Shown here in pieces: positions 1 to 64,000 of a stretch of DNA of 64,000 nucleotides. Under the pieces are notes generated by a model. That model saw only the letters and a program-made list of their open reading frames with translations, was not told where the DNA came from and did not search any database. Within the stretch, counting starts at the first letter, position 1, and each line of letters begins with the position of its first letter. Origin of the DNA: Cymodocea nodosa (taxonomy: Eukaryota > Streptophyta > Magnoliopsida > Alismatales > Cymodoceaceae). The DNA lies in NCBI GenBank assembly GCA_036874045.1, contig CM072342.1:7710501-7774500 (forward strand), written 5' to 3'. The position numbers and the translations under genes are program-made.

Positions 1-540
1 ATAAATACACAATTAAGGTAAGAAACAATAAGAATCGAGAATAATGCTTAAAAACAATTAATATAAAAGACCCACAAATGAGCCGAAAAGGAATAAAAGA
101 TACACAAGGAACACAAAAGCATTAAAGGGCATATTATTTAGCAATTCCTCACCCCCTCAACTTCATTAACTCATTTCCACGATATGGCAAAGCTAGGGTT
201 AGAACTTCTTTTTATGAAGTTGCAACCATCAACGTTGCTATAAGTTCTGACAACTTGCTAATCCCACTTGGGGTGGACGTCGTTAATAATTTTGATACCT
301 CTACCACTTCAAGGGTGTGAAAAGAGTTACACAGGAATAGTGAAATTGTATTTATTACTAATTAGTTTTTTGTTAGTATATGTCAGGTCTTTAAATTAGT
401 TAGCACATGTTATTTAAGGTTTTGTTTGTACACATTCTTTTGTTGAGAAATAAAATAGTAAAAGATGGTAGAAATAATAAAAAATGAAAATAATAGGATA
501 TAATAAGATGTGATAGAAAATATAATATTATTTATGTACT
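1..540. other. AT-rich DNA, nothing recognised
   Basis: No coding region, terminal repeat or known element signature was recognised. The segment from about 480 becomes very AT-rich and precedes the decayed Harbinger sequence. Short repeats of the form GAAAATGATGGAAAAT near 545-600 resemble the subterminal repeats of the Harbinger element at 4999 and may be its left end, but no matching terminal inverted repeat was found. Confidence 0.4.
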
Positions 541-899
541 AGAGAAAATGATGGAAAATCAAATTAAGGTATTTATACAATTATAGGAAATAATAGAAAA
601 TTAAAAAGTTAATGTTTTTTAAATATTAAATAATAAATTAAAAAAATAAATTAGAAAAAATTATTATTTTATAATACAAATTATAATATACATTAAAATT
701 TCATAAAAGACAGATGTGACATGTAAAATAATATACTTATAATTAACATACTCAAAACATAAATAACATTATTTATTACAACCCAAGTTTTTTTTCTAAC
801 ATAGACAACATATTTCATGTTATATATGATTTCTTTGCTACATAAAAAACATAATTTCTTCATGTATTTGATCATCTACCCTCTTTATTTATTCAACAT

Positions 900-2160
900 T
901 TAAAGTACTAGTATTTTGTACTTCTTCTTCTTCAATATTTTCATGAAAAGCTTCAATAAGTTCGTTAGCATCTACTTCAAGTAATTTATTTATGAGATTT
1001 TCAAGTAAATCTTCTTTATTCACTCTTCTAATGAAATTATATAGAATAAAATATATTAGAATAATCTTTACTTATATGTTAAATAAAAATAACATATATC
1101 CCTACAAAATAGTAAATTGATACTTAATTATTCCAAATATATGTTCTATTACACTTTGCAACTATGAATGCTTATAATTAAAATTTTCTATCATACTAGT
1201 GAAGAGTCAATTTTAATTGTATTCTAATAAATGGTAACAAACACCTTGAAATAGAGAAATAAATTCTAGATAATTTGAAAAATTTGCATCTACTAGATAA
1301 AACTTACACAACATTTTTAACAATTACTTCTTAATACAATTGAATATGAAATTACAAGCACATTAAAATATTACAAGGTATGTCATATCTAATGGGACTT
1401 TAAGTGCATTTTATCAAAAAGTAGCATTTTGAAGAATTCAAGCATCTATAACTAATCATTTTCATCTACTAATTACATAAGTGATTTTCATATTGAAATT
1501 ATAAATAGTTAATACATTGTGTAACAATTCCTCTTTCCTATTTCTGAATTTAATTTTATCTAGAAATTGTTATCTTTACATGTGTATCATCAATAACATC
1601 GATACAATTTTTAGTAAATAAATTAGTTGATTACAATATTATAACAAATACTATAAATGAACTAGAAGAGACTATGTAATATAAATAAAATTTTACTTTA
1701 AAGTATGTGAAGACATTTGGATCATTCTGAATCTTGCTCAATGTTGATAATGAAGGCTTAGCAAGAAATATATGATGCAATTTGATTATAGTATTTACCA
1801 TATTATTTAAGTAAGTGTTAACTAGACAAGAAGATCAATGAAAACTTGTAATGCCATATTATTGATTCTTACCAACTATAACAAAAAATATTGTTAGTTT
1901 TCTTCAATAGTTACACTTCTACTATCCTGTATTACTCTTTCCCTTCTAAGTAGTTACAAAATTACATGGAAACATGTTAACTCATGTGGTATATTTTCTT
2001 ACAATTGTATGATTTATGAGGTATAAAAGAATCTAACAATCTCCTAATATAATCTTGTCTTTTTCTATCAAATATTCGTTCAATTTTTTGAAGCATAATA
2101 TCCATGGATATCATATGCAATTTTTATTGTCATCTTTCCATACATTGTCCCTCATCTTTG
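900..2160 (-). pseudogene. Decayed PIF/Harbinger transposase (copy 1)
   Basis: Nucleotide blocks align in order with the better preserved Harbinger transposase at 5332-9048. Examples are 1120-1250 with 5620-5760 (transposase C-terminus), 1385-1600 with 8250-8430 (region of the first catalytic Asp), and 1710-2060 with 8530-8870 (N-terminal half). The sequence is full of stops and indels and has no open frame longer than a few tens of codons. It is an old relic of a DDE transposase that would cut and paste its own element. It lacks the solo-LTR insertion that splits copy 2, so it gives the uninterrupted local order of the gene. Confidence 0.7.
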
Positions 2161-2279
2161 TCATTGTTTTGCATATGAACAATAATTATCTATTGAAATA
2201 ATGAATTGAAATCTGATATATAACTAATATAAAATTCAACAACTAATATATGAAGGTAATATAATAACCAACATATAAA

Positions 2280-2375
2280 AAATAATAATAGCATATGTCT
2301 AAATTAAAAATAATAATACAACACATGTCTAAATTAAAAACAACATAACAACACATGTCCAAATTAAAAAAATAA
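2280..2375. repeat. Short minisatellite, about three units
   Basis: A unit of roughly 30 bases containing CATGTCTAAATTAAAAA is repeated about three times with small changes (CATATGTC, CATGTCTAA, CATGTCCAA). An apparent small reading frame on the minus strand here is only a product of the repeat. Confidence 0.7.
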
Positions 2376-2887
2376 CAACAAACAATATATCCAATCACAT
2401 CATCTCCAATAACATAAAGTTCAAACATAACAACAATTGAAAGTTTAACATATCCTCAATATTGAATTTTAATCACTCAACTCATGCGTCTACAAGAAGA
2501 GCTAGAAACATATTCTTCTACTTCTCATCCGTTAACAATCATATTTCCAATAGCTTTTCCTACTTGGTCAAATCATCTATTACAAGTAGTATGTTAACAC
2601 ATTCTTTAGTTTCTCTTTGACTTTAAGATTTTGAATATATCTTCTCATATTACTTAAAAAACCTAAATAGATGACCACTTATTTCATCATCTATTGACTT
2701 TGTAATTGATTGCAGACTCCACATGTGGTTGAGATCATTTTTTTGACCTTTTAATGGCATTCTTTCTAATGAGAGGATAAGGAGTACCTTCTCTCTACTT
2801 AGCATTAAATGTTAAAGGAACATGAGTACTAAACACATGAAAGGTGTCCATGGGTTCTAAGGATTCTATATCTTGCATGACCTATAC
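2376..2887. other. Unassigned AT-rich DNA
   Basis: No gene or element end recognised. Its position after the copy 1 transposase would fit the partner Myb-like gene of that Harbinger relic, but I could not align it to the Myb gene at 9377-12600. Confidence 0.3.
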
Positions 2888-3284
2888 TATTAGGACTGAA
2901 TGTATCACCAAAGAGGGGGTGAATGGAGATCTGTCTAATTAAAATTATTTCTAACTTATATGAGTGTTCAATATGTACAAGTATTAAACTGATAAATATA
3001 ACATGTACAATAGAAAAGAAAATAAGAACACAAAGAGCTTTTAGGTGGTTCACCAACTTAGCTAGTCCACATTCAAGGATCACTTGAGCTTCACTAAGTG
3101 TTTAAATACTTACATATACTTGTTTTTAAGTTGAAGCAAAAACTAACCATTCACTTAAGCTTTCAAGTTGAAGTTCCAACCAACAATCCACGAGTTTTCA
3201 AGTCAAAGCTTTGCAACCAACAATCCATGAGCTTTCAAGTCAAAGCTCTTCAACCAACCTCTTGAGGCTTTTAGATTGAAGCCA
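2888..3284 (-). mobile_element. Truncated Ty1/copia LTR
   Basis: The segment starts TATTAGGACTG, followed by a G-run and GTGAATGG. This is the reverse complement of the LTR end seen at 16570-16613, 38221-38260, 55147 and 61627. It then follows the usual LTR order: the block around TTTAGGTGGTTCACCAACT, and repeated phrases of the type CTTTCAAGTTGAAG. The rest of the LTR is missing because an Athila-type LTR begins directly at 3285. Confidence 0.8.
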
Positions 3285-4998
3285 TGTTTAAAATGAAAAA
3301 GTGCATAATATTAATAGTTAAATGATAGTTAATTACATAATATTTAGTTTATCATATGAGAATTAAGTCATTATGTTATAATTACATTATTATATGCTTT
3401 AATGAAAGAACTGTATAATTTCAAGGAATTAATGTTAATTAAGTACATTTCTAAACTATTTCTAATGTGAATTACAAGTTTTTAATTCTTAAGTATTCAA
3501 ATTGTCTATTATTTCAGAGAGTTATATTGCATGTACCAAACAGTTATGTTCTAATTGATAAAAGAATATTTTTATTATTTCCTAGAGTACACGTGTTGAA
3601 ACCTTAATACATGACTTAATTGAATATTCGGTAAGTTATCTATTAACTATTCAAAATGCATTTAAGCATCAGATAGTTAGGTTTGTAAGTATCCGAAATA
3701 TTTAAACTCGTTAAGTTAGAAGTATGCATGTGTTGAATTTAAATGTTTTATTATGTCACATGAGCTGCACATGTTTAACTCGTTAAGTTAGCATAACTAT
3801 ACACATTGAGTTACTTGAATATACACTAAGGTAACGTGTTGTGTTAGTGTTATAAGTTTATAAGTTATTTCTTTATTGCATGTGTTTTATAGTTAAATTA
3901 ACGAAGTAAGTCTATTGAGTTACACTAACTCCATGGACAATTTATTTTCTAATATGCTATTGTAGCAGTTGCAGAAATAGGAAATTTGAAGGAAAACTAC
4001 AATTGCACGTATTACGTAGGAATTCACTCGTGGAATGAAGAAGAAATTACCATTGTTGATATGAACGAAGGAAATCCAACCAATCATTTAAGCAGAAGCA
4101 GTTACTACTGAAAGAAATATAAAAGAAGAGGAGAAATATGAAAAAGTGTGTGTGGGAGAGAGGTGGAGAACCGCGCTAACTGTAGGAAGTGTCAGAAGTT
4201 CTCCAAAACTCCACACCACCACCAAAATCACCAACCATCAGAGGTCTATGACGATACTTTCCAGATGTCAAGCCAAACACAGTGATTAACAACCACCATA
4301 AGGAGTGATCGCATCGTAGGAAGGAAAGCCATTTTCACCAAGCACCGACTCATATCTTAGGAGATCGTAAAGCTTCTAGCCTTAGTTTCAGGTTGATGCT
4401 AGTATGCTGAAGAGGAAATCATCTTACAATTTTTGGTTCGCAATTCTATAGGGAGAGGAGGCAATATTGTAAGTAATTAAGTTTTCAGTGGTGTAATCGC
4501 GTCGCATGTAGTGACAAAAGTTTTTACTATTGATAAAGATTTTTACATTTCACCTTTCGCTCATCTTTAGGAACATATCAAAACAAAAATACCAAAAACA
4601 ACTAATTATCTATATTTATATTTAGTATTAAAGTGTTGTATTGTTTATTTTGTATCGTGATTAATGTTATCATTGTTAGTACTGTGAATGTTTTATGTTT
4701 GTTTGATTTAGAAAATAGAAAATAGTTTTATTATTTATTGAAATTGATTCGTCCTAGATACTTAAAGATTTTAATGGTTAATATTTGAAATATCTGAATG
4801 TTAATGTCGCTTAATGACAAATCTCAGATTAACTAACATCAAAGAACTTAATTGATGTTATTTACATTCTGTGGAACCGCCCAATGGTTGGCCGAATTCT
4901 TTTGTAAATAGCAGTATTTAACTGAAAAGGTAGGCTTATGGAGTTAACTTAAGTCTAGGAGGTTAGTCCATTGAGTTAACCATAATTCCATGAACTAA
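3285..4998 (+). mobile_element. Athila-type LTR (element E), part 1
   Basis: The start TGTTTAAAATGAAAAAGTGC is the LTR start shared by all Athila-type copies in the window. The segment then follows the common LTR order: palindrome/G-box repeats at about 3600-3900, a block around GTTGATATGAACGAAGG, a block near 4400 (CTGAAGAGGAAATCATC), and the conserved AATGGTTGGCCGAATTC at 4888. It stops inside the CCGTTGAGTTA-type palindrome array, where the Harbinger element inserted after TAA, and resumes at 14610. Confidence 0.88.
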
Positions 4999-5230
4999 GG
5001 GAGTGTTTGTGCACCTAGAAAATGTCAGAAAGAAAATGACGGAAAACTACGGAAAACATCGGAAAGGAAAATAACAGAAAGTAATAGAAAATTTATAGAA
5101 AATCAGAGTGTTTGTGCACATAACAGAAAATGACGGAATTTGAAAAACGTGTGTTTGTGCATGTAATAGAAAATGACGAAAAATTATAGAATGTAAACTA
5201 TGTATGCTTGTTCACATATTAGAAAATATT
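4999..5230. repeat. Harbinger left terminal and subterminal repeats
   Basis: The terminal repeat is followed by further copies of GTGTTTGTGCA near 5003, 5107 and 5151, with a worn copy near 5200. Each is followed by phrases of the type AGAAAATGACGGAAAA. Repeated subterminal motifs are the usual binding sites for Harbinger-type transposase and Myb proteins; that role here is inferred. Confidence 0.75.
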
Positions 5231-5331
5231 GAAGACTAACTCAATTCAATATTTATTGTTCATGTTTGGAAGATAGAGAATAAGAAAATTTGTCATAAAT
5301 AATACAAGATAGTTACAACATAAAATACATA

Positions 5332-5940
5332 TCACATCTCTCTATTGTTCCACATATCTCTCATAATATTGGCACGTATTGTATCAGCAATTTGCTTTCT
5401 ATAATCCTGACTTGATTCAACAGTAGCAGATGTAGCTTCTTTTATAAAAGTTTGTTGAACATTATCATCTGGCATTCCTTGTAATTCTTCTTGCTCATCT
5501 TCAAGTAAATCTGTTGCATCTGCTTTCCGAATAAAATTGTGAACTAAAAAACATGTCAATACAATCTTTCCTTGTGTTTCAAAAGGAAATGGCATATAAC
5601 CTCATAAAATTGAGAATCGATGTTTGATTATTCCAAATGTACGTTCAATTACTATCCTTAACTGTGAATGCCTATAATTGAAATTTTCAATTGCATTCAT
5701 TGGAAGTCTATTAGCATTATAATCATTCAAGTGATATCTTGCACCTTGAAATGGTACAATAAATTCTGACCTATTAGGAAAACCAACATCTCCCAAGTAA
5801 TATTTACCTGTAATTTATACAAAAGTTTTGAATATAATGTTAGAAACATTAATTCTACAATTTCTACTATACATAAGTATTCACATTATTTTTATTAGTA
5901 TCATACCTGATGGAACCTTAAAAGCATTACGTCGAGAAAG
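5332..5940 (-). pseudogene. Harbinger DDE transposase, C-terminal part
   Basis: The translated segments include the family hallmarks YYLGDVGFPNRSEF, GARYHLNDY and FNYRHSQLRIVIERTFGI; the Glu of IERTFG is the third catalytic residue of the DDE triad. An in-frame stop separates the HRFSIL and MPFPFETQ segments. A small intron is visible at about 5808-5906 (GTATGA donor, TTACAG acceptor on the minus strand). The gene continues at 8243-9048 once the solo LTR at 5946-8242 is removed; TGCAT is repeated on both sides. The far C-terminus (about 5332-5500) is acidic and poorly conserved. Confidence 0.88.
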
Positions 5941-5945
5941 TGCAT

Positions 5946-8242
5946 TGTTCGCTTGGCTAGCACGACACTAGAAAACTTGTTTGGATCTCCAGCAATGCAC
6001 TAGAAAAACTTGGATTTGTTAACTTCTATTTTTACTTAGTTAATTTATCTTTATGCCTATTCCTTTTTTTAGAAGTAAACAAACAACCTTTCACACAAAT
6101 TAGATATTAATTCCAATTTCTATTTAACTGCAAGTGTACAGTGTCTATTGTATTAGTGTACAAGTACAGGTCGATCCCATAGGGAATTGCTTAAGAATTG
6201 AGAACTATTCCATTTTTAACAATCAAATTTATATATTCAATAAGCTCTCCGTTGAATTACAATTAACTCAACGGACAAAGTTCGTTGAATTATGGTTAAC
6301 TCAACGAACTAACCTCGTGGACTTAAGTTAACTCCACGAGCCTGCATTTCCTATTTAATACTGCTATTTACAGAGAAATTTGGCCAACCATTGGGCGATT
6401 CCACAGATTGTAAATAACATCAATTAAGCTCTTTAATGTTAGTAAATATTGGATTTATCATTAGGCAATACTAACATTCAGATAATTCAAACAGTAACTA
6501 TTAAAATCTTTAAGTCTTTTGAACGAACCAATTTCAGTAAACTATAAAACTAAAACAAACATAAAACAATCACAACACTAACAAATATAACATTAATCAC
6601 GATACAACACAAATAATACAACACTTAAATACAAAATACAAACACAGATAAGTTGTTTTTGGTATTTTTGTTTTAATATGAACATGAAAATGGGCGAAAG
6701 GTGAAATGTAAAGTAATCTCAGTCGATAGTAAATACTTTCGTCACTACATGCGACACGATTACACCATTGAAAATTAAACCACTTACAATTCTGTCTCCT
6801 CTCCCTATAGAATCGTGAGTCCAAAATTGCAAGATAATCTTCTCTTCAGTATACAAGCATCAACCTAAAACCAAGGCTAGAAGCTTTACGATCTCCTGAG
6901 ATATGAGTCGGTGCTTGGTGAAAATGGCTTCCCTTCCTGTGATGCGATCACTCCTCACAATGGTTGTCAGGCATTGTGTTTAGCTCGAAATCGACCCAAC
7001 ATCAGGAAAGTATCCTCACAGACCTTCGATGGTTGGTGATTATGGTGGTGGTGATAATGTGGTGGTGATAATGGTTGGTGTGGTACTTCAGAGAATTGCC
7101 AACACTGTCTACAGAAAGCTCGGTGCTCCTCCTCTGTACACACTAGCCATACCCATCGATCACCCCCTCTTCTTTTTCTTTTTTTTCTTTTATATTTCTT
7201 CAATAGTAACTACTTCTGCTTGAATGGTCGGTTGGATTTCTTTCATTCATATCAACGACGATGATTTCTTCTCCTTACGTGATACGTGCGATCGTGGTTT
7301 TTCCTTCCAACTGTCCTATTTTTGCAACCGTTACAGTGGCATATTAGAAAATAAATAGTTCGTGGAGTTACAGATAACTCAACGGACTTACCTCGTTGAT
7401 TTAACTATAAAACACATGCATAAATTTAACTATCTGATGCTTAGGTGCATTTTGGATACTTACAAACTTAACTATCTAATGCTCAGATGCATTTCGGATA
7501 GTTACAAACTTAACTATCCGATGCTTAGATGCATTTTGGATAGTTACAAACTTAACTATCTGATGCTCAAGTGCATTTCGGATAGTTACAGATAACTCAC
7601 CGATATATAACTTAAGTAAATCTATCAGATCTCGACACGTGTCATCAGTAGTTTAATAATAAAAGAAACATTTCAGAGAGTTACAGGTCTAACTATCCGA
7701 TGTTTAGATGCATTTCGGATAGTTACAGATAACTCACCGAAAATTCACTTAAGTCACTTTCCCAAAACATGGCACGTGTCCACAACTATTTTATAAATAA
7801 AAGGAGATTTCAGAGAGTTATACATATAACTATCTGATGCCTAGTTGCAATTCGGATAGTTATAGATAACTCATCGAAAGTTCACTTAAGTCATGCATTA
7901 TGATTTCGACACATGTATTTTAGGAAATAATAAAGTATTCTTTTAAAACATAACTGTTCGGTATGTTAAACATAACTGTCCGATACATGTTCGGTATGTT
8001 AAACATAACTATCCAAAATATCAGAAAATTTGGATACTTAAGGATTTCATAGCCTGCAACTTACCGATAGTTCAGAAATGTACTAAATTAACATTAATTC
8101 CCCGAAATTAAGCAGATTCTTTAATTAAAGCATATAATAGTGCTATTATGATATAATGGCTTAATTCTCATATGATAAGCTAAATATTATGCAATTAACC
8201 ATCATTTAACTATTAATAATATGCACTTTTTCATTCTAAACA
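5946..8242 (-). mobile_element. Solo Athila-type LTR inside the transposase gene
   Basis: A full LTR of 2,297 bp on the minus strand, from TGTTCGCTTGGC to TTCTAAACA, bounded by the 5-bp duplication TGCAT (5941-5945 and 8243-8247). No internal retrotransposon sequence remains, so it is a solo LTR produced by LTR-LTR recombination. It contains the palindrome array at about 6250-6345 (CGTTGAGTTA arms), several units pairing TAACTATCCGA with TCGGATAGTTA at 7430-7870, and CACGTG motifs. Small open frames within it, on either strand, are not genes. Confidence 0.92.
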
Positions 8243-9048
8243 TGCATCATGAAGAATACGAGCATTAGCTGCTGATCCTTCCATCCACTAAGAACATAAA
8301 CAATTTCCATATCAAAATTACATGCTGCTAATACATTTTGTGATAATTCACCTTTTCTATTCCTCCAACGTGTAGTTTCTTCACCATAAATTATAGCTTT
8401 GACATGAGTATCATCAATTGCTCCAATGCAATCCTAAAAGAAAAAAGAATATACATAATAAAGACCACTACATAGTAAAGAAGACATTGAAATATAACAT
8501 TAACTCACCTTGAAATAAGGATAAACATGCCGATCATTTTGAATTCGTGCTGGTGTTGATGATTCTTACTTAGCCAATAGTTTATATCCTACTTTTAAAA
8601 TTCCATTCAACATTTCATTGAAGTATGTACTAATTGTCTAACTAGATCGACGAAAGTATTCAGTACTTACACCATATCTTTGATTTTGTCCAATTGTAAC
8701 TAAAAATATTGCCATCTTTTCTTCCACATTCATACATCTACTATCTTGCACTACTCCTTTACGTCTCAAAAAACTACAAAAGTGGAAGAATACATGTTGA
8801 TTTATTCTATAAATTTTCCTACAATTATATACTTGATTAGGTAAAGGTGGATTTAATAACGTAGTAATGTATTCTTGTCCTTCTTTGCTGTATATTCTAG
8901 AAGTACTCCTTGCAACATAATTCACACCACTTGCAAAAGTGGTTATGAATTTCCATGCTTTCATCAGATATAAGAGTATTTGTTATTGTTCTGCCTCCTC
9001 CTCTTCCATAAGCGCTTTCAAAAGTTTCATGTTTTCATTTGTGTCCAT
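8243..9048 (-). pseudogene. Harbinger DDE transposase, N-terminal part
   Basis: A likely start ATG lies at 9046-9048 (MDTNENMKLLKALMEEEE), in frame through a stop (CAA to TAA type) with the segment from 8964. That segment contains the helix-rich N-terminus FFHFCSFLRRKGVVQDS and MAIFLVTIGQNQRYG. A GT-AG intron of about 75 bases lies at 8434-8508. The exon after it contains CIGAIDDTHVKAI, with the first catalytic Asp, and then YVLSGWKGSAANARIL, where plant homologues usually have Asp in place of Asn. The second catalytic residue therefore appears lost. The gene continues at 5332-5940 beyond the solo LTR. Confidence 0.87.
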
Positions 9049-9376
9049 TTGTAGTAAGTAAAAATACCTACAAAAAAAACCAGATAGACAATAATATTTA
9101 CATCAGATGATGACAATAACAATCTACATTAGAACATAATAAAAATATTTGGTACATCATCAACATACAAAACATTAAATAACATGAAACATTATCTTGT
9201 ACATCATCAATATCAACAACATACATAACATTCAACAACATAATACCACCAACATTCATAATAATATCAAGGCCTTAATAACAATGTTTACTACCTAACA
9301 TCAACAACATTCTTCATTTCATATTATGTCTTAACCAAGTTAGTCTCATGTCCTAAGGTAAACCTAAAAATATTCT
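9049..9376. other. Harbinger intergenic spacer
   Basis: AT-rich spacer between the transposase start and the end of the Myb-like gene, rich in CAACAACAT-type simple phrases. No gene seen. Both genes read leftward, so this should contain the transposase promoter. Confidence 0.45.
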
Positions 9377-9704
9377 TCATTTTTGATGATTTTCTAATAA
9401 CATCATTGCATTATATACTTCATCTTCATTTAGCTCACTTAGTTCAAGCAATGATGGAATAATGTCTAATTCATTTCTTTCTTCATTGTGTTGGAGTCTT
9501 AAGAATTCATTTCTTTCTTCCTCAGCTTTGGCAATACGCTCCATTATCTGCATTCTAGTTCTATTACACTTTTTATATTCTTGTAAAAATTCTTTTATGT
9601 CTATTTCCATATCCCTAACTGACGTTGCCATCTTCTCAGATGATTCTACATGAGGATGAGCTCGCGAGCACTTCTTTTTAGAATCCAGTTTTTGTGAGGG
9701 TGGT
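9377..9704 (-). pseudogene. Harbinger Myb-like protein, C-terminal part
   Basis: The minus-strand frame encodes a basic patch (SKKKCSRAHPH), then a charged coiled-coil-like stretch with IMERIAKAEEERNEFLRL, and an acidic end. This is the usual tail of plant Myb/SANT-like proteins encoded by Harbinger elements. The N-terminal part lies at 11945-12600; a solo LTR at 9705-11944 interrupts the gene. The last residues are ALLENHQK-like, ending at 9377. Confidence 0.75.
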
Positions 9705-11944
9705 TGTTTAGAATGAAAAAGTGCATATTATTAACAGTTAAATGATGGTTAATTGCATAATATTTAACTTATCATATGAGAATTAAGTCATTATGTTATA
9801 ATTGCATTGTTATAAGCTTTAATTAAAGAATCTGCTTAATTTTGGGGAATTAATGTTAATTTAGTACATTTTTGAACTATCGGTAAGTTGCAGGCTGTGA
9901 AATTCTTAAGTATCCAAATTTTCTAATATTTCGAACAGTTATGTTTAACATACCGAACATGTATTAGATAATTATGTTTAAACTGCCGAACAGTTATGTT
10001 TTAAAAGAAATAGTTTATTATTTCCTGAAGTACACGTGTCGAAACCATAATGCATGTCTTAAGTGAACTTTCGATGAGTTATCTATAACTATCCGAAATT
10101 GCAGTTGAGCATCAGATAGTTAGACTTGTAACTCTTCGAAATGTTTCTTTTATTATTAAACTACTGCTGACACGTGTTGAGATCTAGTAGATTTACTTAA
10201 GTTATATATCGGTGAGTTATCTGTAACTATCTGAAATGCATCTAGGCATTGGATAGTTAAGTTTGTAAGTATTCGAAAATTCACCTAGGCATCAGATAGT
10301 TAAATTTATGCACGTGTTGAATTTAAATGCTTTAGTATATCACGTGAGATGCACATGTTTAACTCGTTAAGTTAGCATAACTGTACGCATTGAGTTACAT
10401 GAATATACACTAAGGTAATGCATTATGTTAACGGCTTATTTCTTTATTGCACGTGTTTTGTAGTTAAATCAATGAGGTAAGTCCGTTGAGTTATCTGTAA
10501 CTCCACGGACTATTTATTTTCTAATATGCCACTATAGCGGTCGTAGAAACAAGACAGTTGGAAGGAAAAACCATGATTGCACTTATCACGTAGGAATTCA
10601 CTTGTCGAAGGGAGAAGAAATCATTGTCGTTGATATGAATGAAAGAAATCCAACCGATCATTCAAGTAGAAGCAGTTACCACTGAAGAAATATAAAAGAA
10701 AAGAAGAAAAAGAAGTAAAGTGTGTGTGATCGATGGGTATGGCTAGTGTGTACAAAGGAGGAGCATCGAGCTTTCTACAGACAATGTCGGCAATTCTCTA
10801 AAGTACCACATCAACCATTATCACCACCACATTATCACCACCTTATCACCAACCATCGGAGGTCTGTGAGAATACTTTCCTGATGTTAGGTCGATTTCGA
10901 GCCAAACACAGTGTCTGACAACTATTGTGAGAAGTGATCGCGTCGCGGGAAGGGAAGCTATTTTCACCAAGCACCGACTCATATTTCAAGAGATCGTAAA
11001 GCTTCTAGCCTTGGCTTCGAGTTGATGCCTGTATGCTGAAGAGGAGATTATTTTGCAATTCTAGACTCGTGATTCTATAGGGAGAGGAGATAGAATTGTA
11101 AGTGGTTTAATTTTCAGTGGTGTAATCGCATCGTATGTAGTGACGAAAGTATTTACTGTCAGTTGAGATTACTTTACATTTCACCTTTTGCCCATTTACA
11201 TGTTCATATTAAAACAAAAATACCAAAAACAATTTATCTTTGTTTGTATTTTGTATTTGAGTGTTGTATTGTTTGTGTTGTATCGTGATTAATGTTATCT
11301 TTGTCAGTGTTGTGATTGTTTTATGTTTGTTTTAGTTTAACAGTTTACTAAAATTAGTTCGTTCAAAAGACTTAAAGATTTTAATGGTTACTGTTTGAAT
11401 TATCTGAATGTTAGTATTGCTTAATGATAAATCCAGTGTTTACTAACATTAAAGAGCTTAATTGATGTTATTTACAATCTGTGGAACCGCCCAATGGTTG
11501 GCCGAATTCCTCTGTAAATAGCAGTATTAAAAAGAAAATACGGGCTCGTGGAGTTAACGTAAGTCTACGAGGTTAGTCCGTTGAGTTAGCCATAACGCAA
11601 CAAACTTTGTCCGTTGAGATAACTGTAACTCAACGGAGGGCTTATTGAAGATATTAATTTGATTGTTAACAAGTAGAACAGTTCTCAATTCTTAAGCAAT
11701 TCCCTATGGGATCGACCTGTACTTACATACTAATACAATAGACACTGTGCACTTGCAGTTAAAATACAAATTGGAATTAATATCTAACTTGTATTAAAGG
11801 TTGTTTGTTTACTTCTATATAAAAAAAGAATAGGCATAAAGATAAATTAACTAAGTAAAAACAGAAGTTAACAAATCCAAGTTTTTCTGGTGCATTGCTG
11901 GAGATCCAAACAAATTTTCTAGTGTCGTGCTAGCCAAGCAAACA
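9705..11944 (+). mobile_element. Solo Athila-type LTR inside the Myb-like gene
   Basis: LTR of 2,240 bp from TGTTTAGAATGAAAAAG to GCCAAGCAAACA. Flanks are GTGGT (9700-9704) and ATGGT (11945-11949), a 5-bp duplication with one change. It is closely related to, and in opposite orientation from, the solo LTR at 5946-8242; both share the unusual end phrase GTCGTGCTAGCCAAGC. It contains the palindrome/G-box repeats (9890-10330), a block at 10600-10700, and the CGTTGAGTTA palindrome array at 11550-11640. Confidence 0.9.
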
Positions 11945-12600
11945 ATGGTGTTGACATATCATCACTAGATGGTATTGGACACGTGATGTTATTGAAGTTA
12001 CTGGATAGAGATATGTCATCATTTAAATTATCATCTTTAGACTCATAGAAGTCCATAGGTACTGCGCTTGTTCCTCCTCCAACAACACTTGTTTGAAAAA
12101 TTAACTTCAACTGCTTATATATTGTACATGACTTTCCTTTCAAGGTGGCACATTCAGGATGACTCTACAAATGAAGAAGAAATATAATGAGTACAAAATA
12201 AAGTATATATAAAATAAGAGAGAAACATATGCATCATAATAATTAAAGTCACCTTCACAAATTCTTCCCAGATTTCATCAGGTATAGATGTATGACCACT
12301 TATATAGTCCTATCCCCATCCACTTTGATTGGCAATTTTGCTATAATTTTTATACATTTGCCGCTAGGTCTTTAGACGACTATCAATATTTTTTTTCTCT
12401 AACCTAGCATTTGTTTTCAAATTGTAAGCTTTGATTACTTCAATCCATGTGTCCGCTCTAATCTTGCCATCAGGTGTTTTGGTGTTTCCTTGATTAATAG
12501 TATCACAAAGAAGATTTAAGATCATTTCATCATCTTTCTGACTCCATGTGAAATTTTTCCTTGATGTAGTCTTCTTTCCATGACCATTGCTTTCTGTCAT
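11945..12600 (-). pseudogene. Harbinger Myb/SANT-like protein, N-terminal part
   Basis: The start ATG is at 12598-12600. The N-terminus has a basic run, then FTWSQKDDEMILNLL and ADTWIEVIKAYNLKT, the tryptophan-spaced pattern of the Myb/SANT-like DNA-binding domain (Myb_DNA-bind_3 type). Two stops follow, at LKT-stop-RQM and GWG-stop-DYI, both TAG where Trp is expected. A GT-AG intron lies at about 12166-12249, and the next exon begins SHPECATLKGKSC. The frame then runs into the solo LTR at 11944. In active Harbinger elements this protein binds element ends and helps bring in the transposase. Confidence 0.82.
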
Positions 12601-13009
12601 TGTCTACAAATGTATTATTTGCATAATTAAAATACCTCACAAGTAATTAAGATTGATAGAGAAACATAATGTCAAGCATTCAAGTGAAATAGATTAATAG
12701 AAAAGAACAAGTAACAATTGATTCTAGGGTTGTAATATTAACATGCAAAAGCAAATATTTGGCAACTCCAATATTAACAATGCATGAACAAAACATTACA
12801 AAATAGAGGGAAGTAGACTATTTGTACTTCCATTCTAAGAAATATTCTACTCTATTCCTGGAATGACCAAAAACAACACCATAGTCAATAAGATAATTAG
12901 TTTTCAACATTACCATCACAAAAAACTAAATATAATTACATTAACATGTAAAAATATTGAATTACTTGCATGTCTAATACTGAAAAATCACTTTTAAGTG
13001 GTGTATAAG
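12601..13009. other. Harbinger spacer, no gene seen
   Basis: AT-rich sequence upstream of the Myb-like gene. It should include that gene's promoter. No ORF or repeat recognised until the direct repeat at 13010. Confidence 0.4.
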
Positions 13010-14062
13010 GACGTAGACAAAATGATTTGTGAGAAATTGCAAATGTTGAAAGATATATAAGTAAAAGAATCCATTGGAAATAAGTACCGATTACTTGTGC
13101 AAGGTAGCTTTCAAAAATTAGGAGAACTGGAATATTTCAAATTCACAAAAAAACAGCACCATCAATTGCTCATGCATTATCAATATTTTGGCATGAACAT
13201 GATATCCATACTTTGTTGGATATTATAATGTCCATGAGTTGTATTCTTGTCTTGGATTTGTTAAGCAGTTAAGAGTACAAGTACAATAGGAATTATAATG
13301 TCTATAGCATGTGCCTCAATTGTTCACACCTACCATAAATTCAACAATGCAAATTCAACATTACTGAACAGTGGTGCAAATGGAAGCAAAGTCTTAATCA
13401 CCACTAGAGAAGACAATATTGTTGATCAGATGCCTGCTTCTAATTGCCATAAAGTGAAGCCATTGAGTAGTGAAATAAGTCATGGTCTTTATTACGTGAC
13501 AATGTTTTTGAAACAGAAAATGAAAAGAACACTAGTGAACACTTAAACGATGTTGGAGACAATTTCATTTTCAGTATGCAGCCAACTTCCTTTAGCCATA
13601 AAAGCTATTGTTGGGATTCTTAAAACAAACGATAAAGAGAGCAGTGAATGTAGAAAGATTATTTCCAATGATGTATGGACCCAAAATATATTTGAAAATG
13701 ATAATAATGTGATGAAAGTCCTATTTCTCAGTTAAACTAAAGCAAAATTTGTTTATTGTTCATCTAGCAAATCAACTAAAGCAATGCTTTGTTTATTGCT
13801 CATTATTCCCTGAAGATTATATTTTTCAAACAGTTAAGAACTACTGTCATTGTGGATTGCTAAGGGTTTTCTGGGAGATAACGTAATTACTAAATCAATT
13901 GCAAATCTTTTTGATGCACTACTCAATAGGAAAACATTATAGGAAGATCGTTTGAAAACTAAATCCATTGCACGCACACAAAATGATCTAACAAAATTGC
14001 AAATGTTGAAAGATATATAAGTAAAAGATGGTATTGGAATTTTACCGATTACCTGTGCAAGG
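13010..14062. repeat. Direct repeats flanking the NLR fragment
   Basis: About 95 bases at 13010-13104 recur at about 13971-14062 in the same orientation. Both contain AAAATGAT, AAATTGCAAATGTTGAAAG, ATATATAAGTAAAAG and ACCGATTAC(T/C)TGTGCAAGG in the same order. The NLR-like sequence lies between them. The duplication may mark how the host fragment was captured, or may itself be duplicated NLR or transposon sequence; I cannot tell which. Confidence 0.75.
13298..13930 (+). pseudogene. NLR (NB-ARC) resistance-gene fragment
   Basis: Plus-strand frames give consecutive NB-ARC landmarks in the right order: GANGSKVLITTRED (RNBS-B type), HKVKPLSSE (RNBS-C type), QLPLAIKAIVGIL (GLPL motif), LKQCFVYCSLFPEDYIFQ (RNBS-D, typical of non-TIR NLRs) and ELLSLWIAKGFL. 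A stop at 13544-13546 and a frame change around 13735-13835 break it. The frame change coincides with a short tandem copy of CTAAAGCAA...TTGTTTATTG. P-loop and kinase-2 motifs are not visible upstream and no LRR follows. NLRs are cytoplasmic immune receptors; this piece is non-functional. It lies within the Harbinger element. Confidence 0.82.
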
Positions 14063-14079
14063 AGATGATGTCGATTCTG

Positions 14080-14430
14080 CGTGATAAATGGGGGTGAAGA
14101 TGTGCAAGGATGCAACAAGGAGACGACGACACAAGAAGGATGACAATGCTTTTTTGGATGCGACGAGGAGGACGACGACGAGGAGATGACGGTGCAAGAA
14201 GATGCGCAAGAAGATGCGCAAGAAGGATGACAGTGTAAGAAGATGCACAAGAAGGATGACAACGCTTTTCTAGATGCGACGAGGAGGACAACGGTGAGGA
14301 GACGATGGTGCAAGAAGATGTGACGAGGAGGACGACAGTGGAAGAAGATGCAACGAGGAGGACGACGGTGAGGAGACGACAGCACAAGAAGATGCGCAAG
14401 GGCGAGGATGCACGAGGAGGGTTCGACGAG
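14080..14430. repeat. GC-richer purine tandem repeat
   Basis: Imperfect units built from GACGAGGAGGACGACG and GTGCAAGAAGATGC repeat over about 350 bases. Composition stands out from the AT-rich surroundings. Several overlapping Ser/Arg/Pro-rich frames on the minus strand are by-products of the repeat and are not called as genes. Confidence 0.8.
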
Positions 14431-14439
14431 CGTTTTTCG

Positions 14440-14609
14440 TCGTTTTCACCCTCAGATGTGGTTGGAAAATGATGGAAAAAAACTTACACTGTTTGCTAGT
14501 TTTGGTGGAAAATGAAGGAAAATCTCGGAGGTGCATAAACACCTAGAAAATGACGAAAAATTTTCCTTTCTAACGTTTTCCGTCGTTTTCTAAGTGCATA
14601 AACACCCCC
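14440..14609. repeat. Harbinger right terminal and subterminal repeats
   Basis: Contains GGAAAATGA(T/A)GGAAAA phrases, an internal copy GGTGCATAAACACCTAGAAA near 14530, and the terminal TTTTCTAAGTGCATAAACA followed by five C. These mirror the left end at 4999. Confidence 0.8.
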
Positions 14610-14893
14610 TAAGTCTATTGAGTTAATTGTAACTCAATGGAGTGATTAATTGAACACATATAAACTCGAATATAAAAATAAAAATATTACACAATTTTTA
14701 CTCAATCTTTGTGGGATCGACCTGCACTTGCACATAAATACAATATACACTGTGTACTTACAGTTAAAATACAAATTAGACTTAATATCTAATTTGTGTG
14801 AAAGGTTGTTTGTTTACTTCTAAAAGAATTTATTAATATAAGTATAAAGACAAATCAAACAAGTTTCTGATTTAACTTTTCACGACCAATACA
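14610..14893 (+). mobile_element. Athila-type LTR (element E), part 2
   Basis: Continues the LTR interrupted at 4998: palindrome CTATTGAGTTA / TAACTCAATGG, then TGTGGGATCGACCTGCACTT, ATACAATATACACTGTG, and GGTTGTTTGTTTACTTCTAA, all in the same order as in the LTRs ending at 20495, 28912 and 37374. It ends ..CCAATACA. Confidence 0.85.
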
Positions 14894-14926
14894 AGTTTTC
14901 TAGCATTGTTGTTGAGGATTGAGAAG
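14894..14926 (+). other. Remnant of Athila primer-binding region
   Basis: The sequence after the LTR end, TAGCATTGTTGTTGAGGATT, is a mutated form of the primer site seen at 20503 (TGGCACCGTTGCTAGGGA). Only 33 bases of the interior remain before the next LTR starts at 14927. Confidence 0.6.
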
Positions 14927-15600
14927 TGTTTAGAATAAAAAAGTGCATAATATTAACAGTTAAATGATGGTTAATTTCATAATATATAACTTATCATATG
15001 AGAATTAAGCCATTATGTTATAATTGCACTATTATATGCTTTAATGAAAGAATCTACATAATTTCAGGGAATTAGTGTTAATTAAGTACATTTCTGAACT
15101 ATCGGTGAGTTATAGGCTTTTTAATCCGAATTTTCTATTATTTCAGAGAGATATTTCATGTACTAGATAGTTATGTTTTAAACGCTTAAAGAATATTTTA
15201 TTATTTCCTAGAGTACACGTATTGAAACCTTAATGCATGACTTAAGTGAATGTTCGGTAAGTTATTTGTTAACTATCTGAAATGCATTTGAGCATCGAAT
15301 AGATAGGTTTGTAAGTATCTGAAATATCTAAACTCATTAAGTTAGAATTATGCACGTGTTGAAATTAAATGTTTTATTATGTCACGTGAGCTACACATGT
15401 TTAACTTGTTAAGTTAGCATAACTATACACGTTGAGTTACTTGAATATATACTAAGGTAATGCATTATGTTAGTGCTATAAGCTTATAAGTTATTTCTTT
15501 ATTACACGTGTTTTATAGTTAAGTCAATGAAGTAAGTCTGTTGAGTTATACTAACTTCATGGATCATTTATTTTCTAACATGCCATGTAGCAGTTGTAAA
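14927..15600 (+). mobile_element. Athila-type LTR, 5' fragment
   Basis: Begins TGTTTAGAATAAAAAAGTGC and follows the LTR as far as ATGTAGCAGTTGTAA (compare 19145-19160). It then switches abruptly to copia LTR sequence. It is probably the 3' LTR of element E after loss of nearly all the interior, with its own 3' part deleted in an illegitimate join to the copia LTR. Confidence 0.8.
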
Positions 15601-16613
15601 AATAACTATCCGAAACTTAAGTCATCGAATTTCCCACGTGCAAAATTCCAAATAGTAGCTTAAATAAGTTTTCGGAGAGTTAGAAAAATAACTATCCAAA
15701 ATCCTGAAGAATTTTGGTGAGTTACAGGATAACCTTCCGAAATTTAAGTTAGTCTTTTATGTACGTGCTAAATTAAAATCGGAAAGTTGACAGAATCAAG
15801 TATATAACTATTCGGTGAGTTACAGTTATAGGTATCCGATTGGATGACAGCTCACATTTAAATATTCTGGAATCCTACCTGGCAGTAAAGGATAAGTGAT
15901 CTTTCGGTGAGTTACAGTTTCTCTTCGAAGAGTTGCATAGCTAACTATCTGAAAGAACAGGAAAATCGGTAAGTTGACTTGAAACGTTTTTCTGAACGGT
16001 CACTTGCCGTATTGGGACTTGATCCTAATCAAGTACAGTAGAATACATCTGTTGGAGGAAAATATGATCGTTGTACATATCAAGTATATATTCAAAATAC
16101 AGACAACGGATATACAGTAGAGATATACATTGAGCTACACTCGAATTCCATTCATACTCAAGTCTGCAAATAGTGAAGAACATTTAGAAGATCCATTGCA
16201 GAAAAAGCTCTTGCGCCAAAACTTTGATTGAAGGTTTAAAGCTGTTGGTTCGTGGCTTCAACCTGAAAGCTACATACAATGTTGGTTTGAGTTTCGACCT
16301 AAAAACTCTAGAGGTTGGTTTACTGAAGTTTTTACCTGAAAACTTCTGTGTAGTTGGTTCTTGCTTTGACCTGAAAGCAAGTGTGTAATTGTTGAAACAC
16401 TTAGTGAAGCCCAAGTAAACCTTGGGGGTGGACTAGCCAATTTGGTGAACCACCTAAAAATTTACTATGTGTTTCTTATCTTTGTTAATTTGCATTATAT
16501 CAGTTTCATCTCATTTCATTTTTTGTTGAATCATTCGATTGAACATTTAAAGAATTTTAAAAATACATACTTTCACCATTCACCCCCCTCTAGTGAGCTT
16601 ATCGATCCTAACA
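15601..16613 (+). mobile_element. Copia element D1, 5' LTR (5'-truncated)
   Basis: Near-identical over its length to 37375-38260, the right-hand LTR. Differences are mostly single transitions. It carries repeated palindrome units (for example AGTTA...TAACT(A/T)TCCGA), CACGTG motifs, CTTAAGTCAT phrases and the terminal ATCGATCCTAACA. A minus-strand open frame (16184-16414) recurs in the other LTR, only because the LTRs are copies of each other. Confidence 0.88.
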
Positions 16614-16615
16614 AT

Positions 16616-16627
16616 TGGTATCAGAGC
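16616..16627 (+). promoter_or_regulatory. Copia primer-binding site (D1)
   Basis: TGGTATCAGAGC, two bases after the LTR end, complements the 3' end of plant initiator-Met tRNA. This is the standard minus-strand primer of plant Ty1/copia elements. Confidence 0.93.
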
Positions 16628-16664
16628 AAGGTTAATCCTTCATAAGATTTAACCATCTGGATTT

Positions 16665-18212
16665 ATGGCTCAATTTGCTGAGGGACAAAACATCCATAGA
16701 CCTCCTCTATTCGATGGTTCCAATTATAACTATTGGAAGAATAGTATGGAGTGCTTCCTTAGGAGTTCAGATGTTAAACTCTAGAAGACTGTTGTTCTTG
16801 GAACTGCACTTCCAACCAGTGATATTTCGATCTGGTTTGAGGAGGATGAGAAGATCCTCTAGTTGGATGCTAGAGGGCTGAATGCTATTTATTGTGCACT
16901 AATTGTTGATCAATATAATAAAGTATCTGCATGTAAATATGCTCATGAGGCGGGGAAAATCCTTCAAGTTACTCATGAAGGTACAAGCCAGGTTAAGAAT
17001 ACAAAAATCAGTATTCTTTTAAGAAAACTTGAACTGTTTAAAATGAATGATAATGAAAACATAACTAAAATGTTTTCTAGATTTACTGAAATCATTAACA
17101 GTCTGAAAGGCTTGGGAAAGGAGTTCTCTTCACGTGAACAGGTATAGAAGATCTTGAGGAGCTTAACTGTTGAGTGGAAATAGAAGTCCACATCTATTCA
17201 AGATTCCAAGGATCTTAACAACTATACAGTTGAAGAATTGTTGGGCAATCTTCTGGCCCATGAAGCTCAGATGAAGGACTGGAAAGAGCAAGAAGGAACT
17301 GTTGAAAAGAAAGTTGAAAAGAAAAAGGAAATAGCATTTCCATCTACAGAAGAAGTTCCTAGCTCAGATGATGATGAGATCATGTTGCTGGCAAGAAATT
17401 TCAAAAAATTCATGAAGAAAAAGAATAAGCCCAGCTACTCTAAAAGAACTCCTACATGTTTCAAATGTAAAAGGCAAGGACACATACAGACCTTCTGTCC
17501 ATTTCAGACAGAAGATGATCAAGGAGATAAGAAGAAGAGATTGAAAGACAAAAAGAAGATAGCTCTCAAAGCTACGTGGGATGACAGTAGCTCTACAAGC
17601 TGTTCATCAGAGTCTAAAGAAGAAGCTGCAGCAAATGTTTGTTTTGCAGCACAAGAGGTATGCTCTACTTCCTCTAGTTTAGAAAATGAGCATGATGATC
17701 TAGATATAAATAGTCTTTTATCTACTATAGATAATTCATATGTGAAGTGTAGAGATTTTAAGAAAGAAATTAAAAGATTAAATCAGTGCTTAGAAAATTC
17801 ATTTGCTGAATTAGAATCAACTATAGTTGAAACTAGGAATCTAAAATCAAATTTAGATAAGTATAGTTGTGATAACTATAAATTAAAAGATGAAAATAAA
17901 ATTCTATCAACTACTATATCAGATTTGAAAAATACTGTATGTAAATTTACTCAAGAACAAAAAAGATTAAATAAAATAATAGGATCTCAACGATCAAATG
18001 GGAATAAATATGGCCTAGGGTATGCTACACCACAAGAAATACCTTATTGTGGTGGACTGATTCGATCTTATAGAGATGACACCACTGTGTTTGCCATCAA
18101 ACAAAGATCAGGTCATATGTGGCTGCCAAGAGGTAATAGATTTAATGTTTTAAAGACTAACTCCTCTGGACCCAAGAAGATTTGGGTATCAAAAGCTTTA
18201 ATTTCAGTATGA
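16665..18212 (+). pseudogene. SIRE-like copia gag (D1)
   Basis: Starts at ATG 16665 (MAQFAEGQNIHRPPLFDGS). It contains the gag motif YTVEELLGNLLAHE and the zinc knuckle CFKCKRQGHIQTFC (C-x2-C-x4-H-x4-C), then a Ser/acidic tract and a long coiled-coil-like stretch. The C-terminus is GLGYATPQEIPY...KALISV, with the stop at 18210-18212. In-frame stops occur at 16782-16784, 16860-16862, about 17145 and about 17181; the first two are shared with the sister copies D2 and F. Gag would form the virus-like particle that packages element RNA. Length and layout fit the SIRE/Maximus lineage; the lineage is inferred. Confidence 0.88.
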
Positions 18213-18249
18213 TTTGCAAGGTGACAAGGAGTTTTAAGCACGTTCAACT

Positions 18250-18655
18250 AAATGGATTGTGGACAGTGGATGCTCAAAGCACATGACAGGTAAGAAAAGC
18301 TTTCTTGACTTAGTTAAAAACTTAAGTTCAGGATTTGTTAAGTTTGGAAATAATGAAAAATGTAAAATAACTGCAATAGGGAATATTACATTTGAAAATG
18401 GTATAATTGAGAATGTCTTGCATGTAAATGGATTAAAACAAAATTTGTTAAGTGTAGGACAATTATGTGATAAAGGCTATACTGTTTCTTTTAATGCTAA
18501 AAGCTGCTACATTATTGATCTTACCACAAATGAAACAAAATTTACTGGAATTAGAAATTGCTAAATATATACATTAAACTTTTCATGTGAAAATTCTACA
18601 AGCAATTCCTATTTGGTAGCAATTGGTGAAGATGATTGGGTGTGGTGTTTAGAAT
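18250..18655 (+). pseudogene. Copia protease and GAG-pre-integrase start (D1)
   Basis: WIVDSGCSKHMTGKK holds the Asp-Ser-Gly of the aspartic protease, followed by VKFGNNEKCKITAIG and GLKQNLLSVGQLCDKGY. This frame is +1 relative to gag. A stop interrupts it after TGIRNC. The sequence ends at EDDWVW, the start of the GAG-pre-integrase domain (compare WLWHKRLNHV in D2), where Athila element A inserted. The rest of D1 pol is absent from the window. Confidence 0.87.
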
Positions 18656-20495
18656 GAAAAAGTGCATATTATTAACGGTTAAATGATGGTTAATTGAATA
18701 ATATTTAGCTTATCATATGAGAATTAAGCCATTATGTTATAATTGCACTGTTATATGCTTTAATTGAAGAATCTGCTTAATTTTGGGGAATTAATATTAA
18801 TTTAGTACATTTATGAACTGTCGGTAAATTGCAGGTTGTGAAATTCTTAAGTATCCGAAAATGCATCTAAGCATCGGATAGTTATACCTGTAACTCTCTG
18901 GAATGTTATTTTATGTTTAAACTGCTGTTGACACGTGTTGAGAGCTGATAGATTTACTTACGTTATAACTCGTTAAGTTAGTATAACTGCACGCGTTGAG
19001 TTACATGAAAATACATTAAGGCAACGTGTTAGGTTAGCATTATAAACTTAAGTTGTTATTTTTGCACGTGTTTTATAGTTAAATCAACGAAGGAAGTCCG
19101 TTGAGTTATCTGTAACTCCACGGACTATATATTTTCTAATATACCACTGTAGCGGTTGCAGGAACAGACAGTTGGAAGGAAAAACCACATTTGCACGTAT
19201 CACGTAGGAATTCAATCACGTAGGGAGAAAGAAATCATCGCCGTTGGTCTGAAGGAAGGAAATCCAACCGACCATTCAAGCAGAAGCAGTTACCACTGAA
19301 GAAATATAAAAGAAAAGAAGAAAAAAAGAAAGGGTGTGATCGATGGACGGCCAGTGTATACAGAGGAGCATCGAGCTTTCTATAGACAGTATCGGCGATT
19401 CTCTGAAGTATCACACCAACCATCATATCACCACCATAATCACCAATCATCGGAGGTCTGTGAGGATACTTGCCTGATGTCGGGTCGATTCGGAGCCAAA
19501 CACAGTGCTTGACAACCACTGTGAGGAGTGATCGCGTCGAGGGAAGGGAAGACATTTTCATAAAGCGCCGACTCATATTTCAGGAGATCATAAAGCTTTT
19601 AGCCTTGGCTTCGGCTTGATGCCTGTATGCTGAAGAAGAGATCATCTTGCAATTCTGGACTCGCGAGTCTATAGGGAGAGGAGACAGAATTGTAAGTGGT
19701 TCAATTTTCAATGGTGTAATCGCATTGCAAGTAGTGTCGGAAGTATTTACTGTCAAGTGAAATTACTTTACATTTCACCTTTCGCCCATCACATCAAAAC
19801 AAAAATACCAAAAATAATTTATCTTTGTTTGTATGTTATGTTTGAGTGTTGTATTGTTGGTGTTGTATCGTGATTAATGTTATCTGTATCAATTTTATGA
19901 TTGTTTTATGTTTGTTTTAATTTTACAGTTTACTGAAATTGGTTTGTACAAAAAAACTTAAAGATTTTAATGGTTACTGTTTGAATCATCTGAATGTTAG
20001 TATTGCATAATGATAAATCCAATGTTAACTAGCATTAAAAAACTTAATTGATGTTATTTACAATCTGTAGAATCGCCCAATGGTTGGCCGAATTCCTTTG
20101 TAATTAGCAGTATTATAAAGAAGAGACAGGCTCGTGGAGTTAACTTAAGTCCACGAGGATAGTCCGTTGAGTTATCCATAACTCAACGAACTTAGTCCGT
20201 TGAGTTAACTGTAACTCAACGGAGTGCTTATTGAATATAAATTTGAATTGTTCACAATCAAACATTTCTTAAATTCGTTAGCAATTCCCTGTGGGATCGA
20301 CCTGTACTTGCACATTGATACAATAGACACTGTGCACTTGTAGTTAAAGTACAAATTGGAATTAATATATAAATTGTATTAAAGGTTGTTTGTTTACTTC
20401 TAAAAGTAAGAATAGGCATAAAGATAAATTAACTAAGTAAAAATAGAAGTAACAAATCCAAGTTTTTCTAGTGTAGTGCTGGAAAAACACGAACA
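18656..20495 (+). mobile_element. Athila-like element A, 5' LTR
   Basis: Runs from TGTTTAGAATGAAAAAG to CACGAACA, 1,840 bp. It is shorter than the solo LTRs because part of the palindrome/G-box region near 18900-18970 is missing. It includes the CGTTGAGTTA array at about 20130-20225 and the conserved TGTGGGATCGACCTGTACTT. It is inserted in copia D1 pol; the left flank TGTGG does not match the right flank of A. Confidence 0.92.
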
Positions 20496-20502
20496 AGTTA
20501 TA

Positions 20503-20520
20503 TGGCACCGTTGCTAGGGA
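20503..20520 (+). promoter_or_regulatory. Athila-type primer-binding site
   Basis: TGGCACCGTTGCTAGGGA lies seven bases after the LTR. It closely resembles the TGGCGCCGTTGCCGGGGA site common in plant Athila/Tat gypsy elements, with C-to-T or G-to-A type differences. Confidence 0.85.
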
Positions 20521-20619
20521 ATTGAATTGAATTGAACTAAATTGAATAGATATAAGCAACTGTTAGAGCTGTTTCATTTTAATAGTCAGAGTTGTGTGTT
20601 TTCTTCTATAATTGAGAAT

Positions 20620-22662
20620 ATGGCATATGCTTATGCTCAAAGATTTCTGAAACCTTTAATTAGCATATGTGAATTCTGCAATTCTGAAGGACACGACATT
20701 TCTGATTGTTTGAAATTGAGACATTTACAGACTGATAAATCCCATGAACAACAAAGGAATTATCCTCAATATAATAGAGTCGAGTATGAGAATCCTATAG
20801 TTTACCCAACTGATGGTTAGTATAGAATGTGTAATATGATGAGAGACACTGAAGTTTGGGATAGCTATGACAGACTGGAGCATAGCATAGAGCAAAATCT
20901 GGACAAACTGGAATACTTTGTGTGTCAACAACAAGAAGTCAACCAATTAAACTATAAGGAGGCATATTCAGAACCTAAACAGGATATAATTTAAGAAACA
21001 AAAAAAGCCATAAAGAAAATTGGTCAAAAATTGAATGCAATGAAATTAGATGATCTGGAAACAAAATTAAAAGCATTAGACAAAAATACAATGAAAATAC
21101 AAGTTTTACAACAAGACAATGAAAATTATAATGTTATAAACCTGCACAACTTGCAAAATATACAACAAACAGAAAACACAAATGTAAGAGAATTTAAAGA
21201 ATGCACTTTAAAACTAAAGACAATTGAAGATCATAATCACGAAAATGATATACAAAAACATCATGAAAGTAACGAAAATCTGGAAGATGTATGTGTAACA
21301 TTAAGATCTGGAACTGATATACCACTAAGAACTCAAAATGAAAATGATATGAAGGTGGACAAGAGTAAAAATCAAAATGATAATGAAAATGTAATAGATG
21401 AAAATCTAGAAATCACTGAAGAACAATCTGAATCTTCAATTGAAGCTAAAAATGATCAAACAAATCAACTGAAAGAAAAAGAGTCTTTGAAATCAAAGTC
21501 TTTAGCACCCTATCCTGAAAGATTACAACAAATAATTCTTGAAAAACAAGAAAAAATAAGAGAAATTTTTGAAAAAGTACAAGTTAACATTCCTTTGTTA
21601 GATCTATTACAGAATATGCCACCTTGTGCTAAATTTCTAAAGGATTGGTGTACTAAGAAAAGAGAGCAAAAAGTTCTTAGAAAGGTCTTTTTAGCTGAGC
21701 AAAGTAGTTACCTATTTCTACCACAAATTCCTAAAAACTTATCTGATCCTAGAATCCCTGTTATATCATGCACCATAGGAAATACCATTCTAGAAAGAAC
21801 CTTAATAGACTTAGGTGCAGGTATAAATGTTATGCCAAGTGATATATTTGCATCCTTAGGATTATAAGGCTTAACTCCTACTAGTACGGTTATTCAATTG
21901 GCTGATAGAAGTATAAGATACCCTAGAGGAAAAATAGAGGATGTCTTAATTAAAATCAAGAATTTTATATATCCTATTGATATTGTAATTTTGGATTCCC
22001 AACGAATTAAGTATAAAAATAGTGATACATCTTTAATTTTGGGAAGGCCATTTTTAGCAACATCAGGGGCTGTTATAAATTGTAAAACTTGAGTAATGAA
22101 GTTAGCATATGGTAATGAGTGGGATACTCAATTAAATATTTTCAAACCAGAAAGGTTTGAGGAGTTAGAAATGTCCTTACATACCATAGACTTTTTAGAG
22201 GATGAAGGAGATATGTTAGATGATGTGATTCAAGAAGAATTAAATAGGCAAATCAATTTTGAAACTTTAGAAGAAAGTGAAAGCATAAATATAGAAGGAG
22301 ATTAGGAAGAAATTAATTTAAAAAATGATGATGTTCAATTAGGAGCTCTAGCTTCTGATGGGCAGCATTTAGAATTAAAACATTTACCTCCTGAATTAAC
22401 CTATATATTTCTGGAAGATAAACGAACCTGTCCAATCATTATTACTTCAGATTTGAAAGAGGATCAAATAGCTAAATTAAAAGAGGTAATAAAAAGTTAT
22501 AAAGAAGCAATAGGATGGACTATGACTGATATAAAAGGGTTAAGTTCAACTTTATGCTGTTACCACATATATTTAGAAGAGAATGCTAAACCTCTTAGAA
22601 TTCCTGAGACGAGATTAAATCCAAACCTTAAGGAAGTAGTTAGGAAGGAAATAGTTAAATAG
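20620..22662 (+). pseudogene. Athila A: zinc-knuckle ORF and protease
   Basis: One reading frame (frame 1) runs through the region, broken by stops at 20818, about 20992, 21865, 22090, 22303 and 22660. Near the start it has a zinc knuckle CEFCNSEGHDISDC, then a coiled-coil-like charged region, VCVTLRSGT and LAPYPERLQ (the Athila landmarks TLRSG and PYPxRL), then protease RTLIDLGAGINVMPSDIF with catalytic Asp, and ILGRPFLATSGAVI. There is no Retrotrans_gag core between the primer site and the zinc knuckle, where it should be. That core is found downstream in the sister copies B and C. The TAG at 20818 corresponds to CAG in B. Confidence 0.86.
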
Positions 22663-24573
22663 TTAGATAATGATATAATATATCCGATTTCTAATAGCTC
22701 GTGGGTTAGTCCAATCCATGTAGTTCCCAAGAAATCAGGATTAACAGTTCTTAGGAATGAAAGTCAAGACTTGATACCTACTAGAATTCAATCAGGCTGG
22801 AGAGTATGTATAGACTATAGAAAGCTGAATGCTGTGACTAGGAAAGATCATTTTCCCTTACCTTTTATAGATCAAATGCTGGAAAGATTAGTAAGGCAAA
22901 AATCTCCTAGAGTGATTCATTATACAAGCAAAACCTTAAATGATGCTCAAGTTAATTACACAACTACTGAAAAAGAATTATTAGCTGTTGTGTTTGCTTT
23001 AGAAAAGTTTAGATCATATTTGATTGGAGTTAAAGTAATAGTATACACAGATCATTCAACTCTAAAACATCTAATAAAGAAAAAAGAAACTAAACCTAGA
23101 TTGATCCGATGGATATTATTATTGCAAGAATTTGATCTAGAAATTAAAGATAAAAAAGGTTGTGAGAATGTAGTAGCATATCATTTATCAAGATTACAAA
23201 TAAAAAAATCAAATATTGAAATTAAGGATAATTTTCCTGATGAACAATTAATGACCATCAACACAATGCCTTGGTATGCAGACATAGTTAATTACTTAGT
23301 TAATGGTTTAACACCTAAGGATTGGAATAGACAGGATAAGAAATTATTTTTCTCAAGAGTAAAATATTACTATTGGGAAAACCCTTACTTATTTAAGAAA
23401 TGTCTTGATCTGGTTTTAAGGAGGTGTGTTCTAGAAACTGAATATTCGAGCATATTGTCTTTTTGTCATGACCAAGCTTGTGGAAGACATTTTGGTTCTA
23501 GGAAAACTGTTGCAAAAATTTTGCTATGTGGGTTTTATTGGCCAACACTATTCAAAGATGCTCATAAATATTGCTTATGTTGTTTAAGATGTCAACAAAT
23601 AGGAAGAATATCAAAGAGGAATATGATGCCTCTTAATCCTATTATTGAGGTTGAAATCTTTGATGTGTGGGGAATAGATTTTATGGGTCCATTTCCTATA
23701 TCTAATCAATTTAATTACATATTGTTGAGAGTGGATTATGTATCTAAATGGATAGAAGCTATTCCTACAAAAACTAACGATAACAAAGTGGTAATACAAT
23801 TTATAAGAACAAATATATTTGCCAGATTTGGAATACCTAAAGTTATTATCAGTGATAGAGGAACTCATTTCTGTAATAGAAGTTTTGAAGCCTTAATGAA
23901 GAAATATGGAGTAAACCACAAAATTGCAACATCATATCATCCGCAAACAAGTGGACAAGTAGAAAGTGCAAACAAACAAATTAAATTAATCTTGGAAAAA
24001 GTAGTAAATCCTACTAGAACAGATTGGGCTAATAGATTGATTGATGTACTTTGGGCTTATAGAACTGCTTATAAAATGAGCTTAGGTATGTCACCTTTTA
24101 GGCTAGTATATGGAAAAAGTTGTCATTTACTTGCTGAAATAGAACATAAAGCTTATTGGGCATTAAAAACTCTAAACACTAATTTAAATCAAGTTGCTGA
24201 AAATAGGAAAATGCAACTAATTGAATTAGAAGAATTTAGAAATGAAGCTTATTCAAAGACTGTAAGAGAAAAAGAGAAAATTAAATTCTAGCATGATAGA
24301 AAAATTATTCCTAAAAACTTTGAAATAGGACAAGAAGTATATCTTTATATAGCTAGACTCCATAACCATCCAAGAAAATTAAGATCTAGATGGGCAGGAC
24401 CTTACATAGTTAGAAATATTTATCCTTATGGAGCTATTGAAATTGAAAATCCTAAAAATCAGAATATATTTAAAGTAAATGGACACAGACTTAAACCTAT
24501 TCTGAAAACACCAAAAAGCTCCTTTGGAATTATAGAAGAAGTTAGAGTAGAGGACTACTCGAGCTTTATTTAG
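22663..24573 (+). pseudogene. Athila A: RT remnant, RNase H, integrase
   Basis: Same frame as the protease. The RT N-terminus is present ([34 protein letters not shown]), but at FIDQMLERL near 22888 it jumps in frame to RNase H ([38 protein letters not shown]). The RT palm with its YxDD motif is deleted. Integrase follows: zinc-binding region with CLRCQQIG, catalytic Asp in [11 protein letters not shown], Asp in ISDRGTHF, Glu in GQVESANKQ, and RSRWAGPYIV near the C-terminus. A TAG at about 24289 replaces a Trp codon present in copy C. The reading ends at 24573. Confidence 0.9.
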
Positions 24574-25234
24574 TAAGAAATCAGTTTTTATGTTTATATA
24601 TATTTAAATAAATACAAAACATTAAAAATATATATGAAACATAAAAATAGTTGCGGTTCAACCGATTGGATCCATTAGTATGACCGGAACATAAAAAATT
24701 GTATATTAATTTTTAGAAAAAAAAAATATTGGATTTACCGAAACATAATATCGGTTCAACCGAAAGAAAAATAACAAAAATAAAAAATATTTAGGTCTGA
24801 CTGAAACATAGTATTGGTTAAACCGGTAAAAAAATAGAAAAACTATTCTCTGTAATATTTTTATTATATTTGCTTGTACGGAGAGTCCGTTGAATTACGC
24901 TTAACTCAACGAGCTTACTCCGTTGAGCCTTGAGTTAGTCAATGAGCTTATTTCGTTGAGTTAACTGTAACTCAACGGAGTACTGTAGCTAAGACCGCAG
25001 ATAAAATAGTAATAGTTGGTTCAGGAAATGACCCGATTACCCGTCTAAAACTTAGGGCTTATTTAAACTAAAACCTAGGGTTTTGGGGGCATTATCCGGC
25101 AAATCATTTAGAATCTAGAACAGTAGAAATCAGAGCGATTCCGTGCTGTTGTGTAACTCCATGATGAGGAAGATGACGCCTGAATTCTGGTAAGAAGTAG
25201 TTGACACCGCACAGTTTCTGAAGGAATCTGAAGA
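24574..25234 (+). repeat. Two palindrome arrays between integrase and ORF3 (A)
   Basis: First, 24650-24840 repeats CGGTTCAACCGA-like and CCGAAACATA phrases (palindrome GGTT-N-AACC). Second, 24885-24985 has several CGTTGAGTTA / TAACTCAACG hairpins, including arms CCGTTGAGTTA and TAACTCAACGG. The same two arrays occur in copy C at 48160-48620. The remaining bases to 25234 are leader sequence of ORF3; TGGTAAGAAGT near 25190 resembles a splice donor. Confidence 0.8.
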
Positions 25235-27395
25235 ATGACACTCGAGGCAGAAGATCAGAAATACAACAAGAGAGAAAGAGCTACAGAAGGTAGAATCAGA
25301 ACTTTTCAATTTCAGAAGAGATTTAGTAGATTTGGGTATACAAATACCTCAAATAATGGAAACACGAATCAGAATAGCAACATGAATAGCTGTAAGCAAG
25401 GAAAGACAAATAAGGCCAAGTAATGAAGTTGCCCTAGAATTAATCCAACGTAAGTCTCGGCTTTGGTTCAAAAGATGAATCTGTAGATGAGCTAAATGGG
25501 TGATCTGGGAGCAAGAAAGGAAAGAAAATGAAGAAGAGGCAGTTGAAGGACAAGAGGAGCCGACTGTTGAAAGACCTGTTTCTGAGGAGCAGCAGCTTAG
25601 ACCTTCAGTTCCACCATTTAAGCCGTTGGCACAAGTAGAAATGATGGGGCCTTCGATTGAAGAAGAAATAAGAGAATTTGCAGAACTGGTTCAAGTTGGG
25701 AAGAACCAAGGAGAATCAAAAGATTTGGTAGTGGCCAAAGTACACCTAGTGTTTGATGCACTTTACAAAAAGAGGGCTACAGAAAAGTTGAAAGCCCAAT
25801 ATAAAATCATAGTGGAACAGCATCACGTAGCTACTGCTAGAACTGTTGCCAAACCTGCTGCAAAAGGAGATGAAGCTGGTCCTTCGAGACCAGTAATTAT
25901 AGGAAAAGTTAAACAGGAAGAGCCAGTACTTGTGGCTCGAAGGCCTGCAGAGCCTACTTTTGTAGATTTAATTTCAGAAGATGAAGAGGAAGAACAGGTA
26001 CAACTAATCAGAAAAAAGAAAGGAAAAGAAAAAGTGCCTGAATTTGAGGAAATTAAATCTGAAGTACTAATTTTTACAAGGCCTGTGGAGCAGATTTTTA
26101 TTGACCTGCTATCCAATTTTGAGGAGGAGCAAGAGGAGCAAAGAAAAGAAAAAAATCAGGCTGAAATTAGTCTGTAGCTTGTACAAGAAGAAATAGAAAG
26201 TAGGGTAGAAACTGAATTGCCCATGACTCCATCCCAATCTGTTATAGAATCAGAAAGAACAGTAATAGAACAGATTGGTAGTCAGGAGGAGCAAGAAAGA
26301 GCAGAAAATGAAGAGGCTGAAAGAAGCCATTTGGACAAAAATAATTTCACAGATTCCACTGAAGAGCAAGAGACTCTTCAGCAAATTATGGAAAGAATTC
26401 AAGAAAGAGTGGAGAGTTCTGCCGGCTCACCACCACAGACAGAAGCAAAAGCAAAAATTCAGGAATCTGAAGAGAATGTCCAAATGCAACTTATGCTAGA
26501 GGAAGATCAAGAACAAACCCCTCAGGAGCAACAAAGTCACCTTCCTGACCTGACTGAAACAATAATTTTGAATGAAGTACATTTTAGTAGTCAGGAAGCT
26601 TATACCAAATATCAAGAAATAAAGGGTTACGATATTATTTATAGTAGACCAGTAAATTGGGATGGAATGCAAGAAATCAAAGATCTATTTGAATTCCAAG
26701 GTCTACTGCAATTCATTTCACAAGAGAGAGGGCATGCAATATATGAAAATTTAGTACCCTGTTTTTATGCTAATTTGAGAGAAGGAGAAGGATGATTAAT
26801 TTCAAACGTGGAGGAAGCTGATGTACAGATAACACCAGAGCTTCTCCATAATATTTTTGGATTAAAGAATGAAGGAATAACAATTTTGGAAGATACAACT
26901 GCAGTTGAATGGACTGAACAGCAAATTAAGGATTGTTTAGCTATCAATCTTGGTGTGCCATTATTAAATAGATTGAAGCATTTAAATGGTAAAGCACATA
27001 TGGTAGCTAACATTCTAATTAAGAATGTCTATCAACGACAGGGCCATGACATAGAATTAAGTCAATTTGTCAAATGGGCCACATATGCAGTTGTAAATAA
27101 GATCCAAATAAATTGGTCTGTAGTTTTTATCTCTAAGCTGAAAACAGTGAAGAAGAAATTATTTTATGGAGATTTGATTCCACTACTGATGGTGGACTAT
27201 ATTGATTTCACGAAATGGACATCAAAAAGGATTAGATCAAGAACCATTTTAGTGAAAGAATACAGAAATTTTGTAGCTACAAAACTAGTTATACCTTCTA
27301 GAGGAATTATAGGAGCAGTAGAGAGAATTAATCAATTAGAGCTTCAATTAGAAAAACTCCAGAAGGAAGTAGATGAACTTAGGCATAGAGATTAA
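25235..27395 (+). pseudogene. Athila A ORF3 (putative plant transposon protein)
   Basis: The main frame runs from about 25500 to 27395, with stops at 26175-26177 and 26793-26795 (GGA in copy C, TGA here). A basic N-terminal segment is at 25235-25423 in another frame. The first 400 residues are Glu/Gln-rich and low complexity. The C-terminal 270 are globular: YDIIYSRPVNWDG, LLQFISQERGHAIYE, LVPCFYANL, ITPELLHNIFGL, then a coiled-coil end. The FYANL region matches the Putative plant transposon protein family (PF20167) that follows integrase in Athila elements, sometimes called env-like. I see no signal peptide or membrane segment, so an envelope role is not supported. Function unknown. Confidence 0.82.
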
Positions 27396-27686
27396 ATTGT
27401 ATTGTTCGTATACTTATGTAAAGTTGTATGAAATTGTATGATGTACTTGTAATTTAATTGATTCATATTAATGAATATAATTTTTCAGATGCAATTTTCA
27501 TACGTGTTTTGGATGTGAAATGAATGGAATTTATTGAATATTATGTCATTGTGGAACTTTATGAATGAATATGTAACAGATTTACAATTTGCTAAATGGC
27601 AGGATAATTGCTTAAAAATTTCTACATGTTATAAGGTAAAATGTAAATTTTGCATAAAATAAAATGACCTGCAAGTTAAATCTTTA
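27396..27686 (+). other. Non-coding sequence after ORF3 (A)
   Basis: Aligns with the reverse complement of copy C at about 45450-45790 (for example GATTTACAATTTGCT and CTGCAAGTTAAAT). In C it leads on to gag. In A it stops at about 27686, where LTR sequence starts, so gag and the F-box gene are deleted. Confidence 0.75.
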
Positions 27687-28912
27687 TATCACGCAGGGAA
27701 AGAAATCATCGCCGTTGATAAGAATGAAGGAAATCCAACCGACCATTCAAGCGGAAGCAGTTACTACTGAAGAAATATAAAAGAAAAGAAGAAAAAAGAA
27801 GTGTGTGATTGATGTAAGGTCAGTGTGTGCAGAGGAGGATCGACGTCACAATTCTCTAAAGTACCACACCAACCATCATCATCACTAGCACAATCACTAA
27901 CCATCGGGTCGATTAGCCAAACATAGTGCCTGACAATCACTGTGAGGAGTGATCGCGTCGCGGGAAGGGAAGCCATTTTCACCAAGCGCCGACTCATATT
28001 TTAGGAGATCGTAAAGCTTTTAGCCTTGGCTTCGAGTTGATGCCTGTATGCTGAAGAGGAGATCATCTTGCAATTCTGGACTCGCGATTCTATAGGGAGA
28101 AGAGACAGGATTGTAAGTGGTTTAATTTTTAGGGGTGTAATCGCGTTGCAAGTAGTGTCGGAAGTATTTACTGTCTAGTGAGATTACTTTACATTTCACC
28201 TATCGCCCATTTCCATGTTCATATTAAAACAAAAATACCAAAAACAATTTATCTATGTTTGTATGTTGTATTGTTTGTGTTGTATCGTGATTAATGTTAT
28301 CTTTGTCAGTGTTGTGATTGTTTTATGTTTATTTTAGATTTACAGTTTACTGAAATTGGGTTCGTTCAAAAGACTTAAAGATTTTAATGGTTACTGTTTG
28401 AATTATCTAAATGTTAGTATTGCTTAATGATAAATCCAATGTTAACTAGCATTAAAGAGCTTAATTAATGTTATTTACAATCTGTGGAATCACCCAATGG
28501 TTGGCCGAATTCCTCTGTAAATACTAGTATTAAAAAGAAAAGTCAAGCTCGTGGAGTTAACTTAAGTCCACGAGGTTAGTCCGTTGAGTTAGCCATAACT
28601 CAACGAACTTAGCCCGTTGAGTTAACTATAAGTCAACGGAGAGCTTATTGAATATATAAATTTGATTGTTAACAAACAAACAGTTCTCAAGTTCGTCTTT
28701 AATTCCTTGTGGGATCGACCTGTAGTTGCACATTGATACAATAGACACTGTGCACTTGCAGTTAAAATACAAATTGGAATTAATATCTAAATTGTATTAA
28801 AGGTTGTTTGTTTACTTCTAAAAGAAAGAATAGGCATAAAGATAAATTAATTAAGTAAAACAGAAGTAACAAATCCAAGTTTTTCTAGTGTAGTGCTGGG
28901 AAAAACCAAACA
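27687..28912 (+). mobile_element. Athila A, 3' LTR, 5'-truncated
   Basis: Starts within the LTR at TATCACGCAGG (compare 36064) and ends AACCAAACA. The first roughly 800 bases of the LTR and the polypurine tract are missing. It contains the CGTTGAGTTA array at 28550-28645. The right flank GTACC differs from the left flank TGTGG of A and lies in copia LTR sequence rather than copia pol. Confidence 0.88.
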
Positions 28913-29817
28913 GTACCCAAGTATTTTGATAATGCAAAACCTATGTGAGGAAACATATTGTATTTCACTGTTAAGTCTTACTACATTAGATCAAAAGGCT
29001 GTTAGAACTATTTCCAAGTAGTTGAAAAGATCAAGAAGGTTCCTGATGAATAGATTAAGCAGAGTCAACAAAATCAAATAGTTACAGGTCTAAGTATCCT
29101 AAGAGCAAGTTTAAAGCTGCAGCAATGCTATCGGACAGTTAAAAGAATAACTATCTGATTTTACAAAGCCTTCGGAGAGTTATTTAATCAGACAGTTAAA
29201 GGGATTGAATGATTGGATAGTTAAGGAGATAACTATCCGGAAGCTTAAAAGACTTTTCGGGTAGTTATAGGTATAACTATGCGAAAGTTAAGTCATTCAA
29301 TAAACCACGTGCAGAAATACAGAACGGAAGCTTAAAAGACTTGTCGGAGAGTTAGATAACTATCCGAGTTTTCTTTTTAGAGAGTTAGATAACTATTCGA
29401 GTTTTTTGGTAAGTTACAGGCATAACTTTCTGGAACTTAAGTCATTTTATTACACACGTGTAAAATGGAGGAAGCCGGCAGTTGAAAGTTTAAATGGGAA
29501 AATCGGAGAGTTAGGATAACTATCTGAAATTTAAAAGAGAGTTCGGTAAGTTATAGTTTAACTATCCGTAACTTAAATCAGTGAATTTCCCACGTGCAGA
29601 AATCCAGACAGATGCTCAAATAGGTTTTCAGAGAGTTAGAAGGATAACTATCTGAAATTTCAAAAGAGTTTCGGTGAGTTATAGTTTAACCATCCGAAAC
29701 TTAAGTCATTGAATTTTCCACGTGCAGAATTCCAAACAGTGGCTCAAATAAGTTTTCGGAGAGTTAGAAAAATAACTATCCGGAATCCTGAAGAATTTCG
29801 GTGAGTTACAAGATAAC
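28913..29817 (+). mobile_element. Copia LTR (probably D1 3' LTR), part 1
   Basis: Begins a few bases inside the LTR (CCAAGTATTTTGATAATGC, compare the LTR ends at 56560 and 63215 on the minus strand). A degenerate repeat of about 130 bp runs through it, each unit with CTTAAGTCA, a CACGTG-type core and a palindrome of the AGTTA...TAACTATC type (29295, 29430, 29570, 29700). It is interrupted by Athila B; ATAAC at 29813-29817 is duplicated at 37375-37379. Confidence 0.87.
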
Positions 29818-30216
29818 TGTTTAGAATGAAAAAGTGCATATTATTAACGGTTAAATGATGGTTAATTGCATAATATTTAGCTTATCATATGAGAATTAAG
29901 CCATTATGTTATAATTGCACTGTTATATGCTTCAATTGAAGAATCTGCTTAATTTTGAGGAATTAATGTTAATTTAGTACATTTATGAACTGTCGGTAAG
30001 TTGTAGGCTGTGAAATTCTTAAGTATCCGAATTTTCTGATATTTCAGACAGTTATGTTTAACATACCGAACAAATTTGGACAGTTATGTTTAACAGATCG
30101 AATATGTATCGGATAGTTATGTTTAAATTGTCAAACAGTTATGTTTAGAGAGAATATTTTATTATTTCCAGATGTACACGTGTTGAAACCAGAATGAATG
30201 TCTTAAGTGAATTTTC
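29818..30216 (+). mobile_element. Athila-like element B, 5' LTR fragment
   Basis: First 399 bases of the LTR from TGTTTAGAATGAAAAAG, then an abrupt join at GAATTTTCGGACACGAC to the interior at the position corresponding to 20690 in A. The rest of the LTR, the primer site and half of the zinc knuckle are deleted. The join lies at a short shared GGA/CGG. Confidence 0.88.
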
Positions 30217-31585
30217 GGACACGACATTTCTGATTGTTTGAAATTGAGACATTTAAAGATTGTTAGATACCATGAACAACAAATGAATTATCCTCAATAT
30301 AATAGAGCCGAGTAAGAGAATCCTATAGTTTACCGAACTGATGGTCAGTATAGAATGTGTAATATGATGAGAGACACTGAAGTTTGGGATAACTATGACA
30401 GACTGGAGCATAGTATAGAGCAAAATCTGGACAAACTGGAATACTTTGTGTGTCAACAACAAGAAGTCAACTGATTAAACTATAAGGAGGCATATTCAGA
30501 ACCTAAACAGGATATAATTTTCGAAACTGAAAAAGCCATAAAGAAAATTGATCAAAAATTGAATGCAATGAAATTAGATGATCTAGAAACAAAATTAAAA
30601 GCATTAGACAAAAATGCAATGAAAATACAAGCTTTGCAACAGGATAATGAAAATTATAATGTTATAAACTTGCACAACTTGCAAAATATATAACAAACAG
30701 AAAACACTAATGTAAGAGAATTTAAAGAATGCACTTTAAAACTAAAAATAATTGAAGATCATAATCACGAAAATGATATACAAAAACATCATGAAAGTAA
30801 CGAAAATCTGGAAGATGTATGTGTAACATTAAGATCTGGAACTGATATACCCCCCAAGAACTCAAAATGAAAATGATATGAAGGTGGACAAGAGTAAAAA
30901 TCAAAATGATAATGAAAATGTAATAGCTGAAAATCTAGAAATCACTCAAGAACATTCTGAATCTGCAATTGAAGCTAAAAATGATCAAACAAATCAACTG
31001 AAAGAAAAAGAGTCTTTGAAATCAAAATCTTTAGCACCCTATCCTGAAAGATTACAATAAACAATTCCTGAAAAACAAGAAAAAATCAGAGAAATTTTTG
31101 AAAAAGTACAAGTTAACATTCCTTTGTTAGATCTACTGCAGAATATGCCATCTTGTGCTAAATTTCTGAAGGATTGGTGTACTAAGAAAAGAGAGCGAAA
31201 AGTTCTTAGAAAGGTCTTTTTAGCTGAGCAAAGTAGTTCTTTATTTCTGCCACAAATTCCTAAAAAGTTATCTGATCTTGGAATCCATGTTATATCATGC
31301 ACCATAGGAAATACCATTCTAGAAAGAACCTTAATAGACTTAGGTGTAGGTATAAATGTTATGCCCAGTGATATATTTGCATCCTTAGGATTAGAAGGCT
31401 TAACTCCTACTAGTAAGGTTATTCAATTAGCTGATAGAAGTATAAGATACCCTAGAGGAAAAATAGAGGATGCCTTAATTAAAATTAAGAATTTTATATA
31501 TCCTATTGATATTGTAATTTTGGATTTCCAAAAAATTAAGCATAAAAATAGTGATACATCTTTAATTTTGGGAAGGCTATTTATG
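30217..31585 (+). pseudogene. Athila B: zinc-knuckle ORF remainder and protease
   Basis: Aligns closely to A from GHDISDCLKL through TLRSGT, PYPERLQ and the protease LIDLGVGINVMPSD to ILGR. Stops differ from A (about 30313, 30475, 30691 and 31058, the last two TAA for CAA). An extra base in a C-run near 30852 shifts the frame. At about 31585 the protease joins directly to the middle of gag (YEGIDVSTKSLLES), removing RT, RNase H, integrase, ORF3 and the gag N-terminus. Confidence 0.87.
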
Positions 31586-32260
31586 AAGGCATAGATGTTT
31601 CAACGAAATCTTTATTAGAATCTACTTGTCAAAATGGATTTTTAAAATTATGTAGTGAAGAAGCATGGGCATATTTAGAAAATTTTGCAAAAAGAACTAT
31701 ACAGTGGGAAAATTCGGTTGAAGCTATTGCAGATAAAAGATTATTGCCAAGAGGAATGCATGAAATAGATTCCAATACTATGCTTGAGGTGAAATTAAAT
31801 GAATTAACAAAGAAAATAGAAGAGTTATCATTAAATCAAAAGCTAGCAGAAAAGAATACAAACATAAATGACTTAGATATTATTTATGCTAGAAACCAGA
31901 GAGATAACTTGGGAAATTCTTATAATTCTAATTGGAGAAATCACCCGAATTTATCTTGGAGAAACAATAATTTCTAGGGAGGAGAAAATATAAATGAGAA
32001 GAACATAAGTTATGAAGTATTAATTGAACAAGGAGCTAGAATAGAGAAATTAGAAAAGATAATCCAACAAGTAAACAATCGTCTAGAATTTATATTTGGA
32101 AATGCTGCAAATCAAAATCGGAATAGAAATATATCACTTAGATAGAAGGAACCAATGGAAGTTAGACCTACTGGAGGATTGCCAATACAAGCTATACCTA
32201 ATCCTGTCAATAGAACGGTTAATGAAATTGATACCTCTTCTAGGAGGGCAGCTGAATGAA
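31586..32260 (+). pseudogene. Athila B: gag C-terminal half
   Basis: Encodes DVSTKSLLESTCQNGFL, EEAWAYLENFAKRTIQWENS, a coiled-coil region, then the Athila gag landmark NWRNHPNLSW and VRPTGGLPIQAIPNP. It matches copy C at 43450-44130. In ordinary Athila elements this block lies upstream of protease; here it follows it. No zinc knuckle lies between the coiled coil and NWRNHP. A stop (TAG) follows WRNNNF at about 31978. Confidence 0.87.
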
Positions 32261-32309
32261 GCAGCATATCTGAAGCAACTATCTATATGTATATGTGTTT
32301 TATTTTAAG

Positions 32310-32390
32310 TTAATAGTATCGTAGAGTTAATTTTTAACTCAACGAACTTAGTCTGTTGAGTTATGCCTTAACTCCACGAGGGTGTGCAGT
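32310..32390 (+). repeat. Palindrome array between gag and F-box gene (B)
   Basis: Hairpin arms GTAGAGTTA / TAACTCAACG and CTGTTGAGTTA / TAACTCCACGAG. The same array lies at this junction in copy C (43313-43385). Confidence 0.75.
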
Positions 32391-32447
32391 AGTTATGTTA
32401 ATTTTTGTCTCTGCTAAATTTTTGTTTGTGTTTTACAGAATCGACAA

Positions 32448-33587
32448 ATGAAATTAATGCAATTACCGTTGGATGCACTAAGGGAAATACTAAGTAACTT
32501 GTCAGCTAAAGATCTGTGTAGGCTGTGTTGTGTATCAAAGGAAATTAAAGATTGTATTGAAGAAAAATATTTTCAAGGACTACAAGCTGCAAAAATGACT
32601 AAGATTAGAGATGGATTCATATGGAGGTCATTTAATCATAGTTCAAATACCCATGAATATCTGGCAATGGAAGAAACTACTGGAATTCCACCCAATGCAT
32701 TAAAAGGAATGAGTCATATTATGGGGATAGATGAAGGATTAATCATATAGAAGACGAGACCAAGGTATGCAAGTTTATCATTACCTAATATTTTGATAAG
32801 AAATCCTATAACAGGAGAAGAATGGAATATAGGAAAACCTAATAGATTTGAAGCACCAACTGTAAATTATGGGTCAACTTTAATATTTTCTAATAAAAAT
32901 TCTGCAATTTCTGAAAAATTATATTATTGGAGACTTATAGGAAATTGGGGTGAAGATTTATGCTTAAGTGTGTATAATTTTCTGAACAAATCTTGGAATG
33001 AAAACATTATAATATATCTAGGACAGAAATCATTAATTAACCAAACACATGTCATACTTAATGGATATATCTATTTAGTCATGGAGATATTATTAGCATA
33101 TGGATCTGATTTATACATAGTGAGCATAGACAGTTATGATGATTATATAGAAATTTTGCCTATATCGAGTGAAATAGCTAAACCACCATCTGCAGAATTT
33201 AATGAAATTCAAATAGGAATGTGGTATAATGAAGAAGATGATCCTACTTTATGTCTGATAAGATGGTGGGATGAACTAATGAAATTTCAAATATAGATTA
33301 TGGAAGACATGAATGAATGGAAGTGGCAAGAGGAGTATATTGAAATAGAGGTAGAAATAGAAACTGCTACATTACCCTGGAACCAAAAAGAATCCCTTTC
33401 TGCATTACATATCATTAATGGTAATACACTCGTATTTGGAATTTATAATATATTGCATGTTTACAAATTAAAAAGGAACAAGAACTGCATTAAAACAGAA
33501 TTAATAACAAAAAGAACTATGCCTAAAAAGTTTGCTTGGACTGATACATTTATTCCATTTGTTTCTACTTTTCAATCATGTTCTTAA
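32448..33587 (+). pseudogene. Athila B: F-box protein gene
   Basis: The frame starts at ATG 32448. Residues 5-41 (LPLDALREILSNLSAKDL, then CVSKEI...EKYF) are a clear F-box, the motif that binds SKP1 in SCF ubiquitin ligases. The rest resembles F-box-associated domains: ILIRNPITGEEWNIGKPN, DLYIVSIDSYDDYIEIL, WWDELMKFQI. Stops at 32748-32750 and 33294-33296 interrupt a single frame that otherwise continues to 33587 (about 380 codons, a normal length for this class). Copy C has TAT at the first position, and a different stop (TGA against TAG) at the second, suggesting an ancestral TGG. An acceptor-like TTTTACAG ends at 32438, ten bases before the ATG. Target unknown. Confidence 0.87.
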
Positions 33588-35361
33588 GCTGTGATTTTGT
33601 GTGTTTAACGTGTGTATTCTGCATTTATTTTTAGAAAAAAAAGAAGAAGGAATTTTGAAGTTTTTCATGTTCATTTTATAAAAAAAAAAAACAAACAAAA
33701 CAAAATATCAATCCAGTTTGTTGGTATTTGTTCTGGGAAACCAACTGGCTTGCTTGTGAGCCACCAAAGGCATAGGAGCCTGGGTTCCCCACAAGACACT
33801 GATTTATTAATATCTGTTAAATGTTATTTTGTTTTATATTCTGTATTTATCTGGGAATGAAAAGCTTTTTAGAATCAAAAATTAGAATATGCAGAAAGAG
33901 ATACAAATGGAACAAGGTATGCAACCAATTACTTATCCTGAATTTTAAATCAAACAAAACTTTATTCATGCCTGCTACAATTACTGTACTTATTATCAAA
34001 TCTTTTACATTGAGGACAATGCAAAATGTAGGTATGGGGGGAGGTAATTAAAGTAACAGCCATGTAAGTTTGTTAATTAAAGGAATTAAAATGGTACTGT
34101 AAAGTTTTGAGGAAATTGAAAATTTTTATGAACTTGCTGTAACTATCCGATAATTGGGACTATAAAATTTTTATAAACTGCTTGAATGTTATATTTAGAA
34201 GGCTATAGAAGATGCTATAGAATTTATTATTTATGTAAATCTAGATATAGTATCTTATGATTTTTCTGAATTTCATGAGTTTAACAGTTTCACGATTTTA
34301 AAATGAAATCAGAATATTTAATGCTTAATCAGAAAATTATCTGAAGTCCTGAAGTAGGTGAGATGTGAATTCTAGATTAAATGAAACACATATGATGAAA
34401 GATACATTTACTTTGATTGATTGAACTCGTAGAGTGATTTATGTGTAGTTCTTATTAAACTACAGATAAAGTATGAGCTTATTGTTATGGATTCATATTT
34501 TTAGTAAATGATAGAAGCAGGATTATATGAGATTGGTGTTTTACTACATCTGTATTAATGAAATACATGCATATACAGTATGTGATTAATGCTTTGTTTT
34601 GTGTGTGCATTTATTTTTAGAAAAAAAAAAGAAAAAAAAGAACTTTTTTTTGAGAGTTTATTGACTTGTTTGATCATGAGCCTCTTGTACTTGAGCAGAT
34701 AGGTATGTAAGTATTGTTGACCTGAAAAAGGACTCTGAAAATCTGGCAACCTAAGATCCTGATCAGATCTGGGATTGTTGATTGAAAGCTCGTTACATGG
34801 GTACATTAGAAAGCTCTTGTATGATTCAAGCTTGTCAAATTAACTTTTAAAGTACATAAAAAAAAAGAAGGAAAAAAACATATACTATTCTGAAAAGATA
34901 CAAGTGTTTTGTGAAATACAGATATCTTATGAATCGAGTATATTTTCTGTTATCTAGAATTGCTGAAATATGAATCTGGAATTGACTTTTGAAGTTGTTT
35001 AATGGAAATACAATTCTTTATTCTACTTGTCTTAATCAGATTGAATTGGATTGTACTTTGATTCGTATGTTGTTGAAATTTCTTCTAGAAAACTTATTGG
35101 AAAATTCAGGATTATAGATGATGAAAAGAAGAACAAACGATAATATAATTAACACCTCTATGTAGATGATATACTTTGTATGTAATTTACATATATTCTA
35201 AATATCTTTGCAGGTTGATTACTGAAACATACAGAATATATGTTTATGCTAAACAGAAGAAAAAAACAAAAGGGGAAGAATTAATTCTAGCACTTTTTGA
35301 AAGACCAATTAATTAGATCTTAGTTTGCTAAGGGACTAGCAAAATTTAGGTAAGGGGGAAG
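33588..35361 (+). other. Athila B 3' non-coding region with two polypurine tracts
   Basis: Conserved with copy C over most of its length. 33715-33790 is a GC-richer block with short hairpins (GGCT...AGCC, AGGC...GCCT). 34010-34045 has GAGGACAATGCAAAATG followed by GGTATGGGGGGAGG, a typical gypsy 3' signature, 1.3 kb before the LTR. 34660-34810 is another conserved block. 35320-35361 has GGGACTAGCAAAATTTAGG and TAAGGGGGAAG directly before the LTR, the true plus-strand primer. Small frames here are not called as genes. Confidence 0.75.
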
Positions 35362-37374
35362 TGTTTAGAATGAAAAAGTGCATATTATTAACGGTTAAAT
35401 GATGGTTAATTGCATAATATTTAGCTTATCATATGAGAATTAAGCCATTATGTTATAATTGCACTATTATATGCTTTAATTGAAGAATCTACATAATTTT
35501 GGAGAATTAATGTTAATTTAGTACATTTATGAACTATCGGTAAGTTGCAGGCTGTGAAATTCTTAAGTATCCGAATTTTCTGATATTTCGGACAGTTATG
35601 TTTAACATACCGAACAAATTCGGATAGTTATGTTTAACAGACCGAATATGTATCGGATAGTTTTGTTTAAATTGTCGAACAGTTATGTTTAGAGAGAATA
35701 TTTTATTATTTCCAGATGTACACATGTCGAAACCAGAATGAATGTCTTAAGTGAATTTTCGGTGAGTTAGGTGTAACTATCTGAAAACGCATCTGAGCAT
35801 CGGATAGTTATACCTGTAACTCTCCAAAATGTTATTTTATGTTTAAACTGCTGCTGACACGTGTCGAGATCTGGTAGATTTACTTAAGTTATAACTCGTT
35901 AAGTTAGCATAACTGTATGCGTTGAGTTACATGAATATATAATAAGGTAACGCGTTAGGTTAGCGGCTTATTTCTTTATTGCATGTATTTTATAGTTATT
36001 TTCTAAAATGCCACTATAGCGGTTGTAGGAACAGACAGTTGGAAGGAAAAACCACGTTTGCACGTATCACGCAGGAATTCAATCGCGCATGGAGAAGGAA
36101 GCATCGCCGTTGATCTAAAGGAAGGAAATTCAACCGATCATTCAAGTAGAAGCAGTTACTATTGAAGAAATATAAAAGAAAAGAAGAAAAAAAGAAGAAA
36201 GTGTGATCGATGGACAACTAGTGTATACAGAGGAGGAGCACCGAGCTTTCTGCAGACAATATCGGTGATTCTCTGAAGTATCACACCAACCATCGTTATC
36301 ACCACCATAATCACCAATCATCGGAGGTCTGTGAGGATACTTGCCTGATGTCGGGACGATTTCGAGCCAAACACAGTGCCTGACAACCACTGTGAGGAGT
36401 GATCACGTCGTGGGAAGGGAAGACATTTTCACCAAGCGCCGACTCATATTTTAGGAGATCGTAAAGCTTTTAGCCTTGGCTTCGGGTTGATGCCTGTATG
36501 CTGAAGAGGAGATCATCTTGCAATTCTGGACTTGCGATTCTATAGGGAGAGGAGACAGAATTGTAAGTGGTTTAATTTTCAATTGTGTAATCGCGTTGCA
36601 AGTAGTGTTGGAAGTATTTACTGTCAAGTGTGATTACTTTACATTTCACCTTTCGCCCATTTCCATGTTCACATCAAAACAAAAATACCAAAAATAATTT
36701 ATCTTTGTTTGTATGTTGTATTTGAGTGTTGTATTGTTTGTGTTGTATCGTGATTAATGTTATCTGTATCAGTTTTATGATTATTTTATGTTAGTTTTAA
36801 TTTTACAGTTTACTGAAATTAGTTCGTACAAAAAACTTAAAGATTTTAATGGTGACTGTTTGAATCATCTAAATGTTAGTATTGCTTAATGATAAATCCA
36901 ATGTTAATTAGGATTAAAAAGCTTAATTGATGTTATTTACAATCTGTGGAATCGCCCAATGGTTGGCTGAATTCCTCTGTAACTAGCAGTATTATAAAGA
37001 AGAGACAGGCTCGTGGAGTTAACTTAAGTCCACGAGGATAGTCCGTTGAGTTAGCCATAACTCAACGAACTTTGTCTGTTGAGTTAACTGTAACTTAACG
37101 GAGTGCTTATGGAATATAAATTTGAATTGTTCACAATCAAATATTTCTTAAATTCGTCAGCAATTCCCTGTGGGATCGACCTGTACTTACACATTGATAC
37201 AATAGACACTATGCACTTGCAGTTAAAGTATAAATTGGAATTAATATCTAAATTGTATTAAAGGTTGTTTGTTTACTTCTAAAAGAAAGAATAGGCATAA
37301 AAATAAATTAACTAAATAAAAATAGAAGTAACAAATTCAAGTTTTTCTAGTGTAGTGCTGGGAAAACCCAAACA
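35362..37374 (+). mobile_element. Athila-like element B, 3' LTR
   Basis: 2,013 bp from TGTTTAGAATGAAAAAG to CCCAAACA, followed by the target duplication ATAAC (37375-37379, matching 29813-29817). It shows palindrome units at 35590-35830, the conserved CTGAAGAGGAGATCATC block at 36500, and the CGTTGAGTTA array at 37010-37105. The first 400 bases are nearly identical to 29818-30216. Confidence 0.93.
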
Positions 37375-38260
37375 ATAACCTTCCGAAATTTAAGTCAGCC
37401 TTTTATGCACGTGCTAAATTATAATCGGAAAGTTGACAGAATCAAGTATATAATTGTTCAGTGAGTTATAGTTATAGGTATTCGATTGGATGACAGCTCA
37501 CATTTAAATATTTTGGAATCCTACCTGGCAGTAAAGGATAAGTGATCTTTCGGTGAGTTATAATTACTATTCGGAGTGTTGCATAGCTAACTATCTGAAA
37601 GAACAAGAAAATTGGTAAGTTGACTTGAAACATTTTTCTGAACGGTCACTTGCCGTATTGGGACTTGATCCTAATCAAGTATAGTAGAATACATCCGTTG
37701 GAGGAAAATATGATCGTTGTACATATCAAGTATATATTCAAAATACAGGCAACAGATATACAATAGAGATATACAGTGAGCTACACTCGAATTCCATCCA
37801 TACTCAAGTCTGCAAACAGTGAAGAACATTCAGAAGATCCATTGTAGAAAAAGCTCTTGCGCCAAAACTTTGATTGAAGGTTTAAAGCTGTTGGTTTGTG
37901 GCTTCAACTTGAAAGCTACATATAGTGTTGGTTTGAGTTTTGACTTGAAAACTCTAGAGGTTGGTTTACTGAAGTTTTTACCTGAAAACTTCTGTGTAGT
38001 TGGTTCTTGCTTTGACCTGAAAGCAAGTGTGTAAGTGTTGAAACACTTAGTGAAGCCCAAGTAAACCTTGGGGGTGGACTAGCCAATTTGGTGAACAACC
38101 TAAAAATTTGCTGTGTGTTTCTTATCTCTGTTAATTTGCATTATATCAGTTTCATCTCATTTCATTTTTTGTTGAATCATTCGATTCAACATTTAAAGAA
38201 TTTCAAAAATACACACTTTCACCATTCACCCCCCCTCTAGTGAGCCTATTGATCCTAACA
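37375..38260 (+). mobile_element. Copia LTR (probably D1 3' LTR), part 2
   Basis: Continues 28913-29817 after removal of B and aligns to 15710-16613 with few differences. It ends CCCCCCCTCTAGTGAGCC..GATCCTAACA. Directly after it, at 38261, comes a short Athila LTR piece, so this copia LTR end lies inside an Athila LTR. Confidence 0.88.
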
Positions 38261-38271
38261 GTTTTTACTAT

Positions 38272-40413
38272 TGTTTGGGTTTAGCTTTAGGCAGCACTAG
38301 AAAACTTGTTTAGTTCACAGGTAGCATCGCTAGAAAAACTTGTTGGGGTTTTGCTTTAGGCAGCACTAGAGAACTTGTTTAGTTCACAAGTAGCATCACT
38401 AGAAAACTTACATTTGTTAACTTCTATTTTTACTTGATTAATTTATCCTTGTGCTTATATCAATAATTTCCTTTTAGAAGTAAACAAACAACCTTTCACA
38501 CAAATTAGTTATTAATTCCAATTTGTATTTTAACTACAAGTGCATAGTGTATGTTGTATTTGTGTGCAAGTACAGGTCGATCCCATAAGGAATTGATTGA
38601 GAATTGTGTACTGTTCTATTTTTTTATTATACTTAATGTGTTCAGTAATCACTCCATTGAGTTACAGTTAACACAACGGACTAAGTTCGTAGAGTTATGG
38701 CTAACTTAATGGACTAATCTCATGGATTTAAGTTAACACCACGAGCCTATCTTTCCAATTTAATACTACTATTTACAGAGGAATTCGGCCAATCATTGGG
38801 CGGTTCCACAGATTGTAAATAACATCAATTAAGCTCTTTAATGTTAGGAACATTAGATTTATCGTTAAGCTATACTAACATTTAGATATTTCAAACGGTA
38901 ACCATTAAAATCTTTAACTATTTTGAATAAATTCAATTTCAGTAAACTGTAAAAGTATTATCTATTTTTTTGAAATCAAACAAACATAAAACATTCACAA
39001 TACTGACAATGATAACTTTAATCACGATACAAAACAAATAATACAACACTTAAATACGCAATACAAACACAGATAAGTTGTTTTTGGTATTTTTGTTTTG
39101 AGATGTTCATGAAAGTTGGCAAAAGGTGAAATGTAAAAATTTTCTATCGACAGTAAATACTTTTGTCGCTACATGCTATGCAATTACACAACTAAAAACT
39201 TAATCATTTACAATTCTGCCTCCTCTCCCTATAGAATCGCGAGTCTAGAATTGCAAGATGATCTCCTCTTCAGCATACTGGCATCAACCTGAAACCAAGG
39301 CTAGAAGCTTTACGATCTCCTAAGATATGAGTCAGTACTTGGTGAAAATGGCTTCCCTTCCCGCGACGTGATCACTCCTCATAGTGGTTGTCAGGCACCA
39401 TGTTTGGCTCGGAATCGACCCGACATCAAGAAAGTATCCTCACAGACCTCCAATGGTTGGTGATTATGGTGGTGGTGGTGATGGTTGGTGTGGAACTTCA
39501 GGGAACTTCCAACACTACTTGTAGATAGCTCGGTTTGTCCTCCTCTACACACACATTGGCCACACACCCTTCTTCATCTTTTCTCCTTTTCTTTTATATT
39601 TCTTTAGTGGTAACTACTTCTCCTTAGATGATCGGTTGGATTTCCTTCGTTCATATCAATGATGCTGATTTCTTCTTCCTTCCACGAGCGATATCTTGCG
39701 TGATACGTGCAATTGTGGTTTTCATTTGAATATCCTGTTTCTGTAACTGCTATAGTGGCATATTAGAAAATAAATGGTCCGTGGAGTTACAGATAACTCA
39801 ACGGACTTACTTCGTTGATTTAACTATAAAACACGTGCAATAAAGAAATAAGCTGCTAACCTAATGCATTACCTTAGTGTGTATTCATGTAACTCAACGC
39901 GTACAGTTATGTTAACTTAACGAGTTAAACATGTGCATCTCACGTGATATACTAAAGCATTTAAATTCAACACGTGCATAATTCTAACTTTATGATTACA
40001 AATATTTCGAATACTTAAAAACCTAACTATTCGATGCCTAGATGTATTTCGATAGTTAACAAATAACTTACCGAAAATCCACTTAAGTCATGCATTATGG
40101 TTTCGACATGTGTACTTCAGGAAATAACAAAATATTCTTTAAGCATTTAAAACATAACTATCTGGTACATTAAACATATCTCTCTAAAATAATAGAAAAT
40201 TCGGATACTTAAGAATTTCATAGCTTGCAATTTACCAACAGTTTAGAAATGTACTAAATTAACATTAATTCCCTGAAATTATGCAGATTCTTATATTAAA
40301 GCATATAATAGTGTAATTATAACATAATAACATAATTCTCATATGATAAGTTAAATATTATGCAATTAACCATCATTTAACCATTAATATTATGCACTTT
40401 TTCATTCTAAACA
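38272..40413 (-). mobile_element. Athila-like element C, 3' LTR
   Basis: 2,142 bp on the minus strand, from TTCTAAACA (40413 side) to TGTTTGGGTTTAGC (38272 side). ACTAT at 38267-38271 matches ACTAT at 49510-49514 beyond the other end of C. The 38272-38410 end holds a tandem copy of about 75 bases (GCAGCACTAGA(A/G)AACTTGTTTAGTTCAC twice), an end duplication not seen in A or B. The palindrome array is at 38650-38760. Confidence 0.92.
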
Positions 40414-42164
40414 CTTCCCCCATACTTAAATTTTGCTAATCCTTTAGCAAATTAAGATCTAATTAATTGGTCTTTCTAATTAATTCTTCCTTTTTGTTCT
40501 TCTTTTTAGCATAAGAACTTATATTATTATATAGATATTCTATATGTTTCAGTAATATGTTTTAACATTGTTTTCTCCTCTTCAACCTGCAAATATACTT
40601 AGAATATATGTAAATTACATACAAAATATATCATCATCACATAGGTGTTAATTATATTATCATTTGTTCTTCTTTTCATCATCTGTCATCCTGAATTTTC
40701 CAATAAGATTTCTAGAATAAATTTCAACAACATACGAATCAAAACACAATCCAATTCAATATGATTAAGACAAGTAGAATAAAGAATTGTATCTCAAATA
40801 AACAATTTCAAAAATCTATTCTAGATTCATATTTCAGCAATTTTAGAGAACAGAAAATATACTCGATTCAAAAGATATCTACATTTCACAAAACACTTGT
40901 ATCTTTTTAGAACAGTATATGCATATTTGTACTTTAAAAGTTAATTTGACAAGCTTGAATCATATAAGAGCTTTCTAGTGTACTCATGTATCGAGCTTTC
41001 AGTCAACAATCCCAGATCTAATTAGGATCTTAGGTTGCCAGATCTAAAGAGTCATTTTTCAGGTCAACAATCCTTACATACCTATCTGCTCAAGTACAAA
41101 AAGCTCGTGATCAAACAAGTCAATAAACTCTCAAAGTTTTTTTTTTTTTTTTTTTCACAACACAGTATATGTACGTATTTCATTAATACAAATGCAATAA
41201 AACACCAATCTCATATAGTCCTACTTCTATTATTTACTGAAAATATGAATCCATATCAATAAGCTCATACTTTTTTCTATAGTTTAATAAGATCTACACA
41301 TAAATCATTCTACAAGTTTAATTAGTCAAATTAAATGTATCTTTGATCATATGTGTTTCATTTAATCTAAAAACCAACATTTCAGCTCTTTCAGGACTTC
41401 AGATAATTTACTAAGTTTTAGTTAAGCATTCTGATTTCATTTTAAAATCATGAAATTGTTAAACTCATAAAATTTAGCAACAACATAAGATACTATATCT
41501 AGATTTGTATGAGTAGTAAAATTTGTAGCATCTTATATAAGATTATAAATATAACATTTCAGCAGTTACAGTTCTTTAAAAATTTTGAAGTTTCAATTAT
41601 CAGATAGTTACAGCAAATTCATAAAATTTTTTAATTTCCACAAAACTTTGCAGTACCATTCTAATTCCTTTAATTAACAAACTTACATGGCTGTTACTTT
41701 AATTACCTCCCCCCTATACCTTTGCATTATCCTCAATGCAAAAGATTTGATAATAAATATAGTAATTGTAGCAGGCATGAATATTGTTTCGTTGACTTAG
41801 CATCTAACTCAACAAACTTAATTCGTTGAGTTAATGAATAACTCCATTTAAATCTAAATTCAGGATAAGTAATAAATTACATACCTTGTTTCGTTTGTAT
41901 CTCCTTGTGTATATTTTGATTTTTGATTCTGAAAAACTTTTCATTCATAGATAAAAGTAGAATATATAACAAAATAACATTTAACAGATATTGATAAATT
42001 AGTGTCTTGCGTGGAACCCAGGCTCCTATGCCTTTGGTGGCTCACAAGCAAGCCAGTTGATTTCCCAGAATAGATACCAACAAACTGGATTGATATTTTG
42101 TTTTTTTTTGTTTTTTCTAAAAATAAATGCAAAATACACACAACATTAAAAGCACAGAATTATA
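40414..42164 (-). other. Athila C 3' non-coding region
   Basis: Counterpart of 33588-35361. The polypurine tract TAAGTATGGGGGAAG (minus strand) abuts the LTR at 40414-40428. A second tract with a run of G lies at about 41700-41722. The conserved hairpin block is at 42000-42075. Unlike B, it has a palindrome array at 41800-41860 (CGTTGAGTTA-type arms). A poly-T run at 41140-41160 (poly-A on the coding strand) sits where B has an A-rich tract. Confidence 0.75.
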
Positions 42165-43244
42165 ATTTAAGAACATGATTGAAAAGTAATAACAAATGGA
42201 ATAAACGTGTCAGTCTAAGCAAACTTTTTAGGCATAATTATTCTTGCTATTAATTCTATTTTAATGCAGTTCGTGTTCCTTCTTAATTTGTAAACTTGCA
42301 GTATGTTATCAATACTAAACACAAGTGTATTACCATTAATGAAATGAAATGTAGAAAGGGAAACTTTTTAGGCATTCATTTATGTCTTTCATAATTCATA
42401 TTTGAAATTTCATCAATTCATCCCACCATCTTATTAGACATAACGTAGGATCATCATATTCATTATACCACATCCCTATTTGAATTTTATCATATTCTGT
42501 AGATGGTGGTTTAGCTATTTCTCTCGGTATAGGCAAAATTTCTATATAGTGATTATCATAACTATCTATGCTTACTATGTATAAATCAGATCTCAATGCA
42601 ACTGATATATCTGAGACTAGATATATATATCCATCAAGTATGACATGTATGTTGTTAATTAATGATTTCTGTCCTAGATATATCATAGTGTTTTCAGTCG
42701 AAGATCTATTCAGAAAATTATACACACTTAAGCATAAATCTTCTTCCCAATTTCTACTAGGTCTCCAATAATATAATTTTTCAGGAATGATCGAATTTTT
42801 ATCAGAAAATATTAAAGTTGACCCGCAATTTTCAGTTGGTACTTCATATCTATTAGGCCTTCCTATATTCCATTCTTCTTTTGTGAGAGGATTTCTAATC
42901 AAAATATCAAGTAACAAAATTGCATACCTTGGTTTAGTTCTGTATATAATTAATCCTTCATCCATCCCCATAATATGATCTATTCCTTCTAATGTATTGG
43001 GTGGAATTCCAGCAGTTTCTTCCATATTCAGATATTCATAGCTAATTAAACTACAATTAAATGACTTCCATAAAAATCCATCTCTAATCTTAGTCATTTT
43101 TGCAACTTGTAGTCCATGAAAATATTTTTCTCTAACACAGTCTTTAATATCCTTTGATACACAACACAATTTGCATAGATCTTTAGCTAACAAGTTACTT
43201 AGTACTTCCCTTAGTGCATCTAGTAGTAATTTTATAAATTCCAT
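42165..43244 (-). pseudogene. Athila C: F-box protein gene
   Basis: The open part is 42396-43244 (282 codons). The F-box covers residues 7-41 (LLDALREVLSNLLAKDL, CVSKDI...REKYF); Pro of the usual LP start is Leu here. F-box-associated features match copy B: ILIRNPLTKEEWNIGRPN, LYIVSIDSYDNHYIEILP, WWDELMKFQI. The frame ends with TGA after FQI; past it, homology to the B C-terminus continues to about 42168 (NGNTLVF, MPKKFA, TDTFIPFV) with about 80 bases deleted and further stops. The long open frame shows this copy is younger or better preserved than B over that stretch. Confidence 0.87.
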
Positions 43245-43449
43245 CTGTTGATTCTATATAACATAAACAAAAATTTAGTAGAGATATAACTTAACATAAC
43301 TACTTCACACCCTCGTGGAGTTAGGTCATAACTCAATGGATTAAGTTTGTTGAGTTAAGTAATAACTCTACAATACTATTAACTATAAGTAAACTTACAT
43401 TTTTTTATTTTTTATACATAGTTACTTTAGTTATACTACTTCATTCAGC
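43245..43449 (-). repeat. Gag/F-box junction with palindromes (C)
   Basis: 43313-43385 carries CTCGTGGAGTTA, TTGAGTTA and TAACTC-type arms as in B at 32310-32390. On the minus strand a donor-like GTAAGTTTAC lies at about 43389-43398 and an acceptor-like TTATATAG just before the F-box ATG. This suggests, without proving, a small leader intron. Confidence 0.65.
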
Positions 43450-44740
43450 TACCCTCCCAAAGGAGATATCAATTTCATTAACAGTTCTATTCATAGGGTT
43501 AGGTATTGCTTGTATTGGCAATCCTCCAATAGGTCTAACTTCCATTGATTCCTTTTGTCTAAGTGGTATGTTTTTATTTTGATTTTGAATTGCAGCATTT
43601 CCAAATACAAGATCTAGACGATTGTTTAATTGTTGGTTTATCTTTTCTAATTTCTCTATTCTAGATCCTTATTCAATTAATGCTTCATAACTTATATTCT
43701 TGTCATTTATATTTTCTCCTCAGAAATTGTTGTTTCTCCAAGATAAATTCAAGTGATTTCTCCAATTAGGGTTATAAGAATTCTCAATGTTATCTTTCTG
43801 GTTTTTAGCATAAATAATATCTAGATCATTAATGTTTGCATTCTTTTCTGCTAGTTTTTGATTTAATGATAACTCTTCTATTTTCTTTGTTAATTCAATT
43901 AATTTCACTTCAAGCATAGTGCTTGAATCTATTTCATGCATTCCCCTTGGCAATATTCTTTTATCTGTAATGACTTCAACCGAGTTTTCCCACTATGCAG
44001 TTCTTTTTGCAAAGTTTTCTAAATATGCCCATGCTTCTTCGCTACACAGTTTTAAAAATCCATTTTGACAAGTAGATTCTAATAAAGATTTCGTTGAAAC
44101 ATCTATGCCTTCATAAATTATACCTATTAATTGTGCTTTATTTATTGCATGATGTGGACATTGAGTCAGTAAATCTTTAAATGTTTCAAAATATTTCTAG
44201 AATGATTCTCCCTATTTTTGGCTACACATTAATATTTCCTTTTTCTTTTTAATCGTTTGATGTGTTGGATAATATTTTTCTAGAAAAATTGAGCAAAATT
44301 CAGTCTATGTAGAAATTGAATCAGGCGATAGAGTATATAACCATCTCTTAGCTGTGTCTTTTAAAGCAAAAGGGATATATCTAAGTTTAATAGCATCTAT
44401 ACTCATGTTCGGCATTTTCATCATTTGACAAACTTCGTTAAATTCTCTAAGGAAATAATAGGTATCCTCTCTTTCTAATCCATAAAAATGTGGCAATTGA
44501 TTAATATAATTAGATTTCAGTACAAACCTATCTCCCTCAAAGTTTGGCAATCGAATACATGAAGGTTCATCAACTAATTCAGGATAAAGAATTTCCCCTA
44601 ATGGTTTTTCTATTGGAGCAGCCATATCTTCGTTCTCTTTTAAAGAAAGGTTAGCTACACCCTTAAGGATTTCGTTAAAGTCCAATTCAAAAATGTTTCA
44701 GTACACCTCTATGTTGAATCCTCCTGGATAGGTGTTCTTA
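43450..44740 (-). pseudogene. Athila C: gag (Retrotrans_gag core)
   Basis: The minus strand encodes FNEILKGVANLSLKEN, INQLPHFYGLEREDTYYFL, REFNEVCQMMKM, AIKLRYIPFALKDTAKRWL (classic Retrotrans_gag core), then TFKDLLTQCPHH, EEAWAYLENFAKRT, a coiled coil, NWRNHLNLSW and VRPIGGLPIQAIPNP. Several TAG stops break it (after MCSQK, GESF and AKRTA). Gag builds the particle and binds RNA. It lies downstream of integrase and ORF3 and upstream of the F-box gene, the reverse of the usual gag-pol order. There is no zinc knuckle within it. Confidence 0.9.
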
Positions 44741-45794
44741 CTAATCGTTTAGTACTAGGAGAATGAATCCATGTGCTCATAAACTCTTAACATAAAATAA
44801 AATAACAGAAGATTAATTACGTACCAGTCTGAAGCTTTATATTCAGTAGATAGTTGTTGACAGATGAAGTTGAATCAGTTGCTTCTTCTTCTAGTTCCCT
44901 AACGAATTTTCTTTTCTCAAATGTTGGTAACTTGTAAACAACATTCTGCTCTATATTTATAATGCACATCCATAAAGCAAATAAATCTCGTTGCAAGAAC
45001 GTGTCTTGTAACGTGCAGTATGGTTCCTATTTTTATGGGTACGTGTGCCACTTATAATTTCAAATTTTAGTAACCGCTAAACCTACGAAGTTTTGTTCGT
45101 GGCTAAAAGAATAACCATTTAGCTTAATCCACAAACTAACCTCGTTGAGTTATAGTTAACTCAATGAAGTGACTTTGGTTACTGTTGCTAACTCTACAGA
45201 CTAACTTCGTTGTATTACAGATAACTCAATAGAGTGACCTTATATTCTATTATTGACCTCGTGGAGTTAAGTTTAACTCAACGAACTTACTTCATTGAGT
45301 TAACACTTGGCAAATTTCTAAAACTCACTCCTCGTGCTAACTTCTATGTTTTTTTTTCTCTCCTGCATTCTGTTAACTTAAATAAAGTTAAATACATGTC
45401 ATTAATGCAGCATTCTAATTAAAACTCATTTAAATCTGAATATTATATAAATATTTAACTTGCAGTTCATTTCATGTTATGCAAAATTTATATTTTACTT
45501 TGCAGCATGTAGATATTCTCAAGCATTAATCAATTATCTTTCATTTAATCCTGTCATTCAGCAAATTGTAAATCTTTTAAACAATCTTGCATAATGTTCC
45601 ACAAATTATATAATATTCAATATAGTTCATCTATTTCATCATTCTCAAACATGAATGAAAAATATATCTGAAAAACATATATTCATTAATATGAATAATT
45701 TACATTACAATTAATTAGATATTTTTCATACAAATATATACAAGTACAAGTAGACGAACAATACAATTTTAATATTTTCTCCTAAGTTTATCTA
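44741..45794 (-). repeat. ORF3/gag spacer with palindromes (C)
   Basis: 45115-45305 contains repeated CGTTGAGTTA / TAACTCAA and GTGGAGTTA / TAACTC arms. The part next to ORF3 (45450-45790) aligns with A at 27396-27686. 44741-45110 holds no recognisable gene; it is the leader of gag. Confidence 0.7.
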
Positions 45795-48010
45795 CTTCCT
45801 TTTAGAGTTTTTCTAATTGTTGCTCTAAGTGGTTAATCCTTTCTACAGCTCCTGTAATTCCTCTGGAAGGTTCAACAATCTCTGTAGCTACATAATTTCT
45901 ATATTCTTTCACTGAAATAGTTCTTGATCTGATCTTTTTAGATGCCCATTTCGTGAAATCAATACAGTCCACCATCAGTAGTGGAATCAGATTTCGATAA
46001 AATAATTTCTTCTTTATTGCTTTCAGCTTAGAGATGAAAACTGTAGACCAATTTATCTGAATTCTGTTCACAACTACATATGTGGCCCACTTGACAAATT
46101 AACTCAGTTCTATATCATGGCCTTGTCGTTGGTAGACATTCTTAATTGGAATGTTTGCTATCATGTGTGCTGTACCATTTAGCTGCTTTAGTCTATTTAA
46201 TAATGGTACACTAGGATTGATAGCTAAACAATCCTCTATTACTTGTTCTGTCCACTTGACTGTAGTTGTGCTTTCCAGAATTTTTAGTCCTTCATTCTTC
46301 AATCCAAGAATGTTGTAGAGAAGCTTTGATGTTAACTATACATCAACTTCCTCCACATTGGAAATTAATCCTCCTTCTCCTTCTCTTAAGTTTGCATAAA
46401 AGCAAGGCACTAGATTTTCATATACTGCATGCCCTCTTTCTTTAGAAATAAACTGCAGTAGACCTTGGAACTCAAATAAATCCTTAATTTCTTGCATCCC
46501 GTCCCAATTTAGTAGTCTACTGTATATGATATCATAATCCTTAATCTCTTGGTATTTATCATAAGCTTCCTGACTCCAAAAGTATACTTCATTTAAAATT
46601 GTTGCTTCAGAAGGATCAGGAATATGCATTTGTTGCTCTAGAGGGGTTTGTTCTTGAACTTTCTCTTCCATATGCTGAACTTGTACTTGCTGAAAATGCT
46701 CCACAGATTTCGGCATTTTTGCTTCTACTTTTGTCTATGGTGGTGAGCCGACAGAACTCTCCACTTTGTCTTGAATATTGTCCAAAATTTGCTGAAGAGT
46801 TCTTTGCTCTTTAGTGGAATATGCAAAGTCATCTCTTTCCATATATACTTGTTCAACTTCTTGTTTAGTTTATGTTCTTTCTTCTTCCTCCTGACTACCA
46901 ATCTGCATTATCACTGTTCTTTTTGATTCTGTGGCAGATTGGGATGGAGTTATGGGCAAATCAGCTTCTACCCTAATTTCTGTTTCTTCTTCTTGTATAG
47001 GTTGCAGACTAGTTTCAGCTTATTTTTCTTCTTCTCTTTTCTTTTGCTACTGCTCCTACTCCTTCTTAGAATCGGATAGTAGGTTTATAAAAATTGGCTC
47101 TACAGGCCCTATTGATATTGGTACTTCAGATTTAATCTCCTCTTGATATTCAGGCACTATTTCTTTTCCTTTCTTTCTTCTGATTAATTGTGCCTGGTCT
47201 TCCTCTTCTTCTTTTGAGATTGAATCTACAAACATAGGCTCTACACGCCCTTGAGCCACAAGTACTAGCTCTTCCTGTTTAACTTTTTCCATAATTACTA
47301 GTCTCGAAGGACCAACTTTAGCTCCTCTTGTAGTAGGTCTGGCAGTAGCTTCTTGATGTAGTTCCACTTTGATTTTATATTGGTCTTTCAACTTTTCTAT
47401 AGCCCTTTTTTTGTAAAGTGCATCGAACACTAAGTGTGCTTTAGCCACTACCAAATCTTCTGATTCTCCTTGGTTTTTCCCAACTTGAACCAGTTCTTCA
47501 AATTCTCTTAATTCTTCTTCATTTGAAGGCCTCATAACTAGCACCCTTTCTAATGGTTTAGGAGGTGGATTTGAAGGTCCTGGCTGTTGTTCCTCAAGAA
47601 CAGGTCTTTCAACAGTCGGCTCCTCCTGTTCTTCATTTTCTTTCCTTTGTTGCTCCTATCTAATTTCTCCCCTTGCACAACCAACAATGTTCCTTTTGAA
47701 CCATAGTCGGGACTTATGTTGGATTAGTTCTAGGGCAACTTCATTATTTGGCCTGATTTTTCTTTCTTTACTTACAGCAATTTTCGTAGCTACTTTGATT
47801 CTAGTTTCCATTATTTGAGGGATTTGTATACCCATATCTACTAACTCTTTCCTCCAATAAAAAATGTTAGATTCTACCTTTTGTAGCTCTTTTTCCCTCG
47901 TCGTATTTTTGATTTTCTACCTTGCGTGCCATTTCTCTGAATCTTTCAGAAATTTTGACGTGTCTACTGTCTTTCCTAGAACTCAGGTGTCATCTTCCTC
48001 ATCATGGAGT
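45795..48010 (-). pseudogene. Athila C ORF3 (putative plant transposon protein)
   Basis: Homologous to 25235-27395 in A, broken into open pieces at 47056-47544, 46336-46716, 46099-46302 and 45802-46071. It shows the same landmarks: YDIIYSRLLNWDGMQEIK, LVPCFYANLREGEG, LLNRLKQLNGTAHM, and the C-terminal coiled coil. The GGA codon in GEGG is intact here where A has TGA. The N-terminal third is Glu-rich and heavily interrupted. Confidence 0.82.
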
Positions 48011-48655
48011 TACGCAACGGAACAGAGTCACCTTGATCTGTACTATTCTAAGTTCTAAATAATTCTACGGATAATGCCCTAAAAACCCTAAGTTTAAGTA
48101 TAAATAAACCCTAAGTTTAGGTGGGTAATCGGGTCATTTCCCATACATAACTCTCGCTCTCTCATCCGTTGAATTATGGTTGACTCCACGGACTAAGTCT
48201 GTGGACTTAACTACAGTACTCCGTTGAGTTATAGTTAACTCAATGGATTAAGTTCATTAACTAATCCTAAACTCAACGGAGTAAGTTCGTCGAGTTAAGC
48301 TTAACTCAACGGACTTCTTGTAAAGTTATATCTAATAAAAATACTTAAGATAATAATTTTTCTTCAGTCAAGACCGAAGAGTTTCCAGTCTAACCGCTCT
48401 TACTTTTTCCATATTTTAGAAATTCTTCGGTCAAACTGTTATATTCCTCGGTTGAACTAAAATTAAATATTTTCTTTCTTTTTTCATTTTTTTTCTACTG
48501 GTTGAATCGATACTATGCTTCGGTAAAATCAACATTTTTACTAAATAATATATAGACTTTTTTATGTTTTTATGTTTCGGTCAGACCGATGGATCCTATC
48601 GGTTGAACTGCAATGATATATTTTTTTTATATTAAATAAAAATGACTTCTTACTA
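48011..48655 (-). repeat. Palindrome arrays between integrase and ORF3 (C)
   Basis: 48165-48320 has CGTTGAGTTA / TAACTCAACG hairpins. 48360-48620 has the GGTT-N-AACC type (CGGTTGAACT, GGTCAGACCG, TCGGTCAAACTG). Same order and place as 24640-24990 in A, but with more units. Confidence 0.8.
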
Positions 48656-49021
48656 AGTAAAACTCGAGTAGTCCTCTACTCTTACTTCTTTTATAATTCC
48701 AAAAGAACTTTTTTGTATTTTCAAAATAGGTCTAAGTCTTTGTCCATTTACTTTAAATATATTTTGATTTTTAGGATTTTCAATCTCAATAACTTGATAG
48801 GGATAAATATTTCAAACTATGTAAGGTCCTGCCCATCTAGATCTTAATTTTCCTAGATGGCTATGGAGTCTAGTCATGTAAAGATATACTTCTTGTCTTA
48901 TTTCAAATATTTTTGGAATAATTTTCCTATTATGCCAAAACTTCATTTTCTCTTTTTCTTTTACAGTTTTTGAATAAGCTTCATTCCTAAATTCTTCTAA
49001 TTCAATCAATTGTATTTTTCT
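48656..49021 (-). pseudogene. Athila C: integrase C-terminus
   Basis: The minus strand encodes [47 protein letters not shown] and FKVNGQRLRPIL, matching A at 24190-24573. Everything upstream in pol is deleted; at about 49021 it joins LTR sequence. The Trp codon in KFWHN is a TAG in A. Confidence 0.88.
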
Positions 49022-49509
49022 AAACATGTGCATCTCACGTGATATACTAAATCATTTAAATTCAACACGTGCATAATTCTAACTTAACGATTACAAATAT
49101 TTCAGATACTTAAAAACCTAAATATCCGATGCCTAGACGCATTTCGGATAGTTAACAGATAACTTACCGAAAATTTACTTAAGTCATGTATTATGGTTTC
49201 GACACGTGTACTTCAGGAAATAACAAAATATTCTTTAAGCATTTAAAACATAACTGTCTGGTACATTAAACATATCTCTCTGAAATAACAGAAAATTCGG
49301 ATACTTAAGAATTTCACAACTTGTAATTTACTAACAGTTAAGAAATGTACTAAATTAACATTAATTCCCTGAAATTATGCAGATTCTTTCATTAAAGCAT
49401 ATAACAGTGCAATTATAACATAATGACATAATTCTTATATGATAAGCTAAATATTATGTAATTAACCATCATTTAACCACTAATATTTTGCACTTTTTCA
49501 TTCTAAACA
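49022..49509 (-). mobile_element. Athila C, 5' LTR fragment
   Basis: First 488 bases of the LTR (minus strand, from the TTCTAAACA end at 49509), cut off by the deletion that joins it to integrase. Followed by target duplication ACTAT at 49510-49514. Confidence 0.88.
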
Positions 49510-49848
49510 ACTATCAATATAGACTTTTACATTTCACCTTTCGCTCATCTTCAAAAACATATCAAAATAAAAATACCAAAAATAACTAATTATCTGTGTT
49601 TACATTTAGTATTAAAGTGTTGTATTATTTGTTTTGTATCGTGATTAATGTTATCATTGTTAGTATTGTGAATGTTTTATGTTTGTTTGATTTAGAAAAT
49701 AAAAAATAGTTTTATTGTTTACTAAAATTGATTCGTCCTAGATACTTAAAGATTTTAATAGTTACTATTTGAAATATCTGAATGTTAGTATTGCTTAATG
49801 ACAAATCTTAGATTAACTAACACTAAAGAGCTTAATTGATGTTATTTA
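49510..49848 (+). mobile_element. Remnant of Athila-type LTR hosting C and D2
   Basis: CAATATAGACTTTTACATTTC through GAGCTTAATTGATGTTATTTA aligns with 4530-4870. The 11 bases at 38261-38271 (GTTTTTACTAT) are the other side of the C insertion. Its 3' side is interrupted by copia D2 after ATTTA. Confidence 0.82.
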
Positions 49849-51167
49849 TGAAAGGATCTCTAGATTTTGATAATGCAAAAATCAAATGTAAATGTAAGGA
49901 ATCAAATTGTATTTCATAGTTAAGATAGTTTAGCAAAATCAGGAGGTAGATAAATAGATACAGGTAGTTCAAAAATTACTACTATAGAGCTACAAGAAAA
50001 TTGGATAGTTACAGACTTAAGTATCCGAAAGGCAGTTTAGAGCAATAGGAATTTTATCGGAGAGTTAGAAAGATGGCTGTATGGAAAATCAAAGAGCTAG
50101 AAAGCTAACTATTCGAAAAACCAGAAGGTTCGGAAGGTTACAGATTTAACTATCTGAAACTTAAGTCATTAAATTTCTCACATGCAGAAATTCAGAATAG
50201 AAGCTTAAAAGGACTTTTCATAGAGTTAGAAAGCTAACTATCCAAAAAACTAGAAGGTTCGAAAGGTTACAGATTTAATTATCTGAAACTTAAGTCATCC
50301 TATTTTGCACATGTAGAAATATGAAAGCAGTTGGAAGCTTTGAAGGAGAATTAGAAGGTTATTGTAGCTAACTATCTGAAAGTTGAAATATTTCGGTAAG
50401 TTAACAGTTATAACCATCCGAACTTATGACACCTCATGTGTATGACTTAAAGTCTCACGTGACATAGACAAAATGAACTTAAGGGGATTATTAGTGAGTT
50501 ACGATTGTCCTTCAGAGAGTTACATAGCTAACCATCCGAAAATCAAAGAGAATCGGAAGGTTACAAGTTGGATAGTATACAAAATGGTAACTTACCATAT
50601 TTGGTTCTACAATTTTAGTAAGTACAGTAGAATACATCTGTTGGAAGAGAATATGATCGTTATGCATAATATTATAAATACAAACTACAGACAACAGAGT
50701 TAGATAGCTTCTTGAACATACAAATTCATACACCAAGCTTCACACATATAGTAGAGCATCTTCAAGATCAAATATTCAGCAAATGCAAACTCAAGTCTAG
50801 AAGCTCTCTACGTAATAAACTTTGATTTCTTCAAGTTAGTGGTTTACTGAAGTACACCAACTAAAAACTTCAGTGATAGGTTGGTTGGAGCTACGACTAG
50901 AAAGCTCAGTCTGATTGGTTGGTTCTTGCTTTGACCTTAAAGCAAGTGTTTGTAAGTTTTTGAAAGCTTAGTGAAGCCCAAGTATCCCTTGGGGGTGGAC
51001 TAGCTGTTTGTGGTGAACCACCTAAAATCGTTGTGTGCATTATCTGTTATTATGTGCTTGCTAAATTACATTGTCAATTAGTCATTCATTATTAATCTCT
51101 AGAATTTACATAAAAAATCAAAATATTACCATTCACCCCCCCTTTGGTAAGCCATCAGGTTCTAATA
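49849..51167 (+). mobile_element. Copia element D2, 5' LTR
   Basis: Starts TGAAAGGATCTCTAG with the shared TTTTGATAATGCAAAA, and ends CCCCCCCTTTGGTAAGCC..TTCTAATA (terminal CA mutated to TA). 1,319 bp. It carries palindrome units such as AGAGTTAGAAAG...CTAACTATC and CTTAAGTCAT. It diverges more from the D1 and F LTRs than those do from each other. Confidence 0.87.
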
Positions 51168-51169
51168 AT

Positions 51170-51181
51170 TGGTATTAGAGC
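51170..51181 (+). promoter_or_regulatory. Copia primer-binding site (D2)
   Basis: TGGTATTAGAGC, one base from the initiator-Met tRNA complement TGGTATCAGAGC. Confidence 0.85.
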
Positions 51182-51219
51182 AAAGTTGATCTCATTAATA
51201 GATTTAACCATCTGAGATC

Positions 51220-52764
51220 ATGGCTTTCCACACTACAAAGGGACAGAATATTCATCGACCTCCCCTCTTTGATGGTAGCAATTATACTTATTGGAAAAAT
51301 TGGATGGAGTGTTTTCTCAAGAGTACAGATGTAAAACTCTAGAGAATGGTTGTACATGGTACACCAGTTCTAATTAGTCATGAAAGTGACTAGATTGAGG
51401 AGGATGAAAGAATCATCTAAATGGATGCTCATGGGCTTAATTCCATTTACTGTGCACTAACTAGTGAATAGTATAATAGAATATCTACTTGTAAATCTTC
51501 TCATGAGGCTTGGAAGACCCTTTAAATTACATAGGAAGGAACCAGCCAAGTAAAAGATACTAAAATTAGTATTTTATTAAGAAATATGAATTATTCAAAA
51601 TGCTTGAAAAAAAAAGTATTATTGAAATGTTTTCAAGATTCACTAAAATTGTGAATGAATTAAGAGGCCTTGGAAGGGATTTTTCTAATCATGAATAGGT
51701 AAAAAGATTCTAAGAAGTCTAATAGTTGAATGGAAATAGAAGTTTACTTCCATACAAGATTCAAAGGATCTAAACAACTATTCAGTAGAAGATCTGTTGG
51801 GAAATCTTCTTGCTCATGAAGTCCAAATGAAGGAATGGAAAGAAGAAGAGGGAACCACTGAAAGAAATGTTAAGAAAAAGAAAGAACTAGCCTTTTCCTC
51901 AATAGAAGACCAACCAAGCTTGAAGGAAGATGAAGTTTTACTATTGGCTAGAAATTTCAGAAAATAATAAGACAAGGAGGCAAAGCTAGCTCTTTAAGAT
52001 CAAAAGTTCCCACATGCTACAAGTGCAAAAAATTGGGACACATTCAACTCTACTATCCTTTACAATAGGAGGAGGACAAACAAAAATGGAAGAAGAAGAA
52101 TAAGAAGAAAATGACCTTGAAAGTCACATGGGATGACAACAGCTCATCTAGTAGCTCATCAGACTTAGAGGAAGATGTCTTTGCAAACGTGTACTTTGCT
52201 GCACAAGAGGTATGCTCTACATCCTCTTATTGTTCAGAAAAAGAAAATGATGATTTTGATGTAGATAGTCTTCTTTGTATAGTAGATAATTTATATGTAA
52301 AGTGTAAAAACTATAAGAAAGAATTAAATCTAGATTCCTATTTAGAGGATGTTTTTGTTGAATTAGAAAAAGCTCTAGTTGATAACAAAGAACTAAAAAA
52401 TAAAATGGATAATTACAGTTGTAAAAATTTTCATTTGAAAGAAGAAAACAAAAATTTATTATCTAAAATTACTGATTTGAAAAACACTGTATGTAAATTT
52501 ACTAAAGGTGAAAATAGCTTAAATAAAATCATAGGATCTCAAAGAACAGGAACAAGTAAATTTGGCCTAGGGTATGCTGTACCACAGGAAACTCCCTACT
52601 ATGGTGGAAAAATTAGATCTTATAGAGATAACACAACTATTTTTGTCATTAAAAGAAGATCTACTCATATATGGTTGCTAAGAGGCAACAAGTTTAATAT
52701 GTAAAGGACTAACACTAATGGACCGAAGAAAATATGAGTACCAAAAGCCTTAATCTCAATATAA
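51220..52764 (+). pseudogene. SIRE-like copia gag (D2)
   Basis: ATG at 51220 (MAFHTTKGQNIHRPPLFDGS). In-frame stops include 51340-51342 and 51418-51420, at the same codons as the stops in D1 and F. The zinc knuckle is damaged: CYKCKKLGHIQLYY ends in Tyr instead of Cys. A Ser-rich acidic tract and coiled coil follow (52111-52704). The stop after KALISI is at 52762-52764. Small indels near 51580 disturb the frame. Confidence 0.87.
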
Positions 52765-52804
52765 TTTGTAGGACTACAAGGACAAGGAAGTTCAAACGTC
52801 AAAG

Positions 52805-54136
52805 TGGATCATTGATAGTGGATGCTCAAAGCACATGACAGGTAAGAAAAAATTTCTAGAATTTGTTAAGTCTATAAATTCAGGATCAGTTAAGTTTGGT
52901 AATAATGAAAAATATAAAATTACTGTTGTAGGAAATGTTGCATCTAAAAATGGGAAAATAGAAAATGTCTTGCATGTAAATGGTTTAAAACAAAATCTGT
53001 TAAGTATAGGTCAATTATGTGACAAAAGTTACAATCTACTTTTTACTATTGAGAATTGTTTTATATTACAACAAGATACACATAAAATTAAATTTATTAG
53101 ATATAGGGATAATTCAATTTATGCATTATAATTTCCATTAGATAATATGTCGAGTGATGCATGCTTAGTTTCTTCTAATGAAGATGAATGGTTATGGCAT
53201 AAGAGGCTAAATCATGTGAATATGAGAATCTTAAGAAAGTTGACCAAACATGATCTTGTTAGAGGTGTGCGTAAACTTAAATTCAAAAGGGATAAACTTT
53301 GTAGTGACTGTATGATTGGAAAACAAAAGAAATCAGTACACAAGAGTACTGAAGATATTGTCACAAGTCAGCCACTAGAACTACTACATATGGACCTGTT
53401 TGGTCCTACTCAGACAGTCAGTTTAGGAGGAAGAAAATATACCTTAGTGGTAGTTGATGATTATACAAGATTCACTTGGGTTATTTTCTTAACACACAAG
53501 AATGAAGCTTGTTATGAATTCAAACATCTTTACATTAGAATTCAAAATGAAGAAGAATCAATGGTGAAGAAGATTAGAAGTGATCATGGAGGTGAATTTG
53601 AAAATTCTGAGTTTGAAGACTTATGTAATTCCTTTGGTATACTACATGAGTTTTCATGTCTAAGAACTCTTACACAGAATGAAGTTGTAGAAAGGAAAAA
53701 TAGATCAGTACAAGAAATGGTAAGAACAATTCTTAATACATTTGATCTACCAAAATTTTTATGGGCTAAAGCTGTAAATATTGCATGTCATTCAATAAAC
53801 AGAACTCATCTTAGACCTATCTTGCATAAGACACCATTTGAATTATGGTATGGTAAAACACCAAATGTTGGATACTTCAAAGTTTTTGGATCAAGTTGTT
53901 TTGTGCTTAATACAAGGGATCAAAAGGACAAATTTGATGTAAAGTTTGATCCTGCTCTACTAGTTGGATACTCGTCAAGAAGTAAGGCTTACAGCGTCTA
54001 TTTTGAATATGAAAGAAGGGTAGAAGAATTAATAAATGTATCATTTGACGAAGACCTAATAGGAAAATTAAAGCAGTTGAAAATAGATAGTGAGAGTGAA
54101 AGTGAATTAGGAAATCAGAAAGTTCTACAGAAATAG
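52805..54136 (+). pseudogene. Copia protease, GAG-pre-integrase and integrase (D2)
   Basis: WIIDSGCSKHMTGKK carries the protease active site, +1 to gag. After stops near 53130 comes GAG-pre-integrase WLWHKRLNHVNM with CSDCMIGKQK. The integrase core has Asp in LLHMDLFGPTQ, Asp in IRSDHGGEFEN and Glu in EVVERKNRSVQ, then PFELWYGKTPNV and the GKTP-proximal region. 53147-54136 is open for 329 codons, the longest intact pol stretch of D2. Integrase inserts element DNA, giving the 5-bp duplications seen here. Confidence 0.9.
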
Positions 54137-55141
54137 GATAGCACAACATTGCCTACACCTATTATGACAGAAAAAGCATGGAAGACAAAGTCTGGACACC
54201 CCATTGCACAAATTATTGGGAATATAAATCAAGATGTTCAAACAAGAAGCAAACTTCAGAATATCTGTAATTATTGTGCATTTGTATCTAAACTTGAACT
54301 TACAATAGTTGAAGAAGCTTGCAATGATGAATACTAGATTATGGCCATGCAAGAGGAACTAAATCAGTTCAAGAAAAATGAAGTTTGGAATTTAATTGAA
54401 AGGCCCATTGAAAAATCAATTATTGGAACTAGATGGGTGTTTAAGAATAAATTAGATAATAATGGCAATATTATCAAAAACAAAGCTAGACTTGTTGCTT
54501 AGGGATACAACCAGTAGGAAGGAATCGATTATGAAGAAACTTTTGCACCTATTGCAAGACTTGAAGCAATTAGAATGTTTCTTGCCTTTGCAAGCAGTAC
54601 GAAGATAAAGCTCTATCAAATGGATGTTAAATGTGCTTTTTTTAATGGCATTTTGCAAGAGGAAGTATATGTAGAACAACCACTAGGTTTTGAAGATGAA
54701 GAAAGACCAAACCATGTCTATAAACTAAATAAAGCTCTTTATGGTCTGAAGCAAGCATCACGTGCATGGTATGATAAATTGAAGGGTTTCCTTCTTGAAA
54801 ATTTGTTTAACATAGGAACTGTAGATAATACTCTTTTTATCAAGTCAGAAAATTCTCATATGTTGATCATTCAGATTTATGTTGATGATATTATTTTTGG
54901 TGCCACAAATGAGAAACTATGTCATGACTTTTAGATTTTAATGAAGAATGAGTTTGAAATGAGTCTTATGAGAGAATTAAAATTCTTTCTAGGATTACAA
55001 ATTCATCAATTATAGTATGACATCTTTCTGAATCAAGAAAAATTTTGCAAAGAAATTCTCTTAAAGTTTGGTATGGAAAAATCCAAAAAGCAAATACACC
55101 TATGAACTCAAATGAAAAGCTTGATAAAGATATCTCTAGCA
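54137..55141 (+). pseudogene. Copia reverse transcriptase (D2)
   Basis: EELNQFKKNEVWNLIERP and GTRWVFKNKLDNNG start the RT_2 domain. Two TAG stops sit where F has CAA in QGYNQQEG. 54575-54934 is open with [23 protein letters not shown] and the catalytic YVDD in [10 protein letters not shown]. The frame is lost after about 55000. At 55147 element F inserts, with CTTCT on both sides; RNase H resumes at 63240. Confidence 0.9.
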
Positions 55142-55146
55142 CTTCT

Positions 55147-56586
55147 TGTTAGGATCGATAGGCTCACCAAAGGGGGGTGAATGGTGAAGGTGTGTAAATT
55201 TTACTTCTTTTAAAACAGAATCGACTGATTTTAATTATTAGTGAGTTGAAATAATTTAACTAGATGCAAAACAGTAAATAGAAAGGAACACAAGACAATT
55301 TTTAGGTGGTTCACCAACTCGGCTAGTCCACCCCCAAGATTCACTTGGGCTTCACTAAGTTTAAAAACTTACAACATTTGCTTTCAGGTAAAAGCAAGAA
55401 CCAACACTTGAGCTTTTAGGTTGAGGCTCAACAACCAACCTTCTTTCGAGCTTTCAAGTACAAGCTCTAAACCAACAATGAGTTTTCAGGTTGAAACTCA
55501 CGAACCAACAACTTTGAACTTTTTCTTAGAGTATTAGTGTAGGGAGCTTTTATGCTATAGTGAATCTTTGAGAGTATTCTTGAATGTTGTAGACTTGAGA
55601 GTGTGTCTGGAATTTTTTGTGTAGCTCACAATATATGATAATCATTTTTTATTCTTTTGATCTTCTCTTTACTTCTCATATTTATACCAAGAGGTATAAC
55701 AATCATATTCTCTTTCAACAGATGTTTTCTACTGTACTAGATATGTAGTCAGTCTCAAAAATAGTAAGTTACCATTCTATCTGATGTTTAATAAGTAACC
55801 TTCCGATTCCCTTTGATTTTTGGATGATTATATGTGTAACTCATCGAAGAACATTTGTAACTCATCGAAACTCTACTTAAATCTTGTTGTCTGTGTCACG
55901 TGAGAATTTGTTCACGTAAGGTGTCATGAGTTCAAAACTTGTAACTTTAACTTACCAAAAAGTTCTTGACTTTTAGATAGTTAGCTATAGTAACTCTCTA
56001 ATTCTGCTTTTAAGCTTCTGATTGCTGTCTTTTTAATTCTACATGTGCATAATAGGATAACTTAAGTTTCAGAGAGTTAAGTCTATAACCTTCCAAAACT
56101 TCTTATTTTTTGGATAGTTAGCTTTCTAACTTTTCGAAAAGTCCTTGTAAGCTTCTGTTTGGATTTTTGCATGTGGATAAATGAATGACTTAAGTTTTGG
56201 ATAGTTAGCATTCCTAACTTTCTGATTTCCTTGAACTTTCGGATAGTTAAGTCTATTACTCTCCAATCATCCAGTCGGCTACCTTTCAAACTCTTCGAAG
56301 GCCTTGTATTTTTAGATAGTTAACCTTCTAACTGTCCGATAAAGTTTCTACTACTTAGCACTGACTCTTCAGATACTTAAGCCCGATAACTCATCGAATA
56401 TTTATCTCTTTCAGATGGTTAAGCTTGGTAACCTTTCGAAATCTTGTTTATCTCTTGTAGCACATTAAACTATCTGTAATGACTTATTTGCCTTCTACTC
56501 TTCTGTTGAACTGTCATATCTGTGAAATACAAATTGTTTCCTCACATAGATTTTTTTTGCATTATCAAAATACTAGGGTTTTAACA
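55147..56586 (-). mobile_element. Element F, 3' LTR
   Basis: 1,440 bp, from TGTTAGGATCGATAGG at 55147 to TTTTAACA at 56586 in plus-strand reading. Nearly identical to 61627-63239 apart from a 169-base tandem copy present only there. The adjoining bases 56587-56605, read on the minus strand, give AAAAAGGGAGAGAT, the polypurine tract. Palindrome units occur at 55800-56460. Confidence 0.93.
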
Positions 56587-56939
56587 ATCTCTCCCTTTTT
56601 GATAATGATAAAATCCTTTACCTTTAATTACATGTATTTCACTCCTTAGATTGTTTCTATACATTCAGTCACATAGAAACTAAGTAAAGCAAAGATTTAT
56701 AGTGAATAAAATAAAATGAAGTTAATTCCTCCCCCTAACTGTGTGTTGGAAATACTGTAATTTCCATATTCTTCTCCCCCTGTTTGTGTGTTGGGATTTT
56801 CTCCCCCTTTTATACTTCTCCCTCTGAACTGATTTCCTTGTTATACTTCTCTCCCTTTTTATCATTATATAAAAAGGAGACTTCTGAAATCTGATTTCTG
56901 ATTAAGAGATATTATTGATAAATCCTGTAGGAATACACG

Positions 56940-58500
56940 TTAGCAGAAATCATGCTCCCATACAGTGAGCTTGAGGGATAACAAAATATAAATGCATTAT
57001 AAGTCATGCAAAGAACATATGCCTAGATTTCTTCTAATATGATTAAATGTTGATTCATTTAAGGGTTTTGTGAAAATATCTACAAGTTGATTTTCTGTTG
57101 GAACAAATTAGAGTAAGATGTGCCCTTTTTCCACATGATCTCTCAAGAAATGATGTCTGATCTCGATATGCTTGGCTTTAAAATGAAGTACTGTATTCTT
57201 AGATAAGCTTATTGTACTACTGTTATCACAAAATATATCTGTATTCTGAATTTTCAGTCTGTAATCTGCTAAAGTTTGCTACATCCATAAAGTTTGAGCA
57301 CAACATAGACTTGCTGCAATATATTTGGCTTCAATAGTGGATAATGCAATACAATTTTGTTTTCTATTGAATCATGAAATTAAAGAATTTTCAAGCAGTT
57401 GGCATGTGCCACTTATGTTTTTTCTATCTAATCTATTGCCTACATAATCTGCATCATTATACCCTGTTAAAACTAAACCGCTGTCAGCTGAGTAAAATAA
57501 TCTGAAATCTTTAGTGCCTTGCAGATACTTGAAGATTCTTTTGATTGATTTCAGATGAGATTCTTTTGGTGATGCTTGAAATCTAGTACACAAACATACA
57601 CTGAACATGATATCTGGCCTACTTGTTGATAGGTACAACAGAGATCCGATAATACCTCTATATTTCTTTTGGTCTACTACAATGCTTCAGTCATCATTTT
57701 CAAGTTTAGTGTTTGGACTCATTGGTGTGTTTGTAGATTTGATGTTCTCAAAGCCAAATTTCTTTAGAGTTTCTTTATAGTATTTTTCTTGATTAACAAA
57801 GATACCATTTTTCACTTGATGGATCTATAATCCTAAGAAAAACTTCAACTCTCCCATCATGCTCATTTCAAACTTGTTTTTTATCAAGTTTTGAAATTCA
57901 TGACAATTTTTCTGATGTAGCACCAAAAACAATATCATCAACATAGATTTGAACGATCAACATGTGTAAATCAACAATTTTAATAAACAGAGTGCTGTCC
58001 ACCTTGCCTATGATAAAATGATTTTCGATTAAGAACATTTTCAGCTTTTCATACCATGCCCTAGGTGCTTGTTTCAGACCATATAAAGCTTTGTTTAGTC
58101 CATAGACATTGTCTGAATTGACTTCATCTTCAAATCCGGGGGGTTGCTTAACAAATATTTCTTCTTGTATTTCCCCATTCAAAAATGCACTTTTTACATC
58201 CATTTGAAACATTCTTATTCTCATACTGCTTGCAAATGCAAGCAAAATTCTGATAGCTTCTATCTTGGCCACAAGTGCAAAAATTTCTTCATAATCAATG
58301 CCTTCTTGTTGATTATAACCTTGTGCAACCAATTGAGCTTTATTTCTGAGAATGTTCCTTTCTTTATCTAATTTGTTTCTAAAAATCCATTTAGTTCCAA
58401 TCATGGATTTTCCTACAGGTTTCTCCACTAATTCCCAGACATTATTTTTCTAGAACTGATTTAATTCTTCCTACATAGCCATTGTCTAGTAAATATCCTT
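56940..58500 (-). pseudogene. Element F: reverse transcriptase and RNase H
   Basis: 58428-57898 is open: [60 protein letters not shown] and catalytic YVDD in QIYVDDIVFG. RNase H follows in pieces: MYLSTSRPDIMFSVCLC, GYNDADYVGNRLDRK, then FCDNSSTISLSKN, KHIEIRHHFLRDHV and LVDIFTKPLNE. Frame changes occur between RT and RNase H at 57640-57890. It would copy element RNA into DNA and remove the RNA strand. Confidence 0.9.
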
Positions 58501-58739
58501 ACAAGCTTCATCTACTGATTTTGGCTCTATTTCTGACACATGCACAATAATTGCAAATATCTTGTGCTTTGCTTTTAGTTTGTACCCCTTTGGTTATATT
58601 TTCAATTATTTGTTCTAAGGGGTGATCAGATTTAAACTTCCAACTGTTTTGATTCTGATATGAAGCTTGGGATTTGAGTTTCTGCTTGCAGTTACCTTTT
58701 TCCAAATATTCATTTTCACTTTCATTGTCAATCTTCAAA

Positions 58740-59975
58740 TTTCTAAAATTCTGTATTAAATCTTCATCAAACTAAACATTTATACTTTCCTCTACTCTTC
58801 TATCTTTAGCAAAGTACACTTTGTAAGCTTTGCTCCTAGATGAGTATCCAACAAGTATGGCAGGTTCAGATTTGAGTCAAACTTGTCTTTAGCATCTCTA
58901 GTGTTTAAAACAAAGCATTTGCATTCGAATATCTTAAAATATCCAACATTTGGTGTCTTGCCAAATCAGAGTTCAAAAGGTGTCTTATTCCGCAAAGATC
59001 TGATATGAGTTCTATTGGAGATGTAACAAGCTATACCTACAGCTTTAGCCCAAAGAGATTTAGGTAGATTAGAGGCATTCAACATAGTTCTAGCTATTTC
59101 TTACAATGTTCTATTTTTCCTTTCCATAACTCCATTTTGAGATGGAGTTCTAGGGCAAGAGAATTCATGTAGGATTCCAAATGAATTGCAAAAGTTTTCA
59201 AATTCTCCTCCAAGATCACTTTTGATTTTCTTCACCGTTAGTTCCTTCTGATTTTGAACTCTTATGCAAAAGTTTCTGAATTCATTACATGTGCCAAGAA
59301 TATTACCCAAGTTAATCTAGAGAAATCATCTACAATAACAAGAGTATATTTTCTACCTCCAAGACTTGATACTTGAGTTAGGCCAAAAAGATCCAGATGT
59401 AAGAGTTCTAGTGACTTTTTGGTGGTGATCTCATTTTTGCTATGAAGAGAAGTTCTTTTCTGCTTGCCTAGCATCTGATCACTACAGACCCTATCTTTCT
59501 TGAATGTAAGTTTAGGTAGTCCCCTGACTAGATCACCCTTGGATAACTTTTTGAGAGTCTTCATACTAACGTGACCAAGTCTTTTATGCCACAACCAATC
59601 ATCTTCATTAGATGCTACCAAACAGGAATTGCTTGTAGAATTTTCACATGGAAAATTTAGTGTATAAATTGAGCAATTTCTAACACTAGTAAATTTTATT
59701 TCATTTGTAGCTAGATCAATAATGTAACAATTTTCAATAGTAAATGAGACAATATAACCTTTATCACATAATTGTCCTACACTTAATAAATTTTGTTTTA
59801 GTCCATTAACAAGCAAGATATTCTCAATTCTACCATTTTTAGATGTAATATTTCCTATTGCAGTTATTTTACACTTTTCATTATTCCCAAATTTAACAGA
59901 TCTTGAACTTAAGCTTTTAATTGAATCAAGAAATCTTTTCTTACCTATCATGTGCTTTGAGCATCCACTGTCCAC
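58740..59975 (-). pseudogene. Element F: protease and integrase
   Basis: 59975-59262 is open for 237 codons: protease VDSGCSKHMIGKKRF, GLKQNLLSVGQLCDKGY, GAG-pre-integrase WLWHKRLGHVSM, then LLHLDLFGLTQ (first integrase Asp). A frame change near 59270 leads to KIKSDLGGEFEN (second Asp) and SQNGVMERKNRTL (Glu). Integrase C-terminus decays towards 58740. The G in DLFGP-type motif is followed by Leu rather than Pro. Confidence 0.88.
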
Positions 59976-60021
59976 AATCCATTTTGTTGTATGTGCTTGG
60001 AGCTCCTTGTTATCCTGTAAT

Positions 60022-61575
60022 TTATACTGAAATTAAAGCTTTTGGTACCTAAATTTTCTTGGGTCCAGTAGAGTTAGTCCTTAAAACCTTAAATTTATTG
60101 CCTCTTAGCAGCCACATGTGACCTGATCTTCTTTTGATAGCAAAAATAGTGGTGCCATCTCTATATGATTGAATCATGCCACCATAATAAGGTACTTCCT
60201 GCGGTGTAGCATACCCTAGGCCAAATTTAATTCCATTAGGTCGTTGAGATCCTATCATTTTATCTAGTCCTTTTTGACCTTGTGTAAATTTGCAAATGGT
60301 ATTTTTCAGATCAGAGATTGTAGTTAATAAATTTTTATTTTCTTCTTTTAACTCACTATTATCACAACCATATTTATCCATGTTAGTTTTCAACTTTCTA
60401 TTTTCAACAATAGTAGTTTCTAATTTAACAAAAGAGTCTTCCAAACAATTATTCAGCCTCTTAATTTCTTTCTTATATTCTCTACATTTAACATATAGAT
60501 TATCTACAGTACATAGAAGACTATTAACATCTAATTCATCATGCTCGTTTTTTGATCAATAAGAGGAAGTAGAGCATACCTCTTGTGCTGCAAAGCACAC
60601 GTTGGTTGCAACTTCATCTTCAAAATCTGAAGAACTGTTTGAGGAGCTACTATCATCCCAAGTTGCTTTGAGAGCCATTTTCTTTTTGTTATTCTATCTC
60701 TTCTTCTTATCCGTCTAATCCTCTTCTGTCTGAAATGGACAAAAGGTCTGTATGTGCCCTTGCCTTTTGCATTTAAAACATATAGGGATAGTTCTTTTGG
60801 AGGAGCTGGTCTTATTATTTTTCTTTAAGAACTTTCTGAAGTTCTTTGCTAGTAGCATAATCTCATCATCATTTGAACTCAAAGCTTCTTCAATTGAAGG
60901 AAATGCAATTTCCTTTTTCTTCTCAGCTTTCTTTTCAACTGTTCCCTCCTGTTCCTTCCAATCTTTCATTTGAACTTCGTGGGCTAGAGGATTGCCCAAC
61001 AGTTCTTCAACCGTTTAGTAATTTAGATCCTTGGAATCTTGAATAGAAGTGGATTTATGTTTCCACTCGACAGTTAAACTTCTTAGGATTTTCTGTACCT
61101 ATTCACGAGAAGAGAATTCCTTTCCCAAGCCTTTAAGATTGTTAATGATTTCAGTAAATCTTGAAAACATTTCAGTTATGTTTTCATTATCATCCATTTT
61201 AAACAGTTCTAGTTTTCTTAACAGAATGCTAATTTTAGTGTCCTTTACCTGGCTTGTACCTTCGTGAGTAATTTGAAGGATTTTCTAGGCCTCATGTTCA
61301 GATTTACATGTAGAAACTTTATTATATTGTTCAGCAGTTAATGCACAGTATATAGCATTCAGCCCTCTAGCATCCAACTAGATGATTCTCTCATCCTCCT
61401 TAGACCAGTCCATCATATTACTAGTTGGAAGTGTAGTTCCAAGAACGACAATCTTCTAGAGTTTTACATCAGAACTCCTAAGGAAACACTCCATTTTATT
61501 CTTCCAATAATTGTAATTGGAACCATCGAATAGAGGAGGTCTATGGATGTTTTGTCCTTTAGCAAATTGAGCTAT
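60022..61575 (-). pseudogene. Element F: gag
   Basis: The start codon expected at 61573-61575 is ATA where D1 has ATG in the same context (ATTTATGGCTCAATTTGC). It shows PPLFDGSNYNYWKN, FSRFTEIINNLKGLGKEF, TVEELLGNPLAHE, zinc knuckle CFKCKRQGHIQTFC, the Ser-rich tract and coiled coil, and RSGHMWLLRGNKF. The stop follows KALISV at 60022-60024. Stops at 61456-61458 and 61378-61380 match those of D1 and D2. Confidence 0.88.
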
Positions 61576-61612
61576 AAATCTAGATGGTTAAATCTTATAG
61601 TGGATTAACCAA

Positions 61613-61624
61613 GCTCTAATACCA
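61613..61624 (-). promoter_or_regulatory. Element F primer-binding site
   Basis: Minus-strand TGGTATTAGAGC next to the 5' LTR; one mismatch to the initiator-Met tRNA complement, the same variant as D2. Confidence 0.88.
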
Positions 61625-61626
61625 AT

Positions 61627-63239
61627 TGTTAGGATTGATAGGCTCACTAGAGGGGGGTGAATGGTGTAGGTGTGTAAATTTTAGTTCTTTTAAAATAGAA
61701 TCAACTGATTCTAATTATTAGTGAGTTGAAATAATTTAACTAGATGCAAAATAGTAAATAGAGAGGAACACAAAAAAACTTTTAGGTGGTTCACCAACTT
61801 AGCTAGTCCACCCCCAAGATTCACTTGGGCTTCACTAAGTTTAAAAACTTACAACACTTGCTTTCAAGTAAAAAAAAGAGCCAACACTTGATCTTTCAAG
61901 TTGAAGCTCAACAACCAACCCTCCTTCGAGCTTTCAGGTACAAGCTCTAAACCAACAATGAGTTTTCAAGTTGAAACTCACGTACCAACAACTTTGAACT
62001 TTTTCTTAGAGTATTAGCGTAGGGAGCTTTTATGCTGTAGTGAATCTTTGAGAGTATTTTTGAATGTTGTAGACTTGAGAGTGTGTCTGGAATTTTTTGT
62101 GTAGCTCACAATATATGATAATCATTTTTCGTTCTTTTGATTTTCTCTTTACTTCTCATATTTATACCAAGAGGTATAACAATCATATTCTCTTTCAACG
62201 GATGTTTTCTACTGTACTAGATATGTAGTTAGTCTCAAAAATAGTAAGTTACCGTTCTGTCTGATGTTCAGTAAGTAACCTTCCGATTAATCATTTTGTC
62301 GTTCTTTTGATATTCTCTTTACTTCTCATATTTATACCAAGAGGTATAACGATCATATTCTCTTTCAATAGATGTTTTCTGCTGTACTAGATATGTAGTC
62401 AGTCCCAAAAATCGTAAGTTACCGTTCTGTTTGATGTTTAGCAAGTAACCTTCTGATTCCCTTTGATTTTTAGATGGTTATATGTTTAACTCACCGAAGA
62501 ACATTTGTAACTCACTGAAACTCCACTTAAATCCTGTTGTCTGTGTCACGTGAGAATTTGTTCACGTGAGGTGTCATGAGTTCAGAAACTTGTAACTTTA
62601 ACTTACCAAAAAGTTCTTGACTTTCGGATAGTTAGCTATAGTAACTTTTTGATTCTGCTTTTAAGCTTCTAACTACTGTCTTCTTAATTCTACACGTGCA
62701 TAATAGGATAACTTAAGTTTCGGATAGTTAAGTCTGTAACCTTTCGAAACTTCTTATTTTTTGGATAGTTAGCTTTCTAACTTTTCGAAAAATCCTTGTA
62801 AGCTTTTGTTTGGATTTTTGCATGTGGGTAAATGAATGACTTAAGTTTTGGATAGTTAGCTTTCCTAACTTTCTGATTTCCTTGAACTTCTGGATAGTTA
62901 AGTCTGTAACTCTCTGATCATCCAGTCAGCTACCTTTCAAACTCTCCGAAGGCCTTGTATTTTCAAATAGTTAACCTTCTAACTGTCTGATAAAGTTTCT
63001 ACTACTTAACATTGACTCTTCGGATACTTAAGCTTGATAACTCACCAAAAATTTATCTCTTTCGGATGGTTAAGCCTGGTAACTTTCTGAAATCTTGTTT
63101 ATCTCTTGTAGCACGTACTAAACTATCTATAATGACTTATTTGCCTTCTGCTCTTCTACTGAACTATCATATTTGTGAAATACAAATTGTTTCCTCACAT
63201 AGTTTTTTTTTACATTATCAAAATACTAGAGTCCTAACA
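61627..63239 (-). mobile_element. Element F, 5' LTR with internal duplication
   Basis: 1,613 bp. Differs from the 3' LTR mainly by a tandem copy of about 169 bases: 62120-62288 is repeated at 62289-62457 (both with GTTCTTTTGAT, TATACCAAGAGGTATAAC and TCTACTGTACTAG-type phrases). Palindrome/G-box repeats (TCACGTGAG, TTCACGTGAGG) occur at 62550-63090. Confidence 0.92.
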
Positions 63240-63925
63240 CTTCTGTAGATCAAAAGAAATATAGAGGCATGATTGGATTACTTCTGTATTTAATAGCTAG
63301 TAGACTAGACATAATGTTTAGTGTATGTGCTTGTGCAAGATATCAAGCCTTTCCAAAAGCATCACATTTAAAAGTAGTCAAATGTATCTTTAAATATTTA
63401 CAAGGTACAAAAGACTTTGGCTTATTTTATTCATCATAGAATCATCTAATATTAGTAGGTTACAGTGATGTAGATTATGCAGGATGCAAATCAGATAGAA
63501 AAAGCACCAGTGGTACATGTCAACTACTTGGTTACTCTCTTGTATCATGGTTCAATAGAAAACAAAATTCTATAGCACTCTCTACAACTGAAATTGAATA
63601 CATGGTAGCAGGTTTATGTTGTGCACAGATTCTATGGATGCAACAAACATTGGTAGATTATAAACTTAAATTTCAGAATACAATTATTTATTGTGACAAT
63701 AGCAATGCCATAAATCTTTCCAAAAATGTAGTCCTACACTCTAGAGCAAAACATATTGAGAATAGGCACCACTTTCTAAGAGACCATGTTCAAAAAGGTC
63801 ATATTTCTTTAGAATATGTCTCTACTAAAGAATAATTAGTAGATATTTTCACTAAATCCTTATCTGAATCTGCATTTAATCATATTAGACAAAACTTAGG
63901 GATTTGTTCTTTGTATGATTTATAA
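63240..63925 (+). pseudogene. Copia D2 RNase H, continued
   Basis: Continues D2 after element F: KKYRGMIGLLLYLIASRLD, GYSDVDYAGCKSDRKSTSG, LVSWFNRKQNSIALSTTE, IIYCDNSNAINLSKN, KHIENRHHFLRDHVQKGH and FTKSLSESAFN. One stop (TAG) follows LFYSS. It ends at GICSLYDL, about 63922, the usual end of SIRE-type pol. Confidence 0.9.
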
Positions 63926-63960
63926 TTCTTCTCTACTCTCCAAACTCACAATTAGGAGCT

Positions 63961-64000
63961 TGTCTATAGGATCGTATGGCTACACAAGAGGGGGGTGAAT
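63961..64000 (-). mobile_element. Start of another copia LTR, cut by window end
   Basis: TGTCTATAGGATCGTATGG, then GGGGGGTGAAT, matches the reverse-complement LTR end seen at 55147 and 61627. It begins 35 bases after D2 pol and is in the opposite orientation to D2, so it is probably a further nested element. Confidence 0.75.

What the first reader, a model, noticed from the sequence alone, without database searches (positions are those of the whole stretch)
32448..43244. F-box gene carried by an Athila-like retrotransposon family
Seen: B (32448-33587, plus) and C (42165-43244, minus) both encode a protein with an N-terminal F-box (DALREILSNLSAKDL..CVSKEI) and an F-box-associated-like body, sitting between gag and the 3' LTR. 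The two elements have different target duplications (ATAAC, ACTAT), so the gene moved with the element. Known: F-box proteins recruit targets to SCF ubiquitin ligases, and some plant pathogens use F-box effectors against host defence or silencing. Inference: the element captured a host F-box gene, perhaps giving it a way to degrade a silencing factor, or simply carries it as cargo. I know of no described Athila lineage with an F-box ORF.
Basis: partly seen in the sequence, partly recalled or inferred. Interest (0 to 1): 0.87.

Follow-up and report, generated by a model that had tools for sequence, protein, structure and literature searches.

The report
Retrotransposon with displaced capsid and F-box
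A retrotransposon family with at least 138 F-box-bearing places in this apparently plant genome carries its capsid gene at the far end, behind the polymerase genes, and next to it an F-box gene that changes less than the element's own noncoding DNA and is likely made from spliced RNA; its protein is predicted to send some host protein for destruction, which would be a new kind of weapon for such an element.

Summary
Confirmed, and larger than reported. Both window copies carry an F-box (Pfam E 1.7e-11, 7.4e-6), though both are broken. The genome holds at least 138 copies (138 scored of 6250 candidates). Six loci picked by capsid, blind to the F-box, all carry it. Twelve of 25 copies keep a 378-379-residue frame. 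Calibrated on the element's own spacer, omega is 0.51 (0.42-0.65); capsid 0.45; spacer controls 0.87-1.03.

Two features were missed. (1) Gag is split: zinc knuckle, protease, RT and integrase come first; the capsid ORF (Retrotrans_gag, E 1e-17) lies behind integrase and an env-like ORF, just before the F-box. (2) The capsid ORF sits inside a GT-AG intron. At least 40 copies lack exactly donor 1-to-F-box, and 13 of 40 places in a second search lack exactly a shorter intron with the same acceptor. So spliced RNAs were likely reverse transcribed, and the F-box is likely expressed as retroviral env is.

Function is inferred: an SCF adaptor, most likely for counter-defence. Donor gene, species, RNA and SKP1 binding are untested. 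The papers I searched show neither feature.

The parts
29818..37374 (+). Element B: deletion derivative, TSD ATAAC at 29813-29817 and 37375-37379
29818..30217 (+). Element B: 5' LTR remnant (first 400 nt)
   Evidence: 96.0% identical to the 3' LTR start
30217..31594 (+). Element B: gag linker and protease region (A's 20689-22053)
   Evidence: (Asp_protease_2, E 0.0021, below cut-off)
31579..32259 (+). Element B: 3' part of the capsid (gag) ORF, broken
32260..32438 (+). Element B: spacer ending in the splice acceptor before the F-box (TTTTACAG)
32448..33587 (+). Element B: F-box gene with stops at 32748 and 33294
35362..37374 (+). Element B: 3' LTR
38272..49509 (-). Element C: deletion derivative, TSD ATAGT (ACTAT on +) at 49510-49514 and 38267-38271
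49021..49509 (-). Element C: 5' LTR remnant
   Evidence: 93.3% identical to the 3' LTR start
45445..49021 (-). Element C: end of integrase and env-like ORF region
44951..44961 (-). Element C: TATA-like box (TATAAATATAG) before the leader exon; promoter role inferred
43254..44824 (-). Element C: putative intron 1, donor GTACGT at 44824, acceptor AG ending at 43254; its exact equivalent is missing in the intron-less copies
43441..44780 (-). Element C: capsid (gag) ORF region, broken by stops
   Evidence: Pfam on open copies
42396..43244 (-). Element C: F-box ORF, 282 residues, ends early at TGA
38272..40413 (-). Element C: 3' LTR
18646..28912 (+). Element A: same family; LTR, zinc knuckle, protease, RT (deleted in part), RNase H, integrase, env-like ORF, partial LTR; capsid and F-box end lost
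20536..20820 (+). Element A: 5' ORF piece with CX2CX4HX4C zinc knuckle right after the LTR
22306..24573 (+). Element A: RT, RNase H and integrase
25491..27395 (+). Element A: env-like ORF by position, no Pfam match

Best explanation
This is an F-box gene resident in a large Athila-like Ty3/gypsy family: it lies in all six capsid-picked copies sampled, changes less than the element's own noncoding DNA, is likely expressed by splicing out the capsid-bearing intron next to it, and is predicted to make an SCF adaptor that would send a host protein, most likely a silencing or defence factor, for destruction. Shown by sequence: order 5' LTR, zinc knuckle, protease, RT, RNase H, integrase, env-like ORF, capsid ORF, F-box, 3' LTR; omega below 1; copies that lack exactly a GT-AG interval. 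Inferred: that those copies come from spliced RNA; that a TATA box before the leader exon starts a 3' transcription unit whose unspliced RNA gives capsid and whose spliced RNA gives the F-box protein. Untested: SKP1 binding and the target. I hold the resident, selected and spliced part at about 0.9 and counter-silencing as its use at about 0.3.
For: At least 138 copies (138 scored of 6250). Capsid directly before the F-box in 18 of 20 loci, the other 2 joined at the splice junction; 6 of 6 capsid-picked loci have the F-box. One contiguous copy has the whole order. Omega 0.51 (0.42-0.65) in 19 copies; capsid 0.45; spacer controls 0.87-1.03. Precise intron loss: L013, L028 and five more read; 40 of 40 scored matches span the junction (of 4215 candidates); second donor with the same acceptor, 13 of 40 places intron-less and 27 broken at the junction. 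F-box in Pfam, 8 of 8 members. Viral precedent P0 and Clink (PMC3588083, passages).
Against: No RNA data. No SKP1 or target test. The body of the protein matches nothing firmly: FBA_1 at E 0.044 in 3 of 8. AlphaFold gave pLDDT 31. Many copies are broken: by my hand count about 34 of 138 rows lack a stop within the 282 residues. The acceptor AG is lost in 5 of 18 unspliced loci and in L031 and L032; strict patterns find donor 1 in 13 of 27 and the TATA box in 16 of 27 rows. The 20 loci were mostly chosen from stop-free rows. One control, F-box frame +1, gives 0.77 (0.62-0.95), which also lies under 1 and slightly overlaps the F-box interval. B against C alone shows no selection. Counter-silencing rests on analogy only.
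Confidence: 0.5

Rival explanations
1. Passenger cargo: a host F-box gene was transduced once and has since only been copied with the element, without serving it.
For: Gene capture by plant LTR elements is common (PMC7264820 part 1, PMC13317346 passages). Many copies are broken. B against C: raw dN/dS 0.61.
Against: Omega 0.51 with interval below the spacer controls, close to the element's own capsid gene. Present in 6 of 6 capsid-picked loci.
Confidence: 0.15
2. A gene for the element's own cycle: the F-box protein sets the amount of capsid or polymerase, or helps assembly or nuclear steps, and does not fight host defence.
For: Capsid and F-box share one unit and likely one splice choice, which would suit a regulator of the capsid supply.
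Against: No direct evidence. Known parasite F-box proteins act on host proteins (PMC3588083, passages).
Confidence: 0.25
3. The intron-less copies are chance deletions, not products of spliced RNA.
For: Other deletions abound, for example the junctions in B at 30217 and 31579 and in C at 49021. The joined copies cluster on the tree (6 of 500 shuffles as low), so one old deletion copied many times explains part of the count.
Against: Ends fall on GT and AG in the copies read. The 7 joined rows need 4 label changes, 3 forced by well-supported branches, 0% of 200 bootstrap trees with one. A second donor uses the same acceptor.
Confidence: 0.05
4. The capsid-last order is a local rearrangement of two fused elements and not the working form of the family.
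For: B and C are both rearranged; such fusions by template switching are known (recalled).
Against: The same order in loci on many contigs, one contiguous LTR-to-LTR copy, no capsid between LTR and protease in 4 of 4 places seen, and a relative about 60% identical in integrase that also starts at the zinc knuckle.
Confidence: 0.07

Closest known systems
Athila / Calypso / Diaspora lineage of Ty3/gypsy (PMC1142308, passages)
   Same: Long LTRs, CX2CX4HX4C zinc finger, an additional ORF behind integrase (in Athila and Calypso), a primer site that looks like the tRNA-Asp type (recalled match, not aligned to a tRNA)
   Different: There gag, protease, RT and integrase are one ORF with gag first; here the capsid lies behind integrase and the env-like ORF, and an F-box gene follows
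Plant LTR elements with extra sense ORFs between pol and 3' LTR, such as Bagy2 env-like with splicing (PMC7264820, part 1 of 3)
   Same: Extra ORF in sense before the 3' LTR, likely reached by splicing
   Different: The ORF codes an F-box protein, and the intron removed holds the capsid ORF
Phalaenopsis Gypsy element with an AlkB-type RNA demethylase ORF (PMC9289625, passages and section 12)
   Same: A large Gypsy family that keeps a captured enzyme-like gene which may act on host control
   Different: Different domain, and no displaced capsid in what I read
Polerovirus P0 and nanovirus Clink (PMC3588083, passages)
   Same: A plant parasite genome coding an F-box protein; P0 leads to loss of AGO1
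   Different: RNA and ssDNA viruses; no sequence kinship was tested; the function here is unknown

Membership tests
Athila lineage (Ty3/gypsy) | RT/integrase phylogeny | not tested
   No named reference elements were at hand; Pfam gives RVT_1, RNase H and rve only
Athila lineage (Ty3/gypsy) | gag-pol in one ORF with gag first | tested here: not met
   Capsid ORF behind integrase and env-like ORF; definition from PMC1142308 passages
Athila lineage (Ty3/gypsy) | Primer site complementary to tRNA-Asp just after the LTR | tested here: inconclusive
   Stretch after the LTR in A, L012 and L016 looks alike by recall; not aligned to a tRNA
Athila lineage (Ty3/gypsy) | Env-like ORF between integrase and 3' LTR | tested here: inconclusive
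   An ORF lies there but has no Pfam match
LTR retrotransposon | LTRs, target duplication, protease, RT, RNase H, integrase, capsid | tested here: met
   the protease match is weak by Pfam (E 0.0021 and 0.00065, below cut-off)
SCF F-box proteins | F-box motif at the N-terminus | tested here: met
   PF00646 in 8 of 8 copies scanned and in B and C
SCF F-box proteins | SKP1 binding | not testable with these tools
   Needs a bench test
Plant F-box/FBA proteins | FBA-type body | tested here: inconclusive
   FBA_1 at E 0.044 in 3 of 8; structure model unusable
Host gene transduced by an element | A close donor gene in the host | tested here: inconclusive
   None found; searches are crowded by element copies or capped; the FBA_1 search was uninformative
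Gene expressed by splicing, like retroviral env | Splice sites and spliced products | tested here: met
   Intron-less genomic copies at GT-AG boundaries; RNA itself not seen

The most novel reading that the evidence does not exclude
A retrotransposon lineage has taken its gag apart: nucleocapsid, protease and pol stay at the 5' end, while capsid moved behind pol into a 3' unit with its own promoter. There splicing chooses between capsid (unspliced) and an F-box protein (spliced) that turns the host's SCF ubiquitin ligase against RNA silencing, a transposon counterpart of viral P0. Intron-less, capsid-less copies are its natural parasites.
Probability: 0.25. Interest if true: 0.93.

Novelty: new variant of a known kind. 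Interest (0 to 1): 0.82.

Why it matters
Plant LTR retrotransposons are held down by RNA silencing and DNA methylation, and few are known to carry genes against it (recalled). A high-copy family that keeps an F-box gene under selection offers a direct handle: find what its protein binds. The split gag is a second surprise, because gag before pol is the ground plan of LTR elements and helps set the ratio of capsid to enzyme; this family would have to set that ratio by promoter and splicing. Its intron-less copies record past splicing events in the genome, so part of the model can be checked by sequence alone. It also warns that F-box counts in this genome are likely inflated by element copies.

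Tried and rejected
Raw NG86 dN/dS (median 0.38; 0.35) was rejected as the headline because the noncoding spacer gives 0.48 by the same method; I used a substitution spectrum taken from the spacer instead (one search was the same analysis stopped by an error). The search for homologous proteins with C found nothing (381 candidates); that collection probably holds few plants. PDB by sequence: nothing useful. Structure of C with the B pieces: pLDDT 31, not used. Genome contigs and viral contigs: no relative. FBA_1 in the own genome: 0 of 31 candidates, but its control also rang nowhere, so uninformative. One host F-box gene was read as a contrast and is unrelated. I first took B's order (protease before gag) for a local rearrangement; the other loci showed that it is the family order with a deletion. 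I considered that the F-box might be a nested gene outside the element; the capsid-picked loci speak against that.

Literature searches: (9 of 10 used; one search was an input error). None lists an F-box LTR retrotransposon or a capsid-after-pol element; this speaks only of titles and abstracts listed from open-licence PMC papers and the passages I read.
Full report
What was claimed.

Observation. The F-box is real: PF00646 matches B at E 1.7e-11 and C at E 7.4e-6. Target duplications are ATAAC for B (29818-37374) and ATAGT for C (38272-49509, minus). Neither ORF is intact: B has stops at 32748 and 33294, C ends at 42396. At codon 283, 21 of 25 copies read W; B has TAG and C has TGA, two separate breaks; L011 also has a stop and L013 an R there.

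Copy number. The window lies in an unnamed 374.6-Mb genome (C14:7710501-7774500). The C protein finds 138 scored matches among 6250 candidates, 84-100% identical over all or nearly all of the 282 residues; this is a lower bound. By my hand count about 34 of the 138 rows have no stop within that stretch. Twelve of 25 copies read at full length keep an open frame of 378-379 residues, and so does L032.

Architecture. I fetched 20 loci of about 10 kb around F-box matches, 19 of them from rows without stops. Capsid sequence lies directly before the F-box in 18 of 20 (in part only in L019 and L025); the other two, L013 and L028, carry the intron-less junction. The env-like ORF lies before that in 14 of 20, and a same-strand 3' LTR follows the spacer in 15 of 20. 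Six more loci were taken from the capsid list (150 scored of 5247 candidates) at places absent from the F-box list, without knowing what lay beside them: 6 of 6 have the F-box, one cut by an LTR insertion, and 5 of 6 have the env-like ORF before the capsid. The capsid is Retrotrans_gag at E 1.4e-17 (L027) and 4.3e-17 (L032). The env-like ORF is called so by position only; it has no Pfam match.

Split gag. In one contiguous copy (L029, then L017) the order is 5' LTR, zinc knuckle region, protease, RT, RNase H, integrase, env-like ORF, capsid, F-box, spacer, 3' LTR. Between LTR and protease region there are about 200 nt, too short for a capsid, in 4 of 4 places seen (A in the window, L012, L016, L029). 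A CX2CX4HX4C zinc knuckle is in the 5' ORF of A, L016 and a diverged relative in L030, and in none of four capsid ORFs. The strict pattern did not match at the 5' end of B, L012 and L029 (3 of 6 tested); L029 still matches the zinc-knuckle region of A by protein similarity. The diverged relative, about 60% identical in integrase, also has the zinc knuckle at the head of its ORF, with no capsid match upstream in the 2.4 kb held. In the passages I read, Athila, Calypso and Diaspora have a single gag-pol ORF (PMC1142308).

Splicing. L013 and L028 lack exactly the stretch from the donor (CTTCAGACT(G/A)^GTATGT in unspliced copies) to the acceptor (TACAG^AATC) before the F-box start. A 180-nt probe across the L028 junction gave 40 scored matches of 4215 candidates, L028 itself included, all spanning the junction; since the probe is itself joined, this counts joined copies and is not a ratio. 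L013 is not among them. Five more were read and have the same junction, one with a diverged donor side. On a tree of 31 F-box rows the 7 joined copies need 4 label changes, at least 3 of them forced by well-supported branches, and 0% of 200 bootstrap trees need only one. The tool warns that three changes may be one gain and two losses; a loss would mean regaining the intron, possible only by recombination with another copy. The joined rows are also clustered (6 of 500 shuffles as low), so much of the count is descent. A second, shorter intron from CAACTATTT^GTATGT to the same acceptor is missing in L036; with an L036 probe, 13 of 40 scored places (of 2599 candidates, L036 included) span that junction and 27 break at probe position 97-100. 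The capsid ORF starts about 45 nt after donor 1 and ends before donor 2. A TATA-like box lies about 130 nt before donor 1; strict patterns find it in 16 of 27 rows and donor 1 in 13 of 27, the rest being mutated, deleted or missed. So one unit could give capsid (unspliced) and F-box (spliced); the promoter and the RNA are inferred. Five of 18 unspliced loci, and L031 and L032, have lost the acceptor AG.

Selection. Raw NG86 over 25 copies gives a median omega of 0.38, lower for distant pairs, but the element's spacer, read as if coding, gives 0.48. Using the spacer's own substitution spectrum on 19 copies (L025 dropped; B and C not included), the F-box protein gives 0.51 (0.42-0.65); its parts 0.43 (F-box motif), 0.54 (body) and 0.55 (C-terminus); the capsid in 15 copies 0.45 (0.35-0.59). 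Controls: spacer frames 0.87, 1.03 and 0.94, reverse 1.02; F-box read off-frame 0.77 (0.62-0.95) and 1.18 (0.95-1.49). The first off-frame control is itself under 1, so the contrast is clearest against the spacer. Near pairs read higher (0.59) than far pairs (0.48), as expected if copies decay after insertion. The B-C pair alone is not informative (raw 0.61).

Age. LTR pairs give K2P 0.042 (B), 0.070 (C), 0.063 (L017), 0.059 (L024), 0.080 (L027) and 0.138 (L016). With recalled rates of 1.3e-8 or 7e-9 per site per year these are about 1.6 to 10 million years.

Donor and host. The body of the protein matches only FBA_1, weakly (E 0.044, 3 of 8 copies). No close host gene was found. Of 150 scored PF00646 hits (of 4220 candidates), at least 14 match known element places by hand, so the list is likely crowded by element copies; the one other F-box gene read is an unrelated kelch type. 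That gene matches a plant F-box propeller family (At3g26010-like, E 3.5e-9), and the window is full of plant-type elements, so the host is taken to be a plant; its species is unknown.

Mechanism. The F-box should bind SKP1 and the body should choose a target. The best precedents for a parasite with such a gene are polerovirus P0, which leads to loss of AGO1, and nanovirus Clink, which acts on the cell cycle (PMC3588083, passages). I commit to counter-defence as the most likely use, at about 0.3 on its own, against a role in the element's own cycle or simple cargo.

Novelty. A screen of 121 angiosperm genomes for non-canonical domains reports 15 after filtering; its section on them names no F-box (PMC9289625, section 12), and 'f-box' occurs 0 times in its main text; its supplement was not seen. 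Reviews of extra ORFs (PMC7264820, first of three parts), gene capture (PMC13317346, passages) and Retand elements (PMC11963269, passages) showed none in what I read; 'f-box' occurs 0 times in the last two. None of the searches listed an F-box element or a capsid-after-pol element.

Noticed in passing
window 18646-28912: Element A of the same family sits in a copia-type element and has lost its capsid and F-box end; its 3' LTR is partial.
   Followed up: partly
window 15994-18645, 50879-55131, 57693-62257: Ty1-copia elements, SIRE-like by recall, in several nested or inverted pieces.
   Followed up: no
window 8638-8982 (minus): Open piece resembling a Harbinger-type transposase (recalled resemblance).
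   Followed up: no
window 13834-14542 (minus): Overlapping open frames rich in S, H and P, probably a repeat array.
   Followed up: no
L030 (reverse strand 2419-6704): Diverged relative, about 60% identical in integrase, also with zinc knuckle first and no capsid match upstream.
   Followed up: partly
LTR ends, for example L016 around 850-960: The LTR tail holds repeated units of about 30 nt that resemble the primer site.
   Followed up: no
L036 (reverse strand 3985-4070): Second short intron removed between capsid and F-box; 13 of 40 places share this.
   Followed up: yes
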